Source: Kineococcus endophyticus
GTDB taxonomy: Bacteria > Actinomycetota > Actinomycetes > Actinomycetales > Kineococcaceae
NCBI RefSeq assembly: GCF_040796495.1
Contig: NZ_JBFNQN010000018.1
Span: forward strand, 1 to 64,000
Reading direction: 5' to 3'
DNA: 64,000 bases
Shown here in pieces: positions 1-64,000 of the stretch (the first letter of the stretch is position 1; the number at the start of each line of letters is the position of its first letter). Position numbers and translations under genes: made by a program. The notes beneath the pieces were generated by a model. That model was given only the letters and a program-made list of their open reading frames with translations, ran no database searches and had not been told where the DNA came from.

Positions 1-44
1 AGCGTGTCGCGCAGCAGCTTGGTCAGCGTGGCATCGAGATCCAT
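1..44 (-). CDS. 5' end of an unidentified gene running off the left edge
   Basis: A leftward ATG at 44 opens a frame MDLDATLTKLLRDT that stays open to the window edge. Only 14 codons are visible and no convincing ribosome binding site precedes the start, so this is a candidate gene start and nothing about function can be said. Confidence 0.3.
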   Translation of the reverse strand, partial: MDLDATLTKLLRDT

Positions 45-112
45 GCGGTCGACCGTAGAGACGACGGGGGCCGGTCTCGACCGCTTTCCTGGAGCGTCGG
101 GCGACGGCCAAC

Positions 113-135
113 GCGCGGTCATCCCGCACTGCGGG
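113..135 (+). repeat. REP-like palindrome
   Basis: A GCGGTCATCCCGC core is followed by a small inverted repeat (CCCGCA / TGCGGG). It belongs to the palindromic family that fills intergenic spaces at 19.9-25.1 kb and, inverted, at 47.3-54.2 kb. A degenerate second core (TCCGGTCATG) follows at about 141-150. Confidence 0.5.
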
Positions 136-193
136 CGACGTCCGGTCATGGCGCATGGGGTGGGCGGGGGAGTCCCGAGTTCGACTCCTACGG

Positions 194-829
194 TCAGGTC
201 ATCAACAGGTAGGTGGCCGCGGTGATGGCACCGCCGACGACACCGCCGAGGAGAACCTGTCCCAGCGTGTGATGTTGGAGCCGTACGCGAGACCACCCGG
301 TCAGCGTGAGCAGGACAGCGCCGACGGCCAGCACCAGGGGGCCGAACAGGATGGTCAGCACGACGACGCTGCCGACCATGCAGCCGGTGTGGATCGACAG
401 CTTGGTCCAGAGCGTGTTCACGAGCAGGAACGCCGGGATCGAGGCGATCGGGGCGACCGTGACGGCGACGACCTCACGGGGGGCGCCGAGGTGATGCACC
501 ACGGCCAGGCCGACCAGGCTGGTGAGAAGCCCGAACAGCACCGGGATGAGCCGCTGGTTGCGGGCCCGCAGGTTCCGGTCGCTCAGGCGGCCCAGCCGGA
601 CCCCGGCCAGGACGAAGGCGTAGGGGATGACGGCGGTGAACAGGGCCGTCAGTCCCGCCCACTTCAACGCCGAGGTCGTGGTGGGGCTGACGGCCAGCGC
701 GACGAGGAGCTGGGTGACGGGCATGACCAGCGTGGGGGAGAAGACGTCGGACACCGCACGCGCCAGGCGCCAGCGGGGGTCCGGTGCGTCCGCGCGCGTG
801 GGGGACGTCGAGGTGGCCTCAGCGGTCAA
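194..829 (-). CDS. PAP2-like phosphatase-family membrane protein
   Basis: The 211-residue protein has about six hydrophobic segments and a C-terminal SRVRLQHHTLGQVLLGG stretch that resembles the last motif of the PAP2 (type 2 phosphatidic acid phosphatase) family (SRxxxxxHxxxDVxxG, with G-Q replacing D-V). A SIHTG stretch stands where the SGH motif usually lies. These departures leave catalytic activity doubtful, although the fold is likely. It probably sits in the cytoplasmic membrane. The TTG start at 829 overlaps the stop of the DUF6545 gene, so it is the last gene of the four-gene leftward operon. A start further inside is possible. Confidence 0.72.
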   Translation of the reverse strand: MTAEATSTSPTRADAPDPRWRLARAVSDVFSPTLVMPVTQLLVALAVSPTTTSALKWAGLTALFTAVIPYAFVLAGVRLGRLSDRNLRARNQRLIPVLFGLLTSLVGLAVVHHLGAPREVVAVTVAPIASIPAFLLVNTLWTKLSIHTGCMVGSVVVLTILFGPLVLAVGAVLLTLTGWSRVRLQHHTLGQVLLGGVVGGAITAATYLLMT

Positions 830-2093
830 CGCGGTCTCCGGGGAGTTGAACAGTGCTGCCCACCCGACCGGAGGGCTCGCCCGAGCCGACGCCGGCCTCA
901 GCGGCGCGGGGGCAGGGGCGCGGGTGCTCGACCTCGACAGCGTCAGCCAGGTCCAGCGCCGTGGGCCAGGCGGCGGCCAGGCGTTGCAGCATCGGGCCGT
1001 CGTCGTCGTGCAGGTCCTCGGTCACGCGGGGCACCGGTCGCAGGTCGTCGAGCTTGCGGCGGCGGGCCAGCTCAACAGCGGTGGCCAGGACCAGGGCCTC
1101 GTCGTCGCGTTGGCGGGCCAGGGTGAGCCGGATCGCGTCGAAGTCGGCCGGGTCCATCCACGGAGTGAGCTCGGTGATGCTGTCGCGGACGGCGGTCTCC
1201 CGAGTCGCCAGGCGCAGTGCGGGGGAGACGACGGTCAGGTCCACCCCGGCGTCCGGGGTGGCCTGGTGCAGAGCAGCGCCCATCGGGCGAAGCCAGCGGG
1301 CGCGAGTGAGGTCAGCGACCTTGGAGGCCCACCGGTCGAAGCCGGCCCAGCTCCGCCCACGAGAGCGCCAGCAGCCGTAGCAGATGGACAAGAACGCCAC
1401 GATCAACGCCGCGCGACCAGAGGCCATCGCCACATCGCGCAGCCCCTCGCCGGATTCGATGGAAACCGCGATGACCTTGGTGATGCCGAAGTAGGCGCAC
1501 GTCAGACCTCCGATGCCGAGAAAGACGACCCCGGAGCGACGAGGAGACGGGTCTCGTGCGGTGCGCCCGAAGCGCAGGCAGTACACCGTGAAGGGGATGC
1601 AGACCACCAGAAAGTAGCCCATGAACAACAGCCAGTAGAGCGTCCCGGTCCAACCGCCGAGACCGTTCTCGACCTCCAGCAGGTCGTAGCGGTTGGGGCT
1701 GAGGGAGTAGCAGGCGAACATGGCCGCAGCCGCGAAGGGCCAGGCTTGCCGGATGCGTCGGGTGGCAGTGGGAGGACGGTGCCGGGCACTGGCCCCACTC
1801 AGATTCTCGGCGGCCACGACGGCGTTGTAGAAGGCACCCAAGGCAATGAGGTGCTTGAGGTGGTCGGGCAAGAACGGCTGGCCCACCAGCTCGCCCAGGC
1901 GGCGACCCAGCGGGTCAACACTCAGCGTGAGCGTCACCGCGCAGGCGGTCAAGATCCAGAACATGCGCCGGGTCTGATCCTCAGGCCGCGCGTGCCCCTC
2001 CCGACGGCGGCGCCGCATCAAGGTCCAGACCCATGCAGCGGTGCCCGAGCAGACCACGGCGATGAGCACGCGCCCCCACAGCAGCGCCGTCAC
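819..2093 (-). CDS. MAB_1171c-family (DUF6545) multi-pass membrane protein
   Basis: The 424-residue protein has about seven transmembrane segments in its first 240 residues (beginning with LLWGRVLIAVVCSGTAAWVW), followed by a soluble C-terminal domain containing WLRPMGAALHQATP and RDSITELTPWMDPAD. This layout matches the actinobacterial MAB_1171c putative transporter family with its DUF6545 tail; no biochemical role is established for the family. Its GTG start overlaps the stop of the upstream protease gene (GTGA at 2090-2093), a sign of translational coupling. The recurring partnership with an IrrE-type protease and an XRE regulator suggests a regulated membrane sensor or export function, which is inference. 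Confidence 0.78.
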   Translation of the reverse strand: MTALLWGRVLIAVVCSGTAAWVWTLMRRRRREGHARPEDQTRRMFWILTACAVTLTLSVDPLGRRLGELVGQPFLPDHLKHLIALGAFYNAVVAAENLSGASARHRPPTATRRIRQAWPFAAAAMFACYSLSPNRYDLLEVENGLGGWTGTLYWLLFMGYFLVVCIPFTVYCLRFGRTARDPSPRRSGVVFLGIGGLTCAYFGITKVIAVSIESGEGLRDVAMASGRAALIVAFLSICYGCWRSRGRSWAGFDRWASKVADLTRARWLRPMGAALHQATPDAGVDLTVVSPALRLATRETAVRDSITELTPWMDPADFDAIRLTLARQRDDEALVLATAVELARRRKLDDLRPVPRVTEDLHDDDGPMLQRLAAAWPTALDLADAVEVEHPRPCPRAAEAGVGSGEPSGRVGSTVQLPGDRVDR

Positions 2094-2842
2094 CGACGGA
2101 CCTCAACCCGCTTGGGGGAGCGGTCCTGCGCACCCCGGTCGTCCTGGGCGTCCCGGTCGTCCCGGCCGTCCTGGTCATCGACGATGCCGAGCATGTGCCG
2201 AGCACGAGCGTCGGCCACCGAGGGCACCGTGCGCGGTGCGGAGGTCTTCGAGCTGCGCAGGCGACGGCCGAGCATGGTGGCGACCAGCTCGGTGTGGCGC
2301 TCGCGCGGAGAGGTCCACTCTCCGCGCGCCAGGGACGGCAAGAGACGTCCTTCCAAGATGCTGCGGGCGGTGGCGTCGTTGATCTGCGTCAGGTGCTCGT
2401 CCATGCCCAGCTCGCAGGTGTGACCCAACAGCATGTGAGCGAACTCGTGGCGCAGGTTGTCGTCACGACCCGTCGACCACGCCGCGGCATCGACCAGCAG
2501 CAGGTCCTCGTCCTCCCCCTCCAGCCACGCCGCGCTGACGTGACGCTTCCCGGTGGCATCCCGCACGCGCTCGCGGTCGACGTACCAGACCCGCACTCGT
2601 CGGCCGCGGCGTTCCTCCAGCAGGTCGCGCAGGTCGGAGATCGAGGCGTCTTCGGGCAGGTCCAGGTCGTCGACGAGGCGCTGGCTGCGGCCGGCGACCA
2701 GCAGGTCCAGCAACCGCAGGTAGGCGCGCCGTACGGCGCGGGGCGCGTGCAAGGCCGCACGTCGCGGTTCCGTTGGGACAGCGGCGGCCTCGCGCGGGGT
2801 TGCAGGCTGGGGGATGCCGACGCCGGGGGTGCTCTCGCGCAT
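2090..2842 (-). CDS. ImmA/IrrE-family metallo-endopeptidase
   Basis: A 250-residue protein from the ATG at 2842 (an in-frame TTG at 2899 would add 19 residues). The zinc-protease motif HEFAHMLLGH is visible at about residues 132-141, preceded by the RDDNLR segment usual in this family. ImmA of ICEBs1 and IrrE of Deinococcus cleave cognate XRE-type repressors to switch on mobile-element or stress genes. Here an XRE-type gene lies immediately upstream in the same direction, so it is the obvious candidate substrate, but this is inference. The N-terminal 40 residues are proline/alanine-rich and probably disordered. Confidence 0.85.
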   Translation of the reverse strand: MRESTPGVGIPQPATPREAAAVPTEPRRAALHAPRAVRRAYLRLLDLLVAGRSQRLVDDLDLPEDASISDLRDLLEERRGRRVRVWYVDRERVRDATGKRHVSAAWLEGEDEDLLLVDAAAWSTGRDDNLRHEFAHMLLGHTCELGMDEHLTQINDATARSILEGRLLPSLARGEWTSPRERHTELVATMLGRRLRSSKTSAPRTVPSVADARARHMLGIVDDQDGRDDRDAQDDRGAQDRSPKRVEVRR

Positions 2843-2993
2843 CGCTTGCTGAACTCCACTGGATCGAGGGACCCGGCGATTATGCACAGCCGTCCGCAAG
2901 AATCAAAAAGCACAGCTCACAGCGTGTGACCGCTGTGGCGGCAGTGGATTGTTCCTCCTAGAGACGTCGCAGCCCGTGGGGCTAATGGACGGC

Positions 2994-3497
2994 TCAATCA
3001 GTTGGGTCGTCGGCATTTTCGCCGGCCGAAGCGGCGTTGCCGGCCTGCTGGCGCCCACTGCTGCGGGGCAAGTCGTCGCGATCTTCGACCTGGCCGATTT
3101 TCTCCATTGAGGCGATCAGGTCGGTCACTACGGCCAGGCCCTCAGGGGTCAACCGACTGGCGCGCAGGAACGTGTTCGATAGCTTCCGGTCACGCATCAT
3201 GGTGAGGAAGTTCATCTCTGATTCAAGCTGAGCTGATTGTTCTTCGCCAACAAAATACTTTGGGCTAACACCAAAAACATTGGCAATAGCTTTGACTTGA
3301 TCGAGTCCCGGATTTCTGCTCGCGCCTGATCGCAGCCGGGAGAGGTGTTGATGCGTAACGGCCGTCGGGCCAACGCGAGCAGTGCCGTCTGCAATCTCTT
3401 TGAGCGAATACTCCCGCCCGCTGGGATGGCGCATCGTGTCGAATAGCTTGTTCAGGCGGTCGGCAAAGTCCCCGCGGTCTTCGTCGGGGGATGCCAC
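2994..3497 (-). CDS. EspR-like XRE-family transcriptional regulator
   Basis: The GTG start at 3497 is chosen because an AGGAGG ribosome binding site lies six bases upstream; a longer frame to 3608 exists but lacks this signal. The 167-residue product has an N-terminal helix-turn-helix (FADRLNKLFDTM, then HQHLSRLRSG, then VKAIANVFGVSPKYF) followed by a C-terminal helical region with LTPEGLAVVTDLI. The order of motifs and the C-terminal helices resemble mycobacterial EspR-type nucleoid-associated regulators. It leads the leftward operon and is the likely partner of the adjacent ImmA/IrrE protease. The last 25 residues are low complexity. Confidence 0.82.
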   Translation of the reverse strand: MASPDEDRGDFADRLNKLFDTMRHPSGREYSLKEIADGTARVGPTAVTHQHLSRLRSGASRNPGLDQVKAIANVFGVSPKYFVGEEQSAQLESEMNFLTMMRDRKLSNTFLRASRLTPEGLAVVTDLIASMEKIGQVEDRDDLPRSSGRQQAGNAASAGENADDPTD

Positions 3498-3900
3498 GAA
3501 CTGCCTCCTGTGCAACAAGCTGGGTCGGGACACCCAGATTAGGGGGTCCGGCCCGCCGAGCAGTGTCGGTCGTCGTGTTCGGTCGTCGCACATTGGTGTG
3601 CGCAGCATCTAGGGTGTGTAGCGCCTTGATGCGCAGCCAGCGATCCGGGCCGAGACCTGGGGCACCAGGTTGTGGCGGTGGTGCCCCCCGACGGGGGTCG
3701 TGAGGGGCGCCACCTAGGTCCCGGACAGGACCGGAAGGCGTGGTCGTTCCATCACTCGACCGACGTCTTCCCGCGACGGGTGAGGCGGCAACCCCACTCG
3801 GCGTGCTGACCGAGACCTGCTCACCGTCCCCCGGCGGTACGTCGTGGCCGCGGCCAGCCGCCGGGGGGCGGTCCATCCATCTGAGCAGAAGGAGCCAGTG

Positions 3901-5940
3901 ATGACACCTCCCACCCAGCACAGCACCCGCTCACGACCTCGCCCGATCACGCTCGCCGCGGCGGCGGCCATGACCGGCCTGCTGGTCATGACCCAGCCCG
4001 GAGCGGCCATCGCCGCCGACAAGACCGGCAACGACGACACCGAGACCACCGTCCTGCACCCCACGATCAGCGGGACCGACGGCACCGTCCGTTACTCGGT
4101 CGCCGGCCTGGCAGGCGGCGGCATCCAACTGTCGTTCGTCCACGTCCCCAACGAGGCGGCGGGGGAGAAGTCTGGCCGTGCCGAGACGCAGTCGAAGGAG
4201 TTCACGGTCACCGTGGACGCCGCGGCCATCGCCACCCAGACGGTGACCGACGACGGCGGCACCGTCGTCCCGGCCGCCGACACCAGCGACAACACCAGCG
4301 ACGACTCCGCTGACGAGGAGGCCGACAAGACGGCCGACGAGGACGGCGACAGCGCCAAGGACGCGAGCACCCGGGGCGCCATCGTCGAGCAGGACGTCAC
4401 CGATGACTCCACGAAGGTCACGCTCTCCGCCGACACCGAGGGCGTTGCAACCGTGTGGGTCCTGCCGCAGCAGGCTCCGGCCGCGGCCGACCCCGACGAC
4501 CAGTCCTGGGTCACCCGGACCTGGCACCTGCTCGTCGACAAGATCACCGGCAACGACGAGGACAGCGACCAGGACGACCAGGGCGACGCCAAGCCGACCG
4601 TTGAGCCGACCAGCTCCCCGACGTCCAGCCCGACGTCGGACCCGACCTCGAGTTCGTCGTCTACCCCGTCCAGCTCGCCCACCTCGTCGAGCACCGCGAC
4701 CGGCGGCGCCGACCAGGACGACGCGGACAACACGGCCGACGACGCCGCCGCGGGTGGGGGCGACACCTGCGTGGTGACGCAGGACCAGCTCACCACCAGC
4801 ACCCGCGACGGCGGGGACGGCACGGTGGATGCCCCGCTGGAGGACGGCCCCAGCGCGGCGCCGACGTTCAGCGAGGAGGTCCGCAAGAAGGCCGCCCAGC
4901 AGCAGGAACAGGCGTCGGACTGCGGCGAGGGCACCAGCGCGGGCACCAGCGAGGGCACCAGCGAGGACAGCGACAAGTCCGACGGTACCGACGTCACGGA
5001 GGTCTCCGACAGCTCGACCGGCTCTGCGACGTCCAGCAGCGGCAAGGGCAAGGTTGAGGTCGCGGCCGGGGACTGGCTGTCGGGAATCTCCGGTGAGCGG
5101 CCGGCGGCCGAGAAGCTGCGCGGGGTGCCCGCGGAGGTGGCAACGACGTGGGCCGACTTCTCCGGCAACGCCGACCAACTCAACCCCGGCGCGGAGTTCG
5201 GCCCCGACGCCTGGGACAAGTCGCTCATCATCGCCATCCCGCCGTTCCCCCAGGGCTCCTCGTGGGAGGCGACCGCGGCCGGGGACAACGACGAGTACCT
5301 GCGTCACTACTTCTCGACCCTGGAGTCGAAGTGGGCCGGTCGTAACGGGACCGCCTACATCGAGTACAGCTACGAGGCCAACGGGTACTGGATGGCCTGG
5401 CCGGTCAAGGCCGGACAGGAAGACGCCTGGGCCAAGGCGTTCGAGCGGGCTCGCTCGATCCAGCAGGAGGAGTTCCTCGACGCGCTGCTGGGCGTCCGCT
5501 TCAACCACGAGTCCAACGGCTATGACGGCGACTCCCACGACCTGCTCCAGGCCATCAAGGGCAGCATCGACTTCGTGGGCACCAGCTACTACAACGCCTA
5601 CCCGCCCGTCAGCACGCAGACCGAGTTCGACGAGCGGGCACAGATGCTCGACGGCGGCGGCGGCCCGAAGGGCATCGCCACCTGGCTGGCGGCGGCGAAG
5701 GAGGCCGGGCTGCCCATCGAGTTCGCAGAGTGGGCCGAGAGCGCGAAGGACGGCGACTCCGCCGCGTTCATCGACGGGATGCACGACACCTTCTCCAGCA
5801 ACGCCGGCCCCGGGCCGGGGCAGGTGTTCGCTGAGTCCTACTTCAACATCGACAAGGACAACGACAACTGGCGGATCAACTCAGGCAAGTTGCCCGAGTC
5901 CGCGAAGCGGTACGCCGAGAAGTTCGCAGACGTCGGCTGA
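3901..5940 (+). CDS. Secreted glycoside hydrolase, GH26-like, with long acidic linkers
   Basis: The ATG at 3901 follows an AAGGAG site; 679 residues. A signal peptide ends near GAAIAA (residues 1-39). Two beta-type stretches (about 50-110 and 160-190) are separated by Asp/Thr-rich linker, then comes a Ser/Thr/Pro linker (about 240-280), a Cys pair and another Ser-rich linker. The C-terminal 290 residues look like a TIM-barrel glycosidase: YIEYSYEANGYWMAW resembles the acid/base region of GH26 enzymes (candidate E492), and IEFAEWA carries candidate nucleophiles (E607 or E610). Substrate is unknown; peptidoglycan-associated or capsular polysaccharide is possible. It precedes the conjugation genes and is followed by a strong hairpin. 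Confidence 0.7.
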   Translation: MTPPTQHSTRSRPRPITLAAAAAMTGLLVMTQPGAAIAADKTGNDDTETTVLHPTISGTDGTVRYSVAGLAGGGIQLSFVHVPNEAAGEKSGRAETQSKEFTVTVDAAAIATQTVTDDGGTVVPAADTSDNTSDDSADEEADKTADEDGDSAKDASTRGAIVEQDVTDDSTKVTLSADTEGVATVWVLPQQAPAAADPDDQSWVTRTWHLLVDKITGNDEDSDQDDQGDAKPTVEPTSSPTSSPTSDPTSSSSSTPSSSPTSSSTATGGADQDDADNTADDAAAGGGDTCVVTQDQLTTSTRDGGDGTVDAPLEDGPSAAPTFSEEVRKKAAQQQEQASDCGEGTSAGTSEGTSEDSDKSDGTDVTEVSDSSTGSATSSSGKGKVEVAAGDWLSGISGERPAAEKLRGVPAEVATTWADFSGNADQLNPGAEFGPDAWDKSLIIAIPPFPQGSSWEATAAGDNDEYLRHYFSTLESKWAGRNGTAYIEYSYEANGYWMAWPVKAGQEDAWAKAFERARSIQQEEFLDALLGVRFNHESNGYDGDSHDLLQAIKGSIDFVGTSYYNAYPPVSTQTEFDERAQMLDGGGGPKGIATWLAAAKEAGLPIEFAEWAESAKDGDSAAFIDGMHDTFSSNAGPGPGQVFAESYFNIDKDNDNWRINSGKLPESAKRYAEKFADVG

Positions 5941-6021
5941 GAGCGGCCTCACTGGCTGACGGCATGTATCCCGGGGAACTCTGACCCCGAAGCGCGTTCT
6001 GGCTGTCGGCGCCGGACGCTG

Positions 6022-6052
6022 GCGTGGTGGGCGGATTGCCCGCCCACCACGC
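6022..6052 (+). terminator. Hairpin terminator after the glycosidase gene
   Basis: A perfect 13-bp stem (GCGTGGTGGGCGG with its complement) encloses a five-base loop ATTGC, 80 bases after the glycosidase stop. No T-run follows, as is common in high-GC actinobacteria. It separates the glycosidase from the operon starting at 6145. Confidence 0.65.
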
Positions 6053-6082
6053 TGACACACCCCTCCTCGACCACTTCCCCGC

Positions 6083-6127
6083 TTGACGTCCAGCGGGTGC
6101 CGTGTACCGTGTAACACGTCATACGAT
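6083..6127 (+). promoter_or_regulatory. Putative promoter and operator of the T4SS operon
   Basis: A tandem CGTGTACCGTGTA (6101-6113) runs into ACACG, and a TACGAT hexamer at 6122-6127 could be a -10 box 17 bases before the start codon of the first operon gene. The same tandem, with two changes (CGTGTTACGTGTA), precedes the small membrane protein gene at 15325. The shared motif suggests a common regulator. Confidence 0.45.
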
Positions 6128-6144
6128 ACGACCTAGGAGAACCC

Positions 6145-6432
6145 ATGCACACGCTCGCAACATTCGCTTCGTTCGCTACCGACGCTGCTCAAGGCGGCGG
6201 AGGGGGCGGGTTCGGGACCGGCGGTCTGCGCACCTGGATTTCGGAGAACATCGTCACCCTGGCCCTGCTCGCGCTCGGGTGCATCATCCTGTGGAAGTCG
6301 CGCGGGGGAGAGGTCGCCAACGGAATCTCCATCGCCGCCGGCGCCATCGTGGGAATCTGCTTCCTCGGCATGGCCACCGGCACCACCGCCACCGAGCTGG
6401 GTAGCTGGCTCGTGGGCCTCCTGCGGGGCTGA
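6145..6432 (+). CDS. Small two-helix membrane protein, VirB2/TrbC-pilin-like position
   Basis: The 95-residue product begins with a Gly-rich segment after a short hydrophobic start, then has two transmembrane helices (NIVTLALLALGCIILW and ISIAAGAIVGICFLGMA). An AGGAG site lies six bases upstream of the ATG. It is the first gene of the conjugation operon and has the size, topology and position of pilin-like or small inner-membrane components in Gram-positive type IV secretion systems. No sequence signature proves pilin function. Confidence 0.7.
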   Translation: MHTLATFASFATDAAQGGGGGGFGTGGLRTWISENIVTLALLALGCIILWKSRGGEVANGISIAAGAIVGICFLGMATGTTATELGSWLVGLLRG

Positions 6433-6434
6433 CC

Positions 6435-6890
6435 ATGCGCCTGCCGGACGACGATGAGATTTACAACGTCGACAGCGTCTACCTCGGTCCGCCCGGCCGC
6501 TTCATCGGCCGGTTTCGGCAACGGGCCATCATCCTGTTCCCCGGCATCTTGCTGCTCGTCTTCGTCATCGAACGCCGGGCAGGGTTCCCCTTCACACTGC
6601 TCACCGTCGGCCTCACCGTCATGGCGTGCGCGGCGTTGACGGCCTCCATCGTCGACCACACCAGTAGCGAACGATCCCTCGGCGTCCTCCTGCGCACCAG
6701 TTGGCAGGAAGTCATCGGTCGCCGCCCCCGCAGGGCGACCCCGCGCAAACGCCGTACCCGCAGCGCCGAGAAGGTCCTGCGGAAGACCGCAGTCCGTCAG
6801 CGACCGGAGGAATCGCTCGGCCCCCGACGAACCCGGTTCCGTGACCTCCCGGCCCGCACAACCCCCGATACGGACAGCTCCGCCAGTTGA
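6435..6890 (+). CDS. Conjugation membrane protein, PrgI/VirB3-like
   Basis: A 151-residue protein with two adjacent transmembrane helices (AIILFPGILLLVFVI and FTLLTVGLTVMACAALTASI) and a basic, arginine-rich cytoplasmic C-terminus. The ATG lies two bases after the preceding stop, and the VirB4-type ATPase gene follows. A short two-helix protein directly before VirB4 is the usual place for a PrgI/VirB3-type subunit in Gram-positive conjugation systems. Assignment rests mainly on topology and neighbourhood. Confidence 0.68.
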   Translation: MRLPDDDEIYNVDSVYLGPPGRFIGRFRQRAIILFPGILLLVFVIERRAGFPFTLLTVGLTVMACAALTASIVDHTSSERSLGVLLRTSWQEVIGRRPRRATPRKRRTRSAEKVLRKTAVRQRPEESLGPRRTRFRDLPARTTPDTDSSAS

Positions 6891-6928
6891 CCCCCGCAGC
6901 TCGCTACGCACCCACTGGAGAACTCAGC

Positions 6929-9900
6929 ATGGCCCTCTGGTCCACGGCATCCAAGGACGCCGCACCCGAACCCCCGTCGGGGTTGTCGTCCCTGCCCAAG
7001 CACCCTCGACCCATCGAGGGTGACGACGTCGAGACGGCACCTCGTACTTCCCTCCGTGGTGCTCGCAAGCTGCGCAAGCCCAAGGACAACGACCTGGTGA
7101 CTACGTCGCCCTCGGACCCGTCGCCGGCAGACCCGCAGGAAGCGACTCCGCAGCTCCCCTCGCTCGCCGCTGACCGCACCGGCGAGGACGTCCAGCCGGA
7201 GTCGACCCTCGACCAGCCGCACGACGACGTCGAGGTGGCCGACCAGAACGAGGCCGGCGCCGCCCAGCACCGCCTCCGCGACCTGCTGGCGGCGCCGACC
7301 ACGGCGGCCCGACGGACCGGGGACGGGGCTCGGGCCCTCACCACCCGCGCGTTGACCCTGGCTACCCAGCGCCCGCCCCGAGCTGGGCACGCGGCCGAGA
7401 CGGCGCGACAGGACGGCACGCCTTGGGCGCTGGAGTCCGTCGTGAACCACCTCACCTTCACCAAGCAGCGCATGATCGCGTGGTACCTGGCGGACCCTCA
7501 GCAGTGGAGCTTCCGGCCCACCGCTGAGGGCGAACAGCTCATCGAGGCCAACGCCGGGCAGCTCGCGGAGCTGGTCGGCTCGACCGTCTTCATCCGTCGC
7601 ACGAGCCGTCCGTGGCCGATGTCGGCGTGGGCCAAAGCGTCCTGGCGCAACTCTCCCGATCCGGGGGCGGCCTACGCCGAAATCCTCAAGCGCGACCAGC
7701 GGCTCCTCCAGTCCCAGCAGCAAGCCGACACGCTCACCTACTACGGCGTGGACCTGGGAACGCGCCCTCCGCTGACTCGTGTCCTGGCCAAGGTGCATGA
7801 GGCCGTCGCGGATCGCGAGATGCGCGCCCTCCAGGCCCGGCTGGACCACCTTGACGCCATCATGGCCGGCGACGGCCTGAGCGCACGGCCGGCCCTGGGA
7901 GCGGACATGGCCTGGCTCCTGGCCCGCTCGTTCGCCCTGGGCTGCCCCGTGCGGCACGACCGTGAGGTGACCCCCGCGGAGTGGACCCGGGAAGACCTGG
8001 CCAAGTTCATCGACGGGGTCGACTGGAGCGCCGAGCCGCTGGCACCGACCATCACGATCACCTCGACCCTGGGCGACCAGCCCGTCACCCGGCACGTTGT
8101 CACCCTCACGGTCGGACAGATGCAGGAACTTGCCATCCCCGAGGGGTACGACCCCTGGATGGCCCGGGTCGATCGACTCCCCTTCCCGGTGGAGTGGACG
8201 GCCCGTATCGACGTGCGTACTCCCGAGCAGACCTCCAAGGAGATGGAGAAGCTGTCTGACCGGATCGACGCGCAGGTCAACCACTACCAGCAGGACCACG
8301 GCAAGCGTCCGCCGAAGCAGCTCGCCCGACAGTTCCACCGCACCGGTGAGGTCGAAGACGAGATGCGGACGGGCTTCGACGGCCTGAGCACCCGTACCCG
8401 CGGGTGGTACCGCCTCCACGTCTCCGGCCGCACCGAGGAGGAGGCGTTGAAGCGCGCCGAAGCGGTCCGCAACCTCTACAAGCCGAACATCAACATCGAG
8501 CAGGAACTCGGCCAGTACCAGCTCGCCCGAGAAGCCGTCCCCGGCGAGCCCCTGGCCAACACCGGGCACACCCGTCGACTCCCGGTACTCAAGGTCGCCG
8601 CCGCCGTGCCCGCGGCCACCGCCGAGGTCGGGGACAAGCGCGGTGTGCTCATCGGGGAGACCGCCGGTTTCGTCTCCCGAGCAGTCGTGCACGACCTGTG
8701 GCTGGGCCCGGAGGTGCTGGACCAGTCCGGCCTCTGCCTCATCGCCGCTGCCCCTGGTGGCGGGAAGTCCAACCTCATGGGCCTGCTCATCGCCAAGACC
8801 TGCGCCCAGGGCGTCCCCTGGACGGTCATGGACCCCTCCGGTCGTCTGGGCCAGCTGTGCGCCCTGCCCTGGTTCCGGGGAATCTCCAAGCAGATCAACC
8901 TTCTGCGCAGCGAGGCCGGATCGCTCAACCCCTACGCCCTGGTCCCCGAGCCCAAGCGCGAATGGTTCACCGACGAGGACGACCCCGAGAAGTCCTACCG
9001 AGACGCGGTCACCGCGGCACAGATGACCCGGCGCGACCTCACGTTCGACACCCTGCGCTGGTGCCTGGACCCCTCCCAGGCCCGTGACGGTGAGATGCGT
9101 ACCGCTCTGCGCGACGCGATCGGCAAGGCGCCGGCCACGATCCACTCCAGTGCACACGGCGTGCTGGAGGTGCTGCGCCCGCGCAAGGGCGTCTACAAGA
9201 CGAGCGGTGCAGTACTGTTCCGCAGGCTGGAGGAAGCCAGCCAGCGCGAGCTGGCTCGGCTGTTCTTCGCGCCGCCGGAAGGAACGGGCTCCACGCACAG
9301 TGAGGAGACGCAGCAGCCGCGGCTCAAGGTCTACAACCTCAAGGGACTGGTGCAGCCCGAAGAACAGAAGGAGCAGGACGACTGGTCGTTCGAGGAGCTG
9401 CTGTCCCGACCGATCATGAACCTGGCGGCCTGGAGCTCTGCCTCGGACCTCTACAGGGGCGACATTCACTCGCGCAAGGGCTTCTCGCTGGACGAGGCGC
9501 ACGAGGTGACCAAGGTCGGCACCGGAAAGGCCCTTGTCGGCAAGGTGCAGACCGACTCGCGGAAGTTCGACATTGCCGCACTGGTCGCCACCCAGAACCC
9601 CTCTCGCCTCCTGGGGGAGGGAGCAGCGAACCTCGTGGGTTCCGCCTTCGTCGGGCGGACGCTCGACCTGGACGAGCAACGGGACGCCTTGAAGATGCTG
9701 AGGCTGCCCGCCGGGGTCGGGTACGAGGCCATCCTGGGCGGCCTTTCTCCCAAGTCCTCGCGCACGCGCCGCCCGGCGGACGACTTCGAGGGGGAGAACG
9801 AATGGCTGAACCGATCGACCCCCGCAGCGGCCAACTACAAGGAGTTCATCTTCGCCGACGGCATGGGTGGTGAGAACGGCCAGGGCGGGATCGAGAAGAT

Positions 9901-10081
9901 TCGCGTCCTCCTGACCCACCACCCGGAGCTGTTGCAGGCGTTGGACACCCGATCGGACCCCACCCGTGCCGCGGCTGCTCGCCGTCGTGCGGCGCAGGAC
10001 CGAGAAACGATCGACCTGACCAAGGCCGAGGAATCGGCCGCCGGTGGCGCATCGCTGACCACTGGAGAGGAGACCTGGTGA
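6929..10081 (+). CDS. VirB4-type conjugation ATPase
   Basis: The 1,050-residue protein from the ATG at 6929 (GGAG eight bases upstream; a TTG at 6887 would add 14 residues). An N-terminal disordered region of about 150 residues precedes the VirB4 body. Walker A is visible as APGGGKSN near residue 607 and Walker B as FSLDEAHE near residue 853, with VATQNPSRLL shortly after, a pattern of the VirB4/TraC/TcpF ATPases. It would energise assembly of the conjugative type IV secretion channel at the membrane. Its stop overlaps the next start (GTGA), indicating tight coupling. It is the most secure marker that this block is a conjugation module. Confidence 0.88.
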   Translation: MALWSTASKDAAPEPPSGLSSLPKHPRPIEGDDVETAPRTSLRGARKLRKPKDNDLVTTSPSDPSPADPQEATPQLPSLAADRTGEDVQPESTLDQPHDDVEVADQNEAGAAQHRLRDLLAAPTTAARRTGDGARALTTRALTLATQRPPRAGHAAETARQDGTPWALESVVNHLTFTKQRMIAWYLADPQQWSFRPTAEGEQLIEANAGQLAELVGSTVFIRRTSRPWPMSAWAKASWRNSPDPGAAYAEILKRDQRLLQSQQQADTLTYYGVDLGTRPPLTRVLAKVHEAVADREMRALQARLDHLDAIMAGDGLSARPALGADMAWLLARSFALGCPVRHDREVTPAEWTREDLAKFIDGVDWSAEPLAPTITITSTLGDQPVTRHVVTLTVGQMQELAIPEGYDPWMARVDRLPFPVEWTARIDVRTPEQTSKEMEKLSDRIDAQVNHYQQDHGKRPPKQLARQFHRTGEVEDEMRTGFDGLSTRTRGWYRLHVSGRTEEEALKRAEAVRNLYKPNINIEQELGQYQLAREAVPGEPLANTGHTRRLPVLKVAAAVPAATAEVGDKRGVLIGETAGFVSRAVVHDLWLGPEVLDQSGLCLIAAAPGGGKSNLMGLLIAKTCAQGVPWTVMDPSGRLGQLCALPWFRGISKQINLLRSEAGSLNPYALVPEPKREWFTDEDDPEKSYRDAVTAAQMTRRDLTFDTLRWCLDPSQARDGEMRTALRDAIGKAPATIHSSAHGVLEVLRPRKGVYKTSGAVLFRRLEEASQRELARLFFAPPEGTGSTHSEETQQPRLKVYNLKGLVQPEEQKEQDDWSFEELLSRPIMNLAAWSSASDLYRGDIHSRKGFSLDEAHEVTKVGTGKALVGKVQTDSRKFDIAALVATQNPSRLLGEGAANLVGSAFVGRTLDLDEQRDALKMLRLPAGVGYEAILGGLSPKSSRTRRPADDFEGENEWLNRSTPAAANYKEFIFADGMGGENGQGGIEKIRVLLTHHPELLQALDTRSDPTRAAAARRRAAQDRETIDLTKAEESAAGGASLTTGEETW

Positions 10082-12363
10082 GCACCACGCACACCCCGCA
10101 GGCAGTCTCCGGTAACTCAACGCGCGCCCGGTGGGTCACACGAGGAGTCCTGGGCCTGCTGCTGGCGCTGCTGCTCGGGGGAGCCGCCGGTGGAAGCGCG
10201 CAGGCCGCCCCCGCAGCGGCTCCCGCGCTGGCGGCCATCGACCTGGACTGCAAGGAGACACCGCTGCCCGCCGGTCCCAGCGATGGCCTGGCCGGCACCC
10301 TGAGCACCGCCCCGACCGAGCCGGTCTCGGGCGACCCGTTCAGCAAGGACGGGCCCACTCTGGCGGAGGTCTACGGCTACTCCTACACCTGGCAGGTCTA
10401 CGACAACGGCTGCGGCGTCACCGATGGACCGCTGGCGTCCTGGGGCACCGACACGGCGAACCTCATGCTGGGTCTCTCGGACAGCGTCCTCGCGCTGACC
10501 GGATCGGCTCTGGGTGCGGTCGTCGACCCGTCGGGATGGATTGGCGTGCTCGACGACCCGATGGTGCAGGCCACCCAGGCAGTCCGGGAAGGCTTGTGGG
10601 GCCCCTGGCTGGGCGTGGCGATGATGCTCGTCGCCGTCGTGATCTTGTGGAGAGCGCGCGTCTCGCAGGAGTTCTCCCGCACCATCAACGCCGGGGCCTG
10701 GGCGATCCTGGTGCTCGTCGGGGTGACCGTGCTCCTGGACTACCCGGTGGAGTCCACCCGGGCCGTCGACGACGTCACGCAGTCGGTCGTGACGACCGTC
10801 TCCAACAGCTTCGACCAGCGCGAGGACGACGGAACCGCCTCGGGCGCGGTGAACGCCCAGATGGACGCCTTCTCCCGCCAGGTTCTCTACTCGACGTGGG
10901 CCAAGGGCGCCTTCGGGGACGCCAACTCCAAGACCGCCCAGGAGTACGGCCCCGCGCTGTTCAAGGCGTCTCACCTGACCTGGCAGGAGGAGGCCACCGT
11001 CAAGGCCGACCCGGAGGGGGCGGGCAAAGAGATTCTGGACCAGAAGGCGTCCGACTTCGAGGAGACCGCCGACGCCGTCAAGAACTCGGACAGAAGAGCC
11101 TACGAGTACCTGACCGGGAACGAGAGCCGATGGCCGGCGGCTGAGCAATCCCTCATCCTCACGCTTCTGCTCATGCCGTTCCTGTTGCTGGCCGGGATCA
11201 TCGTGCTGGTCTCCTACCTGGTGATCCGGCTCGGGGCGCCACTGGCGCCGGTGCTGGGCCTGCTCGGCATCATCGAGCCGTTGCAGTCGGTCGTCACCAG
11301 CGCGGCCAAGAAGATCGGAAGCGTGCTGTTCGCTGGCCCGGTGTTCTGGGTCGGAGCGAACGTGAACCTCATCATCGCCAGCGCCATCCTGAACCAGACC
11401 GACGACGAGATTGCCTGGTGGCTCCGTTACGGCCTGGCCGCCGCCGCGGGCATCCTGCTGTGGATGCTGCTCAAGCCCGCCGCGTTCTTCACTGGCGCTG
11501 CCGGAGGCGCAGCCCGCAAGGCGTGGGGCGCGTTCCGCGACTTCCAACTGGTCAAGGCGGGCACCAAGGGAATCCGGGACCGGCAGGACCGCGAGTACGG
11601 TGAGGAGAAGCGCCGTCGTGGTGCCCCGGCGCCCGAGCGTCAGGGTTACGGCGAGCGGTTCACCTACCCCTCGCTGACGACCGGACCCAACGCCAGCGAC
11701 CGCGAGACCCGCACGCCCCAGCCCGAGTCGGTGTACGTCGGCAACGTCACGGCCTCCCGACACCACGAGGGGTCGCAGGCCGCAGCCACGACCACGCCCG
11801 GGACGTTCGTGCGTCGTGAGGTGGCGGCCCCGGCTCCAGCGACCGCCCTGCCCGCAGGGGGGGCCCGTCGCGGCGTCGACACCCGCTCCACTGTTCGGCG
11901 CATCGCCCTCGACTCCGCGGCAACAGGTTCCTCGGAGGCCGGCGACGACACCAGCTCGTCGAGCGCCAGCAGCATGAGGGGCGCCACGAGGAACGCGGTC
12001 GCGGGCTCCCGCGCCGCCTCGACGGCAGCGGCCGACCCGACCTCGGAAACCCCCCGTGGTCAGGCGCCTGGTTCCGACCGGGGGCTGACCGCTGGAGGCA
12101 AGCACCGTGTGGCGCCGGTCGACGGCGTGCTCGACGAGAACCGTCCCGGCAACACCGGAAGCACCTCGGCCTTGCGGCCGGCCACCGCGCAGGCGTCGGT
12201 CCCGGTGCACCTGGCCGAGAACGAGGCCGTGGTGGACGGGCAGGTGACCCACCGCGTGCCGGACGGGGTCGCGGAGTCGAACTCCTATGTCGACCCCCGC
12301 ACCGGGCGCACGGTCTACGAGGTTTGGTCCCCGATGGGCTCGGAGGTGCACGATGTGGAGTGA
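10078..12363 (+). CDS. VirB6/TrbL-like polytopic conjugation protein
   Basis: The 761-residue protein has an N-terminal signal-type helix (GVLGLLLALLLGGAAGGSAQ), an extracellular stretch with a few cysteines, a pair of helices near residues 175-225, an intervening Asp-rich segment and a cluster of four helices at about 355-480 (including SLILTLLLMPFLLLAGIIV). The C-terminal 260 residues are charged, repetitive and probably cytoplasmic. This is the architecture of VirB6/TrbL-type channel proteins of Gram-positive conjugation systems. It overlaps the ATPase gene by four bases and the next gene by eleven. Confidence 0.78.
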   Translation: MSTTHTPQAVSGNSTRARWVTRGVLGLLLALLLGGAAGGSAQAAPAAAPALAAIDLDCKETPLPAGPSDGLAGTLSTAPTEPVSGDPFSKDGPTLAEVYGYSYTWQVYDNGCGVTDGPLASWGTDTANLMLGLSDSVLALTGSALGAVVDPSGWIGVLDDPMVQATQAVREGLWGPWLGVAMMLVAVVILWRARVSQEFSRTINAGAWAILVLVGVTVLLDYPVESTRAVDDVTQSVVTTVSNSFDQREDDGTASGAVNAQMDAFSRQVLYSTWAKGAFGDANSKTAQEYGPALFKASHLTWQEEATVKADPEGAGKEILDQKASDFEETADAVKNSDRRAYEYLTGNESRWPAAEQSLILTLLLMPFLLLAGIIVLVSYLVIRLGAPLAPVLGLLGIIEPLQSVVTSAAKKIGSVLFAGPVFWVGANVNLIIASAILNQTDDEIAWWLRYGLAAAAGILLWMLLKPAAFFTGAAGGAARKAWGAFRDFQLVKAGTKGIRDRQDREYGEEKRRRGAPAPERQGYGERFTYPSLTTGPNASDRETRTPQPESVYVGNVTASRHHEGSQAAATTTPGTFVRREVAAPAPATALPAGGARRGVDTRSTVRRIALDSAATGSSEAGDDTSSSSASSMRGATRNAVAGSRAASTAAADPTSETPRGQAPGSDRGLTAGGKHRVAPVDGVLDENRPGNTGSTSALRPATAQASVPVHLAENEAVVDGQVTHRVPDGVAESNSYVDPRTGRTVYEVWSPMGSEVHDVE

Positions 12364-13000
12364 GATTCTTCGGCCGATTCTGCGCTGGCCGCTGAGGTCG
12401 CCCCTGCGGTTGCTGGCTAGCATCGCCGCCGTCCTGGTGCTCATCTTCGGCCTCGGCAGCTTGAACCGGCAGGGCGGTGACACCCGCCCGATCGCTCAGG
12501 CGACGGCCACCACGGACGAGCAGTCGGGAGCTGACCAGCCCTCTGGTCAGGACAGCGGCGGAGGCGCCGGAGGTCTCGACGAGGACGAGGAGGAGGCCGC
12601 CCCCGAGCCGCCGGCCATCGCCGTGCAGCGCGCCGCCGCCTTCCTCACCGCCTGGGCCAGGCCGACGGTTCCGGCCGATCAGTGGCGTGCGGACCTGGCA
12701 CCGTTCGTCGACCCGCTCCTGGCTCAGGGGCTCGCCCTGACCGATCCGGTCAACGTCCCGGCCTCCCGAGTCGAGGACGCCGGCACGCTGGTCCGGTCGG
12801 CTACCCGCTCGGCGCTGTACGACTTCGCCACCGACGCCGGCACCGTGCAGGTCACCATGACCAGCGACGGCATCACCTGGTGGGTCAGCGAGGTCACCCC
12901 GCAGAAGGCGACCTCGAGAGCGGACACGCCGGAGCCCACTCCGGGGGCTGACGGCGGCCAGAACGGGGCGGGGGGCGCCACGGCACCCCCGGCGGGCTGA
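12353..13000 (+). CDS. TcpC/VirB8-like conjugation protein
   Basis: The ATG at 12353 follows CGGAGG and overlaps the end of the preceding gene. The 215-residue product has one transmembrane helix (LLASIAAVLVLIFGLGSL), a Gly/Glu-rich linker, then a compact domain beginning AAAFLTAWARP and ending ITWWVSEVTPQKA. That order fits the TcpC/VirB8 group, in which an NTF2-like domain sits outside the membrane and scaffolds the channel. The C-terminal tail is disordered. Identification is by architecture and position. Confidence 0.72.
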   Translation: MWSEILRPILRWPLRSPLRLLASIAAVLVLIFGLGSLNRQGGDTRPIAQATATTDEQSGADQPSGQDSGGGAGGLDEDEEEAAPEPPAIAVQRAAAFLTAWARPTVPADQWRADLAPFVDPLLAQGLALTDPVNVPASRVEDAGTLVRSATRSALYDFATDAGTVQVTMTSDGITWWVSEVTPQKATSRADTPEPTPGADGGQNGAGGATAPPAG

Positions 13001-14172
13001 TGGTCGAACCCGCCGCCGTCGCCGCCCTGCTGGCCAAGGAGGCCGCCCGCCGTGCCGCCGTCGCCGCGTGGAAGCGACGTGGCGGGGTGGCCGCCGCCAT
13101 CGGCGCGGTGCTGGTGGCCGCACCGATGGCCTTCATGGCCCCGGTCGCGGTGATGGGGGGAGCCGACACTCAGAACGTCTCGGCCTGCACCCCGCTGGGC
13201 AACGGCGGGGTGGGCCTGGGTGTCCCGCAGGGCAAGGCCATCACTGCCGCCAACCTGACCCAGGACCAGAGCGACAACGCCCGCGTCGTCGTCACCGTCG
13301 GCCAGCGAGCCGGGGTGCCCGTACAGGGCTTGGTCGTGGCCATTGCCACCACCCTCCAAGAGTCTGGGCTGCGGAACATCGACTACGGCGACCGCGACTC
13401 CCTGGGGCTCTTTCAGCAGCGTCCCTCGACCGGCTGGGGAACACCGGGTCAGGTCACCGATCCGGTACTGGCCTCCGAGGCGTTCTACGGCGTGGCCGCT
13501 CACACCAACAATCCCGGCCTGCTGGACATCAAGGGGTGGCAATCCATGAGCGTCACCCAGGCAGCGCAGGCGGTGCAGCGCAGCGGCTTTCCGACGGCCT
13601 ATGCGAAATGGGAAGACGAGGCCCGCATCATCGTCGCCTCGGTCGGGGGCAGCAGCTCCACCGTGAACCCAGACACAGGAGCCACGGTTCCGGGGACCAG
13701 CGACGCACTCACCGCGGCCTGCAACCCGTCAGGGGGATCTCAGAGCGGGGTGGAGGTGGGGGCCGGCGGCTGGGTCGCCCCCCTGCCGACCCCGTTCGTC
13801 ATCACCTCCGGCTTCGGCCCCCGTCGGTCACCGACGGCCGGAGCCAGCTCGGTGCACGCAGGCATCGACTTCGGCGTCCCGATCGGAACGCCCGTCTTCG
13901 CCGCCGCCGAGGGCACCGTGATCCGGGCAGGAGCGGCCTCGGGCTACGGCATCGCGGTCTACCTCCAGCACGCAGACGGCGTCATCACCCGCTACGGGCA
14001 CCTGTCGCGCACCACCGTCAGCGTCGGGGACACCGTCACCGCCGGCCAGCAGATCGCCCTCAGCGGCAACACCGGGGTCAGCACCGGAGCGCACCTGCAC
14101 TTCGAGGTGCGTCCTGGTGACGTCCCCACCAACCCCGTACCGTGGATGGCCAGCAAGGGGGTCACGCTGTGA
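13000..14172 (+). CDS. M23-family peptidoglycan hydrolase of the conjugation system
   Basis: A 390-residue membrane-anchored protein; the ATG overlaps the previous stop (TGATG). One helix (residues 28-50) is followed by a lytic-transglycosylase-like region with IATTLQESGL and DSLGLFQQRPSTGWG, and then a C-terminal M23 (lysostaphin-type) metallopeptidase with the zinc motifs HAGIDFG and HLHFE. The pairing of a lysozyme-like and an M23 domain is usual for VirB1-type wall-opening enzymes of Gram-positive conjugative elements. It probably cuts local peptidoglycan for channel assembly. Confidence 0.87.
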   Translation: MVEPAAVAALLAKEAARRAAVAAWKRRGGVAAAIGAVLVAAPMAFMAPVAVMGGADTQNVSACTPLGNGGVGLGVPQGKAITAANLTQDQSDNARVVVTVGQRAGVPVQGLVVAIATTLQESGLRNIDYGDRDSLGLFQQRPSTGWGTPGQVTDPVLASEAFYGVAAHTNNPGLLDIKGWQSMSVTQAAQAVQRSGFPTAYAKWEDEARIIVASVGGSSSTVNPDTGATVPGTSDALTAACNPSGGSQSGVEVGAGGWVAPLPTPFVITSGFGPRRSPTAGASSVHAGIDFGVPIGTPVFAAAEGTVIRAGAASGYGIAVYLQHADGVITRYGHLSRTTVSVGDTVTAGQQIALSGNTGVSTGAHLHFEVRPGDVPTNPVPWMASKGVTL

Positions 14173-15224
14173 CCTGGCGTGAGCAGATCAGCGGGGCCGG
14201 CCAGCAGGAGGGCCCGGAGACCGTCGAGCGGAAGGGGTGGGCCGTGGAGCCCGAGGAGCCCCGAGCGCCCCACGGCCGCCAGGGTCCTGACCGCGATGAG
14301 GCCGCCGACCTCCCGGCGTTCGACTTCGCCGCCGCCTGGGGGGGACCGCTACCTCTGGTCCGAGACCACCGAGACCACCGAGACCACCGAGACCACCGAG
14401 ACCACCGAGGCCACCCCGACGACCTCGGCGGGGACCTGGACCACGAGCACGACGCAGAGCGCGTCCACACGCCCAGGTCCACCGACGACTTCCCCAGCGG
14501 AGCCACCAGTGACACCGTCGGGGAGGTCTTCGAGGTCGAGGACACCTCCTGGCTGCTGGTTCCCCCGCCGGTGCGGGCCGCAACCAGCCTGGAGCACCTG
14601 CCTGACCTACCGGCGGGCACCGCGGTCGCTCTACGGCATCCGGGCGGCGGCTTCCTCCTCGACCTCGTCCTGACCAAGTCGAGCACCCAGGTACGCGCGA
14701 CGTCCGACCCAGCCGAGCAGGGCCACGAGCCGCAGGAGGCCCGGCACGCCCTAGTGACGAGCGAGGCGCACTGGGCGGTCCACCGGTACCTGCGTGACTG
14801 CACCTGGTACCAGCGTTGGGCGCCAGCTCGGGACCTGTTCGTCTACAGCGACCTGCCCCCATCGGCGGCTACCGCCGGGCCCGGCGGCAGCACGGCGAGC
14901 GACCGGATCGACGGCCGAGCTGGAGGCGGGGCCGTCCGGAGGAACTGGGCGCAGGAGTTGGACCGCGACCCGAGCCTGCCCCCGACGCAGCGTCCCGCTC
15001 CGGCTCGCGAGTCGGGTTCCCTGCTGGGCCGACGACTGCGTTTCCAGGCTAAGCCAGGGGACTGGCAGTGGGTGATCGCGTCGAGCGAGCCCTACAGCGA
15101 CGAACACGGTGCGATCGTCGTGCGCGTCGTCTCCATCACCACCTGGCACCTGTGGCACGCCCACAGCTTCGACAACGACGGTGCGGTGCTCGCCCTGCCT
15201 CTCGAACGGGCCTGGGTCTACTGA
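14169..15224 (+). CDS. Uncharacterised protein of the conjugation operon
   Basis: A 351-residue protein from a GTG overlapping the previous stop. No transmembrane helix or known motif is recognised. The first half is acidic and low complexity with DHR tripeptides encoded by a 9-bp DNA tandem repeat; the second half is more ordered (EDTSWLLVPPPVRA, then LRFQAKPGDWQWVIASSEP, then ITTWHLWHAHSF). Its tight coupling to the M23 gene implies a role in transfer, perhaps cytoplasmic, but function is unknown. Confidence 0.65.
   Translation: MTWREQISGAGQQEGPETVERKGWAVEPEEPRAPHGRQGPDRDEAADLPAFDFAAAWGGPLPLVRDHRDHRDHRDHRDHRGHPDDLGGDLDHEHDAERVHTPRSTDDFPSGATSDTVGEVFEVEDTSWLLVPPPVRAATSLEHLPDLPAGTAVALRHPGGGFLLDLVLTKSSTQVRATSDPAEQGHEPQEARHALVTSEAHWAVHRYLRDCTWYQRWAPARDLFVYSDLPPSAATAGPGGSTASDRIDGRAGGGAVRRNWAQELDRDPSLPPTQRPAPARESGSLLGRRLRFQAKPGDWQWVIASSEPYSDEHGAIVVRVVSITTWHLWHAHSFDNDGAVLALPLERAWVY
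14362..14415 (+). repeat. 9-bp tandem repeat inside coding sequence
   Basis: Five exact copies and one variant copy of GAGACCACC lie head to tail. In frame they encode an alternating DHR repeat; one frame over they would encode ETT. A length change by whole units would keep the frame, so this could vary between strains. Confidence 0.85.
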
Positions 15225-15262
15225 CGTCTTCGTGTTACGTGTAGTGCGAAACACGGTAAGGT
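15225..15262 (+). promoter_or_regulatory. Putative promoter and operator before the small membrane protein gene
   Basis: CGTGTTACGTGTA at 15231-15243 matches 11 of 13 bases of the tandem upstream of the gene at 6145, and a TAAGGT hexamer at 15257-15262 could be a -10 box. The match suggests both transcripts answer to one regulator. Confidence 0.4.
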
Positions 15263-15324
15263 TTCACCCATTCCAGGACGCCTGCTGAGTGCGTCCACCC
15301 TCAACCTCGCACCCAAGGAAACCC

Positions 15325-15618
15325 ATGACTCAACAAGTCAGTAAGAAAGACAACGACCTGGCCTACCTCATCATGGCCTGCGTCGCTCTCCTTGCAGTGC
15401 AGCGCCTCTGGTCAACTCGTATCAAACCCTGGGTGCTGGAAAACCTACAAGCCGTCCAGGCCGGCGACTGGCAGCACAGTGTCAGCGGTGACGTGACCAC
15501 GCTGGACGTCGTCGGCATGAGCCTGCTGTTGCTGCCCGTCGTCGTACTGCTGCTGCTGATTCGCCAGCGCCGCAAGAACAGCAAGGACGCGAAGAACAAG
15601 ACGAAGGAGAACAGCTGA
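15325..15618 (+). CDS. Small membrane protein
   Basis: The 97-residue product starts at an ATG preceded by AAGGAAA. It has two hydrophobic segments (LAYLIMACVALLAVQ and LLLLPVVVLLLLI) and a lysine-rich tail. It starts a second short transcript of the conjugation block and its stop overlaps the start of the HD-domain gene (TGATG). No family recognised. Confidence 0.65.
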   Translation: MTQQVSKKDNDLAYLIMACVALLAVQRLWSTRIKPWVLENLQAVQAGDWQHSVSGDVTTLDVVGMSLLLLPVVVLLLLIRQRRKNSKDAKNKTKENS

Positions 15619-16211
15619 TGACTGAACTCTCGCGCACCATCCCGCGACACGACATGTCCCGACCAACTCGAGAACTGGGTCTTGAGGTGATCCGCAGCCT
15701 TTCCGATCCCGCGCGTGCGGCGGCAGAATCTCTGCTAGCCGAATCCCTGCGTGATCGGTGGTCTCACGTTCAGAGGGTTGCAGCGACTGCCGGTGAGTTG
15801 GCGGACGCGGTCGGACTGTCTCAGGCCGAGCGCGACCTCGCGGTGGCTTCGGCGTGGCTGCACGACGTCGGCTACGCACCCGCCCTCCTGCGCTCGCTGG
15901 ACTCACGCTGCCTCGGCCCCACCGGTTTCCACCCCCTCGACGGGGCCGTCTACCTGTACGCCGAGGGCTGGCCCGACGACCTTGTGGGCCTGGTCGCCCA
16001 TCACTCCCTGGCGGACGTGGAGGCCCTGCACCGCGGCCTAGAACCCGAGCTTGTGCAGTACCCCGACCGTCCGGGACTGGTCCGCGACGTCCTGTGGGTT
16101 GCAGACCTGACCTCTGGTCCCCGAGGGCAGCGACTCACCATCGACAACGCCTGGCCGACGTGGTGCTGCGCTACGGCCGAGACCATCTGGTCAGCGAGTG
16201 CATGGTGGTAG
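15618..16211 (+). CDS. HD-domain phosphohydrolase-like protein, frameshifted near its C-terminus
   Basis: The 197-residue frame holds an HD-type metal-binding core: RWSHVQRVAATAGEL supplies the first His, ASAWLHDVGYAP the HD pair, and VAHHSLADVEA further His residues. HD-domain proteins of this kind hydrolyse phosphoesters or nucleotides; the substrate is unknown. Around 16,140 the frame appears to shift: the expected helical continuation (RLADVVLRYGRDHLVSE onward) is present one frame over and ends at 16,327, where its stop overlaps a GTG of the next gene. The ancestral protein was therefore about 236 residues. It follows the small membrane protein by a four-base overlap. Confidence 0.7.
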   Translation: MTELSRTIPRHDMSRPTRELGLEVIRSLSDPARAAAESLLAESLRDRWSHVQRVAATAGELADAVGLSQAERDLAVASAWLHDVGYAPALLRSLDSRCLGPTGFHPLDGAVYLYAEGWPDDLVGLVAHHSLADVEALHRGLEPELVQYPDRPGLVRDVLWVADLTSGPRGQRLTIDNAWPTWCCATAETIWSASAWW

Positions 16212-16377
16212 TCGCAACCGCCGCGATGGCCGCAGCCCGCAGGCTGCACGCCCGCGCCGACGCCGGCGGACGCATGTCCGTGGCGTTGAGCGTGGCGATG
16301 GGCGCGTGGCCTGACGCGGCCGGGTGAGCGGGACGCTGCTGACGACACGTTGGTACGAAGACTCACGGAGGCCCCTC

Positions 16378-16722
16378 ATGGACCAGGACGTCCCGCGCGA
16401 TCATCCCTCGCTGGAGCAGTACCCGGATCGTCCGACCTACCTTGCCCGTATCGACGGTGTGCTGTGGCGGATGCCCATGCGCGACGACTACGACGCGGCT
16501 GTTCCCGTCCCGGTCACCGACCTCATGCAAGCTCGGTCCGTCATCGGTCTCCTGGAACGTCTGGTGCACAAGGGGATCGTGGATGACCCGGTGGTGTTGA
16601 AGATGATCGGACGAACCGCGGTTGTCGGCTCCAACGAAGCTCCGCCGCTCACTGCTGGTGAGGTCGAGCGGTGGTTAAGGGATCTGCGAAGTCGCATCAA
16701 TGCCTGGATGCCGCACTACTGA
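16378..16722 (+). CDS. Hypothetical protein at the end of the conjugation block
   Basis: The 114-residue product starts at an ATG with GGAGG seven bases upstream; an in-frame GTG at 16,324 that overlaps the shifted end of the HD gene would add 18 residues. It contains YLARIDGVLWRMPMRDDYDA, a central helical stretch (DLMQARSVIGLLERLVHKG) and a C-terminal helix. No signal, membrane segment or known family is seen. Confidence 0.6.
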   Translation: MDQDVPRDHPSLEQYPDRPTYLARIDGVLWRMPMRDDYDAAVPVPVTDLMQARSVIGLLERLVHKGIVDDPVVLKMIGRTAVVGSNEAPPLTAGEVERWLRDLRSRINAWMPHY

Positions 16723-16737
16723 CGTTCCCCCCCCGGC

Positions 16738-17070
16738 TCACACCCCTCGGAGCTGGGTGTCCGGGAGCCACTGCTGAGCTAGCAGGGTGTCCTCCCCTGG
16801 CCGGGGGATGGCGTAGGTCACGCGGGCTGACCAGCCTCCGAAGGGCAATCGACGCCACGCAGTCATCACGCCCGGGTACGGTCCGTCGCTACCCTCGTCG
16901 TCGCCCAGGACCCTGCACAGCGCCGCGGCGGGCCGCTCGTCGGCGCCTGGCCGGGCCGCAGCCTCAGCCGCCGCCTTGCGCTGTGCGAGGTCGGCCGCTC
17001 GGACGCGGTCTTGCTTGTAGTCCCCGTCGATGCGGGCGCGTTGCACCCGTGAGAGCTGGCCTCCTGCCAC
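16738..17070 (-). CDS. Hypothetical protein
   Basis: A 110-residue protein on the opposite strand, convergent with the gene ending at 16,722. It is arginine/alanine-rich at the N-terminus and ends with WSARVTYAIPRPGEDTLLAQ. The GTG start at 17,070 is uncertain. No family recognised; coding potential is moderate. Confidence 0.45.
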   Translation of the reverse strand: MAGGQLSRVQRARIDGDYKQDRVRAADLAQRKAAAEAAARPGADERPAAALCRVLGDDEGSDGPYPGVMTAWRRLPFGGWSARVTYAIPRPGEDTLLAQQWLPDTQLRGV

Positions 17071-17108
17071 GCATCTATGAGAACACTTGTTCGAACTGTG
17101 CCGTGAGG

Positions 17109-17123
17109 ATCACGCCCAAGCTC
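17109..17123 (+). repeat. 15-bp direct repeat, left copy (putative target duplication)
   Basis: ATCACGCCCAAGCTC directly abuts the TG terminus of an IS481-type end at 17,124. An identical copy abuts the CA terminus of the opposite end at 25,182. Confidence 0.8.
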
Positions 17124-17395
17124 TGTTATGTCTCAGGACATCGGTGACAGTTCTGCATCAGGACATCGGTGACACTTCCAGCTCTTGTGGTGGTGACACT
17201 TCCCGGTCTTCCGAGCCCACCGGGCTGCCTCAGCTGGCCCACCGCGCGGCGCGGACCCCCTGCGCCCGGCGATCCACACCCGGTGCACGTTGATGGGCGG
17301 ACCCGTCCACGCGAGCAGCACCCATGGAGCCAGGCCGCGGCCCACCCGGGGCGGCCGCGACTTCACGGTCACGGACGTCACGGTCATGCCGAATT
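17124..17395 (+). mobile_element. IS481-type left end with 240-bp subterminal block
   Basis: Two copies of TCAGGACATCGGTGACA (17,133 and 17,158) are followed by a non-coding block that ends in a CACGGTCATGCCG REP-like core. About four in five bases of this block match, inverted, 48,710-48,952. The duplicated terminal motif is probably the transposase binding site. It also fills the space before the sigma-factor gene. Confidence 0.7.
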
Positions 17396-17460
17396 GAGGA
17401 CGTTCTCAACTCGTGCCTCATGATCGGGAACCCGGCCGCAGCTGCGGGCATAGGGAGGGC

Positions 17461-18135
17461 GTGAGCGAGATGGCAGACCAGGCCGCACCCAGTGACGGGG
17501 CGCTGTGGCGGCGGGCAGCGGCCGGAGACGGGGACAGCTTCGGAGTCCTCTTCGACCGTCACGCCGAGGCAGTACACCGCTACTGCGCCCGCCGCACCGG
17601 CTCCCTGGATGCCGCCGATGACCTGCTGTCCATCGTCTTCCTGGAAGCCTGGCGCCGGCGCGAGGAGGTGCAGCTCGTCGACGAAGTCGCACTGCCGTGG
17701 CTGTACGGAGTGGCTCAACGCACCGTGCAGCGGCGCTGGCGCACGGCCCTGCGTCACCGCCGCGCTCTGCAACGCCTACCTGCGGTGCTCGCCACTCCCG
17801 ACCATGCCGATGAGGTCGCCGCCCGCCTCGATGATGAAAAGCACCTGGCTCAGCTGCAGGAAGCCTTCCGCCGACTGCGCCCTGCAGAGCAGGACGTCTT
17901 GACGCTGTGCGTGTGGCAGGGCTTGGACTACGCCTCGGCCGCGGTCGCCTTGGGCGTACCGGTCGGCACGGTGCGCTCGCGCCTGTCTCGCGCGCGAGCT
18001 CGACTGCAAGCCCACGTGCCACCCCCGGGCGAAGCCTTGCCGGGCTGCGCTCCCGCTGCGAGACCGCCAGCCGCGCCCCGCTCCTCCACCCTCGCAGCGC
18101 CCCCTACCTCCACCACCGCTTGGGAGCAGTCATGA
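17461..18135 (+). CDS. ECF-type RNA polymerase sigma factor
   Basis: The GTG at 17,461 follows AGGGAGG; 224 residues. Sigma region 2 is seen as DSFGVLFDRHAEAVHRYC and DAADDLLSIVFLEAWRRR, and region 4 as LRPAEQDVLTLCVWQGL followed by the helix-turn-helix SAAVALGVPVGTVRSRLSRA. It resembles the sigma-70 family proteins found beside CU044_5270-type partners. The C-terminal 35 residues are proline/alanine-rich. Its stop overlaps the next start (ATGA), so the downstream membrane protein is its likely partner or anti-sigma. Confidence 0.88.
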   Translation: MSEMADQAAPSDGALWRRAAAGDGDSFGVLFDRHAEAVHRYCARRTGSLDAADDLLSIVFLEAWRRREEVQLVDEVALPWLYGVAQRTVQRRWRTALRHRRALQRLPAVLATPDHADEVAARLDDEKHLAQLQEAFRRLRPAEQDVLTLCVWQGLDYASAAVALGVPVGTVRSRLSRARARLQAHVPPPGEALPGCAPAARPPAAPRSSTLAAPPTSTTAWEQS

Positions 18136-19103
18136 CCTCCACCTTGTCCGGTATGGATCCCCGACGTAGGGCTGCGGTGCGCGACCTGCTCGTGGCTGAG
18201 GTCAACGCCACAGCAGCGCGCCCGGCAGGCTTGCCCTCAACGTCCACCGAGGGGCCGGATGAGCACCGACCGGCCGCGGCGACAGCCCGGCCACCCAGGC
18301 CGCGCAGGCCGCGGCCGGCGAGGCGCCGCATCGCCGTGGGGCTCGCCTCTGCCGCGGCGGTGAGCGTGCTGGCGGCGGTGATGCTGGCCGGGGACCCCAC
18401 CGCTCCGGCCAGCTACGCCACCTGGACCGCAGCCCCCAGCCCCGCGCCGGCTGCCGGCAATTCCGAGGAGGACGGAACCTGGGATCGCGTGCTCGGGTTC
18501 TTCGGCGTGGGTGGCATCCAGACTCAAGCCTCCCAGTGCGAGGACCTCACCGGCGGCAGTGTCGGCATCGAAGGCGTGCCCCGGCGTGAACGTGACGCGG
18601 CCCAGCGCAGCGTCCTGGTCGACCGCCGCGGGGATTGGACCTTCTGCGTTGACGTCATCAAGGGCGCCGGCACCGCAAACGATCCGCTCATCGTGATGAA
18701 CGGGCTGAAGGCGGACAAGCCCATTCCCGAAGGCATCGTGGCCAGCAACAACACCACCGTGTGGGACAAGCCGTACACCTGGCCCGCTGGTGCCAACATC
18801 AGCGTGCTGGGCGGTAACCCCTTCGCCGCACCCGACGTCGACGCCGAGAAGGAGAGCTACTCCCTGGTTGGTGGGGCCGGCCCAGACGTGACTGGGGTGG
18901 ACATCAACTTGGCCGATGGAACCGTCGTCACCGCGACCGTCCATGAGGACTACTGGGCTGCGTGGTGGCCCGGAACCGTGACAACGGCCCGGATCAACAC
19001 CCTCACCATCAGCACGACCAGTGGTGAGCGCTACGACGTGGACCCTCGCACCATCGACCTGCCCTGGGAGCAGTACGGCGCCTCCACCACGCCGTGGCCC
19101 TGA
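18132..19103 (+). CDS. Single-pass membrane protein, candidate anti-sigma partner
   Basis: A 323-residue protein coupled to the sigma gene by a four-base overlap. A cytoplasmic N-terminus of about 80 residues (DPRRRAAVRDLLVAEV and a basic stretch) precedes one transmembrane helix (IAVGLASAAAVSVLAAVMLA), and the remaining 220 residues are extracellular with a cysteine pair. The layout fits the actinobacterial CU044_5270-type or anti-sigma-like partners; a zinc-binding anti-sigma HxxxCxxC motif is not visible, so regulation of the sigma factor is inferred from position only. Confidence 0.68.
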   Translation: MTSTLSGMDPRRRAAVRDLLVAEVNATAARPAGLPSTSTEGPDEHRPAAATARPPRPRRPRPARRRIAVGLASAAAVSVLAAVMLAGDPTAPASYATWTAAPSPAPAAGNSEEDGTWDRVLGFFGVGGIQTQASQCEDLTGGSVGIEGVPRRERDAAQRSVLVDRRGDWTFCVDVIKGAGTANDPLIVMNGLKADKPIPEGIVASNNTTVWDKPYTWPAGANISVLGGNPFAAPDVDAEKESYSLVGGAGPDVTGVDINLADGTVVTATVHEDYWAAWWPGTVTTARINTLTISTTSGERYDVDPRTIDLPWEQYGASTTPWP

Positions 19104-19205
19104 CCGTTGGATGTGAGGAGCGCACACGCGGTCATGGCGATGGCCGCGCGGTCCCGTCTGCGTGGTTGATTCCCGTCTGGCAGTCGTTGAGGGCATGGTG
19201 TTGAT

Positions 19206-19481
19206 GTGGCACGAGGCGTGGTCAAGTGGTTCCGAGCAGGGAAGGGCACCGGCGCCATCAGCAGTTCTGAGTTGCCCCCAGGGCGCGACGCGTGGGTGCA
19301 CCTCAGCATGATCGAAGGACCGGGACCCCTCACTTTGGAGATCGGCGAGGCGGTGGACTTCGAGTACGAAGCCGCCCAGCAGGACAGCTTCGACTTCCGA
19401 GCCACCCGGGTCCAACGCGTCACCGCCGATGACGTGCCGGTAGCGGGCCGCCCGGCCCGCTCGAAAGGACGATCTCGGTGA
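19206..19481 (+). CDS. Divergent cold-shock-domain protein
   Basis: A 91-residue protein from a GTG. It begins ARGVVKWFRAGKGTGAI, matching the cold-shock fold start, and continues DAWVHLSMIEGPGPLTLEIG. The RNA-binding motifs are degenerate: RNP1 usually reads KGFGFI but is KGTGAI here, and RNP2 usually reads VFVHFS but is AWVHLS here. It may bind nucleic acid more weakly or differently than canonical Csp. Ends in a basic tail. Confidence 0.8.
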   Translation: MARGVVKWFRAGKGTGAISSSELPPGRDAWVHLSMIEGPGPLTLEIGEAVDFEYEAAQQDSFDFRATRVQRVTADDVPVAGRPARSKGRSR

Positions 19482-19568
19482 CGCGCACGTCTTACCGCGA
19501 GGGCGGTACGCCAGAGTCAGAATGGGCTGACGTCGACGCCAAGGACTGTGCGGCGCGAAGATCGTTCC

Positions 19569-19907
19569 ATGGATGAGTCCTACCGCCCTCGTGCTCTGCG
19601 GGTGATGGCTGAGTACGGGGAGCAGGACCCGGCCTGGGACAGCGACATCGAGCACATGGGGCCGGTCACGCTGGCCGAGCTCGGCGTCAGCGAGGACCTC
19701 GTCCGGCGGCTGCGCGGGTGGAACGAGCGGTTTAACGCCATCGCCTTGACCGACTTCCGCTTCGGCAGCGCAGCCGTGGAGGACGCGTGGGCCGATGAAG
19801 GACTGCGTCTGGCCTACGAGCTGCAGAACGAGCTGTCGGACATCGTGATCAGCTACGTCCACGACGACGACCCGCGGCCCCTGCGAGACCGCCGCGGGCC
19901 AGGGTGA
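19569..19907 (+). CDS. Hypothetical acidic protein
   Basis: A 112-residue protein starting MDESYRPRALRVMAEYG, rich in Asp, Glu and Leu, with a helical second half (AWADEGLRLAYELQNEL). No membrane segment or recognised domain. The ATG at 19,569 is chosen over an upstream in-frame start because the conserved-looking part begins there. Confidence 0.6.
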   Translation: MDESYRPRALRVMAEYGEQDPAWDSDIEHMGPVTLAELGVSEDLVRRLRGWNERFNAIALTDFRFGSAAVEDAWADEGLRLAYELQNELSDIVISYVHDDDPRPLRDRRGPG

Positions 19908-19924
19908 GCATCACCCGCACACGC

Positions 19925-19955
19925 CGCGGTGCGCGCGGCGCACGGTCATCCCGCT
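19925..19955 (+). repeat. REP-like palindrome
   Basis: GCCGCGGTGCGCGCGGCGCA precedes a CACGGTCATCCCGC core, all in the orientation used throughout 19.9-25.1 kb. Lies between convergent genes. Confidence 0.65.
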
Positions 19956-19976
19956 GTCGTGACGTTCGCGCTGAGC

Positions 19977-20546
19977 TCATGGCCAGGGCTCCACGACCAG
20001 ATGAGGCCACTGCTGGGCCCACCGCTGGGCCTTGGTCTCGTAGACCTCCCGGGGTGCCAGGACCGGGTTCGGTCGCAGGCGCATGGAGAACAGGTCGCTG
20101 TAGCCGTGCGGCGCGTAGACAAGCAGCTGATCCTCGGCGGTGGTGACGCCGAAGCAGCAGGTCGTCGAGGCGAAGTGGTCGATGGCGTCGGTGGCGCTGG
20201 TGAAGGGTGCGGCGGGGACGCCGAAGTGTTCCTCGTACCAGAGGTGCACGCGTGCTTCGTTGCGGACCTCGACAGTGACGTCGAGGTCCGCGAACAGGTG
20301 GCTCGCGCGTTGGATGACGGCGTCTTCCGCCTCGTAGGACAGGTCGGCGGGGTCGAAGTAGAAGAGGTCGTAGTCGTTGATGCCCGCACCTGGATCCCGT
20401 TCCTCCAGGGCGTTCCAGACGGTCTGGAAGACCGCCCCGGCGGTCAGCCACCACTCGTCGAGCCCGAGCTGAGGTGCTCGCTGCAGCAGGATGCGGTTGA
20501 CCGGGTTGGTCAGCACGAGGTCGAGAAAGCGGGCTTGATCGTCCAC
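19977..20546 (-). CDS. Nucleotidyltransferase-like protein (DUF925/COG3575 type)
   Basis: A 189-residue protein from the GTG at 20,546 (VDDQARFLDLVLTNPVNR). The signature INDYDLFYFDPADLSYEAED and the downstream DVTVEVRNEARVHLWYEEHFG match the uncharacterised nucleotidyltransferase-like family in which a D-x-D pair would bind metal. The ending LAPREVYETKAQRWAQQWP is typical too. Physiological substrate is not known. Confidence 0.82.
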   Translation of the reverse strand: MDDQARFLDLVLTNPVNRILLQRAPQLGLDEWWLTAGAVFQTVWNALEERDPGAGINDYDLFYFDPADLSYEAEDAVIQRASHLFADLDVTVEVRNEARVHLWYEEHFGVPAAPFTSATDAIDHFASTTCCFGVTTAEDQLLVYAPHGYSDLFSMRLRPNPVLAPREVYETKAQRWAQQWPHLVVEPWP

Positions 20547-20587
20547 CGCGTCAGTGTGTCCGATCCTGGCACGCCGTTCGGTGACGA

Positions 20588-20625
20588 CTTCACGGTCATC
20601 CCGCGGTACGCGCGGAGCGCACGGC
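20588..20625 (+). repeat. REP-like palindrome
   Basis: CTTCACGGTCATCCCGCGGT is followed by ACGCGCGGAGCGCACGG; same orientation as its neighbours, between the nucleotidyltransferase and the small membrane protein gene. Confidence 0.65.
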
Positions 20626-20678
20626 GCCCGACCTGGCCCACGCTCCTGGTCCAACCCGACGCTGACAGGCTGCATCAC

Positions 20679-21080
20679 GTGCTGTCGAAGCGATGGGCCC
20701 GCGAACCACGATGGGTGCAAGCAGCCGCCACCGCCTTGGTGCTGCTGCTGACCTGGGGAGGCCTGCAGCACCTCCTGGACTTCATCACCGGCGGCTGGCC
20801 CCCCTACGCCTACGCCCCCCGGTGGCTTGCGGCCTACTGGAGCGCCCTGCTCCTCCTGGACCCCTTGGCCGCCGTCCTCATCACCCGCCGCCACCACGCC
20901 GGCATGCTCCTGGCCCCGCTCATCCTGCTCACCGACGCCGCCGCGAACGGCTACGCCATCCACGCCCTGGGCCTCGGCGGCCCACTGGCCCCGATCGGGC
21001 ACGGCGTCGTGAGCATCCTGGCCATCGCCAGCACAGCGCTGACCCCGCGGCTGCTGCGACCTGCGAACGGCCCGGCCTGA
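20679..21080 (+). CDS. Small four-helix membrane protein
   Basis: A 133-residue protein starting at GTG 20,679 (VLSKRWAREPRWVQ). About four hydrophobic segments cover most of it (AAATALVLLLTWGGLQHLL, then WSALLLLDPLAAVLI, then MLLAPLILLTDAAAN, then VSILAIASTAL). No conserved catalytic residues are apparent and no family is recognised. Confidence 0.6.
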   Translation: MLSKRWAREPRWVQAAATALVLLLTWGGLQHLLDFITGGWPPYAYAPRWLAAYWSALLLLDPLAAVLITRRHHAGMLLAPLILLTDAAANGYAIHALGLGGPLAPIGHGVVSILAIASTALTPRLLRPANGPA

Positions 21081-21137
21081 GCAGGGCGATCAGGCTCCCC
21101 AGGTGCCTGCATCACGAGGGGCCGCTACAGCGATCGC

Positions 21138-21240
21138 ACTGTCATCCCGCGGTGCGGGACTGTCATTGACCTCAAAGTCGCCGCAAAGTGCCGGCCGTCC
21201 CGCGGTGCGCGCGGACGCACGGTCATCTCGCGGTGCGGAC
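21138..21240 (+). repeat. Cluster of three REP-like palindromes
   Basis: TGTCATCCCGCGGTGCGGGA, CGTCCCGCGGTGCGCGCGGA and ACGGTCATCTCGCGGTGCGG occur within about 100 bases. The cluster precedes the second sigma-factor gene. Confidence 0.65.
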
Positions 21241-21320
21241 TTGGGGACTCCGGCAGACCGCCCCGTGCAACCCCCCAGCCCGACTGCGGCGTACATGCTG
21301 GCGACAGGGAGGAGGGCGCG

Positions 21321-21860
21321 GTGCACCTCAACTACGACGACGACAACGTGGCAACGTTCGACGCCTTCGCGGCCGCTGTCATGCCCCGACTACGCCACAT
21401 CGCCTATGCCTGGTGTCACGACTGGCACCACAGCGACGACGTCGTCCAAGACACCATGGAACGCCTCTACGCTGCCTGGCCCCGTGTCCACCGCGGCGGC
21501 CAGGAGTACGCCTACGCCCGCACCACCCTGATCCGACGGCTCATCTCCGAGAACCGCCGCGCCTGGCGACGCCACGAAAGCCTCACCCTCGACGACGTCC
21601 CCGCAGCCCGACAGCGCACCGCACCCGACGCAGCCGGCCACGCGCTGGAACGTCTGGACGCCTTGGATCTGCTGCGGCACCTCCCCGTCCGCCAGCGCGC
21701 CGTGGCCATCCTGCGTTTCCTGGAGGACGTCCCGGTCAGCGACGTCGCCGACCTACTGCAGTGCTCCGAAGGCACCGTCAAGAGCCAGGCCCACCATGCC
21801 CGCCGCTTCCTGCACCAGCACCTCACCGACCCGCACACCCCAGATGGAGCCTGGCGATGA
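21321..21860 (+). CDS. ECF sigma factor, SigE/SigM-like
   Basis: A 179-residue protein from a GTG after GGAGGGCG. Region 2 includes FAAAVMPRLRHIAYAWC and HHSDDVVQDTMERLYAAWPRV; region 4 includes LPVRQRAVAILRFLED and the helix-turn-helix VSDVADLLQCSEGTVKSQAH. This is the pattern of the small SigE-family ECF sigma factors common in actinobacteria. The next gene overlaps by four bases and encodes a membrane protein, the usual partner arrangement. Confidence 0.88.
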   Translation: MHLNYDDDNVATFDAFAAAVMPRLRHIAYAWCHDWHHSDDVVQDTMERLYAAWPRVHRGGQEYAYARTTLIRRLISENRRAWRRHESLTLDDVPAARQRTAPDAAGHALERLDALDLLRHLPVRQRAVAILRFLEDVPVSDVADLLQCSEGTVKSQAHHARRFLHQHLTDPHTPDGAWR

Positions 21861-22549
21861 CCCACTCCCCCCACCACCACGAACGCGGCGAAGACGACAC
21901 CAGGACAGGTCAGGACGTCTCCGCCGGCCTGCGCGCCGCCTTGCGTGAGCGGCCCGCCCCGCCGCCGACCTGGGACATGGCCACGATCAAGGCCCGCGGC
22001 CGGCGCCGCCGGGCCAGGGCCCGCGCCGTACCGATCGCCGCCGGGTTGCTGCTCTTCGCCGGGGTGGGCGCGGTCGCCGCCACCAGCGAGTGGCCGTGGA
22101 ACACGACCACCACCGTCGCCACGTCGGGGGTGGACGCAGAAGGCAATGACCCTGACCAGGTCGTCCGCGGCTACCTCAGCGCCCGTCAGGCCGGGGACAA
22201 CGCGCGCGCCTTCAGGGACTACTGGACTCCCGACGTCGGCTCGCGGCTCGACGTCACCACCGAACCCCTCCTGGTCGACCACGTCGACATCGGCCCGACT
22301 CAGACCGCACCCACCGGCGCCGCCGCCCGAGTGCAGGGCTGGCAGCAGGCCGTCACCGTCACGGTGACCCTGCACTGGGACAACGGCCCCGGCCTGAGCA
22401 CAGGCAAAGCACCCTCGCCCGCACAACTGGTCCTCGTCCGCCACGGCGACGACCAGCCGTGGCGGATCTTCTCCTCTTTCGACTTCCCCGGGTACAGCGT
22501 TCCGTCCATTCCTGCCCCGCCCAGCACGGGTGAAGCCACCACCGGCTGA
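21857..22549 (+). CDS. Single-pass membrane protein, partner of the second sigma factor
   Basis: A 230-residue protein with a His-rich, charged cytoplasmic N-terminus, one helix (AVPIAAGLLLFAGVGAVAA) and an extracytoplasmic domain of about 150 residues (DPDQVVRGYLSARQAGDNARAF and later QPWRIFSSFDFPGY) that looks like a secreted NTF2-type fold. Coupled to the sigma gene by ATGA. An anti-sigma or signal-input role is likely but no anti-sigma motif is visible. Confidence 0.68.
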   Translation: MTHSPHHHERGEDDTRTGQDVSAGLRAALRERPAPPPTWDMATIKARGRRRRARARAVPIAAGLLLFAGVGAVAATSEWPWNTTTTVATSGVDAEGNDPDQVVRGYLSARQAGDNARAFRDYWTPDVGSRLDVTTEPLLVDHVDIGPTQTAPTGAAARVQGWQQAVTVTVTLHWDNGPGLSTGKAPSPAQLVLVRHGDDQPWRIFSSFDFPGYSVPSIPAPPSTGEATTG

Positions 22550-22552
22550 CCC

Positions 22553-22612
22553 CGACGTCACGGTCATCCCGCGGTCCGAGCGGAGCGCACGGTCATCCCG
22601 CGATACAGGCGA
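22553..22612 (+). repeat. Two REP-like palindromes
   Basis: GACGTCACGGTCATCCCGCG and GCGCACGGTCATCCCGCGAT occur 35 bases apart, filling the space between converging genes. Confidence 0.65.
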
Positions 22613-23506
22613 TTAGCCGGCATGTGGCGACTGATCCCCGGAAGGCACGTGGCCGGTGTCGAGGTACCGGCGCAGGAGTCGAGCCCAAGCCTGGGGCTGA
22701 TCGAGGTGGACGTCGTGACCTGCGTCAGGCACGACGACGTGGCCGGTGCCCGGTCGCAACTGGAGCATCCGTTCGATTTCCGCGGCGTCGAGGTAGCTAC
22801 GCTCCGCCTGCACCAGCAGGGTCGGTGCCTGCACCTGCTCCCACTCCGCCCAGCGCGCGACCTCAGCCACCGCCGCGATGGCCGCCTGCATCACGTCAGC
22901 ATCGAAGCGAGGCCAGAACCCGCCGTCTCGCTCCTGCAGGTCCTGCGCCCAGGCCTGAGCGATCGGCGTCGCGTCGTGGTGGGCCACCGCCGCCTGCCGG
23001 GAGGGGAACGGCATCGGCCAGGAAGCGAACCAGTCCCCCAGCTGCTGAGAGGAGTCTTCCCCGCCACCGACCCCGCCTTCCAGCAGCACCAGACGCTGCA
23101 CGAGGCGGGGATGCCACGCGGCGAGCAACAGTGCGGTGTGAGCTCCCATCGACTGCCCCACCAACGAGACGGGGCCGTCGCCGACGACGGTATCGATCAG
23201 AGCGGCAGCATCGTCGACGTAGGCGCGGCGGGAGACGTCACCCGGGCGGCGGGTGCTGTGTCCGTGGCCGCGCTGGTCTAAGGCCAGCACCCGGTAGCCG
23301 TCACTGAGCGCGGTCGCGGTGGCCACCATCTCCTGCGCGCTGCCGGCCAGGCCGTGCAGCAGCACCACCACGGGTCCAGAACCGCCGGAGTCCAAGTACG
23401 ACAAGGTCACGTCCTGGTGGTGGACGTGTAGGCGCTGCACGGTGGGCTCCGATGGGTAGAGGTCTGAGCGTGGCCGACCGTAGACGAGTACCAGCCGCGA
23501 CTTCAT
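22613..23506 (-). CDS. Alpha/beta-hydrolase family enzyme
   Basis: A 297-residue protein. VVVLLHGLAGSAQEM supplies the oxyanion-hole HG, LVGQSMGAHTALLLA holds the nucleophile Ser in a G-x-S-x-G elbow, and VVVPDAGHDVHLDQP provides the likely catalytic His; an acid is expected near VQAERSYLDAAE. VLALDQRGHGHSTRRPG is typical of the family. Substrate cannot be told from sequence. The first 25 residues overlap a small direct repeat (GCGACTTCAT) and a start further inside is possible. Confidence 0.85.
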   Translation of the reverse strand: MKSRLVLVYGRPRSDLYPSEPTVQRLHVHHQDVTLSYLDSGGSGPVVVLLHGLAGSAQEMVATATALSDGYRVLALDQRGHGHSTRRPGDVSRRAYVDDAAALIDTVVGDGPVSLVGQSMGAHTALLLAAWHPRLVQRLVLLEGGVGGGEDSSQQLGDWFASWPMPFPSRQAAVAHHDATPIAQAWAQDLQERDGGFWPRFDADVMQAAIAAVAEVARWAEWEQVQAPTLLVQAERSYLDAAEIERMLQLRPGTGHVVVPDAGHDVHLDQPQAWARLLRRYLDTGHVPSGDQSPHAG

Positions 23507-23517
23507 GCGACTTCATG

Positions 23518-23552
23518 CGACTTCACGGCCAGCCCGCGGTGCTCAGCGTGCA
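23518..23552 (+). repeat. Degenerate REP-like element
   Basis: CGACTTCACGGCCAGCCCGC followed by GGTGCTCAGCGTGCAC, a worn copy of the family in the same orientation as its neighbours. Confidence 0.5.
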
Positions 23553-23582
23553 CCATTGCGCCGCTGGGCTTGACTGACCAGC

Positions 23583-24698
23583 TCACAAGTGCGTGAACAG
23601 CAGCTCTCGACGTAGTCCGAGTCCGTACCGCTCGTCCGGTCGGGCGTTGCGCCTGAGCCAGTCGTCCACGGCGTTCCCGAGGACCTGGCGGCCGATCAGC
23701 CGACCGATACGCATCTCGTGGGCCAGCATCGTCGCCGATGCCAAGTTCACAATGTCTCGGGCGACCACAGAGGACTCCAGATCGTTTTGCGGTCCCTCCG
23801 TGAACATGCGCGCGTCCTCGTAGTTCGCCTTGATGCGCAGCCGAAACAGGTAGTCCACCATCGTGTGCGGCCGCACCTTGGCGATGGCCGCGGCGCGCTG
23901 GGCCGGCTTGAGGCGGCCCTTGCGCGGCCACGTCGGCTCCTTGCGACCCGCCTTGCCCTGCGCCCTTCTCGCGGTCTCTTCTGCGCGCCATGACTTCTTC
24001 TGCGCCGCGACGAGCTCAAAGCGGAGCTTGTCGAGCTTGGCGTCGATCGCGTGGGCGCGCGTGCTCGTAAGCGCCTTGGCTGCGATGTCCCAGCAGTTGT
24101 CCCGGTCGCAGGTCGTCCATGCGTGCACGTCGGCCAGCGGCCGCCCCGGCCCGTTGCGCGATCCATCTGCTGCCGACTCCTTGTGCCCTGGATCACCCAT
24201 AGCGAAGCTCCACGGAGCTACCGAGAAGGCGCGGGTGATCCAGAGCGCTCCAACCTGGTCCTGCGTCCCGGGGTGGTTCGTCGGCCGTTCCCGTCCCTCC
24301 GCCGTGATCAGTGCCTGCGTCGCGCCGTAGGAGATGTAGTAGAGCTGCACCGCTCCCCAACTGTTGGCGAGCCGTATGAGGTCTTGATCGCGGGCCGTGT
24401 GACGGGTCATGTTGAGGATGAGCTCCGTACCCCACGCCCGGTTCAGGCAGTCGAGGACGAGTCCCACGTCCACCGGCTGCGGCTGCGGCTTCGTCGACGC
24501 GGGGACGCGGTTGGCGAGCGTCTGCGCCAGCGTCTCAAGGCCGCGCTCGGTCGTCGTGACGCCCGAGAAGCCAGCAAGGTGCGCGAAGGCGCTGAGGTAG
24601 TGCGAGTGCGTGCGGAACGAGCCGACAGCCTCGTCGTTGATGAACGTTTCGGTCACGAGTACATGATCGCCGAGGTAGTCGTTGTCCCTGGGGTGCAC
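23583..24698 (-). CDS. Unrecognised 371-residue protein
   Basis: I do not recognise a family. The protein is soluble and mixed alpha/beta. Visible landmarks are GLVLDCLNRAWGTELILN, AVQLYYISYGATQALI, a Cys/Asp/Trp-rich strip (AWTTCDRDNCWDIAAKALTS), a basic coiled-coil-like middle (residues 220-275) and a helical C-terminus (VVARDIVNLASATMLAHEMR). The C-terminal helices are reminiscent of HEPN-like accessory proteins, but the RxxxxxH motif was not found, so this is not asserted. Start at GTG 24,698 is tentative. It lies inside the IS481-ended unit next to a REP array. Confidence 0.72.
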   Translation of the reverse strand: MHPRDNDYLGDHVLVTETFINDEAVGSFRTHSHYLSAFAHLAGFSGVTTTERGLETLAQTLANRVPASTKPQPQPVDVGLVLDCLNRAWGTELILNMTRHTARDQDLIRLANSWGAVQLYYISYGATQALITAEGRERPTNHPGTQDQVGALWITRAFSVAPWSFAMGDPGHKESAADGSRNGPGRPLADVHAWTTCDRDNCWDIAAKALTSTRAHAIDAKLDKLRFELVAAQKKSWRAEETARRAQGKAGRKEPTWPRKGRLKPAQRAAAIAKVRPHTMVDYLFRLRIKANYEDARMFTEGPQNDLESSVVARDIVNLASATMLAHEMRIGRLIGRQVLGNAVDDWLRRNARPDERYGLGLRRELLFTHL

Positions 24699-24712
24699 GC
24701 CTCAAACGACTT

Positions 24713-24832
24713 CACGGTCATCCCGCGGTGCGCGGGCGCACGGTCATCCCGCGGTGCGCGGGCGCACGGTCATCCCGCGGTGCGCGGGCGCACGGTCATC
24801 CCGCGGTGCGCGGGCGCACGGTCATCCCGCGG
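24713..24832 (+). repeat. REP tandem array, 26-bp unit
   Basis: Four complete copies and a partial fifth of a 26-bp unit, starting CACGGTCATCCCGCGGTGCG, lie head to tail with no spacers. Each unit can fold through CCCGCG-GTG-CGCGGG. The array lies just upstream of the 371-residue gene and is the only uninterrupted array in the window. Confidence 0.9.
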
Positions 24833-24851
24833 AACGGGTGGTAGTAGCGGC

Positions 24852-24962
24852 TCAGTCGCGTGACGCGGCACCCTTTCCACTGCCGGCGCGCTTGCGCGGC
24901 CACAACACGATCCACACCACCGAAGCGATGGCGGCACCCATGATCATCGACGGGACGTCCAT
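24852..24962 (-). CDS. Small single-helix membrane protein, 36 residues
   Basis: ATG at 24,962 with GAGAGGGTGG seven bases upstream opens a 36-residue frame that starts MDVPSMIMGAAIASVVWIVL and continues WPRKRAGSGKG before the stop. It has one transmembrane helix followed by a positively charged tail, as expected for a genuine small membrane protein. Function unknown. Confidence 0.45.
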   Translation of the reverse strand: MDVPSMIMGAAIASVVWIVLWPRKRAGSGKGAASRD

Positions 24963-25019
24963 GGTCCACCCTCTCAAGACCGCCCCGACAAGGCGCCATG
25001 ACCTACCGCGGGCGAGCAG

Positions 25020-25080
25020 CTCATCTCGCGGTCCGCGACCTCGCGGTCATCCCGCGTTGTGCGCGCTGTCACGACGGGCG
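25020..25080 (+). repeat. Degenerate REP-like elements at the inner edge of the right IS481-type end
   Basis: CTCATCTCGCGGTCCGCGAC and CGCGGTCATCCCGCGTTGTG, same orientation as the rest of the unit. Confidence 0.55.
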
Positions 25081-25105
25081 AGCGACGGCGACTCCGCTCT
25101 ACGAC

Positions 25106-25182
25106 TGTCACCGATGTCCTGAAACATGAAGTGTCACCGATGTCCTGATGCAGAGCTGTCACCGATGTCCTGATACATCACA
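25106..25182 (-). mobile_element. IS481-type right end
   Basis: Three copies of TGTCACCGATGTCCTGA lie in tandem, ending at a CA terminus at 25,182. This three-copy arrangement matches the sequence downstream of the transposase at 45,829-45,905 and the end at 48,953-49,035, so this is the transposase-3'-side end type, whereas 17,124 is the other type. Confidence 0.75.
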
Positions 25183-25197
25183 ATCACGCCCAAGCTC
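25183..25197 (+). repeat. 15-bp direct repeat, right copy (putative target duplication)
   Basis: ATCACGCCCAAGCTC, identical to 17,109-17,123, abuts the outer tip of the right IS481-type end. Confidence 0.8.
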
Positions 25198-25208
25198 CGC
25201 CGTGCTGG

Positions 25209-25433
25209 GTGCATCCTCATGAGGTGCCCCTCATAGCGCGCTGCACCGCCACCCTTGCCGGCGATGAGCTGGTCCTGGCCATGCGCAACGGCGCCGAGCA
25301 CAGCCGCATCCCCGTCGACGACACGATGGACCCTGTCGAGGCGATGGAGCGTATGCACCAGGGGACGATGCCGGTGCGTTTGCTCTGGTCTATTGACCGT
25401 ACTAGCGAACACCTGATTCGCCGCGTCTGCTGA
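25209..25433 (+). CDS. Small hypothetical protein
   Basis: A 74-residue frame (VHPHEVPLIARCTATLAGDE at the start; AMERMHQGTMPVRLLWSIDR later). It begins just outside the IS481-ended unit and may be the surviving part of a gene interrupted by that insertion. No family recognised. Confidence 0.4.
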   Translation: MHPHEVPLIARCTATLAGDELVLAMRNGAEHSRIPVDDTMDPVEAMERMHQGTMPVRLLWSIDRTSEHLIRRVC

Positions 25434-25642
25434 GAAGCGCTCCCAACACCTTGCGTAGATGCCATGCGGGAGCGTTGCCATGCCGGTGACCGGTCACTAG
25501 CCTCGGTCCTCGCGTCATCGCAGACGCCAGCTCTACCCCATCAGCGGGGTCCTGTCGGATCGGAGCCCTGGATGCCCGGTAGCAAAGGATCGAGTGGTCT
25601 GTCCCGTGTGACGATCTTCATGGCCCAGGTGCGTCGTACACG

Positions 25643-26866
25643 ATGAACGCCGTTGATCGAAGGCATGAGATCGCCACCCTCCCCTTATCCAGAATCGGCA
25701 CAGTCGAGCCAACCGCGAACGATTCACTGCAGGCCTTCACCTGGCGATGTCCGCAGTGGCCTCGAGCTGCCGATGCCGTCAACGGATACCTACGTCAGCT
25801 ACAGAGCAGCGACGCCCGACCAAGCACCTTGCGTTCCTACGCCTACGACGTACAGCGGTGGTTGAGGTTTCTCCGATCCATCAACGTCGAGTTTGACGAG
25901 GCGTCACAGTTCGACTACTACGACTTCCGCACCTTCCTCAGGCACCACGGCAAAGACCACGGCGCCAGACGGTCCCGCGGACCACAGTTCGCGCAGCGCA
26001 ACCTCACGACGGGCAAGGTGCACGCCCACGCCAGCGAGTTCGGACTGGCCACTCTGCAGCACTCACGTACCGTTCTGCACGAGTGGTACGAGTTCCTCCA
26101 CGACGTCACCGGCGCACCGTTGACCAACCCGATCCCGCATTCCTACCGGCGGGAGCGAGGTCACCAGCGGATCCATGAGCACCACAACCCGATGCAGGAC
26201 TTCACCGCGCACCGTCCCAGGCTGCGCGAAGGCGGCCGCAGAGTCCCCACTACCCAACCCCGATCCATGACCAACGACACCTTCGACGACTTCTGGAAGG
26301 CGCTGACCTGCCACCGAGACCGCGCGCTGGTCAAGGTGCACGTCGATACGGCGATCCGCCCCTCAGAGCTGCTGGCTCTCACCGCTGGTGATGTGGACTG
26401 GGGTAGACCGACGATCATCGTCACCAGGAAGGGCACACGGGCACGCCAGGTTCTCCCCCTATCACCCGAAGCACTGGAGTGGCTTGGGAGGTACCTCATC
26501 GAGGCGGACTACGCGCCGACGCCCGAGCAGCCGCTCTGGGTAACCAGACGGAAGCCACGCCGACCCCTGGCCTACGACGCCTACCGCCTCGTCTTCCACC
26601 GGGTGAACGCGGTCCTGCAGACCGACTGGACGCCGCACGACCTGCGCCACACCGGCCTATCCAGGATGCTCGCCGCCGGCATGCCCGCGCGCTACGTGCA
26701 GGAGATCGCCGGGCACGCGAACCCGCACACACTCACCCGGTACACCAGGCCGCACCTCGAGGAAATCATCGCCGCCCAAGCCGCGGCTCGCTCCCGCCCA
26801 GAACCCCCGCCGCCGCCCTCGGCTTACGACCCGCAGGACCTGCAGACCCTCTTCGGCGGCCGTTGA
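25643..26866 (+). CDS. Tyrosine recombinase / site-specific integrase (first of two)
   Basis: A 407-residue protein with a SAM-like N-terminal DNA-binding region (STLRSYAYDVQRWLRFLRS) and the catalytic domain: first Arg in DTAIRPSELLALTAGD, HDLRHTGLSRMLAAG with His and Arg, GHANPHTLTRYT with the second His and the Tyr nucleophile. It resembles the shorter TnpA-type recombinase of Tn554-like two-recombinase cassettes. A second, longer recombinase follows 68 bases later in the same direction. The C-terminus is Pro-rich. Confidence 0.88.
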   Translation: MNAVDRRHEIATLPLSRIGTVEPTANDSLQAFTWRCPQWPRAADAVNGYLRQLQSSDARPSTLRSYAYDVQRWLRFLRSINVEFDEASQFDYYDFRTFLRHHGKDHGARRSRGPQFAQRNLTTGKVHAHASEFGLATLQHSRTVLHEWYEFLHDVTGAPLTNPIPHSYRRERGHQRIHEHHNPMQDFTAHRPRLREGGRRVPTTQPRSMTNDTFDDFWKALTCHRDRALVKVHVDTAIRPSELLALTAGDVDWGRPTIIVTRKGTRARQVLPLSPEALEWLGRYLIEADYAPTPEQPLWVTRRKPRRPLAYDAYRLVFHRVNAVLQTDWTPHDLRHTGLSRMLAAGMPARYVQEIAGHANPHTLTRYTRPHLEEIIAAQAAARSRPEPPPPPSAYDPQDLQTLFGGR

Positions 26867-26934
26867 TCGCTGGCATGGACCGTCGGGCCACCGAGTCGGG
26901 TCTGCCCTGAGAGGGCGGCCACCAAGGAGGCGGG

Positions 26935-29373
26935 ATGCAGGGCACGGGGCAACCGGTCATGCACATCGTCAGCGCGGAGGTTGGCGTGGGAACAGCATGC
27001 GAGCGGGTCGGTGTCAGGGTGGGAGCTGATCATCCGAGTGCTGGGTCACCGGCCAGCCCTAGCACCATGGCCACGGTCGAGGGCTCGAGCCTGCGGCGCG
27101 CCTCGGTCGAGGCAATCGTCGAGCGCATCCTGGAGCACAACCGCAGGGAGGGCAAAGATCCCAACAACGTGCGACACCGGGTCCGTGGTGCTGAACACGT
27201 CTTGCGCTATCTCTCGACCCATGACGGCGCGTGCTGGCAGGAGCGCTGGGACTCGTCACCTCTGGCCATGGCCACCCTCAACCGGTGCCCTCAGCTCATC
27301 GTCCCCGGCTGCTCGACCCCACTCCGCGCTCGGCTCACGAGAGGTGTCTCGGTCTTGCTGTCCCTCGACGTCGTCCGTCCTGGCCTGCACTTCGTCACCG
27401 GGACCAGAGCCTGTGAGCTCTGGAAGCAGCTGCCGCTGTGGCGACAGGATGCCGATGCCGGCCTACTGCAGACCCGACGCCAAGGGACCCTGCAGTCCAG
27501 GCAGCACGCCTGCGCCCTTCTGGGGCGAGTGATGCTGCTGACCGGCAAGACGATCGCGCAGGTCAGTAGCGAGGATCTACTGCACTACAGGGCTCTCACC
27601 CGTGACGTCGCCCCGGCCTACGGCATCGAGCAGCTGTGGAACGCGCTGGCGGCGCTGCCGACCAGCCCAGTCACCGGGACCTTCCGTGCCAGTCAGCGTC
27701 CCGGCCAGCGCAGCATCGAAGAGCTGGTCGACCTGTATCCGGTCCGCAACCGTCGTGTCCGTAAGCTCTTCATCGTCTACTTCACCCGTCGGGCACCGGA
27801 CCTGGACTACTCCAGCCTGCGGACCTTGGTCTTCACCTTGGTCTCCTGGTTCTGGTGCGCCGTAGAAGAGGTCGAGCCGGGAATCGACACCTTGGCCCTG
27901 GCGCCGGCGACCGTGGAGGCGTGGGTCCAGAAGGCGACGTTCAGGACTCTCCCCGGTGGTGAGCGGGTAGAGCGCCGCAACCTGCCTCATGGCTACATGA
28001 CCGTCCGCAGCTTCTATCAAGACCTCCAGCGGTGGGCCCATGAGGAGCCTGAACGGTGGGCGGTGTGGGCCTGCAGGTCACCCATCACCGACCAGCATCT
28101 GGCCGGCTACCGCAAGTGGCGGCGACGCCTGACCAGCGAGATGCACCAGCGAACCCGTCACCGCGCTCCGGTTGTGACACGGCTGGCCGACGCGGCCGAG
28201 AGTTTCGCTGCCGAAGCTTCTGCGCTGCTCGAAGCTGCCGCAGCCGCAGACAGCGGGGCGGAGTTCGTTCACGACGGCGCCCACTTCCGGCGCGTGGGAG
28301 CCGGCAAGGCCGGGCAGCGGATCCGTGTCCTCCAGCTCGACGCCCCAACGGCTCAGGTGCGTGACCTGACCACCGAGGAGGAAGACGCCTTCTGGGCGTT
28401 CTGCTTGATCGAGACCCTTCGGCACACTGGGGCACGCATCGAGGAGGTCCTGGAGCTGACCCAGATGGACCTGACCCCCTACGAGCGCGACGGGCAGACC
28501 GTCGTCTTGCTGCACATCAACCCGTCCAAGACCGACCAAGAGCGGATCGTCGTCGTCCCACCTGAGCTTGCCGCCGTCTTCGCGCAGATGACGACCCGTG
28601 TCCGTCACGCCGCCGGCGGCACGGGGCAGGCGCTTCCGCTGGTCACCGCCTACGACTATGGGGAGGCGCGCGAGCTCGCCGCGCTACCGATGCTGTTCCA
28701 GCGCACCGCCGGACGTGGCGTCATGGGGGTCACCAGGCCGATGAACAGCAAGTACGTTCGCCAGGTCATCACCGCGACCTGCGATCGGGCGCGGATCACC
28801 GGCCCTGACGGGCAGGTTCTGCGCTTTACACCGCACGACTTCCGGCGGTCCTTCGCCACCGATGCCCTAGCTTCCGGGCTGCCCCCGCACATCATCGCCA
28901 AGCTCATGGGCCATGAGTCGCTGCTGACGACCCAGCAGTACATGGCCATCTTCCCTGAGGACGTCATCCGCGCTCACCGCTCCTTCGTCGCCAAGCGGCG
29001 GTCGCTGCCTGAACGTCGTGAGGAGTACCGGTCCACGACCGAGGCGGAGTGGAAGGAGTTCGAGGAGCACTTCGGCAAACGGCAGATCGCCATCGGCAAC
29101 TGTTTGCGCGCTTACAGGTCTTCGTGCAGCCACGAGTACGCCTGTGAGCAGTGCAAGCTAGCCCGTCCCGACGAGGCCGCACGCCCCCGCCTCCAGCGGG
29201 TGCTGACGGGCCTGGCTGAACAGCTCACCGAGGCGCGTTCACACGAGTGGGCAGGAGAAGTTGAGCGGCTGCTCTACATCCAAGCCGCCGTCCACGACAA
29301 GCTCGCAGAGCTCGACCGGGCTCGGCGACGCAATCAGAGCGTGACCCTACCGATGCCCTCGGTCAGGACCTGA
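26935..29373 (+). CDS. Large tyrosine recombinase (second of two, TnpB-like)
   Basis: An 812-residue protein; the ATG follows a strong AAGGAGG. The catalytic domain is in the last third: HTGARIEEVLEL with the first Arg, FTPHDFRRSFATDAL with His-x-x-Arg, MGHESLLTTQQYM with His and Tyr. A C-terminal Cys cluster (SSCSHEYACEQCKLARPDEA) resembles the zinc-binding tail of TnpB-type recombinases. It probably acts with the upstream recombinase in excision and integration of a cassette. No third recombinase follows, so this is not a full RIT-type trio. Confidence 0.86.
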   Translation: MQGTGQPVMHIVSAEVGVGTACERVGVRVGADHPSAGSPASPSTMATVEGSSLRRASVEAIVERILEHNRREGKDPNNVRHRVRGAEHVLRYLSTHDGACWQERWDSSPLAMATLNRCPQLIVPGCSTPLRARLTRGVSVLLSLDVVRPGLHFVTGTRACELWKQLPLWRQDADAGLLQTRRQGTLQSRQHACALLGRVMLLTGKTIAQVSSEDLLHYRALTRDVAPAYGIEQLWNALAALPTSPVTGTFRASQRPGQRSIEELVDLYPVRNRRVRKLFIVYFTRRAPDLDYSSLRTLVFTLVSWFWCAVEEVEPGIDTLALAPATVEAWVQKATFRTLPGGERVERRNLPHGYMTVRSFYQDLQRWAHEEPERWAVWACRSPITDQHLAGYRKWRRRLTSEMHQRTRHRAPVVTRLADAAESFAAEASALLEAAAAADSGAEFVHDGAHFRRVGAGKAGQRIRVLQLDAPTAQVRDLTTEEEDAFWAFCLIETLRHTGARIEEVLELTQMDLTPYERDGQTVVLLHINPSKTDQERIVVVPPELAAVFAQMTTRVRHAAGGTGQALPLVTAYDYGEARELAALPMLFQRTAGRGVMGVTRPMNSKYVRQVITATCDRARITGPDGQVLRFTPHDFRRSFATDALASGLPPHIIAKLMGHESLLTTQQYMAIFPEDVIRAHRSFVAKRRSLPERREEYRSTTEAEWKEFEEHFGKRQIAIGNCLRAYRSSCSHEYACEQCKLARPDEAARPRLQRVLTGLAEQLTEARSHEWAGEVERLLYIQAAVHDKLAELDRARRRNQSVTLPMPSVRT

Positions 29374-29596
29374 CGAGTCGGGCGATGGCGGCCGACGCCT
29401 CCTTGATCTTGGCGTCGGCCTCCTGCCCGCCGTGGTGGATGGCGTCGGTGACACAGTGCGCCAGGTGTTTCCTCAGCAGGCTGAGGGCGACGGCCTCCAG
29501 CGCCTTGGTGGCCGCGGAGACCTGGGTGAGGACGTCGATGCAGTAGGCGTCCTCCTCCACCATGCGCTGCAGACCACGCACCTGGCCCTGGCATCT
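29363..29596 (-). pseudogene. 5'-truncated CsoR-family metal-sensing repressor
   Basis: From GQVRGLQRMVEEDAYCIDVL to the C-terminus the frame matches CsoR/RcnR-type copper-sensing repressors, including the Cys in AYCIDV and the HC pair in LRKHLAHC. The usual first 15-20 residues before GQVRG are missing: upstream of 29,590 the homology stops and an unrelated gene begins at 29,626. Its 3' end overlaps the end of the recombinase gene by eleven bases. It is a relic, although an N-terminally shortened product from GTG 29,581 is possible. Confidence 0.7.
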
Positions 29597-29625
29597 TCAA
29601 GGACACACCCCTGAGAAACTGCCTC

Positions 29626-30426
29626 GTGGCACCCCTGCAGAAACGCCCCGCCCGGAGGTCCTCGGCGGTCCCTGCGCTGCCCCTGAACGGACTCCTGGAC
29701 AAGACCACGAATGACGCCGTAGATGAGGCCGCCAGATCAGCCGATGCCGCGGTTGAGCGGACCGGCGATGGCTCAGCTCACGCTGGCTGGTCGCAGAGAA
29801 GGCAGCAGCTGCACGCACCGCACGTCGCGACGCTGAACGACCTGGTTCGACGCTGGCGTGACGCTGACCCCTCGCGCCCTGTGCCCTGGTTCGATCCTGC
29901 CGATGGCGGCACAGCTGCCCGCATCATGTTGCTGCTGGAAGCTCCGGGGCCCCGCACCATGACCTCCGCAGGGTCCGGTCTGTGCTCAGAGGACAACGCC
30001 GACCCCACCAACGCCGTCATCCGCGCCCAGCGGCAGGCTGCTGGGCTACCGCGCACGTCGTGTGTGAAGTGGAACGCGCTGCCCTGGCCGATCGCCTCAC
30101 CCCCGAAAGCGGCTGAGACTGCCGCCGCCGCCGAGCATCTGCGTCAGGTGCTGCAGCTGCTGCCGAACCTGGACCTGGTCATCACCTTCGGCGCCCGAGC
30201 GTTGTCGGTGCTGGGTCTGGCCTCGACCCTGGCTGAACCCACCCGAGCTCTACCGGTTCTGGCGGTACCGCACCCATCCCAACGCAACACCCATGCCCGC
30301 TACGAGGCCCTGTCGCGTCTCCAGCGAGCCTTCGTCCACGCTGCCGGCGTCGTCGGACACGACGAGGGTGTTCATCCACGAACGACACGGACCGATGCAG
30401 ACAGCGCCAGTGGTAGCAGGGCCTGA
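29626..30426 (+). CDS. Uracil-DNA glycosylase family protein
   Basis: A 266-residue protein from a GTG. ARIMLLLEAPGPRTMTSAGS and LVITFGARALSVLG, followed by VLAVPHPSQRNTHARY, are the landmarks of the uracil-DNA glycosylase superfamily (the H-P-S near the end is motif 2; the water-activating residue lies in the first motif). It would remove damaged bases from DNA or belong to the uncharacterised branch of that fold. The N-terminal 60 residues look disordered. Confidence 0.75.
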   Translation: MAPLQKRPARRSSAVPALPLNGLLDKTTNDAVDEAARSADAAVERTGDGSAHAGWSQRRQQLHAPHVATLNDLVRRWRDADPSRPVPWFDPADGGTAARIMLLLEAPGPRTMTSAGSGLCSEDNADPTNAVIRAQRQAAGLPRTSCVKWNALPWPIASPPKAAETAAAAEHLRQVLQLLPNLDLVITFGARALSVLGLASTLAEPTRALPVLAVPHPSQRNTHARYEALSRLQRAFVHAAGVVGHDEGVHPRTTRTDADSASGSRA

Positions 30427-30449
30427 GACGGGAGGGCGTGCTCTTGCAG

Positions 30450-31226
30450 TCAGCCAGCGTCGGCCGCATCCACCAACTGCACCCCGTCGCGGGCGAAGGA
30501 GAACACCAGCAGCGCCAGCGCGCATGCCAGCACCGTCGTGGCGGCCGCGGTCGGGACCGCCGGCACCAACGCCCCGCACAGCGCCGCGCCCTGAACGACC
30601 GCGATGACCTTGCGGGAATACCTCGGACGCGGCGTGCCGCTCAGCGGCGGCCACACCCGCGAGAGCCCCACCCACACGTAACGCATCAACCCGATCGCCA
30701 GTACCCACCAGCCCACCGTCAAGGTGGCCACGACCGACAGCACCAACAGCAGCGCTGCATCGACCTCCATGTCCAACCGCGCCCCAGCCGCGCTCGAGGT
30801 GCCGGTGCGCCGCGCCACCCACCCGTCCACCCCGTCCAGCACCAACGCGGGAACGGCCAACCCGAGGAGCCACCAAGGCCGCGGCGGCAACGTGGACACC
30901 AGCACCAGGACCGCCGTGGTGGCGCAGCCCCCCACCAGAACTGTCCGCGCCAACGTGACGCGGTCGGCGGGCCCGCTCCAGCGGTCACGCCGGGAGGCGA
31001 CCGCGACAGCGGCCGCCAGGACCACCCCGATGCCGGCGATCGCCGCCGCACCGTGGGTCGCGGCCCATCCCGCGTAGAAGGCCAACCCCGCACACACCAC
31101 GACCGAGATCAGCGTCGCCACGCTCGCATCACGCACCCCGGTCCCCACCACCGGCCGCGACGCCTCGGACACCTCGGACGTCTTCGCCCCGTGGTCTTGC
31201 GCGGCGCGGTCCTGCGCCGGGCTCAC
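30450..31226 (-). CDS. CDP-alcohol phosphatidyltransferase family protein
   Basis: A 258-residue polytopic protein carrying the family signature D-G-x-x-A-R-x8-G-x3-D-x3-D: DGVDGWVARR then AGARLDMEVDAA. About six transmembrane helices. These integral membrane enzymes join a CMP-activated lipid with an alcohol to make phospholipid headgroups; the alcohol substrate is not evident. The start overlaps the stop of the DUF202 gene (GTGA), and it ends the leftward operon with the sulfite-oxidase-like gene. Confidence 0.83.
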   Translation of the reverse strand: MSPAQDRAAQDHGAKTSEVSEASRPVVGTGVRDASVATLISVVVCAGLAFYAGWAATHGAAAIAGIGVVLAAAVAVASRRDRWSGPADRVTLARTVLVGGCATTAVLVLVSTLPPRPWWLLGLAVPALVLDGVDGWVARRTGTSSAAGARLDMEVDAALLLVLSVVATLTVGWWVLAIGLMRYVWVGLSRVWPPLSGTPRPRYSRKVIAVVQGAALCGALVPAVPTAAATTVLACALALLVFSFARDGVQLVDAADAG

Positions 31227-31591
31227 CGGTCCGACACCAGCAGGACCAGGGCCCCCAGCACCGCGATAACCAGCACCGCCGAAGAGATGACCGCGGTCCG
31301 GCCGCGGCTGCCGGTGACGTAGCGGTCGGCCTCGATCTGCCGGTTGACCCGGTGGTAGCGCAGCGTCCCCTGCACCACACCCGCGACCCCCACCACGACC
31401 AGAATCGATCCGGCCAGCACCGACCCGAACTTGACGTCATCGCCGAACTTGGCGATCGCCAGCCCGAACACCATGACGCTGGCTGCGGTCCGCAACCACG
31501 CCAGGTACGTCCGCTCGTTGGCCAGGTGGTCACGGGCCCGACTGCCGTTGCCGACCTCGTGCTGGATTCGATGTGCCCCGGAGTCTTCCAA
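31223..31591 (-). CDS. DUF202 (YidH-type) membrane protein
   Basis: From the TTG at 31,591 the product has 122 residues; a longer frame to 31,669 would overlap the sulfite-oxidase-like gene. The family signature RDHLANERTYLAWLRTAASV opens the domain, followed by three membrane helices (VMVFGLAIAKFG, GSILVVVGVAGVVQG, AVISSAVLVIAVLGALVLLV). Function of the family is unknown. It lies between the sulfite-oxidase-like gene and the phosphatidyltransferase gene. Confidence 0.78.
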   Translation of the reverse strand: MEDSGAHRIQHEVGNGSRARDHLANERTYLAWLRTAASVMVFGLAIAKFGDDVKFGSVLAGSILVVVGVAGVVQGTLRYHRVNRQIEADRYVTGSRGRTAVISSAVLVIAVLGALVLLVSDR

Positions 31592-31596
31592 CTTTT

Positions 31597-32787
31597 TCAG
31601 CCAGTCCTTCCTCGGTGGTGGACCTGCACCGACGGCCAGGAGTTGTTGACGTACCCCTTGGGGTTCCACAGGTCGGCGGCCTCACGGGGCTGCAGCGCAC
31701 CGGTGTCGTCCCAGGCCCGAGCCACCACGGAGATCACCTCCGAACCGGGGACGACCACGTCGCTAACCCGGCAGGTCCAGTGCTGCCACGTCCAGTCGCT
31801 GAGCGGTTCCTCGAGGTCGGCCTGGCGCCAGTTCCGGCCGCCGTCGACCGAGACGTCGACCCGAGCCACCCGACGGTCCTGACCGGCGAAGGCGTACCCC
31901 GCCACGGAGAAACCCTCGGTCAGGTCCACGGCGTCTCCCTGGACGGGGCTGAGGATCTCGCAGTTCAAAGCCACCGGTCCCAGCGACAAGCCGTCTCCCG
32001 GGCCGGCCTCGCCAGGATCGGCCTCCGGTGGCAGCAACCGGTAGGCGGTGGCCTGGAAGTAGTCCGGCGACGGTTCGGCGCTGAGGACGATGCTGGTCAA
32101 CCACTTCACGCTGCGGGCGCCGATCCATCCCGGCACCACCACCCGCAACGGAGCACCGTGGACAGGGGTCAGAGGTTCCCCGTTCATCTCCCACGCCAGC
32201 AGCACCTCCGGCGACATCGCCTTGTCCAGGGGAATGGAACCGCCGTAGGCCTGCGGAGGGTCGGCGAGCTGGGAGACGTCCGGGGCGTTGAAGCACACGT
32301 GCCCCGCCCCGCTCGTGTGCTCAGACCCGCTCGCGCCCTCAGACCCGGTCGTGCCTTCGGACCCGCGACCGGCCTCGACGCCGACCGATGCCAAGCCGAC
32401 CGATGCCAGTACGTCACGAAGCCGCACTCCGGTCCACGTGGCCGTCGACGTGGCCCCACCGGCCCACGGGTCCTCCCCGGGGATGTCACGCACCGTCAAG
32501 AAGCCGGCCCGGCGGTTACCGGCGCACTGCAACGTCGCCGCCACGGTGACCGCCTCGAAACCCTCCTGCAGCTCAGCCAACGACAGCTCGCGCTCGTGCT
32601 CGAGGAGACCGCCGATGCGCAGCCGCCAGCGGTCGGGGTCGATCTGGGGGATGGGGCCGTGGTTGCGGGAGTAGAACGTGTCCGTCGCCGTGATCGGCTC
32701 ACCCAGCAGGGCTGCCGGAGGCGATTCGGCGTTGTAGGGGTGCTCCTCGTGAACGATCATGTCCTCGCGCTTGCCCCAGACACCCAC
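31597..32787 (-). CDS. Sulfite-oxidase-like molybdopterin oxidoreductase
   Basis: From the GTG at 32,787, preceded by GGGAGG at a 7-base spacing; 396 residues. The molybdopterin domain shows TFYSRNHGPIPQID, then TLQCAGNRRA, which contains the conserved Cys that ligates molybdenum, and GGATSTATWTGVRLRDVL. The second half is the Mo-cofactor oxidoreductase dimerisation domain (YAFAGQDRRVARVDVSVDGG). It would oxidise sulfite to sulfate, with cytochrome or other acceptor unknown; no Tat signal is visible so it is probably cytoplasmic. The LysR gene and TDT exporter nearby support a role in sulfite detoxification. Confidence 0.85.
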   Translation of the reverse strand: MGVWGKREDMIVHEEHPYNAESPPAALLGEPITATDTFYSRNHGPIPQIDPDRWRLRIGGLLEHERELSLAELQEGFEAVTVAATLQCAGNRRAGFLTVRDIPGEDPWAGGATSTATWTGVRLRDVLASVGLASVGVEAGRGSEGTTGSEGASGSEHTSGAGHVCFNAPDVSQLADPPQAYGGSIPLDKAMSPEVLLAWEMNGEPLTPVHGAPLRVVVPGWIGARSVKWLTSIVLSAEPSPDYFQATAYRLLPPEADPGEAGPGDGLSLGPVALNCEILSPVQGDAVDLTEGFSVAGYAFAGQDRRVARVDVSVDGGRNWRQADLEEPLSDWTWQHWTCRVSDVVVPGSEVISVVARAWDDTGALQPREAADLWNPKGYVNNSWPSVQVHHRGRTG

Positions 32788-32856
32788 GGATACGCCTCCC
32801 GGCCTCACGCTCAACGGTCTGGGGTGATGCTGCCACAGCACAAGACGGCGGGCACC

Positions 32857-33807
32857 TCAGCCGGTGCGCGCCACGATGGCCAGCAGATCGCGTGCCGGTC
32901 CGGTCGGGGTGGTCCCAAGCGGCCACACCGCCCGCAGCAGCCGCCGCAAGTCCACCCCGAGGACTGGCACCTGCACCAACCGACCCGCACGTACCTCCTC
33001 GGCCACCGCGAACTCGCTCAGGACGGCCGGCCCTGCCCCGCCGAGGACGGCAGAACGGACCGCGCTGGTGGACGCCAGTTCGAGCAGCGCGGGTGCGAGA
33101 CCGGTCCCGGAAGCCGACCGCGAGTCCGTGCGCGGATCGGCGTCCAGGGCCGTCCGCAACGCCGCCTCCAGGGACTGTCTGGTCCCCGAAGCCGCCTCCC
33201 GCTGGACCAGCCGCGTCGAGGCCAGTTCAGCGGCCGAGATCCCTCGCCGCCGACGCGCCCACGGATGGCCCGGGGCCACCACCACCCGTAGCCGGTCCTG
33301 CGCGACCACCGTCTCCTGCAGACCATCCGCCAGGTCCGGGCCTTCCACGAACCCCAGATCCGCCGTCCCCGACAGCACCCGCTCGGCCACGTCGACGGAG
33401 TTGATCGCCTCCAAGCTGACCGCGGTGTCGGGATGCTCGGCCGCCAACCGCACCAGCCACTGCGGCAGCAGGTACTCCGCCACCGTCAAACTGGCCGCGA
33501 TCCGCACCCGGGCATCCCGTTCGACCCGTAACGCCGCGACACCGGCCTCCAGCACCTGCGCGGCAGCCAGCACCTCCCGGGCCCACGCCACCAGCAGCAC
33601 CCCTTCCCGGCTCAGCGTGGCCCCCCGCGGGCTGCGCTGCAGCAACGTGACCCCCATGGCCCGCTCGGCCCGGCGCAGCCGGGCACTGACCGCCTGCTGG
33701 CTCGTGCCCGCCCGCGCCGCCGCCCGCCCCAAGCTGCCGGTCTCGGCCACCGCCACCAACAACTCCAGCGTGGCCAACTCGGGAACCCACGGCGACAGCA
33801 CCCGCAC
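32857..33807 (-). CDS. LysR-family transcriptional regulator
   Basis: A 316-residue protein with the N-terminal winged helix-turn-helix (ELLVAVAETGSLGRAAARAG, then QQAVSARLRRAERAMGVTLL) and a periplasmic-binding-type effector domain. It starts 147 bases from the divergent TDT transporter gene, and a good inverted repeat lies between (33,827-33,850). By the usual LysR logic it would control itself and the divergent transporter, possibly with the sulfite-oxidase operon behind it. Confidence 0.87.
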   Translation of the reverse strand: MRVLSPWVPELATLELLVAVAETGSLGRAAARAGTSQQAVSARLRRAERAMGVTLLQRSPRGATLSREGVLLVAWAREVLAAAQVLEAGVAALRVERDARVRIAASLTVAEYLLPQWLVRLAAEHPDTAVSLEAINSVDVAERVLSGTADLGFVEGPDLADGLQETVVAQDRLRVVVAPGHPWARRRRGISAAELASTRLVQREAASGTRQSLEAALRTALDADPRTDSRSASGTGLAPALLELASTSAVRSAVLGGAGPAVLSEFAVAEEVRAGRLVQVPVLGVDLRRLLRAVWPLGTTPTGPARDLLAIVARTG

Positions 33808-33826
33808 ACCCTACCCACTCACAACG

Positions 33827-33850
33827 CGATGTTAGGGGTACCCAACATCG
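33827..33850. promoter_or_regulatory. Putative LysR operator between divergent genes
   Basis: A 24-bp inverted repeat with outer arms CGATGTT and AACATCG, 7 bp each and exact; three inner pairs mismatch. It sits 20 bases upstream of the LysR start and about 104 bases before the TDT gene. A T-N11-A type spacing fits within the arms, as for LysR sites. Confidence 0.6.
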
Positions 33851-33953
33851 TGGCGCCTACTACCGCGCTGAGCGTCGCGCGAACCTGGAGTACGAGAGCA
33901 CGGCACCACGACGCCAGCAGCCAGCAGCAGATACGAGATGCAGAGGCAGTTCG

Positions 33954-35141
33954 ATGACCGCCACCCCTGACACCCAGACCGACGCGAACGCGGGGACCCA
34001 CGCTCAGCACCTGACCCCCCGTCAGCACGTCTCCCCCCGTCAGACCCGCCGGGTCCTGCCCGCGCTGGAACGCAAACGCGATGCCTTCGCCTTCATCACC
34101 CCCAACTGGTTCGCCGCGGCGATGGGCACCGGCATCGTCGCCAACGCCGCCATCACCCTTCCCCTGCAGATCCCCGGCCAGCGAACCTTCGCCCTGGCCG
34201 TGTGGACCCTGGACGTGGTCCTGCTCGCCGTGCTGCTCGCGGCCACCCTCGTGCACTGGGTCGCTCACCCCGCCACCGCCCGCCGCCACATCTCCCACCC
34301 GGTGATGAGCCACTTCTACGGCGCCCCACCGATGGCGATGCTCACCGTCGGTGCCGGGGCTCTCCTGGTCGGGCACGACCTGATCGGGATGCAGGCCGCC
34401 GTCACCCTGGACTGGATCCTGTGGACCGCGGGGACGGTGACGGGCCTGTTCAGCGCCGCGATCGTGCCCTACATGGCCTTTACCCGCCACGAGTACAAGC
34501 CCGAGAGCGCGTTCGGTGGGTGGTTGATGCCGATCGTGCCGCCGATGGTCTCGGCCAGCACCGGCGCCCTGCTCATCCCGCACACCCCGCCCGGTCAGGC
34601 CCGCGAGACGTTGCTGCTGGGGTGCTACACGATGTTCGGGCTCTCCCTCATCGCCAGCCTGGTGGTCATCACCCTCATCTGGAACCGCCTGACACAGCAC
34701 AAGATCGGCGCCGCCGCCGCGGTCCCCACCCTGTGGATCGTGCTGGGCCCGCTGGGGCAGTCGATCACCGCCGTCGGACTGCTGGCCAACCAGGCCGGCG
34801 ACGTCCTGCCCACCACCTACGCCCACGGCGCGGAAGCCCTGGCGATGTTCTACGGCCTGGCCACCTGGGGCTTCGCGATCCTGTGGCTGGCCATCGCCGC
34901 GGCCATCACCGTCCGCACCGCCCGGCAGCACCTGCCCTTCAGCCTGACGTGGTGGAGCTTCACCTTCCCCGTCGGCACGATGGTCACCGGCACCAGCGGC
35001 CTGGCCGCACGCACGCACCTGGACCTGTTCGCCGTCGCCGCGGTCGCGTTGTACGTGCTGCTGCTGGGTGCCTGGGTCACCGTCTTCACCCGCACCGCCC
35101 GCGGCGCCGCCCACGGCCGGCTCCTACTCCCCCCGGTGTGA
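33954..35141 (+). CDS. TDT-family transporter (possible sulfite exporter)
   Basis: A 395-residue protein with about ten transmembrane helices and the TDT opening NWFAAAMGTGIVANAAITL; later helices include AIVPYMAFTRHEYKPESAFG and WWSFTFPVGTMVTGTSGLA. The tellurite-resistance/dicarboxylate (TDT) family includes fungal Ssu1 sulfite exporters. With a sulfite-oxidase-like enzyme and LysR regulator next to it, sulfite export is the best guess here; C4-dicarboxylate transport remains possible. Confidence 0.83.
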   Translation: MTATPDTQTDANAGTHAQHLTPRQHVSPRQTRRVLPALERKRDAFAFITPNWFAAAMGTGIVANAAITLPLQIPGQRTFALAVWTLDVVLLAVLLAATLVHWVAHPATARRHISHPVMSHFYGAPPMAMLTVGAGALLVGHDLIGMQAAVTLDWILWTAGTVTGLFSAAIVPYMAFTRHEYKPESAFGGWLMPIVPPMVSASTGALLIPHTPPGQARETLLLGCYTMFGLSLIASLVVITLIWNRLTQHKIGAAAAVPTLWIVLGPLGQSITAVGLLANQAGDVLPTTYAHGAEALAMFYGLATWGFAILWLAIAAAITVRTARQHLPFSLTWWSFTFPVGTMVTGTSGLAARTHLDLFAVAAVALYVLLLGAWVTVFTRTARGAAHGRLLLPPV

Positions 35142-35150
35142 GGGACGCTC

Positions 35151-35753
35151 ATGGGCATCATCACCGTCCCCGGCCTGCTCTCGGCCAAGCACCCCACAAC
35201 GCGGACCGAGACCCCTGGTCCCAGCTCTGCCGTCACCTCACCTCGAGTCGAGGGCGCAGGCCTGCGGACCAGACCAGAACACCGCGCGTTCTCCTCTGCT
35301 GCTGGCACGAGCCCACGCCGCGGGCCTGACCTCATGTCTGGAGCCAGTCCGCGAGCCGTCGGAGAATCGTGCGCGATGCCCACGCCGCACGCGGTTCATG
35401 CCCTCGAAGGCCAACCGGAGGCGACCGGCGCCGATGAGACCGCGGGTGGTGGCGTCGTGGTGGCCCTCACCGGACTCCCCAGCGCGCTACGGCTGGCCGC
35501 TGACGGTGCAGTCCTGCTGGATCTGCGCGCGCCCAGCGAACGGGCCGGCTCTCCGGTCCAGCACACCGTCACCGTCGAGACCTGCCGACTCGGCGAGCAA
35601 GCCGACCTCAGCGAGCCCGCCGACAGGGTGGATGTCGTCCAGGCAACGTCCGCCCGGTGGGTGATCCTGCTCGGTGGCGACCACGCCCAGCAGCAAACAG
35701 TGCTGCGCGACCTGCCACATGATTGCCCGGTGCTGCTGGTCGTCGACTGCTGA
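35151..35753 (+). CDS. Hypothetical protein with weak rhodanese-like core
   Basis: A 200-residue frame starting 9 bases after the transporter with GAGGGA at the right distance; an inner ATG at 35,376 is an alternative start. The first 75 residues are low complexity. The rest reads ADGAVLLDLRAPSERAGSP and ARWVILLGGDHAQQQTVL, loosely like a rhodanese domain but lacking an obvious active-site loop. Position after a sulfite-type transporter makes a sulfurtransferase fold tempting but unproven. Confidence 0.5.
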   Translation: MGIITVPGLLSAKHPTTRTETPGPSSAVTSPRVEGAGLRTRPEHRAFSSAAGTSPRRGPDLMSGASPRAVGESCAMPTPHAVHALEGQPEATGADETAGGGVVVALTGLPSALRLAADGAVLLDLRAPSERAGSPVQHTVTVETCRLGEQADLSEPADRVDVVQATSARWVILLGGDHAQQQTVLRDLPHDCPVLLVVDC

Positions 35754-35854
35754 GGCGACGGGCAGCGATTCCTGGCCGTCAGGCTCCGGGCTTTCAGGAT
35801 CCGGACCTTGGACCGGCCCTCGGGCGCTGTGCCTCCCAGGAGACGCCGAGGAGC

Positions 35855-36394
35855 TCACTCACCACCCGCGACGTCGGGGACGACCACCACGGTCGCGGCT
35901 TGCCGGGTGCTCAGGTGCAGGGCCACCGACCCGCTCAGCAAGGCGTGCACCGACCCGCGCCAGCCGACGCCGCGGCCACCGACGACCACAAACCCTGCCC
36001 CGACGTGGTCGGCCAGCTCAGCCAGCACGGTTGCCGGATCCCCCAGCAGGCCCTGCACCTGTACGTTCAGTGCACCCGCACCCGTACCGGCACCGGCATC
36101 GGCATCTGCGTCGTCAATGAACTCGGCGCACAACGCACGGACACGAGCCTCGACCTCGGCGACTTCTGGCGCCGGCGCATCATCGATCAGCGCAGCCGTG
36201 TCCGCATCCACCGGGGCGATCATCTGCGTCCCGTCCTCGCGGACTCTTTCCACGACCCGGGAGGGATCGCAGTACGCCACGATCAGAGGCACCCCGAAGG
36301 CCCGGCTCAAGGCCACCGCCTCGGACAGGACCTGCACCGGAGCGGTGGGGGTGAACCCCACGACGACGGGCCCTCGCTGCGTCACAGTTGCCAT
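35855..36394 (-). CDS. Universal stress protein (UspA family)
   Basis: A 179-residue protein from ATG 36,394 (MATVTQRGPVVVGFTPTAP). The nucleotide-binding motif G-x2-G-x9-G-S/T is visible as VVGGRGVGWRGSVHALLSGS, with VALHLSTRQAATVVVVPD after it, as in the ATP-binding Usp subfamily. An acidic Ala/Asp insert (DDADADAGAGTGAG) is unusual. It overlaps the fluoride-channel gene, so it is transcribed with the pair of fluC genes. Confidence 0.82.
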   Translation of the reverse strand: MATVTQRGPVVVGFTPTAPVQVLSEAVALSRAFGVPLIVAYCDPSRVVERVREDGTQMIAPVDADTAALIDDAPAPEVAEVEARVRALCAEFIDDADADAGAGTGAGALNVQVQGLLGDPATVLAELADHVGAGFVVVGGRGVGWRGSVHALLSGSVALHLSTRQAATVVVVPDVAGGE

Positions 36395-36768
36395 CCCAGC
36401 ACCAGACCCACCGCCGCGGCTACAGCGCTGCCCAGGAAGGTGGCCACGCTGTAAGCCACAGCAGCAAGCCCCGCACGCGCCTGCGCCAACCGCAACGTCT
36501 CCACCGTGGCCGTGCTGAACGTGGTGTAGCCCCCACAGAACCCAGTACCCAGCACCGTCTTCCACACGCTGGGCGCGCCGTGACCCAACACCGCCCCGGT
36601 GACCAGCCCCAGCACCAAGGACCCGCTGACGTTGATGACCAGCGTTGCCCAGGGGAACGAGCCGGCCCAGCGGCGGCGGATCTCACCGTCGACCACGAAC
36701 CGGGTCACCGCCCCTGCGGACCCGGCCAGGCAGGTGACCAGCACAACCACAGCGCTCATCCCCGTCAC
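36382..36768 (-). CDS. crcB: Fluoride channel FluC/CrcB, second subunit
   Basis: A 128-residue protein with four transmembrane helices and the family hallmark GTGFCGGYTTFSTATVE, whose aromatic/Thr residues line the fluoride pore; the Asn in VINVSGS is also conserved. Two adjacent crcB genes coding for a pair of subunits are common in Gram-positive bacteria, where one heterodimer makes the channel. It overlaps the first crcB gene by four bases. Confidence 0.9.
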   Translation of the reverse strand: MTGMSAVVVLVTCLAGSAGAVTRFVVDGEIRRRWAGSFPWATLVINVSGSLVLGLVTGAVLGHGAPSVWKTVLGTGFCGGYTTFSTATVETLRLAQARAGLAAVAYSVATFLGSAVAAAVGLVLGWQL

Positions 36769-37319
36769 CCCCGTTCTTCCCGCCTTTCACGTTGCGTCTG
36801 GTTCTCATCAGCAGAACCGCCGGCGTCCGGGGAGTCCGGGTCGACCGGCAACCGGGCCAGCCGCCAACGGTGGTGCCCGGCTGCTGCCGCGATCCCACCC
36901 AGCCCCAGCAGCAGACCGACGACGACACTGCTCACCCCGTAGACGGCGGCCAGACCAGGACGGTGGGCGTGGACCAGCAGATCGGTCTCCACCGCCAACG
37001 AGCTGTACGTGGTGAACGAACCCAGGAAACCCGTCCCCACACCCAACCGGAGCAGCCGGCGGCGGCCGACGTCGTCACCGCGCCGGGCCAGCGCCTCCAG
37101 CAAGAACCCCAGCGCCGCGGTACCGACAGCGTTGACTGTGAACGTCGCCCACGGCCACTCGCCCGTCGTCACCGGCCGATACCAGGCCAGCCCGTAGCGG
37201 GCCGCAGTCCCCAGTAGCGCTCCACCGGCCACCACCAGCACCATCCGCGGCGAGAGGTGCAGCGGAGGCACCCCCTCCGGGACCCGATGGCCGTGCGGAG
37301 CAGACGCAGGAAAGGTCAT
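36765..37319 (-). CDS. crcB: Fluoride channel FluC/CrcB, first subunit
   Basis: A 184-residue CrcB-type protein with GVGTGFLGSFTTYSSLAVE and WATFTVNAVGTAALG. It has extra N-terminal and charged C-terminal tails compared with the usual 120 residues. Together with the downstream gene it probably forms a heterodimeric fluoride exporter that protects cells from fluoride. No fluoride riboswitch was recognised upstream. Confidence 0.88.
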   Translation of the reverse strand: MTFPASAPHGHRVPEGVPPLHLSPRMVLVVAGGALLGTAARYGLAWYRPVTTGEWPWATFTVNAVGTAALGFLLEALARRGDDVGRRRLLRLGVGTGFLGSFTTYSSLAVETDLLVHAHRPGLAAVYGVSSVVVGLLLGLGGIAAAAGHHRWRLARLPVDPDSPDAGGSADENQTQRERREERG

Positions 37320-37376
37320 GAACGCAGTCTCGCAAGGCCGGGACCGTCCCGGGACAAGGGCTCAGAGCGCAGTAGT

Positions 37377-37604
37377 GCAGTAGTACGGAGAAGGGAGTCA
37401 CGGGGAGCTCACCAGGCACTTGCTCGCGATGGATGGTCGCGAGTCGGCCCCTGGCGCTTCGGACCCACAGCCGACGTTCAGCCATCGACTGACGGGCGCA
37501 GCTCGCCCGAAGGCGGATCGCTCAGAGTGGCCTCGCGGTCGCAGTAGTACGGAGAAGGAGTCATGAGGAGCTTGATGAGGCTCTGGCTCGCGATGGGTGG
37601 TCGC
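37377..37604 (+). repeat. 65-bp imperfect direct repeat in a gene-free region
   Basis: GCAGTAGTACGGAGAAGGGA onward (37,377-37,441) recurs at 37,540-37,604 with several differences, each ending in a GCTCGCGATGG-type stretch. The region 37,320-37,714 shows no gene on either strand; it contains only this repeat, the palindrome at 37,689 and spacer. Confidence 0.6.
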
Positions 37605-37688
37605 GCGTGGGGGAGTGGCGATACGGCCCGTCGGCCGACGTGCAGCGCATCGACTGAGCCCTCGATCCATACGGGAGCCAGTCATCGG

Positions 37689-37714
37689 CTAGCTAGCTGC
37701 TAGCAGCTAGCTAG
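37689..37714. repeat. Perfect 26-bp palindrome
   Basis: CTAGCTAGCTGCTAGCAGCT followed by AGCTAG reads identically on both strands for 26 bases. It lies immediately after the stop of the double-HTH gene (37,715). It may act as a terminator without a T-run or as a protein-binding or resolution site; AT-rich CTAG clusters are rare in this GC-rich DNA. Confidence 0.85.
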
Positions 37715-38470
37715 TCAGGTCGTCGGGGAACTCGGGCTGGGCACGCTGCGGCGTCCATCGCGGGGCGCGAGCTGGGTCACCCGCGGCTCCTTGATTCCCA
37801 TGAGGTGCGCGACGTCGCGATTGGTGAGGCCGGCGTCTTGCAGGGCCACGGCCAGGCGTCGCCAGCGCCCGGAGAACTCCTCCTGACGTGCGGTGGCCTC
37901 GGCCACCTGATGCCGGACTGCCTCGACGTGGGCAGTCATCGCCTGCGGGTCCAGCGCGCCGTCGTCCGGTGCGCCGGCCGCAGCAGTGTCCAGGGGGGTG
38001 CCCGGGGGTGTGTCGGAGCCCGCGAGCGCTGGGGAGTCGGTGGGTGCGGTGTCGGCGGCGGTGTCGGCGGTGGCGCGGGCGACGAGCTTGTCGACGGCGG
38101 GGCGGGAGACGCCGAGGGCCTTGGCGGTCTGGGTGGAGCTCAGGCCGCTGCGGCGTAGGGACAGGGCTAGGTGGCGCCACTGGCTGCGGGCCTGGTCGAG
38201 GGCGGCTGTGGTGGCCTCGTTCTCTGTGCGGGCTGCGCTGACCTCGGCGTGCAGGTCGGGGGGCAGGGTGCCGGGGGCCAGGGCCGCGCCGTCGCCGCCG
38301 GTCTCGACCAGGGTCGCTCCGGTGAGGGCCTGGACCTCGTCGAGGTGCCCAACGTGGCCCAGGACGTCGTCGCCGCGCAGCAGTCGCCAGTAGCGGTACT
38401 CGCGGTGCACGAGGACGTTGGCGGCGGCCGGCTGGGTCCGTGGTGCGCTTGCAGGGCGTCGTGTTGCCAC
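37715..38470 (-). CDS. Protein with two internally repeated HTH segments
   Basis: A 251-residue protein. WRHLALSLRRSGLSSTQTAK with ALGVSRPAVDKLV near residue 100 and WRRLAVALQDAGLTNRDVAH with LMGIKEPRVTQL near residue 205 are clearly related and both look like helix-turn-helix units. The middle is an Ala/Thr/Pro linker. An N-terminal part (YRYWRLLRGDDVLGHVGHLD) is of unknown fold. It is probably a DNA-binding protein; the adjacent 26-bp palindrome is a candidate target. Confidence 0.7.
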   Translation of the reverse strand: MATRRPASAPRTQPAAANVLVHREYRYWRLLRGDDVLGHVGHLDEVQALTGATLVETGGDGAALAPGTLPPDLHAEVSAARTENEATTAALDQARSQWRHLALSLRRSGLSSTQTAKALGVSRPAVDKLVARATADTAADTAPTDSPALAGSDTPPGTPLDTAAAGAPDDGALDPQAMTAHVEAVRHQVAEATARQEEFSGRWRRLAVALQDAGLTNRDVAHLMGIKEPRVTQLAPRDGRRSVPSPSSPTT

Positions 38471-38823
38471 AGCGGGCTCCTGTCCTGCTCCTTCGGGGAG
38501 TGGGTGCGTGTCGGGGCGCGATCGGCGCTCAGGGCGCCGCCCGCGGTGTGGATGGGCGACACAGAGGATACCCCCCTAATGATTCATGGTGCTAGGGGGT
38601 GCGGAGCGGGGCTACTGCCCACTCGACGCGGTTTCGCCCGGGAGCTGCGTGGAGCAATCGGGACGGAAGTCGGCCGAGCGGAGCTTCCCCACACCGCCCG
38701 GCCGACTGGTGGCATCTTCGCACAAGTGTTCGACTCGCGCCAGAAGTCGCTTCATTGACAGCACCGGATACTGGGCTCGATCGATCTGACCCAGCGACGT
38801 TGTGCAGCGGCTAGCCTGCGATT

Positions 38824-40155
38824 GTGGGCAACACTCCCGGTAACTCCGCCCGTTCGGTGCCGTTTGGCAATAGGTCGACGTGGATTCTGTCTTTGGCGTC
38901 CGCGGGGATTATCTGCGCGTTGGCGTACGGCGCCTATGAGGCAATGACGCTGCTACCGGCCCGGTTCGTGGACGAGAGTTCATACATGACGGGCCCGGTC
39001 AACGCGAGGGTGCCTGACCGGGACGCCATCGAGAACGCCTACAACCAGGCCCGGGTGCCCATCGGCGTCACCGCGGCGGCGTTGCTGGCGGCTACGGCGG
39101 TAGCGGCCGGCGTCGTCATGAACAACCGGACTGTCTCCCTTGGTGCCGCCACCTTGCGACAGGCGAACCAGAAGGACCAGGACGACAGGAAGCAGTGGAG
39201 CGAGGAGCAGTTCTCCAAGCGGTATCAGGACGCGGCGACCCAGCTCGGGGATACCTCCGCCGCAGTGCGGTTCGCCGGGGTCTACGCGATGGTGCGCCTG
39301 GCTGAGGAGTGGACGACGCATCGGCAGGTGTGCGTGGACGTGCTGTGCGCTTACCTCCGAATGCCTCCGCCTAAGGAGCAGCAGAAGAACTCTGACGACG
39401 AGCGCGAGCTGGCCGCCTGGCGAGCGGAGTGGGAGGTGCGGCGAGCCATCCTCCAGCAGATCGAGCTGCACTGCCGTCCCGCCGAAGGAGAACAGGACGG
39501 GGCCTGGTCGTCGCTGCGCTACGACTTGAGCTGGTCCACGCTCGACGGCTTCGAGATGCACAACGCCGTGTTCAAGAACCTGTCGCTGTACGGCGTGACC
39601 ACGACCAAGGGGTCAGCAGTCAATCTCGTCAACGTCCGGCTTGACGACAAGATCGACGTGCGCCAGCTCACGATCCAAGGAGGTTTCGGGGTCGTGACGT
39701 CTGGCACCGCGGACTTGAAGCTGACCGGGCTGAAGGTGGCCGGAGGCGCTCACGTGAACATCCGGCACGACACACCCAGACGTGACTCCGTCCGACTGAA
39801 TGAGGTACGCCTAGAACCCGGTGCTCAGCTGACCTTGCACATTCCACCGCAAGGAGTGGCGAACTCCGTCACGGGTCGAGACATTCGCATCAGCTCCAAC
39901 AGCAACGTAACCCTGTACGGGGAGAAGATCGTGCAGCCCTCTGGACCCGCCATCTGGCTCAGAGGAGTCCGCAAAGAGAGTGACGGCACTATCTCTGTCC
40001 ACCACAACGTCATCGGCGCGCGTCTGGCGTCTGTCGAGTTCGCCCAGGACTCGCCGTCAAACAACTTTCACCAAACCGCTGTGAAGGTCATTGTGGACAC
40101 GACGCAGCCCTCAGACCACATCGTCCGGTTTCCCGTCGACAAGTTGAAGGACTGA
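38824..40155 (+). CDS. Two-helix membrane protein with pentapeptide-repeat-type signature
   Basis: A 443-residue protein. Two N-terminal helices (WILSLASAGIICALAYGAYE and GVTAAALLAATAVAAGVVM) precede a cytoplasmic helical linker and the segment FSKRYQDAATQLGDTSAAVR with FAGVYAMVRLAEEW, a signature shared with actinobacterial pentapeptide-repeat proteins that have the same double-helix start. The C-terminal half is a repetitive beta-strand region (FKNLSLYGVTTTKGSAVNLV, then VRQLTIQGGFGVVTSGTADL) that may be a degenerate right-handed solenoid. Function unknown. The gene pairs with the following one. Confidence 0.68.
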   Translation: MGNTPGNSARSVPFGNRSTWILSLASAGIICALAYGAYEAMTLLPARFVDESSYMTGPVNARVPDRDAIENAYNQARVPIGVTAAALLAATAVAAGVVMNNRTVSLGAATLRQANQKDQDDRKQWSEEQFSKRYQDAATQLGDTSAAVRFAGVYAMVRLAEEWTTHRQVCVDVLCAYLRMPPPKEQQKNSDDERELAAWRAEWEVRRAILQQIELHCRPAEGEQDGAWSSLRYDLSWSTLDGFEMHNAVFKNLSLYGVTTTKGSAVNLVNVRLDDKIDVRQLTIQGGFGVVTSGTADLKLTGLKVAGGAHVNIRHDTPRRDSVRLNEVRLEPGAQLTLHIPPQGVANSVTGRDIRISSNSNVTLYGEKIVQPSGPAIWLRGVRKESDGTISVHHNVIGARLASVEFAQDSPSNNFHQTAVKVIVDTTQPSDHIVRFPVDKLKD

Positions 40156-40158
40156 ACC

Positions 40159-40815
40159 GTGCCGGCGCTATGGACGTCCATCAAGAACGGGGCCCGTGCC
40201 ACCGGAACATGGGCGATGACTCGCAGAGAGGGTATCCGCTTCGGGTTTGAGGCGGGAGCGATCCTCCTTGCTGTGGTTGGGCTCGTCCTGTCGTTCTTCT
40301 CGACGCGAGCTGCCCTCGACGCGGCCGAGGCGTCGCGTGATGGTCTGCGGTCCAGTCTGGATCAGGCCAAGCTCCAGGGGGCCGTGCCGGAGTTTCTGGA
40401 GACCGCGTGGATCGAGGAGGACGGTGGCCGGCGCTTCTACCCGGCGGGCCTGGTGACAAACTCCGACGGAACTATGACCGTCAGTGATCTACAGGTCATC
40501 AACAAGGGCTTGGCGGCAACCGATGTGCGGGTCACCCTCTGGCCAGGAGAGGCGACCATCAACGAGAAGACCAGACAACTCACGCCTGACCCTTCCATCG
40601 GGCTGAGCTACTGCACTCAGGATGCACCTCTCCGACTTGAACCTCAGTTGATTACCGAGATCGAGTTCACAACTAGGTGCAGTATGTCCGAAGCCGCAAC
40701 CCCCCTCGATCGAGCACTCCTCACTTTCAACTATGGCACTGGAGCCAGTGACAACGTCTACGTCCGGTTCGGTCAGATTCAGAGCACGACGGGAGGCTCT
40801 GGTGGGTCGCTGTGA
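40159..40815 (+). CDS. Single-pass membrane protein, partner of the preceding gene
   Basis: A 218-residue protein starting three bases after the previous stop (GTG). One helix (GAILLAVVGLVLSFFSTRAA) near residues 30-50 is followed by a short coiled region and a beta-rich domain with DLQVINKGLAATDVRVTLWP. Nothing identifies a family. The spacing suggests the two proteins act together at the membrane. Confidence 0.62.
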   Translation: MPALWTSIKNGARATGTWAMTRREGIRFGFEAGAILLAVVGLVLSFFSTRAALDAAEASRDGLRSSLDQAKLQGAVPEFLETAWIEEDGGRRFYPAGLVTNSDGTMTVSDLQVINKGLAATDVRVTLWPGEATINEKTRQLTPDPSIGLSYCTQDAPLRLEPQLITEIEFTTRCSMSEAATPLDRALLTFNYGTGASDNVYVRFGQIQSTTGGSGGSL

Positions 40816-40854
40816 GTCTTGGGGGCGCCGGTCGACGTCTCACGGCTTTCGCGC

Positions 40855-41472
40855 TCAAGCGAGTTCGCCGCGTTCGCGGTCGACGCGGCGGTTCTCCAGC
40901 GTCCGGCGGTATCGCTGGACGAAGTAGAACGGCACCGCGCACATGGTCACCGCGGCCAGGATGATGAACCCGACGAGGAAGACGGCTTGACGGTAGTCCT
41001 GGACCTCGGCCCAGGTCAGGGCGCCGGACTCCAGCCTGGACTGGATGACGTTGAAGCCGATGACCCACACGGCGATGCCGACGCCGACACCGACGACGGC
41101 GGTGCTCACGGCCAGGAGGCCGGGGCACATGAGGTTGCGCGCGACGGGCAGGCCCAGGGCCTTGTCCCGGGCGCGGGCGGCGCGCAGCTCCCGCTCCTGC
41201 TGGAGGGAGGACAGCGGCCACAGCAGCATCGAGACGACCATGAGTGCGAACCCGGCCCAGGACAGCCATCTGACGTCGGTGGCCACCGACAGCAGCATGA
41301 CGAGCAGTGACCCGGCGAACCCGACGGCGAACATCGACAACATGCGCACCGCGGTGGGGCGTTGCCCGGTCGGTGCCCGGAGCACCTGCACCCCGGATCG
41401 GATGATGAAGACCAGGACGGCGAGGAACAGGACGGCACCGAGGATGCCGAGGACGTTCTGGCTGAGACTCAC
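40855..41472 (-). CDS. Multi-pass membrane protein coupled to the HNH nuclease gene
   Basis: A 205-residue protein from a GTG that overlaps the stop of the nuclease gene (GTGA at 41,469). About six transmembrane helices (VLGILGAVLFLAVLVFIIRS; MLSMFAVGFAGSLLVMLLSV; WAGFALMVVSMLLWPLS; and others toward the C-terminus). No known family. Its coupling to a secreted nuclease suggests export, anchoring or protection, which is inference. Confidence 0.65.
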   Translation of the reverse strand: MSLSQNVLGILGAVLFLAVLVFIIRSGVQVLRAPTGQRPTAVRMLSMFAVGFAGSLLVMLLSVATDVRWLSWAGFALMVVSMLLWPLSSLQQERELRAARARDKALGLPVARNLMCPGLLAVSTAVVGVGVGIAVWVIGFNVIQSRLESGALTWAEVQDYRQAVFLVGFIILAAVTMCAVPFYFVQRYRRTLENRRVDRERGELA

Positions 41473-42521
41473 GAGGTGGTGACTTTCCGGTGCTGGGGTG
41501 CTGGTCGAACGTGGGGCGGTTGACTGCGACGTCGCGGGTGACGGCGCGGTGGGTGCAGCGGTGGGCGCGGTGGCGGGGTGGGCGGCGGCGTCAGCAGGTG
41601 GCCAGGAGCCGGTTGAGCCGCGTCCGCCTCGGCCTGGTCGACGCTGAGGCGCCAGGTGGCTTTCACGTCGATGTAGGCAACGGTGTAGGTGCACCAGCCC
41701 CCACGCCAGGACGGCAACCACTCGGCCGGGTCCTGGTCGGACTTACCGGAGTTCTCACCCTCGGTCGTGGCCACGAGGTTGGCCGGGTCGTTGGCGAAGC
41801 GCAGCCGCTCGTCCTCGGTCCACCCTGAGGCACCCGAGGCCCACGCCTCGGCCAGCGGCACCCGGTGGTCGATGGGGACCAGGCGGCTGGTCTCCTGCCC
41901 GCGCTGGAACTGCACGGTCAGCCCCGAGTACGGATCGGCCAGGACGCCGTAGGTGACGGCGCACCCGTCGGCTGCGGTCTTGACGTTGGTCAGGTCCCGG
42001 GCCAGGACGTCGTTGCGGGTCGAGCAGCCGTTGCCGTCCACGTCGGCCCAGGTCTGCCCGAACAGGGTCCGGGCGTACCGCTCGGCGCCGGCCTCGGGCG
42101 CCAGGGGCAGGGCGGTCAGCTTCACGCGCGCGTCACCGAGGGCCTGGGTGAGGGCGTACCCGCTGAGCATCCGGGCGCCCTCGACGGCGGTGGCGGTGGC
42201 GGTCGCGGTGGCGGTTGGCGCGGCGGGGGTCGAGCTGGTCTCCGAAGGCGAGAGCGTGGGCGTGGGTGTCGGCGAGGACGTCGGCGCCGAGCTGGTCGAG
42301 CTGGTCGAGCTGGTCGCCGTCGCGGTGGGACCGGTGCTGGAGGGGCTGGATTCGGTGGCGCTGCCCGGCGTACAGCCGGTGAGGGCACCGGCCACGGTGA
42401 GGGCGCCGCACAGGGCGCCGGCGGCCGAGGCGAGGCGACGCCGGGGCCGACGCCGGGGCCGGGGCCGCGGCCGGTACCGCGGCCGGTACCGGGGGATGCG
42501 CTGGGTTCTCGAGGTGGGCAT
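41469..42521 (-). CDS. Secreted HNH-family endonuclease (DUF1524/GmrSD C-terminal type), probable lipoprotein
   Basis: A 350-residue protein with an Arg/Pro-rich start, a hydrophobic signal ending in a lipobox-like ALTGC (Cys at about 50), a Thr/Ser/Pro-rich linker of about 70 residues and then the nuclease core. RLVPIDHRVPLAEAWASGA carries the catalytic DH, and FANDPANLVATTEGENSGKS the conserved NL-x-N-x-K segment; DQDPAEWLPS and WCTYTVAYIDVKATW follow. This is the familiar secreted HNH nuclease of actinobacteria, acting outside the cell on DNA (nutrient, biofilm or competition). The N-terminal Arg repeats arise from a CCGGTACCGCGG-type DNA repeat. Confidence 0.83.
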   Translation of the reverse strand: MPTSRTQRIPRYRPRYRPRPRPRRRPRRRLASAAGALCGALTVAGALTGCTPGSATESSPSSTGPTATATSSTSSTSSAPTSSPTPTPTLSPSETSSTPAAPTATATATATAVEGARMLSGYALTQALGDARVKLTALPLAPEAGAERYARTLFGQTWADVDGNGCSTRNDVLARDLTNVKTAADGCAVTYGVLADPYSGLTVQFQRGQETSRLVPIDHRVPLAEAWASGASGWTEDERLRFANDPANLVATTEGENSGKSDQDPAEWLPSWRGGWCTYTVAYIDVKATWRLSVDQAEADAAQPAPGHLLTPPPTPPPRPPLHPPRRHPRRRSQPPHVRPAPQHRKVTTS

Positions 42522-42683
42522 GGCTGCAACTCCCGCAGTCGGTGTGGATCGTGGATGACGTCCGCGAGCGCCGGGGAGGTGGTCGGGTGAGGTTCTGGTC
42601 AGGCGGGATGACCGTGAGTACCTCTGCGAAGAGGCACATGTGCCCTGTCACACCGCATGTCCGCTCGCGATGCGGCGCAGGGT

Positions 42684-43141
42684 TCAGGAGGTGTACCCCA
42701 GCAGCGTGCCTGGCTCAGACAACTCCCGGCGGCTGTGCCGGGTCGGGTGGAACTGGACCAGGGTGGGTGGTTCGGCGGTGATACCGGTGTTGACCCAAGC
42801 GATGACGTCGCCGGAGACGTCGCCGGAGACGTCGCCGGAGACGTCGCCGGTGGCTTCGTCGTCGAGGACCTGTTCGATCCACGTCGGCTCCACTCCTGCG
42901 GTCCGTTCCCGGGCCCAGGCACGACGACGATGACGTTGGAGAAGTCGCACGCGTCTTGGCACTTGATGGTCACGACGGAGGCGGTGGCCGTCTCGACCTG
43001 GGTGCGTAGGCGTTGCAGCTGGGCGAGGTGGTCGGTACCCCGGTGTTTGCGTTTGCTGCCGCAGTCACCGCCGCGGCAGACGATGACGAGCGGGCGGCGA
43101 GGCTCGAGCGGTTCCTCACGAGTGCTGCGGCGTCTGGCCAT
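42684..43141 (-). pseudogene. Frameshifted (2Fe-2S) thioredoxin-like ferredoxin gene
   Basis: The N-terminal part (PLVIVCRGGDCGSKRKHRG, then VTIKCQDACDFSNVIVVVPG) shows four Cys of the thioredoxin-like ferredoxin family, which carry small electron-transfer clusters. At about 42,920 the frame breaks in a GC-rich stretch; the expected continuation (AGVEPTWIEQVLDDEATGDV, then IAWVNTG and PTLVQFHPTRHSRREL) is present in the next frame. The broken gene could be inactive or a sequence error. In the second frame SGDV is repeated four times because of a 12-bp tandem repeat. Confidence 0.7.
42804..42851 (+). repeat. 12-bp tandem repeat in the ferredoxin-like gene
   Basis: GACGTCGCCGGA occurs four times head to tail (the last copy ends in T), adding SGDV repeats to the C-terminal part of the protein. 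Confidence 0.85.
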
Positions 43142-43208
43142 CGCCTACGTCTCCTCCGCTGATGGGGCACGAGCGTGACGGGACCGTCACGTTGTCTGCC
43201 CGTCGGAC

Positions 43209-43252
43209 CCGAAGAGGCCCCCACCCGCGGCGTGCGGCGAGGGCCTCTTCGG
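43209..43252. terminator. Strong hairpin next to the metal ATPase gene
   Basis: A perfect 12-bp stem (CCGAAGAGGCCC with GGGCCTCTTCGG) encloses a 20-base loop, 24 bases beyond the ATPase stop. A T-rich tract (TGTGTTTGGTTTG) follows on the plus strand, so it may work best for rightward transcripts, but its position fits termination of the leftward ATPase mRNA. Confidence 0.7.
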
Positions 43253-43275
43253 TGTGTTTGGTTTGGGCCAGGCGT

Positions 43276-45251
43276 TCAGTCCTTGGTCCAGTCGTTGGAC
43301 CAGGCGTGAGCGCGCAGCAGCCGCAGCCCGTTGAGGGCGACGACGACGGTGGAGCCTTCGTGCCCGGCGACAGCCAGTGGCAGCGGCAGGTGGCCGACGA
43401 GGTCCCACGTCACCAGCACCACGATGAATGTGGCGGCGATGACGAGGTTGGCGACCACGATCCGATGGGCCCGCCGCGAGAGGGCCACCAAGCGGGGAAC
43501 GGTGTCGATTTCATCGCGCACGATGACCGCGTCGGCGGTGTCCAGGGCGAGGTCGGAGCCGTGGCGGCCCATCGCCACCCCGGTGGCGGCGGTGGCCAGG
43601 GCCGGGGCGTCGTTGACGCCGTCACCGACGAGCAGGACCCGTTCGCCGGCCTCTTGCAGCTGGCTGACGATGCGGGTCTTGTCCTGCGGCAGCAGCCGGG
43701 CGTGCACGGCGCTGATCCGGGTGCGGGAGGCGATGTGCTGGGCCGTGGTCTCGTCGTCGCCGGTGAGCAGGTGCACCGGGGTACCGGTCAAGTCCGCTGC
43801 CGCAGCGACCGCGGCAGGAGAGGCCGGGCGTAGCCGGTCCACCAACGTGATCGTGCCTACGGCGGCGTCGTCGAGGTGGACGGTTACCACGGTGCCGACC
43901 TCCTTGCCGACCCTCTTGCCGACTTCGTCATCGGCGCCGTGACGATCATCGCGTTCGGCGCGCTCGACGCGGACGGTGTGCCCATCGACGGTGGCGCGGA
44001 CCCCGCGGCCGGGCAGGGACTGGAAGTCCTGGGCGGTGGGGACGTCCAGGCCGCGTTCGAGGGTGGCCCGTAGGATTGCTCGGCCCAGGGGGTGTTCGCT
44101 GGACTGTTCGGCCGCGGCGGCGGTGCGCAGTACCTGGTCCTGGCTCAGGCGTCCGGCGGTGATGACGCGGGTGACCTCCGGGGCGCCTTCGGTGAGGGTG
44201 CCGGTCTTGTCGAAGGCGAAGACGCTGGTGCGCCCGACGGCCTCCATAACGGTCGCGGACTTCACCAGCACCCCGTGCCGGCCGGCGTTGGCCATCGCCG
44301 ACAGCAGCGGCGGCATGGTCGCCAGCACCACCGCGCACGGCGAGGCGACGATCATGAAGGTGATCGCCCGCAATAGCGCAGCCTTGAAGGAGGCGTCGAA
44401 GAACACCATCGGAATGGCCAGCACCACCAGCGTGGCCACCACGACACCCAGGGAGTAGCGCTGCTCCACGCGCTCGATGAATAGCTGCGTCTTGGCCTTC
44501 GTCGCGCTGGCCTGTTCGACCATCGCCACGACGCGGGCGATGACCGATTCCCCGGCGGCGCGCTCGACGCGCACTCGCAGCGCGCCGGTGCCGTTGACGG
44601 TGCCGGACAGCACCTCATCGCCGGGCCGGCGCGGGACAGGGACCGATTCGCCGGTGATGGCTTGCTGGTCGACCTCAGACAGGCCCTCGACGACGGTGCC
44701 GTCGGCGCCGATGCGTTCGCCGGGGCGGATCAGGACGAGGTCACCGATGGCGAGGTTGGCGACGTCGACGTTCTGCTCGCTGCCGTCGGGGTGCAGGCGG
44801 GTGGCCTGCTCAGGAGCCAGGTTTAGCAGGGAGGTGACGGAGTCGGCGGTGCGTTGGGTGATGACCGCCTCGATGGCCCCGGAGGTGGCGAAGATGACGA
44901 TGAGCAGCGCGCCGTCGAGGACCTGCCCGATGGCGGCGGCCGCGACCGCGGCCAGGACCATGAGCAGGTCGACGTCGAAGGTCCTCTCCCGCAGAGCTTG
45001 CAGCCCAGCCCAGCCCGGTTCCCAACCGCCGGCGGCGTAGCACGTGAGGTAGGCGGTCCAGTACGCCCAGGTGGGTGCGTTGGACAGTTGCAGCGCACCG
45101 CCGATCAAGAACAGCAGCAGCGCAAGGCCGGCCCAGCGGACCTTGGCCAGCTGGATACCGGTGCGGAAGATCGACGGCGGACGGGCAGGACCCGCCCGGC
45201 CCGTTCCAGGTCCGGGCGAGGGGTCAAGGTGCTGGTGACGCCGCCGCTCAC
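43276..45251 (-). CDS. P1B-4-type heavy-metal P-type ATPase
   Basis: About 650 residues of a metal-exporting P-type ATPase without an N-terminal metal-binding domain. TGES marks the actuator domain, SPCAVVLATMPPLLS is the membrane SPC motif, DKTGTLTEG the phosphorylation site, and LAVAGHEGSTVVVALNGLRL the last helix with HEGST. SPC plus HEGST is the signature of P1B-4 pumps (CtpD/CoaT; Co, Fe(II), Zn or Ni). An ArsR-type regulator overlaps upstream. The start is uncertain: a GTG at 45,251 coupled to the regulator stop lies in a different frame from the ATPase body, suggesting a single-base frameshift near 45,200 or a longer start inside the regulator. Confidence 0.84.
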
Positions 45252-45715
45252 GCTGTCGACTCCCGCGCCGGGCAGGTCGCGGCAGGTTCCGGGTCAGGGC
45301 CAGCAGCCGAGGCAGCAGCGGTGGTGAGGTGGTGGCTGTGCGTGCGGGCGGCAGTACCGGGGGCGACCCCGGCGCGTTCGTGTGCAGTTCGCGGCTCCAG
45401 GGCGTGTTCGGCCTGGGAGACGGCCTCGGCAACCAGGTTGCGGGCGTGGTCGTCGGTGAGGCGGTAGAAGACGCGGTTGCCTTCCTGCCGGGTGGTCACC
45501 ATCCGTCCCCAGCGCAGCTTGCTCAGGTGCTGGGAGACCGCGGTCGGGCTCTTGTTGACGATGTCGGCCAGGTGGTTGACCGACAACTCCTCATCGCGCA
45601 GGGCCAAGATGATGCGGATGCGAGTGGGGTCGGACAGCAGTGAGAAGACCTCGGCGGCCACCTCGACGTACTGACTGTCCACGCCCAGCGTGCATCCCTT
45701 CGTACCTTCACTCAT
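45248..45715 (-). CDS. ArsR/SmtB-family metal-sensing repressor
   Basis: A 155-residue protein with winged helix-turn-helix segments (VFSLLSDPTRIRIILALRDE, LSVNHLADIVNKSPTAVSQH, LSKLRWGRMVTTRQEGNRVF), matching ArsR-type repressors. The C-terminal extension is rich in Ala, Thr and His (RTHSHHLTTAAA) and ends near a Cys, suggesting a metal site outside the core as in NmtR/KmtR sensors. It precedes and overlaps the P-type ATPase gene, the classic regulator-exporter arrangement. Confidence 0.86.
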   Translation of the reverse strand: MSEGTKGCTLGVDSQYVEVAAEVFSLLSDPTRIRIILALRDEELSVNHLADIVNKSPTAVSQHLSKLRWGRMVTTRQEGNRVFYRLTDDHARNLVAEAVSQAEHALEPRTAHERAGVAPGTAARTHSHHLTTAAASAAGPDPEPAATCPARESTA

Positions 45716-45723
45716 GCGAAGAC

Positions 45724-45740
45724 TCTAACTCAGTTGTAGC
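45724..45740. promoter_or_regulatory. Putative ArsR operator
   Basis: The interval just upstream of the repressor start holds TCTAACTCAGTTGTAGC with a perfect AACT-C-AGTT inverted repeat at 45,727-45,735. It lies 12 bases before the start codon, where autorepression would be expected. Confidence 0.45.
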
Positions 45741-45862
45741 TCACTCTGGAGGACGACTCCTGTTAGGTGCCTGCGGATTGCGAGGCCACCGACACGATGT
45801 GACGTCCGTGACCATGAACTCCGGGCGATGTGATGTATCAGGACATGGGTGACAGTTCTGCA

Positions 45863-47265
45863 TCAGGACATCGGTGACTCTTGATGTGTCAGGACATCGG
45901 TGACAGTCGCTGCAGTGAGCGGTCGCCGGCCCGCGGGTCGGCCGTTGCCGACGTACCGCACGCCTGGGGCGGGGCAGGTGTGCTCGATCAGGACCTCGCC
46001 CTGAAGATCGGTGACGATGATCTTGTCGCCGTCGGTGGTGATGAGGACCTGCTCGAAGCCGTACTGCCCATCACCCGGTACTGCACCGAGTTCAGCATGA
46101 AGGTGCCGGCGCTGGTCAACGTCCTGAGACGGGTGTCGACGTGAAGGTCCAGCGGCGCAGCGACCGGCGGGTCGGTGCGCACGGTTGTAGATGTGCCCGT
46201 GGGTGTGACCCCGGGCGAGCTCAACCCGCTGGGGCCGGGCTCGGCGACCGCCCGCGAACGCCGCGGGTCGAGCAGCGGCGAGAACGGAGCGGCGGCCTTA
46301 GGTTGCTCGAAGTGCGGCCGCGGCGCCGCCGCCTTGGCGGTGGCCAGCCACGCCGTCAGGGGCGTGACCCGGCCTGGCAGACCTTGGTGGGGTCGCTGGG
46401 TGTTGTAGACGTCGTCGAAGGCGTCGACCTGCGCCTGCAGCTCGACGAAGCTGTCGGCCAAGGGCTGCTGGTCCAGGTAGCGGAACAGGGTCTGGTGGAA
46501 GCGCTCGTTCTTGCCTTGCGTGATGGGCTTGTACGGCTTGCCCGTGATCGCCTCCACCCCCAGGGCGGAGACGTGCTCAACGAGCCGGCCCACCCGCCCG
46601 CGCCGGGTGGGGTTCAGCGCGGTGCCGTTGTCGGTGAGCAGTCGTTGCGGGACACCGTGCGCGGCGACCGCCTTGTCGAACGTGGCGATGGCTGCCGCGG
46701 CGGTCTCGCTCGCAGCGACCAGGGAGGCGAGGGCGTAGCGGGAGTGGTCGTCCAGGAGCTGGAAGATCACGCACTTGCGTCCGCCGGTGAGGACGTACTC
46801 GGTGGCGTCCATCTGCCAACAGGCGTTCGGGGCGGGGTAGACGAACCGTCGCCACGCTGAGCGGGGCCGCTTCTTCGGCTCAGCGCGGGCCACACCCCGC
46901 TCGCGCAGGATGCGGGCCAAGGCGGCGGTGGAGGGCACCACCGGCAGGCCCATCGAGGTCATCTTGTCGTGCACGCTGATCGGGCCGTGGTCCAGGCCGG
47001 AGGCGGCCAGCGCGGCCCGGACCGCGACGGCCTGGTCCTTAACGTCCTCGGTCAGTCTTGTCGGGCTGGAGGCTGGGCGCCGGGATCGGGGCTCGAGCAC
47101 CGCTGCCGGACCATGCTCCTGTGCTCGTCGGCGCAGCGCGTAGAAGGACTTGCGGGAAATGCCGTGCTCAGCGCAGAAGGTCGAGACCGCCCCGCGCGGG
47201 GCGTCTTGGGGCCACTGCGCGATGGCGAGGCGGATGCGAGGGGCGATGGGGTCATGAGCAGCCAC
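45863..47265 (-). pseudogene. IS481-family transposase, frameshifted near the C-terminus
   Basis: The N-terminus has a helix-turn-helix (FCAEHGISRKSFYALRRRA) and the DDE catalytic core: D in CWQMDATEYVL, D in RLLTDNGTALNP, E in GKNERFHQTLFRYL. The frame shifts at about 46,068, after LNSVQYRV; the expected tail (YGFEQVLITTDGDKIIVTDL and onward) is present in the next frame, ending at 45,863. The in-frame product ends at 45,988 with an unrelated tail. Activity of the shortened protein cannot be ruled out because all catalytic residues are upstream. Confidence 0.8.
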
Positions 47266-47296
47266 CGCCGCAGCGTGAAGTCACTGTCCGCGAGCT

Positions 47297-47320
47297 CCAC
47301 CGCGGGATGACCGTGACGTC
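47297..47320 (-). repeat. REP-like element, inverted orientation
   Basis: CACCGCGGGATGACCGTGAC is the complement of the CACGGTCATCCCGC core seen at 19.9-25.1 kb. Confidence 0.6.
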
Positions 47321-47367
47321 GGTCAGGTCGCGGTTCCGCGGTATGTAAGGCGCGCGAGGATGGCCCT

Positions 47368-47754
47368 GTGTCGATCTCTTCCCCCAGTACCGGACCCAGA
47401 GCCCTGACGCCACGTGAGCGGGAAACGCTCACTGCGCTGCTGGAGCGGGGTTCCGACAACGACAGAGACTTTCCCGCCACTGCAGCCGACCGCGCCCGGT
47501 GGCTGGCCCAAGTGCCGCAGACCCTGGCCGGCCGCTCGTGCGGGTGCGGCAGCTGCCCCTCGATCGAGCTCACCGACGCCGAGGGCTACACGCCGGCCAC
47601 CGGTGACAGGCGCGTGGTGCTGAACGCCGAAGCGCCCGGTGCCCTGCTGATGCTCTTCATCGACGAGGACAGGCTCAGTTACATGGAGCTCGCGCCCTTG
47701 AAGGACGACAGCATTGCCACTTTTCCCGCTTCCACGGACATCCAGCCCGTGTGA
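47368..47754 (+). CDS. Hypothetical protein with CGCGSC motif
   Basis: A 128-residue protein from a GTG. RARWLAQVPQTLAGRSCGCG followed by SCPSIELTDAEGY shows a compact Cys cluster (C-x-C-x-x-C) that could bind metal, then a beta-rich end (GALLMLFIDEDRLSYMELAP). Related short proteins are common hypothetical genes in actinobacteria. It lies between the IS481 transposase and the left-end block. Confidence 0.6.
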   Translation: MSISSPSTGPRALTPRERETLTALLERGSDNDRDFPATAADRARWLAQVPQTLAGRSCGCGSCPSIELTDAEGYTPATGDRRVVLNAEAPGALLMLFIDEDRLSYMELAPLKDDSIATFPASTDIQPV

Positions 47755-47800
47755 CCCGCCCTCTCGCCACGACTCTGACGTCGCGGGGCGCCAGCGAAAG

Positions 47801-47856
47801 CGCGCGCACCGCGAGATGACCGTGCGCTGTGCAGGCCGCGAGATGACCGTGAAGTC
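47801..47856 (-). repeat. Two REP-like elements, inverted orientation
   Basis: GCGCACCGCGAGATGACCGT and GGCCGCGAGATGACCGTGAA occur 30 bases apart, next to the truncated 262-residue gene. Confidence 0.55.
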
Positions 47857-47877
47857 GGTGGCGTACAGGTCCGTCGG

Positions 47878-48666
47878 TCACCGGTTCACGATCTGGGCGA
47901 GGCCGCGGAACCAGTGCTGCAGGTACGGGGTTTGGCCACGGCTGAGGGCGCGGTCGATGCCGTCCAGGACCATCTGCCGGCTCCAGTGCCCGCGCCGGAC
48001 CAACTGCGGGATGACGTGGTTGTCCAGCCGCCGGTTGCGCCAGGGGGTGGTCTCGTCCCGCTGCGCCAGCGAGGCGCCCTCGATGCCGTCAACGTCGAAG
48101 ATACGCGCAAAGGTCACCTGGACCAGGCAGGGTCGCTGCTCCAGGTAGCGCAACAGGTAGGTGCCGCTGCGAGCGCCTGGGACGCCAGTGGCCAGGCAGA
48201 GCACTGCTCCCGGCTGAGTCGGGGCGGGCACTAGACCCTCGTGGGCCCAGTCGAACATCGCGTCCAGCCCGCGGATGCGGTCTCGGGCCTTGGGGTTACG
48301 CAGGAAGCGGACCGACCACTCGGCGACGAAGGTGTCGAGGTCATCGGGGAAGAAGGCCTTCGGCAGGTCGAAGGCGTCGGGCATGTCCAACGGGGCATAG
48401 TTCACCGCCTGCGACACCGTGGAGCAGGCCAAGAGCGCGGCGGCGGCTGCTGACCAGTGCCCAGACCGCAGGGGACCGGACCACTCCCCGTCGGGGGCGC
48501 GTGCGCTGTCGGGGTGGGCGGTGACCAGGCGTTCGTGAGCGCGGACCTCTGGGCGCAGGCGCTGGCGCTGCGCTGCAGGTATCGAGAGGAGCACCTCAAT
48601 GGCCTGATCGCGGCGGCCTCGACGCAGAGCCGACCACAATGCGGTGGTCTTCGGGGCTTGGTCCAC
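47878..48666 (-). CDS. DUF6493-like protein, probably C-terminally truncated
   Basis: A 262-residue protein with ALRRGRRDQAIEVLLSIPAA, VRAHERLVTAHPDSARAPDG and LDNHVIPQLVRRGHWSRQMV. The pattern of the N-terminal helical region resembles the long DUF6493-type actinobacterial proteins, whose full length is much greater, so the remainder was probably lost at 47,878, where REP copies begin. I am not certain of the family. No signal or membrane segment. Confidence 0.55.
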   Translation of the reverse strand: MDQAPKTTALWSALRRGRRDQAIEVLLSIPAAQRQRLRPEVRAHERLVTAHPDSARAPDGEWSGPLRSGHWSAAAAALLACSTVSQAVNYAPLDMPDAFDLPKAFFPDDLDTFVAEWSVRFLRNPKARDRIRGLDAMFDWAHEGLVPAPTQPGAVLCLATGVPGARSGTYLLRYLEQRPCLVQVTFARIFDVDGIEGASLAQRDETTPWRNRRLDNHVIPQLVRRGHWSRQMVLDGIDRALSRGQTPYLQHWFRGLAQIVNR

Positions 48667-48709
48667 CAGGGGACAGTACTGAAGACGTCACTCCCAATAG
48701 CACGCAGAT

Positions 48710-48952
48710 CGGCATGGCCGTGACGTCCGTGACGGTGAAGTCGGGGCCGGCCCGGGTGGGCCACGGCCTGGCTCCAGCGGTGCTGCTCGCGTAGCCGGGT
48801 CCGCCCATCGACGCGCGCACCGCGTGTGGGTCGCCGGGCGCAGGGACTCACCCCGCGGTGGCCAGCTGAGGCAGCCCGACGGTGCTCCAAGGGCGGAGAA
48901 GTGTCACCACCACGAGGGCTGGAAGTGTCACCGGTGTCTTGATGCAGAACTG
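48710..48952 (-). mobile_element. IS481-type left-end block, inverted copy
   Basis: Read leftward, AGTTCTGCATCAAGACACCG, then CTTCCAGCCCTCGTGGTGGT, and then 200 bases ending in a GACGTCACGGCCATGCCG core match 17,150-17,395. About the first 24 bases of the tip are missing because another end (48,953) abuts here. Confidence 0.7.
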
Positions 48953-49035
48953 TGTGATGTATCCAGACATCGGTGACAGTTCTGCATCAGGACATCGATG
49001 ACACTCGATGTGTCAAGACATCGGTGATGGTCGTG
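48953..49035 (+). mobile_element. Second IS481-type right end, no transposase
   Basis: TGTGATGTATCCAGACATCG begins the tip, followed by GTTCTGCATCAGGACATCGA and a third copy GTGTCAAGACATCGGTGATG. The order matches the 45,829 end, but the expected transposase beyond it is absent; the next gene starts at 49,187. Confidence 0.65.
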
Positions 49036-49064
49036 GGGTGGAGTAGGCGCCGACGCCCACGACT

Positions 49065-49093
49065 GCGCGCACAACGCGGGATGACCGTGCGCC
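49065..49093 (-). repeat. REP-like element, inverted orientation
   Basis: GCGCGCACAACGCGGGATGA followed by CCGTGCGCC. Confidence 0.6.
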
Positions 49094-49186
49094 GCTTGAG
49101 AAGCACGGCCTCGACCTAGAGTCGTCGCGCGACGAGGTGTTAACGGGGGGTTGACAGCTGTCGATGCAGGACGGTTCTCTGGACGC

Positions 49187-49696
49187 ATGGACGATCAAGT
49201 CGGGTGGCAGCAGGTGCTGGTGCACCGCCCGCCGCATGAACGAGACGAGGCCGGTACACGGTTGCAGGGCAGTGGAACTGGTCCCGCTCACGTGGCGCAG
49301 GTGCTGCTCGATGCCGGGGACGCCTTGGTCGCAGCGGCCACCGCAGCAGAAGCAGCGGCGGAGGGGAGTGAGCGCTGGACGCAGAGGTTCGGTGGGGCGG
49401 TCGCTGTCGCGGCGGCGTTGACGGAGCTGCAGGCGCACGCCGCGGCGGTGCTGGAGCGGGCCGCCACGTTGCGTGGGCAGGTGTACGCCGGCTTGCTGCA
49501 GCAGCACAGCTTGGCTGAGGTCGCCCGTGCGCAGGGTGTCAGTCGTCAGGCGGTGCACCGCGCCGCCCGCACGGCTGGCGTATTGCACGAGCACCCGGCG
49601 ATCTTGCGTCCGGTCGGCCTGTCGTCGGAGGGCCGGCGACCGGTGAGCGAAGGCGATCGACTGCAGCAGCCCACGGACCGAGGAGGACGGCGATGA
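49187..49696 (+). CDS. Helix-turn-helix protein, small
   Basis: A 169-residue protein from ATG 49,187 (MDDQVGWQQVLVHRPPHERD). Alanine-rich helices in the middle precede a C-terminal helix-turn-helix, SLAEVARAQGVSRQAVHRAA. It probably regulates the membrane protein gene it overlaps (ATGA at 49,693). No effector domain recognised. Confidence 0.7.
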   Translation: MDDQVGWQQVLVHRPPHERDEAGTRLQGSGTGPAHVAQVLLDAGDALVAAATAAEAAAEGSERWTQRFGGAVAVAAALTELQAHAAAVLERAATLRGQVYAGLLQQHSLAEVARAQGVSRQAVHRAARTAGVLHEHPAILRPVGLSSEGRRPVSEGDRLQQPTDRGGRR

Positions 49697-50406
49697 GCAC
49701 GGTGATGCACGGCGGCGCTGAGGCGGATGCCGCTCAGGAGGATGCCCGTCGCGCGGCCCGCTGGGCGCTGGGGGCGCAGTTGCTGCGCCGGGTGTCGGTG
49801 GCGCTGCTGATGGTGGTGCCGATGGGGATGTACGCCGCGGCGTTGGCCGACAGTAGTCGTGCTGTGGGGTGGGTGCTGCTGATGCTCGCGGCTGCGGCGG
49901 TGTGGTTGGCCGCCGATGCGGTGCAGGTGCGCGCCGGCTGGCACGTGGTGCCCGGTCAGCAGCTGCCGCGTCGGCGGGATGTGGCGTTGCTGGCGGCGGT
50001 GGACGTGGTCGGTGCGGTGCTGTTGATCGTCGGCTTCGCGGTGGTGTCGGGGGCGGTGGGGCAGGTGCCGGCGCTGTCGGCAGTGCCGGGAGCCTTCTTG
50101 TTGTACGAGCTGGCCTGGTTCTGCGCCGCGGCCGTCGTCGGTGCCCTGGTGAAGGTGCTCGCTCGTGGTGCGGGTGCCCGTCCTGGTCACGCGGGCCGGG
50201 GAGGGTTGGCCAGGCGTACCCGGGTGCGGGTGTGGGTGCTGGCGCCGGTGCACCTGGGCATCGCGGTGGCCGCGCTGCTGGTGGCGCAGGCCTGGGCGTT
50301 GCCGGAGGTGCAGGCCGATGATCTGGCGTTCAGCATGTTGGCGGCTGCTGCGTTGCTGGCGGCTCTTCCGCTGCTGCGTCGCGGGCTGGCAGCAGTTCAC
50401 CGCTAG
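49693..50406 (+). CDS. Multi-pass membrane protein
   Basis: A 237-residue protein with about six transmembrane helices (VALLMVVPMGMYAAALA; VGWVLLMLAAAAVWLAA; LLAAVDVVGAVLLIVGFAVV; and others), overlapping the preceding regulator by four bases. No family recognised. The pair is flanked on both sides by REP elements. Confidence 0.65.
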   Translation: MSTVMHGGAEADAAQEDARRAARWALGAQLLRRVSVALLMVVPMGMYAAALADSSRAVGWVLLMLAAAAVWLAADAVQVRAGWHVVPGQQLPRRRDVALLAAVDVVGAVLLIVGFAVVSGAVGQVPALSAVPGAFLLYELAWFCAAAVVGALVKVLARGAGARPGHAGRGGLARRTRVRVWVLAPVHLGIAVAALLVAQAWALPEVQADDLAFSMLAAAALLAALPLLRRGLAAVHR

Positions 50407-50425
50407 GCGACCGGGCCGAGCCTGA

Positions 50426-50475
50426 GCGCGCACCGCGGGATGACCGTGCGCACGCGGACCGCGGGATGACCGCGC
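50426..50475 (-). repeat. Two REP-like elements, inverted orientation
   Basis: GCGCGCACCGCGGGATGACC and CGCGGACCGCGGGATGACCG lie about 30 bases apart, followed by CGCC-rich sequence. Confidence 0.65.
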
Positions 50476-50515
50476 CGCCGCGGCCGTTCCACCGAGTCGA
50501 TCACCCCTAAGGTCG

Positions 50516-51019
50516 ATGGTCGTGGCGCGGTGGTGGTCTCGTTGGCGGTCGGCTCCTCCTCAGGGCGAGGTGGCCGCGCCTCCTGCACCAACGGTTCCCG
50601 AGCGGGTCGCAACCTTCTCCGGTGTCAGTCGAGAGGAAGTCCTGGGTAACGGCACAGGCCTGTACGAGGTCGTCAGCGACGCCGGTGTGCACATCACCTT
50701 GCACGAGACCGAGTTGGTGCGGCTGGAACTGGCCGCCGTGCCGCGGGCCGAACTGACCTTGTGGTGCCGCTTCGACCCCGACTGGGTGCCGGCCGGGGCC
50801 GAGACGACTCCGGTGGTGCGGTTGCATTTCACCGATGTGGTGGTGGAAAGCATCGACGTCGACGAGGACGGCTGGGACCTGGCCTCTGGCAGCGACGCGC
50901 AGGTGCGGTTGATGGACTACGCGCCTGGTGACTGGTTCCGGCTGCAGACCTGGGCGTTGGTGGTGGACTTCCAGGCTGGTCACGTGGACCTGTCGCTGCA
51001 TGCGACGGAGCCTGGATGA
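50516..51019 (+). CDS. Hypothetical protein
   Basis: A 167-residue protein with a short basic start then a beta-rich body (EVLGNGTGLYEVVSDAGVHI, VVRLHFTDVVVESIDVDEDG and ALVVDFQAGHVDLSLHATEP). No signal peptide, membrane segment or known family. Confidence 0.6.
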   Translation: MVVARWWSRWRSAPPQGEVAAPPAPTVPERVATFSGVSREEVLGNGTGLYEVVSDAGVHITLHETELVRLELAAVPRAELTLWCRFDPDWVPAGAETTPVVRLHFTDVVVESIDVDEDGWDLASGSDAQVRLMDYAPGDWFRLQTWALVVDFQAGHVDLSLHATEPG

Positions 51020-51050
51020 GCGCCTGACGTCAGCTGCTCCGACCGGGGGG

Positions 51051-51070
51051 GCGGGATGACCGTGACGTCG
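51051..51070 (-). repeat. REP-like element, inverted orientation
   Basis: GCGGGATGACCGTGACGTCG, preceded by a G-run. Confidence 0.55.
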
Positions 51071-51106
51071 CGCCGTCGTGGACAACCGCGCGCGGCCTGC
51101 GCCTGC

Positions 51107-51628
51107 CTAGGCGTTTGCGACGCGCGGGTGCGGCGGCTTCGCGGTGTACCCGGGGAGGTCAGGGGCGAGGGTGACGAGCCCGTGGTCCCCCACCTGGCAG
51201 CCGTGCCCGATCACGCAGACACCGATGTCGCCCAGGTCGGCACCGACGACCCACCACTTGTCGTCGCTGTGGCGGTATCGGTGCGCTGACACGACCTGAC
51301 CGTCAACGGTGACGCCGACGGGTTCCCATAGCGGCCCCGTCCCCCAGTTGGATGCCACTTCTTCACGGTGGTTCGCCTCGGTGCCGGGCAGGATGAGCAG
51401 AGCCTCTGCGATCGCGTCGCGCGTCGCGCCCTGCCAAACCCCGGGGTAGTCGGCTGGTCGGCAGATGGTGCGCATCCCTGGACGTCCGCCGCCAGGACCT
51501 CCGTGCAGGAGCGTGATCGTGTGCACGGGCTCGTCCTGGGGGTTCCACATCGACACGCCGCGGCGGCCGGTGAAGGAGTTGTCCAACCCGAGTACGCGGA
51601 AGGGCAGTGGTAGAGGCGGCGCCCACAT
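51107..51628 (-). CDS. Hypothetical protein
   Basis: The ATG at 51,628 (MWAPPLPLPFRVLGLDNSFT) gives 173 residues; a longer frame to 51,706 exists. The body reads WWVVGADLGDIGVCVIGHGC and VGDHGLVTLAPDLPGYTAKP. No recognised domain; possibly a beta-rich cytoplasmic protein. Confidence 0.55.
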   Translation of the reverse strand: MWAPPLPLPFRVLGLDNSFTGRRGVSMWNPQDEPVHTITLLHGGPGGGRPGMRTICRPADYPGVWQGATRDAIAEALLILPGTEANHREEVASNWGTGPLWEPVGVTVDGQVVSAHRYRHSDDKWWVVGADLGDIGVCVIGHGCQVGDHGLVTLAPDLPGYTAKPPHPRVANA

Positions 51629-51771
51629 GTACGTCGACTTGGCGTTCAAGATCACGAACGGCTCCCGGTGACTCGGCGGTGCAACTCCTTCGCCACTCTG
51701 CCGCAACGACCACCGCGACGGGAGCAGTCAGAGCATCCGCAATTCGGCAAGACCGTGACGTCGTGGGTCGC

Positions 51772-51802
51772 CAGCGCACAACGCGGGATGACTGTGAGGT
51801 CG
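51772..51802 (-). repeat. REP-like element, inverted orientation
   Basis: GCGCACAACGCGGGATGACT then GTGAGGTCG; a degenerate GACCGTGACGTCG lies just before it. Confidence 0.55.
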
Positions 51803-51855
51803 TCGGTGCGCGGTCGCGGGCAAAGCCGTGGTGCACGCCGGCAGGCCGTGGTCGG

Positions 51856-52626
51856 ATGCGGCTGGTGAGCGATGAGGAGTTCCGCAACCCACAACTGGCG
51901 GTCCTGTACGACGCGCTGGACAGCGACCGCAGCGATCTGGCCGCCTACCTCGCCCTGGCCGAGGAGCTGCGCGCACGACGGGTCCTGGACATCGGTTGCG
52001 GCACCGGGACCTTCGCGTTCCTGCTGGCCCAACTCGGGCATGACGTCATCGGGGTCGACCCGGCCGCCGCTTCGGTGCAGGTGGCTCGAGCAAAGTCGGG
52101 TGCGCAGCAGGTCCGGTGGTTGGTCGGAGACATGACCTCGGTGCAGGTGGGCGACCGGGACTTGGTGACGATGACCGCTAACACCGCCCAACTCCTGGTC
52201 GAGCCTCAGGCGTGGGCGGCGACGCTGAGCGCGTGTCGTGCGGCTCTGGTCCCGGGTGGGTACCTGGTCTTTGAGTCCCGCCGTCCCTCGGCTCGGGCGT
52301 GGGAGGGGTGGACGGCTCAACGGGACCCGACGCACGACCCGTGTGGAGGGGATGGGGACGGTGCATAGCCAGGTGGAGACGCTCAGGGTCCAGGAGGCGC
52401 TGGTGACTTTCCGTTGGACCTACGTCCTACCTGGTGCGAGGGAGGGGCGGTGACGGTGACCTCAACCTCCAAGCTGCGGTTTCGGGAGCAGGCTGAGCTC
52501 GAAGACGACGTGCGAGGAGCGGGGTTGGATGTGCTTGAGGTCCGAGAGGCCCCGGACCGTCCCGGGCAAGAGTTCGTCGTCATCGCACAACGGCCGACGC
52601 AGGTCATTGCGCGGACAGCGGGATGA
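51856..52626 (+). pseudogene. SAM-dependent methyltransferase broken by two frameshifts
   Basis: The first part (VLDIGCGTGTFAFLLAQLG, then LVTMTANTAQLLVEPQAWAA and GGYLVFESRRPSARAWEGW) is a class I methyltransferase with the SAM-binding GCGTG loop. At about 52,322 it leaves frame; TRRTTRVEGMGTVHSQVETL continues it one frame over until about 52,448, and then the first frame resumes with VTVTSTSKLRFREQAELEDD and VLEVREAPDRPGQEFVVIAQ. Restored, it would be a full-length protein of about 250 residues. Two compensating shifts leave three stubs, so it is inactive unless the sequence is wrong. Confidence 0.78.
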
Positions 52627-52630
52627 CCGG
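52606..52630 (-). repeat. REP-like element, inverted orientation
   Basis: TTGCGCGGACAGCGGGATGA, then CCGG; overlaps the tail of the methyltransferase pseudogene. Confidence 0.5.
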
Positions 52631-52674
52631 ATGTGTTTCGCCCCGTCGAGGATGGGCCCTGCGAGTATGGCGGA

Positions 52675-52980
52675 GTGGACATTGCCAGCGTGGATCCTCG
52701 AGACGTCAGCTGGGAGACCGAACTCCCCGTCTACCGCGTCTACTTCTGGGGTCTGCCCGGGCCGGCTGCGGCCGCGGCTTGCGATGAACGGCGGGTCAGC
52801 GGGGCCGGAGATGTCGAGGAGGTCCTGCGGTGGGCGCACCATCAAGCCCAGGGTTGCGCCTTCGTGGGCTACGTCGAGGCCGGTGACCGTGATGATCGTG
52901 GTCTGCTGCGCCTGTACGGCGAGGACCCTTCCGCCAGTGACGACGGACCGTCCGGTGTGCCGGCGACGGCCACTGGCTGA
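52675..52980 (+). CDS. Hypothetical protein
   Basis: A 101-residue frame from GTG 52,675 (VDIASVDPRDVSWETELPVY), continuing RVYFWGLPGPAAAAACDERR and VLRWAHHQAQGCAFVGYVEA. Small, soluble and of unknown function; the start is a choice between two GTG codons. Confidence 0.5.
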   Translation: MDIASVDPRDVSWETELPVYRVYFWGLPGPAAAAACDERRVSGAGDVEEVLRWAHHQAQGCAFVGYVEAGDRDDRGLLRLYGEDPSASDDGPSGVPATATG

Positions 52981-53000
52981 TGTCTCGAGGTGCATCAGCA

Positions 53001-53026
53001 TCGCGGGATGACCGTGCGCGCGGGAT
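53001..53026 (-). repeat. REP-like element, inverted orientation
   Basis: TCGCGGGATGACCGTGCGCG then CGGGAT. Confidence 0.55.
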
Positions 53027-53175
53027 CCCGACGCGGACTCACCTCTGGTGGTCGTTGACTTCCACCACGCGGTTCCTTCGGGGTCGCGACCAAGGGCCAC
53101 TCGGTTCGTGCGCCCGACCGGGTGATCCCTCCTGTTCTCCGCTCGTCGTGGTGCCCGAGCAGGTAGGAACGCACC

Positions 53176-53646
53176 GTGCGCAAGGCGATGACGGCAGCAG
53201 TGCTGGTCCTGACACTGTCGGGGCTGTCTGCGTGTGCGAGGTCCGGTGAGGACGGTGGGACGAATCCTGACGTGCCGGCGACGGCGTCTCCCGAAGAGGT
53301 CGTCGCCGGTTACCTGCAGGCGTTGCAGGATCGGGACGAGGACGGGGCTGTCGCGTTGACGATTCACGCCTACGGCTGGGGTGACGGGTGGTCGGCCGAT
53401 CCGCCGCCAACCCTGGACGTCGTGGAGGTCGGGACCTCGAGTCCGGCTCTCCTGGAGGGTCCAGTCCAGACGCAGTGGGACGACGCCGTCACCGTGCCGG
53501 CGAAGGTGGTGGTCGCCGGAGACGAGGACGTCGCCGACGGGCCCGCCGACTTGACGTTCACGCTGTGGCGCGGGCGCGTCAACGACCGCTGGTTGATCGC
53601 GGGCTTGGGGGCAAGCTCGGCGTCGGGCGAGGTGAGCATCGGCTGA
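53176..53646 (+). CDS. Putative lipoprotein
   Basis: A 156-residue protein with a signal peptide and lipobox (VLTLSGLSAC, acylated Cys at about 20). The mature part contains PEEVVAGYLQALQDRDEDGA and LTFTLWRGRVNDRWLIAGLG, a secreted NTF2-like pattern similar to that of the sigma-partner proteins earlier in the window. It would be anchored to the outer face of the membrane. Confidence 0.75.
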   Translation: MRKAMTAAVLVLTLSGLSACARSGEDGGTNPDVPATASPEEVVAGYLQALQDRDEDGAVALTIHAYGWGDGWSADPPPTLDVVEVGTSSPALLEGPVQTQWDDAVTVPAKVVVAGDEDVADGPADLTFTLWRGRVNDRWLIAGLGASSASGEVSIG

Positions 53647-53740
53647 CGGGCAACCTCCCGAGCAGTTCTACGAGGACGGCGGACGACCGCGGGTGGCGGT
53701 GCGTACCGCGGTCAATCTCGGCAGCCAGCGATCGAACCCC

Positions 53741-53769
53741 CGCGCACGGCGGGATGACCGTGACGTCGT
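53741..53769 (-). repeat. REP-like element, inverted orientation
   Basis: CGCGCACGGCGGGATGACCG, then TGACGTCG. Confidence 0.6.
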
Positions 53770-53803
53770 CGGAGCCCGGCGACCCCTCTGAGACGCTGCC
53801 CGC

Positions 53804-54166
53804 ATGGAGAGCTCTGGGTGGGTCGCTATCCGCTGCATCTTCCGCGGCCAGGCTGAGGACCCCGGTGAGGTCGTCTACGAGGAACGCGTGACGCTCTGGC
53901 GAGACACCGACGTAGATCAGGCCATCGAGAAGGCCGAAGCGGAGGCGCAGACCTACGCGAGTGAGACGACCTGGGAGCCAGAGCGGGTGACCGAGTACCT
54001 GGGGCTTGCCCAGGCGTACACGCTGTCCGATGAGCCGGGGGACGGGGCTGAGGTGTTCAGCCTGATGCGGATGAGCGATCTGTCGCCGGCTGCCTACCTT
54101 GACCGGTTCTTCGACACTGGCCGTGAGCGTCAAGGGGACGTCGGTGGGTTTGCGGAGCTGGCCTGA
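53804..54166 (+). CDS. Conserved-looking hypothetical protein
   Basis: A 120-residue acidic protein (WVAIRCIFRGQAEDPGEVVY, then VTLWRDTDVDQAIEKAEAEA, then YLGLAQAYTLSDEPGDGAEV). The strand-helix pattern with a repeated-helix AEAEAQTYA loosely resembles DUF4288-type proteins, without certainty. Ends with YLDRFFDTGRERQGD. Confidence 0.6.
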   Translation: MESSGWVAIRCIFRGQAEDPGEVVYEERVTLWRDTDVDQAIEKAEAEAQTYASETTWEPERVTEYLGLAQAYTLSDEPGDGAEVFSLMRMSDLSPAAYLDRFFDTGRERQGDVGGFAELA

Positions 54167-54190
54167 GACCGCCTCCGCCCGTCTCGCGAC

Positions 54191-54208
54191 GTCACGGACG
54201 GCGGGATG
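54191..54208 (-). repeat. Degenerate REP-like element at the left edge of an IS256 remnant
   Basis: GTCACGGACGGCGGGATG; the insertion appears to lie beside it. Confidence 0.4.
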
Positions 54209-54214
54209 GGGTGA

Positions 54215-55020
54215 GTCCCCTGGCGTGGTGTAATTCGGCCCGACCAGCCTGGGGCTCCCCGGTGTGTCCAGGACACAGGTGAAGGCCACCGCGTGAAGCT
54301 CTGCGAGTACCCGCCAAGGAACTCGTAGAAGAAGGATCAAGGCGATGGCCCTCGAGGACCCAGTATGCCCTGCCCACCCTGCTTGAGGCTCTGAGCACCG
54401 CAGAGGACGGCCAGCTGATGCGCCGGATCCTGGGCTTGCTCCGGTAGGCCGGACACCTGAGATCAGGGGTGCGCCCCTGGGAAGATGGGTGTCATGTCCT
54501 CCTCGAGGAAGCAGCCTCGACCTCGGCGGTCGTTCACTGCCGAGTTCAAGGCCGAGATCGTCCAGCGGTGCCGGGCCGGTGATCGCAGCGTCGGGCAGGT
54601 CGCTCGCGACTTCGACCTGACCGAGACCGCGGTCCGTGAGTGGGTCCGCGCCGCCGAGCGGGACGAGCGCGGCGACGGCGGTCCAGGCGAGCTGTCCGCG
54701 GACGAGCGTGAGGAGCTTGCGCGGCTGCGGCGGGAGAACCGCCAGCTGCGCGAGGACGTCGGAATCCTCAAGCGTGCCATCGCTTTCTTCGCCGGCTGCG
54801 TCCTGATCGAGGCCCACGATGAGTGGCAGTCCGGGGAGCGGCGCTACCTGTCGGAGTCCTCGATGACGTTACTGACCCCGCCCGAACCAACCGTCCTGCC
54901 GACGCCCGCGCTGCGCGCGGACGCCGACACGAGCACCACGCTCGACACCACCGCCGAACTCACGGCATAGTCCGAACCCGCAGCGCTCCACGCGCGCAGA
55001 GTTACACCACTTTCGGGGAC
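54215..55020. mobile_element. IS256-family remnant interrupted by an IS3 fragment
   Basis: Left end GTCCCCTGGCGTGGTGTAAT (54,215) and, inverted, right end GTCCCCGAAAGTGGTGTAAC (55,020) share 16 of 21 bases, as IS256 termini do. Inside are an N-terminal transposase fragment at 54,361-54,447 (YALPTLLEALSTAEDGQLMR), an IS3 orfA fragment, and a C-terminal IS256 fragment (LIEAHDEWQSGERRYLSESS). The central catalytic part is gone. Confidence 0.72.
54485..54970 (+). pseudogene. Chimeric frame: IS3 OrfA joined to the C-terminus of an IS256 transposase
   Basis: Residues 1-105 are a normal IS3-family OrfA: helix-turn-helix (RRSFTAEFKAEIVQRCRAGD and VGQVARDFDLTETAVREWVR) plus leucine-zipper (ADEREELARLRRENRQLRED) up to LKRAIAFFA. 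From about 54,797 it abruptly continues as the end of an IS256 (Mutator) transposase, GCVLIEAHDEWQSGERRYLS. OrfB is absent. The product is not an active transposase. Confidence 0.75.
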
Positions 55021-55029
55021 GTCATCGGT

Positions 55030-55204
55030 ACGGGGCCAGCAGCTGGACTACTTCGACGGCTCCGATGCGGTGCAGCAGTGGCAGGCCGTGCGGGCGGCGC
55101 TGACCGGTCAGGCTCCGCAGCCGAGGGGCGAGGTCGTCTGGACCGGCGGGCGGTGGGTCAGCGACGACGACCAGGAGCTGCTGGTGCTCACCGGGCAGTG
55201 CTGA
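55030..55204 (+). pseudogene. 3' fragment of an unidentified gene next to the IS256 remnant
   Basis: An open frame without a start codon reads QQLDYFDGSDAVQQWQAVRA and ends WVSDDDQELLVLTGQC. It begins within ten bases of the IS256 right end, so the upstream part was presumably removed by the insertion. The two genes after it are intact. Confidence 0.45.
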
Positions 55205-55271
55205 GCGGCGACAGCAGCGTGATCGGGCGGGGGACTGTGCGCCGGCCCGGCGCGCCGGGGAGGGTGGGGAT

Positions 55272-55511
55272 GTGAGTTTGTCGGCGGTGCTGCGCGATGT
55301 GCCTGACCGACCGGATTTGGTGGCTCAGGTGCCGCTCGGGTGCCCACCGCAGTTCCTGGTGGTCGAAGGGGTCCGGCGGACGTGGGGGCGTGAGCTGACC
55401 GTCGCGGAGGCGGTGGCTCACGCCGAGCGAGGACGGCCGGCGTACCTGCTCACATTCGGCATGTGCGTTCAGCTCCCGTCGGGTAAACACCCGAACGACC
55501 TCACAAGGTGA
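55272..55511 (+). CDS. Hypothetical protein
   Basis: A 79-residue protein from GTG 55,272 ([20 protein letters not shown], then [20 protein letters not shown]). It converges with the following chemoreceptor gene, with which its 3' end overlaps slightly. No family recognised. Confidence 0.5.
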
Positions 55512-57096
55512 AAGTCGCCACCGCCCGCTCAAGGGACTGCGCGACAGCGCCCACCTGGCCCGCCACCTGCTGGGCGTCCACCGCTGCGCGCGTGGTCCCC
55601 TCCGCGGTGGTTGCGACCTCAGCAACCGTGCCTGCAATCTCATCGCTGGCCAGGGCGACCGAAGTCACGTTGCGCACCATCTCTGCGGTGGTAGCCGCTT
55701 GCTCCTCCACGGCGGCTGCGATCGTGGCCTGCAGCACGTCCACACGACTGATGACTTCCCCGATCCCGCGCAGCGCGGCCCCGGCGGCCTCGGCATCCAC
55801 TTGGGTGGCGCCGACCTTGGCGGTGATTTCCTCGGTGGCTCGGGCGGTCTGAAGCGCCAGGTCCTTGACCTCACCGGCCACGACGGCGAAACCCTTGCCC
55901 AGCTCACCGGCACGTGCGGCCTCGATGGTGGCGTTCAGGGCCAACAGGTTGGTCTGCTCGGCGATAGAAGTAATCATCTTGACCACCTCGCCGATCTCGC
56001 GGGAGGAGGCCCCCAGACGAGAGATCGTCACCTCGGCTTCGCCTGCGGCGCGTACGGCGTCATCGGCGACTTGCGAGGCGGAGGCCGTAGACTCCGAGAT
56101 CGATTGAATGGCAGCAGTCATCTCCTCCCCGGCTGCAGCCACCGTGGCGATGTCGTTGTTCATCCTGTCGGTCGTACCAGCGACTTCCACGGTCGCCGCC
56201 GAGGTCCTCGCGGCCTCCTTCGTCAGGTGAGCGGCGGACAAGTGCAGCCCGGTGACCGACCCGGTGAGGCTGCGTGCGTCCTCGGTCAGGTCCCGCACGA
56301 GGGTGGAGAAGGTGTCCAGGGACTCGTTGGTCGCCCGCGCCAGCACTCCAATCTCGTCCAGTCGCCCAACCTCGGCGCGCTGGTCCAGACGGCCCTCGGC
56401 AAGACCGCGGACCACGGTCACGACCCTGCTCAGGCGCCTGGTGATCGACCGCGTGACCAGGGGGGCTGTGACCGCGGCCAGCAACACGGCCACCAGCGTG
56501 GTGATCAGCAGGATCAGCTGCAGTCTCTTCTCAGCGGTCTCTGAGGCCGCTTGACCAGCTCGACTGCGCTGATCCAGGCTGTCCGTCAGCTGCTTCGTGG
56601 TCTTGTTCAGCTGCGCCCAGCTGGTGTCCAGAGGCCCGTTCAGCACCTCGTAGGCCTGCCGGAAGGCTTCTGGAGTTCCTTGCCGGGTCAAGGCCACCAG
56701 CTGGTCGGTCTGCTGGAAGTACTGGTCCCATTGCTGGCGTACCTGCAACAGCAGCTGGCCCTCAGCAGTGGTGAGGACCGAGGTGTTGAAGCTGTCTAGG
56801 ACGGCGCTGCCTTCGCGCCCAGACTGCGCCAGCCCGTCGATGCTGTCGGTGTCTACGTCCAGTGACTCCACCCCGTCCATGACCGCCTGGGAGAATACGT
56901 AGGCCTGCCACCCGGAGGCGTCGGTGTTGAAGTACTCGACCTGGTGCGCGTTGCGGACCTGCTGGCTGATGTCCCTCTGGGTGGCTGCGCGGTCGCTGAG
57001 GTCGTGCAGAGCCCACAGTCCCGTCCCGCCGCAGATGATCGTGCAGGCTGTCAGGGCGCCGAAGGCCGCGCGCAGGCGGGAGGCTACAGAGTTCAT
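55501..57096 (-). CDS. Methyl-accepting chemotaxis protein
   Basis: From the ATG at 57,096 the protein has 531 residues: short cytoplasmic N-terminus, helix TM1 ([19 protein letters not shown]), four-helix sensory domain of about 150 residues, TM2 ([20 protein letters not shown]), HAMP, then the long signalling coiled coil. The conserved hairpin tip is [20 protein letters not shown], and [16 protein letters not shown] and related stretches hold candidate methylation sites. It senses an unknown ligand and feeds a CheA/CheW complex not in this window. Confidence 0.88.
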
Positions 57097-57664
57097 CACA
57101 GTGAGGTCATCGGTGGCGCCGGCGACACCCTCAAGACTCAAGACCCACGAATCTGGTAGTGGGGTCGATCTCCCGCTCAGGGGCGCGATGTCGGTACCAG
57201 GGGCTTGCAGGGGTTGAGAGCGCCGAGCGGCTCAACGAGGGTGGACTGGATGTAGCGGCCCGCCTCAGTGATGAGCAGCACATGGTGAGCGACGTGGCTG
57301 GTTCGCCCGCCGGTCCGCGGCCCGACGTGGGGTTCAGGCCGCCGGACCCTGGCCGACTCAGGCGCTGAGGATCAGTGGAGGTGGGCCATGAGCGTGCAGG
57401 CGAGACCGAGGCATGGTCCACTTCGATCCACTGTGCCGCAATGGGAATGCTGGAGGTGGTAGGTGAAGAGAAAGTCTGACGACGGGGCCTCAGCCCGGTG
57501 CGAGCGCCATGGGATGAACGCGTACTCCGCGCCCACCGTGTGATGACCACGAGATTCGTGCGGATGCGGAGAGTGTTGACGCTACGACCATGGTCTGAGG
57601 TCGCGCTTGGGATGTACTACCCCAGCCTGACGCGCTGCCGGTGGGCACACTGGAGACTAGACCC
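57097..57664. other. Gene-free spacer of about 570 bases
   Basis: Between the first chemoreceptor and the small CxxC protein I find no convincing gene, RNA or palindrome; several frames stay open for short stretches but lack start signals and coherent composition. Confidence 0.5.
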
Positions 57665-57922
57665 ATGACTCACACTCCTTGTCCCACCTGTGGCCTCGTT
57701 CCCGCCACTCAGGCAGAGACGGCACCTGACATTACTGTGGTGCAGTGGTTCAAGAGCGCTCCGGCCTGGTCGGGGCAGATGTCTACCGACGAGGTGTATG
57801 GGCAGTACTTGCGGGACAGCAACGAAGCTCCGGTCTCTCGTCGTCGGTTCGTCTCCGACCTTGCGTTCCTGGGGATAGAGGAGGTGCTGGACGACGAGGT
57901 CTACATGCTAGATCGGCGATGA
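57665..57922 (+). CDS. Small protein with CxxC start and primase-type winged-helix pattern
   Basis: An 85-residue protein from ATG 57,665. The start CPTCGLVP is a Cys pair likely to bind zinc, and VQWFKSAPAWSGQMSTDEVY followed by APVSRRRFVSDLAFLGI resembles the small winged-helix module at the C-terminus of phage/plasmid primases (D5-type). It may be a DNA-binding relic of such a primase. Confidence 0.55.
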   Translation: MTHTPCPTCGLVPATQAETAPDITVVQWFKSAPAWSGQMSTDEVYGQYLRDSNEAPVSRRRFVSDLAFLGIEEVLDDEVYMLDRR

Positions 57923-57967
57923 GGGGAGCCCTGAGGCGCACTGCGGTAGGCAATGCTTACGGACTAG

Positions 57968-58273
57968 CTAACCGCACCGAGTAGGCACGTTGGTGACAGA
58001 CGAGGCGGCAACCGGAGCGGCTCTTGTGCGCGGGGCCGACGACAGCTTCGGCAGGTTGCACAGCCGGTTGATGTAGTTGCGTCCGAGGGCGACGGCTCTC
58101 CGATTGGCGAGCTCATCGGCCATGAAGCGGTAGGCGACCTCGAGGTCCTGCCGCTGTCGTCGTGGGGGATGTCGCAGGCGGCGTTGATTAAGGTGGGCGT
58201 CGTCATAGTCCCGATCGGTGACCGGGTTGGCGTGCCATTTGGAGGAGGCCTGCGCCCGGAGGCGTGTCTTCAT
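57968..58273 (-). CDS. Hypothetical protein, possibly a fragment
   Basis: A 101-residue basic protein (ARLRHPPRRQRQ-type region, then LEVAYRFMADELANRRAVAL and YINRLCNLPKL). Composition is unlike neighbouring genes and no start signal is convincing; it may be debris. Confidence 0.3.
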   Translation of the reverse strand: MKTRLRAQASSKWHANPVTDRDYDDAHLNQRRLRHPPRRQRQDLEVAYRFMADELANRRAVALGRNYINRLCNLPKLSSAPRTRAAPVAASSVTNVPTRCG

Positions 58274-58441
58274 CGGTGACGAGGCGCTAACCTACGTCGA
58301 TGACCACCCCTAGAACGGTACGGCACCGGCAAGGGTGAAACCGAGGCCATCAACCCGATCGCTCAGATACGCCTGGGTTCCGTAATTAGTTGAGCCGGCA
58401 GTCTAGAGTCACCGATCAATACGGCTGCTCTGAGGGGAGAG

Positions 58442-59461
58442 TCAGGTGCTTTCTCGACGAACAAGAGAAAAGTTCGCTACGAAGACTTCTGGGGCGCCGT
58501 CAAGGGTCCCAAGGATGCGGCCAATCAACCGCTGGACCGCTGTCTGAGCGATAACGCCGACACCGGAGTCGATAGTCGTCAGCGGTGGGCTTGTATAGGC
58601 GGTCGCTGTGACGTTGTCGAAACCGACGACCGCTACCTGGTGCGGGACCTGGATGCCTCGTTGCCTCAGGGCGTGCAGGACTCCAAAGGCTAGCGAGTCA
58701 TTAAAACAGAAAATTGCATCAAAGTCCACCCCATGGTCGACAAGAGCGTCTACCGCCTTGACGCCATGCGCCTCATTCCACGCGACTGCGGGGGCGATGA
58801 GTCCCGGGTCCACGTCGATGCCTGCATCTCGCAGAGCTTGCCGGTAACCATCGAGGCGAAGTGTGGCTGCAGTTGTGGTGGTATCCGCCGGATTCGGGCC
58901 CACGGCAGCGATGCGTCGGCGACCCATGCTCAATAGATGGTCGGTGGCGGCCTGTGCGGCTTTGACGTTGCTCATCGTCACGTGATCAACGGGTCCGTCG
59001 AAGATGCGCTCCCCAAGGAGCACCATAGGCAGGTCAGTCACGAGTAGATTCCGATCCCGCGAATCTAGGGCGTGAGGAAGCAGGATCAGCCCATCACTGA
59101 AGTTGCGGCCAGCTCCCGAAACCAGACTCAGCTCGCGCTCTCGCAGCGTGCTGGTTTGTTGCACGGTGACCGACCAGCCCAATCGGTCGGCTTCGTTCAG
59201 GACCGCGTTAGCCAGCTCAGCGAAGTAGTCGATGGTCAGGTCCGGCAGAGCTAACGTGAGAAAGCCCGTGCGACCAGTCCGCAAACTACGTGCGGATGGG
59301 TTCATCTGGTAGCCCAGCGTCTGTACCGCCTGCAGGACGGCGTCGCGGGTCCCCGGACGCACCGGAACCTTGCCGCTGAGGACGTTGGACACGGTCCGGT
59401 CAGTGACGCCTGCCAGAGCCCCGACGTCAGCCATGGTGGGCTGACGCCGCTTGACTGCCAC
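58442..59461 (-). CDS. LacI-family transcriptional regulator
   Basis: From GTG 59,461, 339 residues. PTMADVGALAGVTDRTVSNV is the LacI helix-turn-helix, followed by the hinge SARSLRTGRTG and the sugar-binding-type effector core with DGLILLPHALDSRDRNLLV and SLAFGVLHALRQRGIQVPHQ. It diverges from a chemoreceptor gene, with a good inverted repeat in the shared intergenic region; a sugar-like ligand linking chemotaxis and regulation is plausible. No transport or catabolic genes lie beside it here. Confidence 0.85.
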   Translation of the reverse strand: MAVKRRQPTMADVGALAGVTDRTVSNVLSGKVPVRPGTRDAVLQAVQTLGYQMNPSARSLRTGRTGFLTLALPDLTIDYFAELANAVLNEADRLGWSVTVQQTSTLRERELSLVSGAGRNFSDGLILLPHALDSRDRNLLVTDLPMVLLGERIFDGPVDHVTMSNVKAAQAATDHLLSMGRRRIAAVGPNPADTTTTAATLRLDGYRQALRDAGIDVDPGLIAPAVAWNEAHGVKAVDALVDHGVDFDAIFCFNDSLAFGVLHALRQRGIQVPHQVAVVGFDNVTATAYTSPPLTTIDSGVGVIAQTAVQRLIGRILGTLDGAPEVFVANFSLVRREST

Positions 59462-59521
59462 GGGAGGACTGTAGCTGCTCCTCGCTGCGCGCCAACGACT
59501 CACGTCCTGGGCAAAATTTCG

Positions 59522-59557
59522 TCGTCGAAACGCTTCAGGTGCCGTCTGTTTCGACGA
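59522..59557. promoter_or_regulatory. Putative LacI operator between divergent genes
   Basis: TCGTCGAAAC (59,522-59,531) and GTTTCGACGA (59,548-59,557) form a perfect 10-bp inverted repeat with a 16-base spacer, in the 183 bases between the LacI and chemoreceptor starts. GAAAC/GTTTC arms are typical of LacI-type operators, though the spacer is unusually long. Confidence 0.5.
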
Positions 59558-59644
59558 TGAAGTGGAGGTCAGGCCTAGACGTGCGCCCTCTCGCTCCAAC
59601 GCCTGGCTGTGCTCGCCCGCCGCCCCCGGATGTCAGGAGCCACG

Positions 59645-61231
59645 ATGACGAACCGACTGCGCAACCTGAAGGTTGCCCACAAGCTGACCGCAGGCTTCGG
59701 TCTCGTCTGCTTGCTGCTCGTCACCATCACCGCCGTCGGAGCAGTGCGCTTGGGGCAGGCGCAGGTGAAGATGGACCGGCTCGCGTCCTCGGACATGGCT
59801 TCGGTCCTGGCTATCGGGCAAGTGAAGGCCTCCTTCATCACCATTCGACTAGGCATCGCCAACGTCGCCCTCGTCCCCGATGAGGCCGGAACAGTGGAGA
59901 TGCTCGAGAAGTTGGACCAAGATCAGAAAGCCCTTGATGCGGCGTGGGCTGAATACCTCGACAGTTCCCCCAGATCCACCGGGGCTCAGCAGCAACAGGC
60001 CAGCCTGGCTATCAAGACCTTCCGCGATGCGGCCGACAAGCTCATCGTCTTTGCCAAGAATAAAGACTTTGCCGGATACATTGCCGAGCGTAGTGCCACG
60101 GTCGTTCCCGCTGGGAACGCTACGATTTCCACGTTGGATACGCTGAGCGGCGCCGAAACCTCGGCAGCTAATGAGACCGCGGAACAGAGTCGCACAGCGT
60201 ACCGCCAAGCGTTGACATTGTTGATCTCCATCGCCGCAGCTGCTGTAGCCATCGCCGTCGTCGTGGCGGTCGTGGTGGCACGCTCCATCACGCTCCCGTT
60301 GAGCCGCGCAGTGAACGTCATCGAGGATATGGCGGCAGGGAACTTGAACCGCCGTGTGGGATATGCCGCAAAAGATGAGGTAGGACGCCTGGCCGAGGCC
60401 ACCGACGCGTCCCTGGACTCGATGTCCGCAGCAATGCAGGAGATCAACCAGAATGCCGCTGATCTGGCTTCTTCTTCCGAGGAGATGACTGCTGTTGCAG
60501 CCCAACTCGCCGACGGTGCAGCCGACTCTGCGTCGCGGTCCCAGCTTGCTTCCGCCGCGACCGAGCAGATATCGTCCTCGATCGGAACAGTCGCAGCCGC
60601 CGGTGAAGAGATGACTTCGGCTATCGCTGAGATCGCAGCAGCTACCGGGCAGGCCTCCAATGCCGCGACTGAAGCGGTCACCGCCGCCCAAGGCGCCGGC
60701 GCTACCATCGAACGTCTCTCAACTTCGAGCCGTGAGATCGGTGACGTCATCAAACTCATCACCACCATCGCCGAGCAAACAAACCTCCTGGCGTTGAACG
60801 CCACGATCGAGGCAGCCCGTGCTGGGGAAATGGGGAAGGGTTTCGCCGTCGTCGCCGGTGAAGTCAAGGAGTTGGCCCAGCAGACCGCTCGCGCCACCGA
60901 GGACATCACGGCAAAGGTCGCCGCCACACAGACTGACGCTACTGCTGCAGCCGCAGCCATCGAGCAGATCTCCGATGTCATCACCCGGGTCGATGCTCTG
61001 CAAGCCACCATCGCTGCTGCCGTGGAAGAGCAGTCGGCGACCACTGCCGAGATGGTCCGCAACGTCACCGAGGTCGCCACCGGCAGTCAAGAGGTCGCCA
61101 CCAATATTACTTCCATAGCCGCCGCAGCTGATCAAAGCAGAACTAGCGCCGGACACACCGCTACTACGGCATCCGACGTAGCAGCGGCCGCAGCCCGCCT
61201 CAAGAGTCTCACCGCCCGGTTCACCTTGTGA
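59645..61231 (+). CDS. Methyl-accepting chemotaxis protein
   Basis: A 528-residue protein from ATG 59,645 with AGGAG five bases upstream. TM1 ([20 protein letters not shown]), a four-helix periplasmic bundle ([20 protein letters not shown]), TM2 ([20 protein letters not shown]), HAMP ([20 protein letters not shown]) and the signalling domain with [20 protein letters not shown]. The overall type is the 4HB_MCP-like receptor. The following small gene overlaps its stop (GTGA). Confidence 0.9.
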
Positions 61232-61650
61232 ACATCCCCCGCCGCCGCCGTGGAGCTATCACCCCCAAGACGTCTTCTTGCTGCGATATGAAGCCTGGCA
61301 CCGTCGGAGCAGAGCAGCACAAGCAGCCGTCTGTCCAGGATCAGTCCAACCGAAGCCAGTCTGTGAACTCTGCTGTCGCCCCCAACGAATTCCGACGCAT
61401 CGGCGAACTCATCGAGGAGCTGGCGAGGACCACGAACGCGGCAACTATTGCCGCATCAAGGATCACCCGGTCCCTAGCCGGCCATAACTCGCCAGAGCGT
61501 CAAGACGTGGACGTACTGGACAGCTGGCTCGCCACCGCCATGACCCTGGCCAGCCTCACCTGCAGCTGGGATCATCCTCAAATGAAGGCCTGCGGCGCGC
61601 GTTTAGACCACCTTGCTAGCGAGCTGAAGGCGGCGTACCAACACTGCTAG
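61228..61650 (+). CDS. Hypothetical protein coupled to a chemoreceptor
   Basis: A 140-residue protein whose GTG overlaps the chemoreceptor stop. Low-complexity N-terminus, then helices ([20 protein letters not shown] and [20 protein letters not shown]). No family recognised, but the coupling suggests a role in chemotaxis signalling or localisation. Confidence 0.55.
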
Positions 61651-61695
61651 GAAGTGTCGAGGCCGAGGTTTCACGGACCGACAAGCAACTCTACC

Positions 61696-62640
61696 AAGAG
61701 CAGGAGGGTTTCCGGGGGCAGCCCCCGGCAGGTACCCCGACGAACTGTGTGAGCGGGTGACACGGGGACGGTTGCCGATGCTCATCGTGACGCAACGCTC
61801 CGCACCGGGTCGCTGAGGCGGCCGCAGGCCGGTTCGATATCGACTCCCGAGACGCAGTGCAACTAGGTCGACCAAGCCGAGATCGATGCTGTCGACCGGC
61901 CCGGCACGGGACTAACGAAGGGGCCCCGGCTGATCGAGCTGGAGAAGGAGGTTCGGGAGCTGCGACGGGCGAAGGCGGTCCTGGGGTCGGCGTTGGTCTG
62001 GTGTGTCAAGGCCCCGGGATTCATAGCGAGTGTCAAGTAGCTATCAAGCCACTGTGACCCCCCGGACTCTTCGCGACCGTGGGCGAAGCCCGTCTTCGAA
62101 CTCGACAGGCGGTACACGCCGAGTTCGCCAAGCAGCCGGCGGGTGTTGTACCCGTCGTCGTCGTCGGCTACGGACCGCTTGATCCTGCCCAGGACCCGCG
62201 AGGGACGGTCGCGACAGGATGGACACGGGTTGCGGAGGAACATGGCCTTGACCGAGAGTTGGACGTTTCGGTCGTCGCGTTATCGTAGGAGCCGCCGGTG
62301 GATCCGACCGCTCCCCGCCGCAAAGAGGCCGAAGCCCGGCGTGAGATATGGTTTGAACTGCGCAGTAGGCGGTTCTCTCGCTCCGACTCGTCAAGACGGG
62401 GCCGCTTCGTTTGTCTCCTGCCGGGCCGGTCGACGGCATCGATCTCGGCTTGGTCGACCTAGTTGCACTGCGTCTCGGGAGTTGATATCGAACCGGCCTG
62501 CGGCCGCCTCAGCGACCCGGTGCGGAGCGTTGCATCACGATGAGCATCGACAGCCCTCCCCGGATCACCCGCTCACACAGTTTGTCGGGGTACCTCCCGG
62601 AGGCAGCCCCGGAAACCATCCTGCTCTTAGGAGGTCGGCT
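61696..62640. mobile_element. IS3-type debris with a 215-bp inverted duplication
   Basis: 61,698-61,912 and 62,425-62,632 are nearly identical in opposite orientation. The left arm carries remnants of IS3 OrfA: RYPDEL near the start, VDQAEIDAVDRPG at the inner edge, then LIELEKEVRELRRAKAVLGS just inside. The middle (61,913-62,424) has no intact gene. The region separates the second and third chemoreceptors and looks like two insertions followed by deletion. Confidence 0.7.
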
Positions 62641-62714
62641 GGAGATCATCATCAAACCCGGGCCCTGACACAGTATGTGCCTCAGGTTTGGGCGGTATCA
62701 GCCGATATCTGATC

Positions 62715-64000
62715 ATGCGCGTTCTGCGAAACATGAAGGTCTCGGCGAAACTGTTCGCCGCGTTCGGTGTCGTCAGCTTTCTACTGGCCGCCGCCATCGG
62801 CTTCGGAGCCCACGAACTGCACGTCGTGCAAGATCGGCTCAACGTTGTCTCCGGCTCCGGCATCGCCTCCACCCGCACCATTGGGAAGGTTGAATCGGCC
62901 TACCTGCAGGTCCGGTTGGACGTGGCGAATATCGCCTTGGCCAGTGCCGACGCCGCCACCGTGGCGACCGCGCAGCAGACCCTCACCAGTGACGACACCG
63001 CCTTGGACGCGGCGTGGACTGCCTACCTGGCCGCATCCCCTGCCTCTTCGGCCGCTCAGCAGCAAGGCTACATGACACTGTTGTCCCAGTACCGCACTGC
63101 CCGGGCCAACAGCGTCACGATCGCCTTGACCGGAGACCTGGCCGCGTTCAACGCTCAGCGCGAAACGGAGGTCCGGCCAATCTCCAGGCAGCTGTCCGCT
63201 GCAGTGGAAACCCTCGCCGGCGCAGAAACCAACCACGCCGCGGCTCTGGCGGCCAAGAGCACGCGGGAGTACCACCGTGCCCTGGCGGGTCTCCTCGGCG
63301 CCGGGTTCGTCGCGATTGCGCTGGCCATCACTTTGGCCGTGTTGATCTCCCGTTCCATCGCCCGCCCCCTGGCGCAGACCGTGACCGTCGTGGAGGGCCT
63401 GGCGCACGGCCGGCTTGACCAACGCGTGGACTACGTCAGTCGCGACGAGGTCGGTCGGCTCGCGGCGGCCACGAACACCTCGATGGAGAACCTTGCTGCC
63501 TTGATGCGGGAGGTCACCGCCACCTCCGCCACCCTCGCCGCATCCTCCCAGCAGCTGACCGGCGTTGCCGGGCAACTTTCAGCCGGTGCCTCGGACTCCG
63601 CGGCACAGTCGCAGGTCGTGTCCGCAGCCACAGAGGAGATCAGTGCCAATATCGGCACTGTTGCTGCGGCGGGGGAGGAGATGACTGCAGCTATCCGCGA
63701 GATCGCCGCCGCCACGGCCGAGGCGTCCTCCACGGCCAGCACTGCCGTCATGTCCGCCGGTGAAGCTAGCGCCATCATCAACCGCCTGGGCTCTTCCAGT
63801 CGGGAGATCGGCGATGTAGTCAAGTTGATTACCTCCATCGCTGAGCAGACCAACCTGCTGGCCTTGAACGCCACCATCGAAGCTGCCCGCGCGGGCGAAG
63901 CCGGTAAGGGTTTCGCCGTCGTTGCCGGGGAGGTGAAGGAGCTGGCACAGCAGACAGCTCGGGCCACCGAGCAGATTGTCTCTCGCGTTGGGGCGACGCA
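62715..64000 (+). CDS. Methyl-accepting chemotaxis protein, truncated by the window edge
   Basis: An ATG at 62,715 opens a frame of at least 428 residues that continues past 64,000. TM1 ([20 protein letters not shown]), a four-helix sensory region, TM2 ([20 protein letters not shown]), HAMP ([20 protein letters not shown]), and most of the signalling domain including [20 protein letters not shown]. It is similar in layout to the receptor at 59,645. The upstream Shine-Dalgarno is weak; an ATG at 62,733 is an alternative start. Confidence 0.88.

Follow-up and report, generated by a model that had tools for sequence, protein, structure and literature searches.

A putative integron-like array of gene modules between IS481-type transposon ends in Kineococcus

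Of the platforms that assemble single genes into directional arrays, integrons are the best known; the genes of their cassettes are mostly co-oriented with the array, and their attC sites carry paired RYYYAAC...GTTRRRY motifs. In Xer dif modules, the pdif sites alternate in orientation. IntegronFinder 2.0 is reported to have found no complete integrons in Actinobacteria (PMC9024848). For the IS481 family of insertion sequences, target duplications of 2–15 bp, mostly 6 bp, are on record, with 15-bp duplications for the archaeal ISMac4 and ISA0963-1 (PMC10045372).

We examined a window of 64,000 bp, the whole stretch of Kineococcus DNA under analysis, and describe an 8,059-bp unit (17,124–25,182) bounded by inverted ends of IS481 type. 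It carries small gene modules arranged as a directional array, with a ~30-bp site between one module and the next. This unit is quite probably a non-autonomous transposon of the IS481 type with a directional gene-cassette array as cargo, integron-like in design, with neither IntI nor attC. The initial annotation had already read the unit as a transporter-type transposon or as a composite; the first reading is retained and the second given up, whereas the array of modules at directional sites, which is the main point, had been missed.

Ends of the unit and its possible mobilisation

The unit is flanked by an exact 15-bp direct repeat, ATCACGCCCAAGCTC, whose left (17109..17123, +) and right (25183..25197, +) copies are the only two in the window and abut the TG...CA termini at 17,124 and 25,182, just as had been described; shuffled sequences gave a mean of 0.14 matches even with up to two mismatches allowed. 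These two positions had also been given for the end motifs, and they are real as termini but are not where the motifs start. The 17-mer TCAGGACATCGGTGACA is found, exact in all cases, at 17,133 and 17,158 (+) and, by outer edges, at 25,173, 25,148 and 25,122 (−), and with up to three mismatches it has 12 matches in the window versus a shuffle mean of 0.24; the shuffle counts for motif and repeat rule out a chance origin of the ends. Two exact motifs on the left and three on the right agree with the end types first proposed; on the left, a third motif in degenerate form, GGTGGTGACACTT, is present as well, and it recurs in most aligned left arms. TG...CA termini with inverted ends are characteristic of the IS481 family, and the exact 15-bp duplication falls within the 2–15 bp range given for it (PMC10045372).

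The left end (LE) arm (17124..17402, +; motifs at 17133–17149 and 17158–17174) has as its inner edge an attI-like site, GGACGTCACGGTCATGCCGAATTGAGGACG (17373..17402, +; position weight matrix (PWM) score 23.1). The arm is similar among the transposase-less units of relatives, and similarity is lost beyond the attI-like site. Of the 21 listed LE ends, 11 have an inward site at a distance of 229–270 bp from the terminus and one more has it at 164 bp; its absence from the other nine counts against the cassette-array reading. The right end (RE) arm, with its three motifs (25041..25182, −; outer edges 25173, 25148 and 25122), has the last attC-like site (25036..25065, +; PWM 41.2) at its inner edge, and in the RE ends with three motifs and a site (n = 8) the site lies 138–142 bp from the terminus. 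The attC-like site is absent from 8 of 22 right ends, which again speaks against a cassette array.

In line with what had been stated, no transposase was found inside the unit: a Pfam scan of its ten ORFs gave none, and tblastn with the transposase encoded at 45,988–47,265 gave no match inside. A search of relatives for the same ends around different cargo, which the initial annotation had proposed, found related end arms around other cargo in the absence of any relative of the transposase, and the 15-bp repeat was exact or 14/15 in four of seven transposase-less end pairs (by eye). Among ten other end pairs, also inspected by eye, exact 15-bp repeats occur in L048, L051 and L058 and 14/15 repeats in L050, L053 and L057; L047, with at best 11/12, and L046, L055 and L059, with no 15-bp repeat, do not favour the cassette-array reading. 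The two ORFs flanking the unit are neighbours without it in one relative, G001, at which the spacer between them is too diverged for base-level comparison with the 15-mer. The arms around other cargo, the repeats in four of seven pairs and the adjacent flanks in G001 support the transporter-type, non-autonomous transposon first suggested.

The transposase gene (45988..47265, −; NF033577, E 1.5e-62) encodes an IS481-type protein, with IS481 as the best-matching model at 211.7 bits, below the cut-off of 224. It is located between related ends (45.8–48.95 kb), and the one at 45.8 kb, which adjoins the 3′ end of the gene, has three motifs as had been noticed. Here lies a second unit (45829..48952, −) with the transposase and two modules, possibly a helper, with an attI-like site in its LE arm (48699..48728, −; PWM 14.7); its LE has no outer motif, where another end starts at 48953. 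This transposase is the only match in its own genome at E ≤ 1e-20, and relatives appeared in two records of a plasmid search; matches in only 2 of the 11 genus genomes weaken the cassette-array reading. An IS481-type transposase, for instance this copy 20.6 kb away, probably moves the 8-kb unit whole and in trans, and such a transposition would leave the 15-bp target duplication.

Modules, sites and their presumed exchange

The ~30-bp site has a near-invariant core, CGGTCATCCCGC. Read from the left, the first module of the unit encodes an ECF sigma factor (17413..18135, +; PF08281, 6.4e-15; PF04542, 6.8e-10; start codon uncertain), a protein frame with no Pfam family over the cut-off (18132..19103, +; start uncertain), a cold-shock-domain protein (19206..19481, +; PF00313, 1e-7) and a 119-aa ORF with no family matched (19548..19907, +). 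At 2.6 kb and about four ORFs, this module does not fit well with a cassette array. An attC-like site (19935..19964, +; PWM 20.3) is followed by an NTP_transf_6 protein (19977..20510, −; start uncertain; domain about 19992–20480; PF06042, 5.2e-54, scored in the ORF 19977–21002) and by a further site (20585..20614, +; PWM 42.7). Three close sites (21131..21241, +; cores at 21136, 21189 (weak) and 21217; PWM 28.9, 11.1 and 26.3) precede a second ECF sigma factor (21321..21860, +; PF08281, 3.9e-13), overlapped by the frame of its possible partner (21857..22549, +; no Pfam match), a putative anti-sigma factor by position only.

Two more sites (22553..22611, +; cores at 22558 and 22587; PWM 39.9 and 33.6) lead to an alpha/beta hydrolase module (22613..23506, −; PF12697, 3.6e-25), at which 22591–23538 shows 82% identity to a stretch of G007 with sites at both sides. 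Beyond a degenerate site (23518..23547, +; PWM 18.4), a 371-aa protein (23583..24698, −) had no match in Pfam, NCBIfam, PHROGs or PADLOC, and none of the relatives sought in the genome contig collection was confirmed. Five tandem sites with 26-bp spacing follow (24707..24840, +; repeat and PWM scan), and then a 225-bp module with a 36-aa ORF (24852..24962, −), which resembles G000:C17:123719-123995 (97%) and G001:C1:413706-413945 (88%).

All 72 sites in nine units are oriented from the left end to the right end, and chromosome stretches carry longer arrays with site orientations of 75:0, 119:1 and 70:7. The PWM detected 461 sites versus 3 in reversed sequence, the matrix having been built on the same stretches; a 16-mer (up to one mismatch), independent of the matrix, gave 5–150 matches per genus genome (n = 11) versus 0–3 in 18 others. 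A 21-mer site pattern had no match in the genome contig collection, at which near genomes were possibly left out. Gene direction is random relative to the sites (89 same, 92 opposite) and 57 of 238 intervals have no clear ORF; thus, the sites are not terminators following genes. Likewise, a replication-strand rule for site direction was dropped, since G001 has opposite arrays within 1–240 kb and L046 in G007 is reversed.

Ends of segments that match between arrays fell within 30 bp of a site in 78 of 216 cases (chance mean 7.4, largest 23 in 500 rotations), and both ends did so in 25 of 108 segments (chance mean 0.2, largest 3 in 500 rotations). The remaining 83 segments, and the 17 of 108 in which orientation was not kept, count against the cassette-array reading. 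Among segments of at least 90% identity, 34 of 48 ends were at sites (chance mean 1.7), with both ends in 14 of 24. The switch in identity falls inside the CGGTCATCCCGC core (boundary pairs: 30 upstream, 38 downstream). Judged from these sequences, modules appear to recombine at the sites.

The recombinase and competing explanations

The arrays contain a gene for a 315–319-aa Xer-like tyrosine recombinase, with an open copy on contig C17 of this genome, and it faces the same way as nearby sites in all nine copies examined. The six catalytic positions of XerD align in it. XerD is its best PDB match (E 1.2e-20; IntI4, E 1.2e-4), and the integron-integrase model TIGR02249 scores 54.2 bits versus a cut-off of 265, so that it is not IntI-type. 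A modest attI-like match follows its stop codon; the median score is 10, a value that 2.0% of random 45-bp windows also attain, and the match is absent in two of nine copies, both of which count against the cassette-array reading. So do the genus genomes without a close recombinase copy, five out of 11, among them G007 with its 96 site matches, and the copies in G002 and G008, which are partial only; G007 nevertheless has module copies with 97.6–99.7% identity. No close copy turned up in K. radiotolerans.

Relatives at about 32–40% identity were found in G016, G034, G033, G015, G011 and G026 and, within the genus, in G009 and G000:C26. The 16–20 kb examined at each of them showed no repeated-site array; about 600 bp past the G009 relative, however, there is one strong site that faces the same way (PWM 25.9), and L166 and L168 gave single weak hits. 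G026:C289 has a 51-aa fragment with 76% identity to the recombinase. The system was thus not found outside the genus via these relatives, and the recombinase relatives from a plasmid search, in 18 records, were all under 60% identity.

We propose that the left arm terminates in an attI-like site, that modules come next, each closed by a ~30-bp attC-like site, and that the right arm starts at the last of these; the names attI and attC denote presumed roles. Modules would be gained and exchanged via site-specific recombination within the CGGTCATCCCGC core, probably an enzymatic process with the Xer-like recombinase as its most likely agent. It is reasonably likely that Kineococcus has its own cassette-capture system, of an origin separate from integrons, with this recombinase as its dedicated enzyme, an attI-like site by its gene, attC-like sites with the CGGTCATCCCGC core and chromosomal arrays of dozens of modules, and that IS481-type transposons have acquired its attI-like platform and move small arrays from one genomic location to another.

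An unlikely alternative is that the sites are dispersed REP-like repeats, with modules shuffled by homologous or illegitimate recombination and no dedicated recombinase. It would suit sites being present in all 11 genus genomes, yet close recombinase copies missing in five, as well as the tandem 26–29-bp repeats and the weakly supported hairpin after the core (138 of 332 sites versus a column-shuffle mean of 115.5, largest 138 of 500). It is opposed by the directional arrays, the random gene direction and an identity switch within a 12-bp core, which is short for homologous recombination. Y1 (REP/IS200-type) transposases were found in none of the 11 genus genomes (PF01797, E ≤ 0.01), and a REP/RAYT or IS200/IS605 origin was rejected.

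That the IS481-type transposase itself moves modules, with the sites as single degenerate ends, is very improbable: the site is, by eye, loosely like part of the IS motif and arrays lie inside IS481-ended units, but inspection of the boundary sequences revealed neither TG...CA ends nor inverted repeats where modules begin and end, and G007 has long arrays with no match to the transposase at E ≤ 1e-20. The composite transposon of the initial annotation, in which the cores of two full IS copies would have been lost, is scarcely tenable; both ends are present and inverted, but the inner end halves are arms of near-constant length that terminate at sites in other transposase-less units too, rather than transposase remnants, and the unit has no transposase match inside. 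A true integron (IntI and attC) on a transposon can practically be dismissed, since despite the same design of recombinase gene, insertion site and directional module array, the integrase score is far below the cut-off, genes lie in both directions and paired RYYYAAC/GTTRRRY motifs occurred around none of the 363 sites, each taken with 160 bp of sequence, as compared with 0.15% of random windows.

Comparison with known systems

Among the open-licence papers listed, no title or abstract opening described a system such as the one proposed here. IS200/IS605 and REP/RAYT elements share with it short directional sites and a weak hairpin tendency, and differ in their Y1 transposase. The IS481 family shares the best-matching transposase model, the TG...CA ends and the 15-bp duplication; unlike in its transposase-less cargo units, the end arms here bear attI- and attC-like sites, which makes the cargo a module array, not a fixed passenger gene.

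The ~30-bp site is presumably unlike dif. Xer dif modules (pdif, Acinetobacter; PMC7399989, PMC12907356) are similar in having modules bounded by short sites and Xer-type recombinases, whereas the sites here keep a single direction across tens of kb, with one recombinase gene inside the arrays.

Integrons have in common with it the directional ordering of small mobile modules with diverse cargo, a gene for a tyrosine recombinase beside which an insertion site lies (here a possible one), and the occurrence of both chromosomal and small transposon-borne arrays. In contrast to integrons, the recombinase here is Xer-like and far under the IntI cut-off, its gene faces along the array, and module genes face either way instead of being mostly co-oriented. 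The finding supplies a recombinase and a site open to testing. If real, the proposed system would be a second such platform, whose site is unrelated and whose tyrosine recombinase belongs to another type; gene-cassette capture would then have arisen more than once, and the patchwork stretches of Kineococcus chromosomes could be accounted for; the transposon would then employ the cassette platform as interchangeable cargo space, a counterpart of the mobile integron.

The unit, its ends and related elements

The unit (17,124-25,182; 8,059 bp) begins with TGTTATG... and ends with ...CATCACA, and exact copies of the 15-bp ATCACGCCCAAGCTC directly abut both termini. Five exact copies of TCAGGACATCGGTGACA were found at the two unit ends, and the window has 12 matches to it with up to 3 mismatches versus a mean of 0.24 in shuffles. 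These copies bear out the initial annotation of a unit with IS481-type ends and exact 15-bp flanking repeats. In line with its statement that no transposase lies inside, none was detected by a Pfam scan of ten ORFs, and tblastn with the window's own transposase gave no match in the unit. The cargo encodes two ECF sigma factors, a cold-shock-domain protein, an NTP_transf_6 protein, an alpha/beta hydrolase and a 371-aa protein without family, in addition to smaller ORFs. Two more tyrosine recombinases (407 and 812 aa) lie directly right of the unit (25,643-29,373), while GAACACTTGTTC, which we take to be LexA-box-like, is found before the ORF on its left (17,081-17,092), with the same bases in G001, another genome of the genus.

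The two small ORFs flanking the unit adjoin each other in G001, where the left-flank (contig C1, 159,317-159,544) and right-flank (159,056-159,185) matches lie on one strand. The joined flanks align in one piece (69% identity, 495 columns, 53 gaps, E 5e-63); the spacer has diverged in G001, so a single 15-mer is not confirmable there.

Left-end matches were detected in 14 of 99 genomes searched: that of the window itself, 8 of 10 others in the genus and 5 of the 88 that are more distant. Stretches (numbered L) were retrieved around many, but not all, of these matches. Flanking repeats were judged by eye in ten complete end pairs, a set that excludes the second element of the window and L066, and pairs in which tblastn with the window's transposase matched nothing were counted as transposase-less. 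Among the three pairs with transposase, L051 and L058 had exact 15-bp repeats and no 15-bp repeat was seen by eye in L059 (1.5 kb). The seven transposase-less pairs comprised one exact 15-bp repeat (L048), three matching at 14/15 (L050, L053 and L057), one matching at 11/12 at best (L047) and two with no flanking repeat by eye (L046 and L055); the shortest transposase-less unit, L053, spans 1,222 bp with two sites. The window's transposase was matched by tblastn only in the second element, L051, L058, L059 and L060, and is present in 2 of the 11 genus genomes by genus-wide search. The left arm is the sole segment of at least 180 bp that the unit shares with L048, L050, L053, L054, L055, L063, L069 and L070; the same ends around different cargo, a check proposed in the initial annotation, were found in relatives.

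The second element (45,829-48,952, minus strand) carries the IS481-type transposase (45,988-47,265, minus strand) and two modules, and lacks the outer left motif where a further end starts at 48,953. IS481-type ends stand back to back there (48,951-48,953), in L048 (5613-5629) and in L051 (9230-9246). In L048 and L051, the 15 bp flanking an element also separate that element from an older end, which suggests that insertion may be preferred beside existing ends.

Directional sites and module boundaries

Same-facing copies of a short repeat sit between the unit's genes (attC-like sites), and a related site occupies the inner edge of the left arm (attI-like); these names, like 'cassette', are analogies. 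A position matrix built from the retrieved stretches (threshold 10) gave 461 hits in them and 3 in those stretches reversed, the matrix having been made from the same stretches. All 15 sites in the unit point from its left end towards its right end, a sense kept by 72 of 72 sites across nine units, of which one is the second element and the other eight have no transposase; the matrix scan found no sites in the tenth stretch, L066. Longer arrays had senses of 75:0 (G001 C1, 140-240 kb), 70:7 (G001 C1, 1-100 kb) and 119:1 (G007 C2, 4.56-4.76 Mb), and the median site-to-site interval was 803 bp (n=247, counting those of 120 bp or more). A 16-mer with at most 1 mismatch matched 5-150 times per genome in the 11 genus genomes and 0-3 times in 18 others, while its reversed control gave 0 or 1 matches. 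Additional same-facing sites occur past the second element (49,013-53,763), at which an attI-like site (51,758) is just 39 bp from an attC-like site (51,797), and GCGACTTCAT is repeated 2.9 times at 23,497-23,525, running into a degenerate site.

Sites also occur in the end arms, which belong to the platform. An attI-like site facing inward, reading GACGTCACGGTCATGCCGA... or close to it, was present in 12 of 21 listed left ends, with an attC-like site instead in L052 and no site in 8. Among the right ends, 14 of 22 had an attC-like site facing as expected, and no right end had one facing the other way; its distance was 88, 104-114 or 138-142 bp for one, two or three motifs, respectively. The other 8, with no site within 260 bp, include all five transposase-adjacent right ends; the left end of the second element does have a site.

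All-against-all comparison, from which duplicates, identical segments longer than 1,500 bp and segments lying entirely in listed left-end arms were dropped, left 108 shared segments of 180 bp or more inside arrays. Segment ends fell within 30 bp of a site in 78 of 216 cases versus 7.4 on average and at most 23 in 500 rotations, and 25 of 108 segments had both ends at sites versus a mean of 0.2; small local shifts gave means of 8.5 and 0.02, respectively. At 90% identity or more, these were 34 of 48 ends and 14 of 24 segments versus 1.7 and 0.05 (200 rotations). Orientation relative to the sites was retained in 91 of 108 segments. Over boundary pairs with orientation kept, at least 78% identity and at least 200 bp, mean identity stayed near background ahead of the upstream core and rose beyond it (30 pairs), with the reverse at the downstream core (38 pairs), which places the switch inside CGGTCATCCCGC. 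The layout of the arrays and the boundaries of the modules can be read directly from the sequence. Within the unit, 22,591-23,538 matches G007 at 82%, 24,817-25,055 matches G001 at 88%, compared over that stretch alone, and 24,793-25,065 has a 97% match on a different contig of the window's own genome.

From the G001 and G007 array intervals, 74 ORFs were chosen by length and GC3. They matched 40 Pfam families (E ≤ 1e-4), with APH-type phosphotransferases the most frequent (5/74), and some are transposases. Gene direction was with the sites in 89 cases and against them in 92, with 57 intervals lacking a clear ORF. G001 has several copies of a 2.5-kb element, possibly Rit-type, that carries two or more tyrosine recombinase genes (C1 77.6-80.1 kb, L135/L136; 165.4-172.0 kb, L138); two of the copies are 99.4% identical and start at a site core.

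The array recombinase

Among the tyrosine recombinases of the genus, one of 315-319 aa occurs within arrays of G000 (the window's own genome), G001, G003 and G010. G002 and G008 have partial copies of it, and no close copy was found in G004, G005, G006, G007 or G009. It faces as the sites within 3.5 kb do in 9 of 9 copies examined, a count leaving out short G002 pieces on C14 and C27; in G003, one site was called on the minus strand just 3 bp away from another on the plus strand. A broken G001 copy at 205 kb likewise faces with its sites. The recombinase scored 120-122 bits against the XerC and XerD models, under their cut-offs, and 54.2 bits against the integron-integrase model (cut-off 265). 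Its best solved-structure match is XerD, and what we take to be the XerD catalytic positions align in it; by sequence it is Xer-like.

A stretch resembling the left-arm site follows the stop codon in 7 of 9 copies, and 13 bases (CGAATTGAGGACG) are common to the unit's left arm and one G001 copy. Since that stretch scores 9-12 against a 99th percentile of 11 for random windows, a left-arm-like site beside the recombinase gene is suggestive only. G009 has a distant relative (L165 9322-10802; 39% and 60% over two pieces), followed roughly 600 bp later by a single strong same-facing site. A 176-aa ORF with no family assigned diverges from the recombinase gene in L135 (6350-6880, plus strand), and a similar ORF lies beside the copy on G000 C17.

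Proposed mechanism and comparison with known systems

The best reading has two layers. A recombinase would insert, delete and exchange modules at the sites, while an IS481-type transposase would carry the arm-bounded array as a single unit; both enzymatic steps, module recombination and transposition, we infer. The main evidence against this two-layer reading is G007, which has module copies at 97.6-99.7% identity, yet no close recombinase copy. Perhaps the gene was lost in G007, or a different enzyme does the work there.

The IntegronFinder 2.0 paper (PMC9024848) describes Actinobacteria as without complete integrons. In the paper on the K. radiotolerans genome (PMC2587704), neither 'repeat' nor 'integron' occurs in the main text. 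Although the two-layer system would work similarly to an integron, it differs in the two defining features tested, the integrase type and the attC motif. The transposon layer is ordinary and IS481-like, while the cassette layer departs from the known families considered in their tested defining features.
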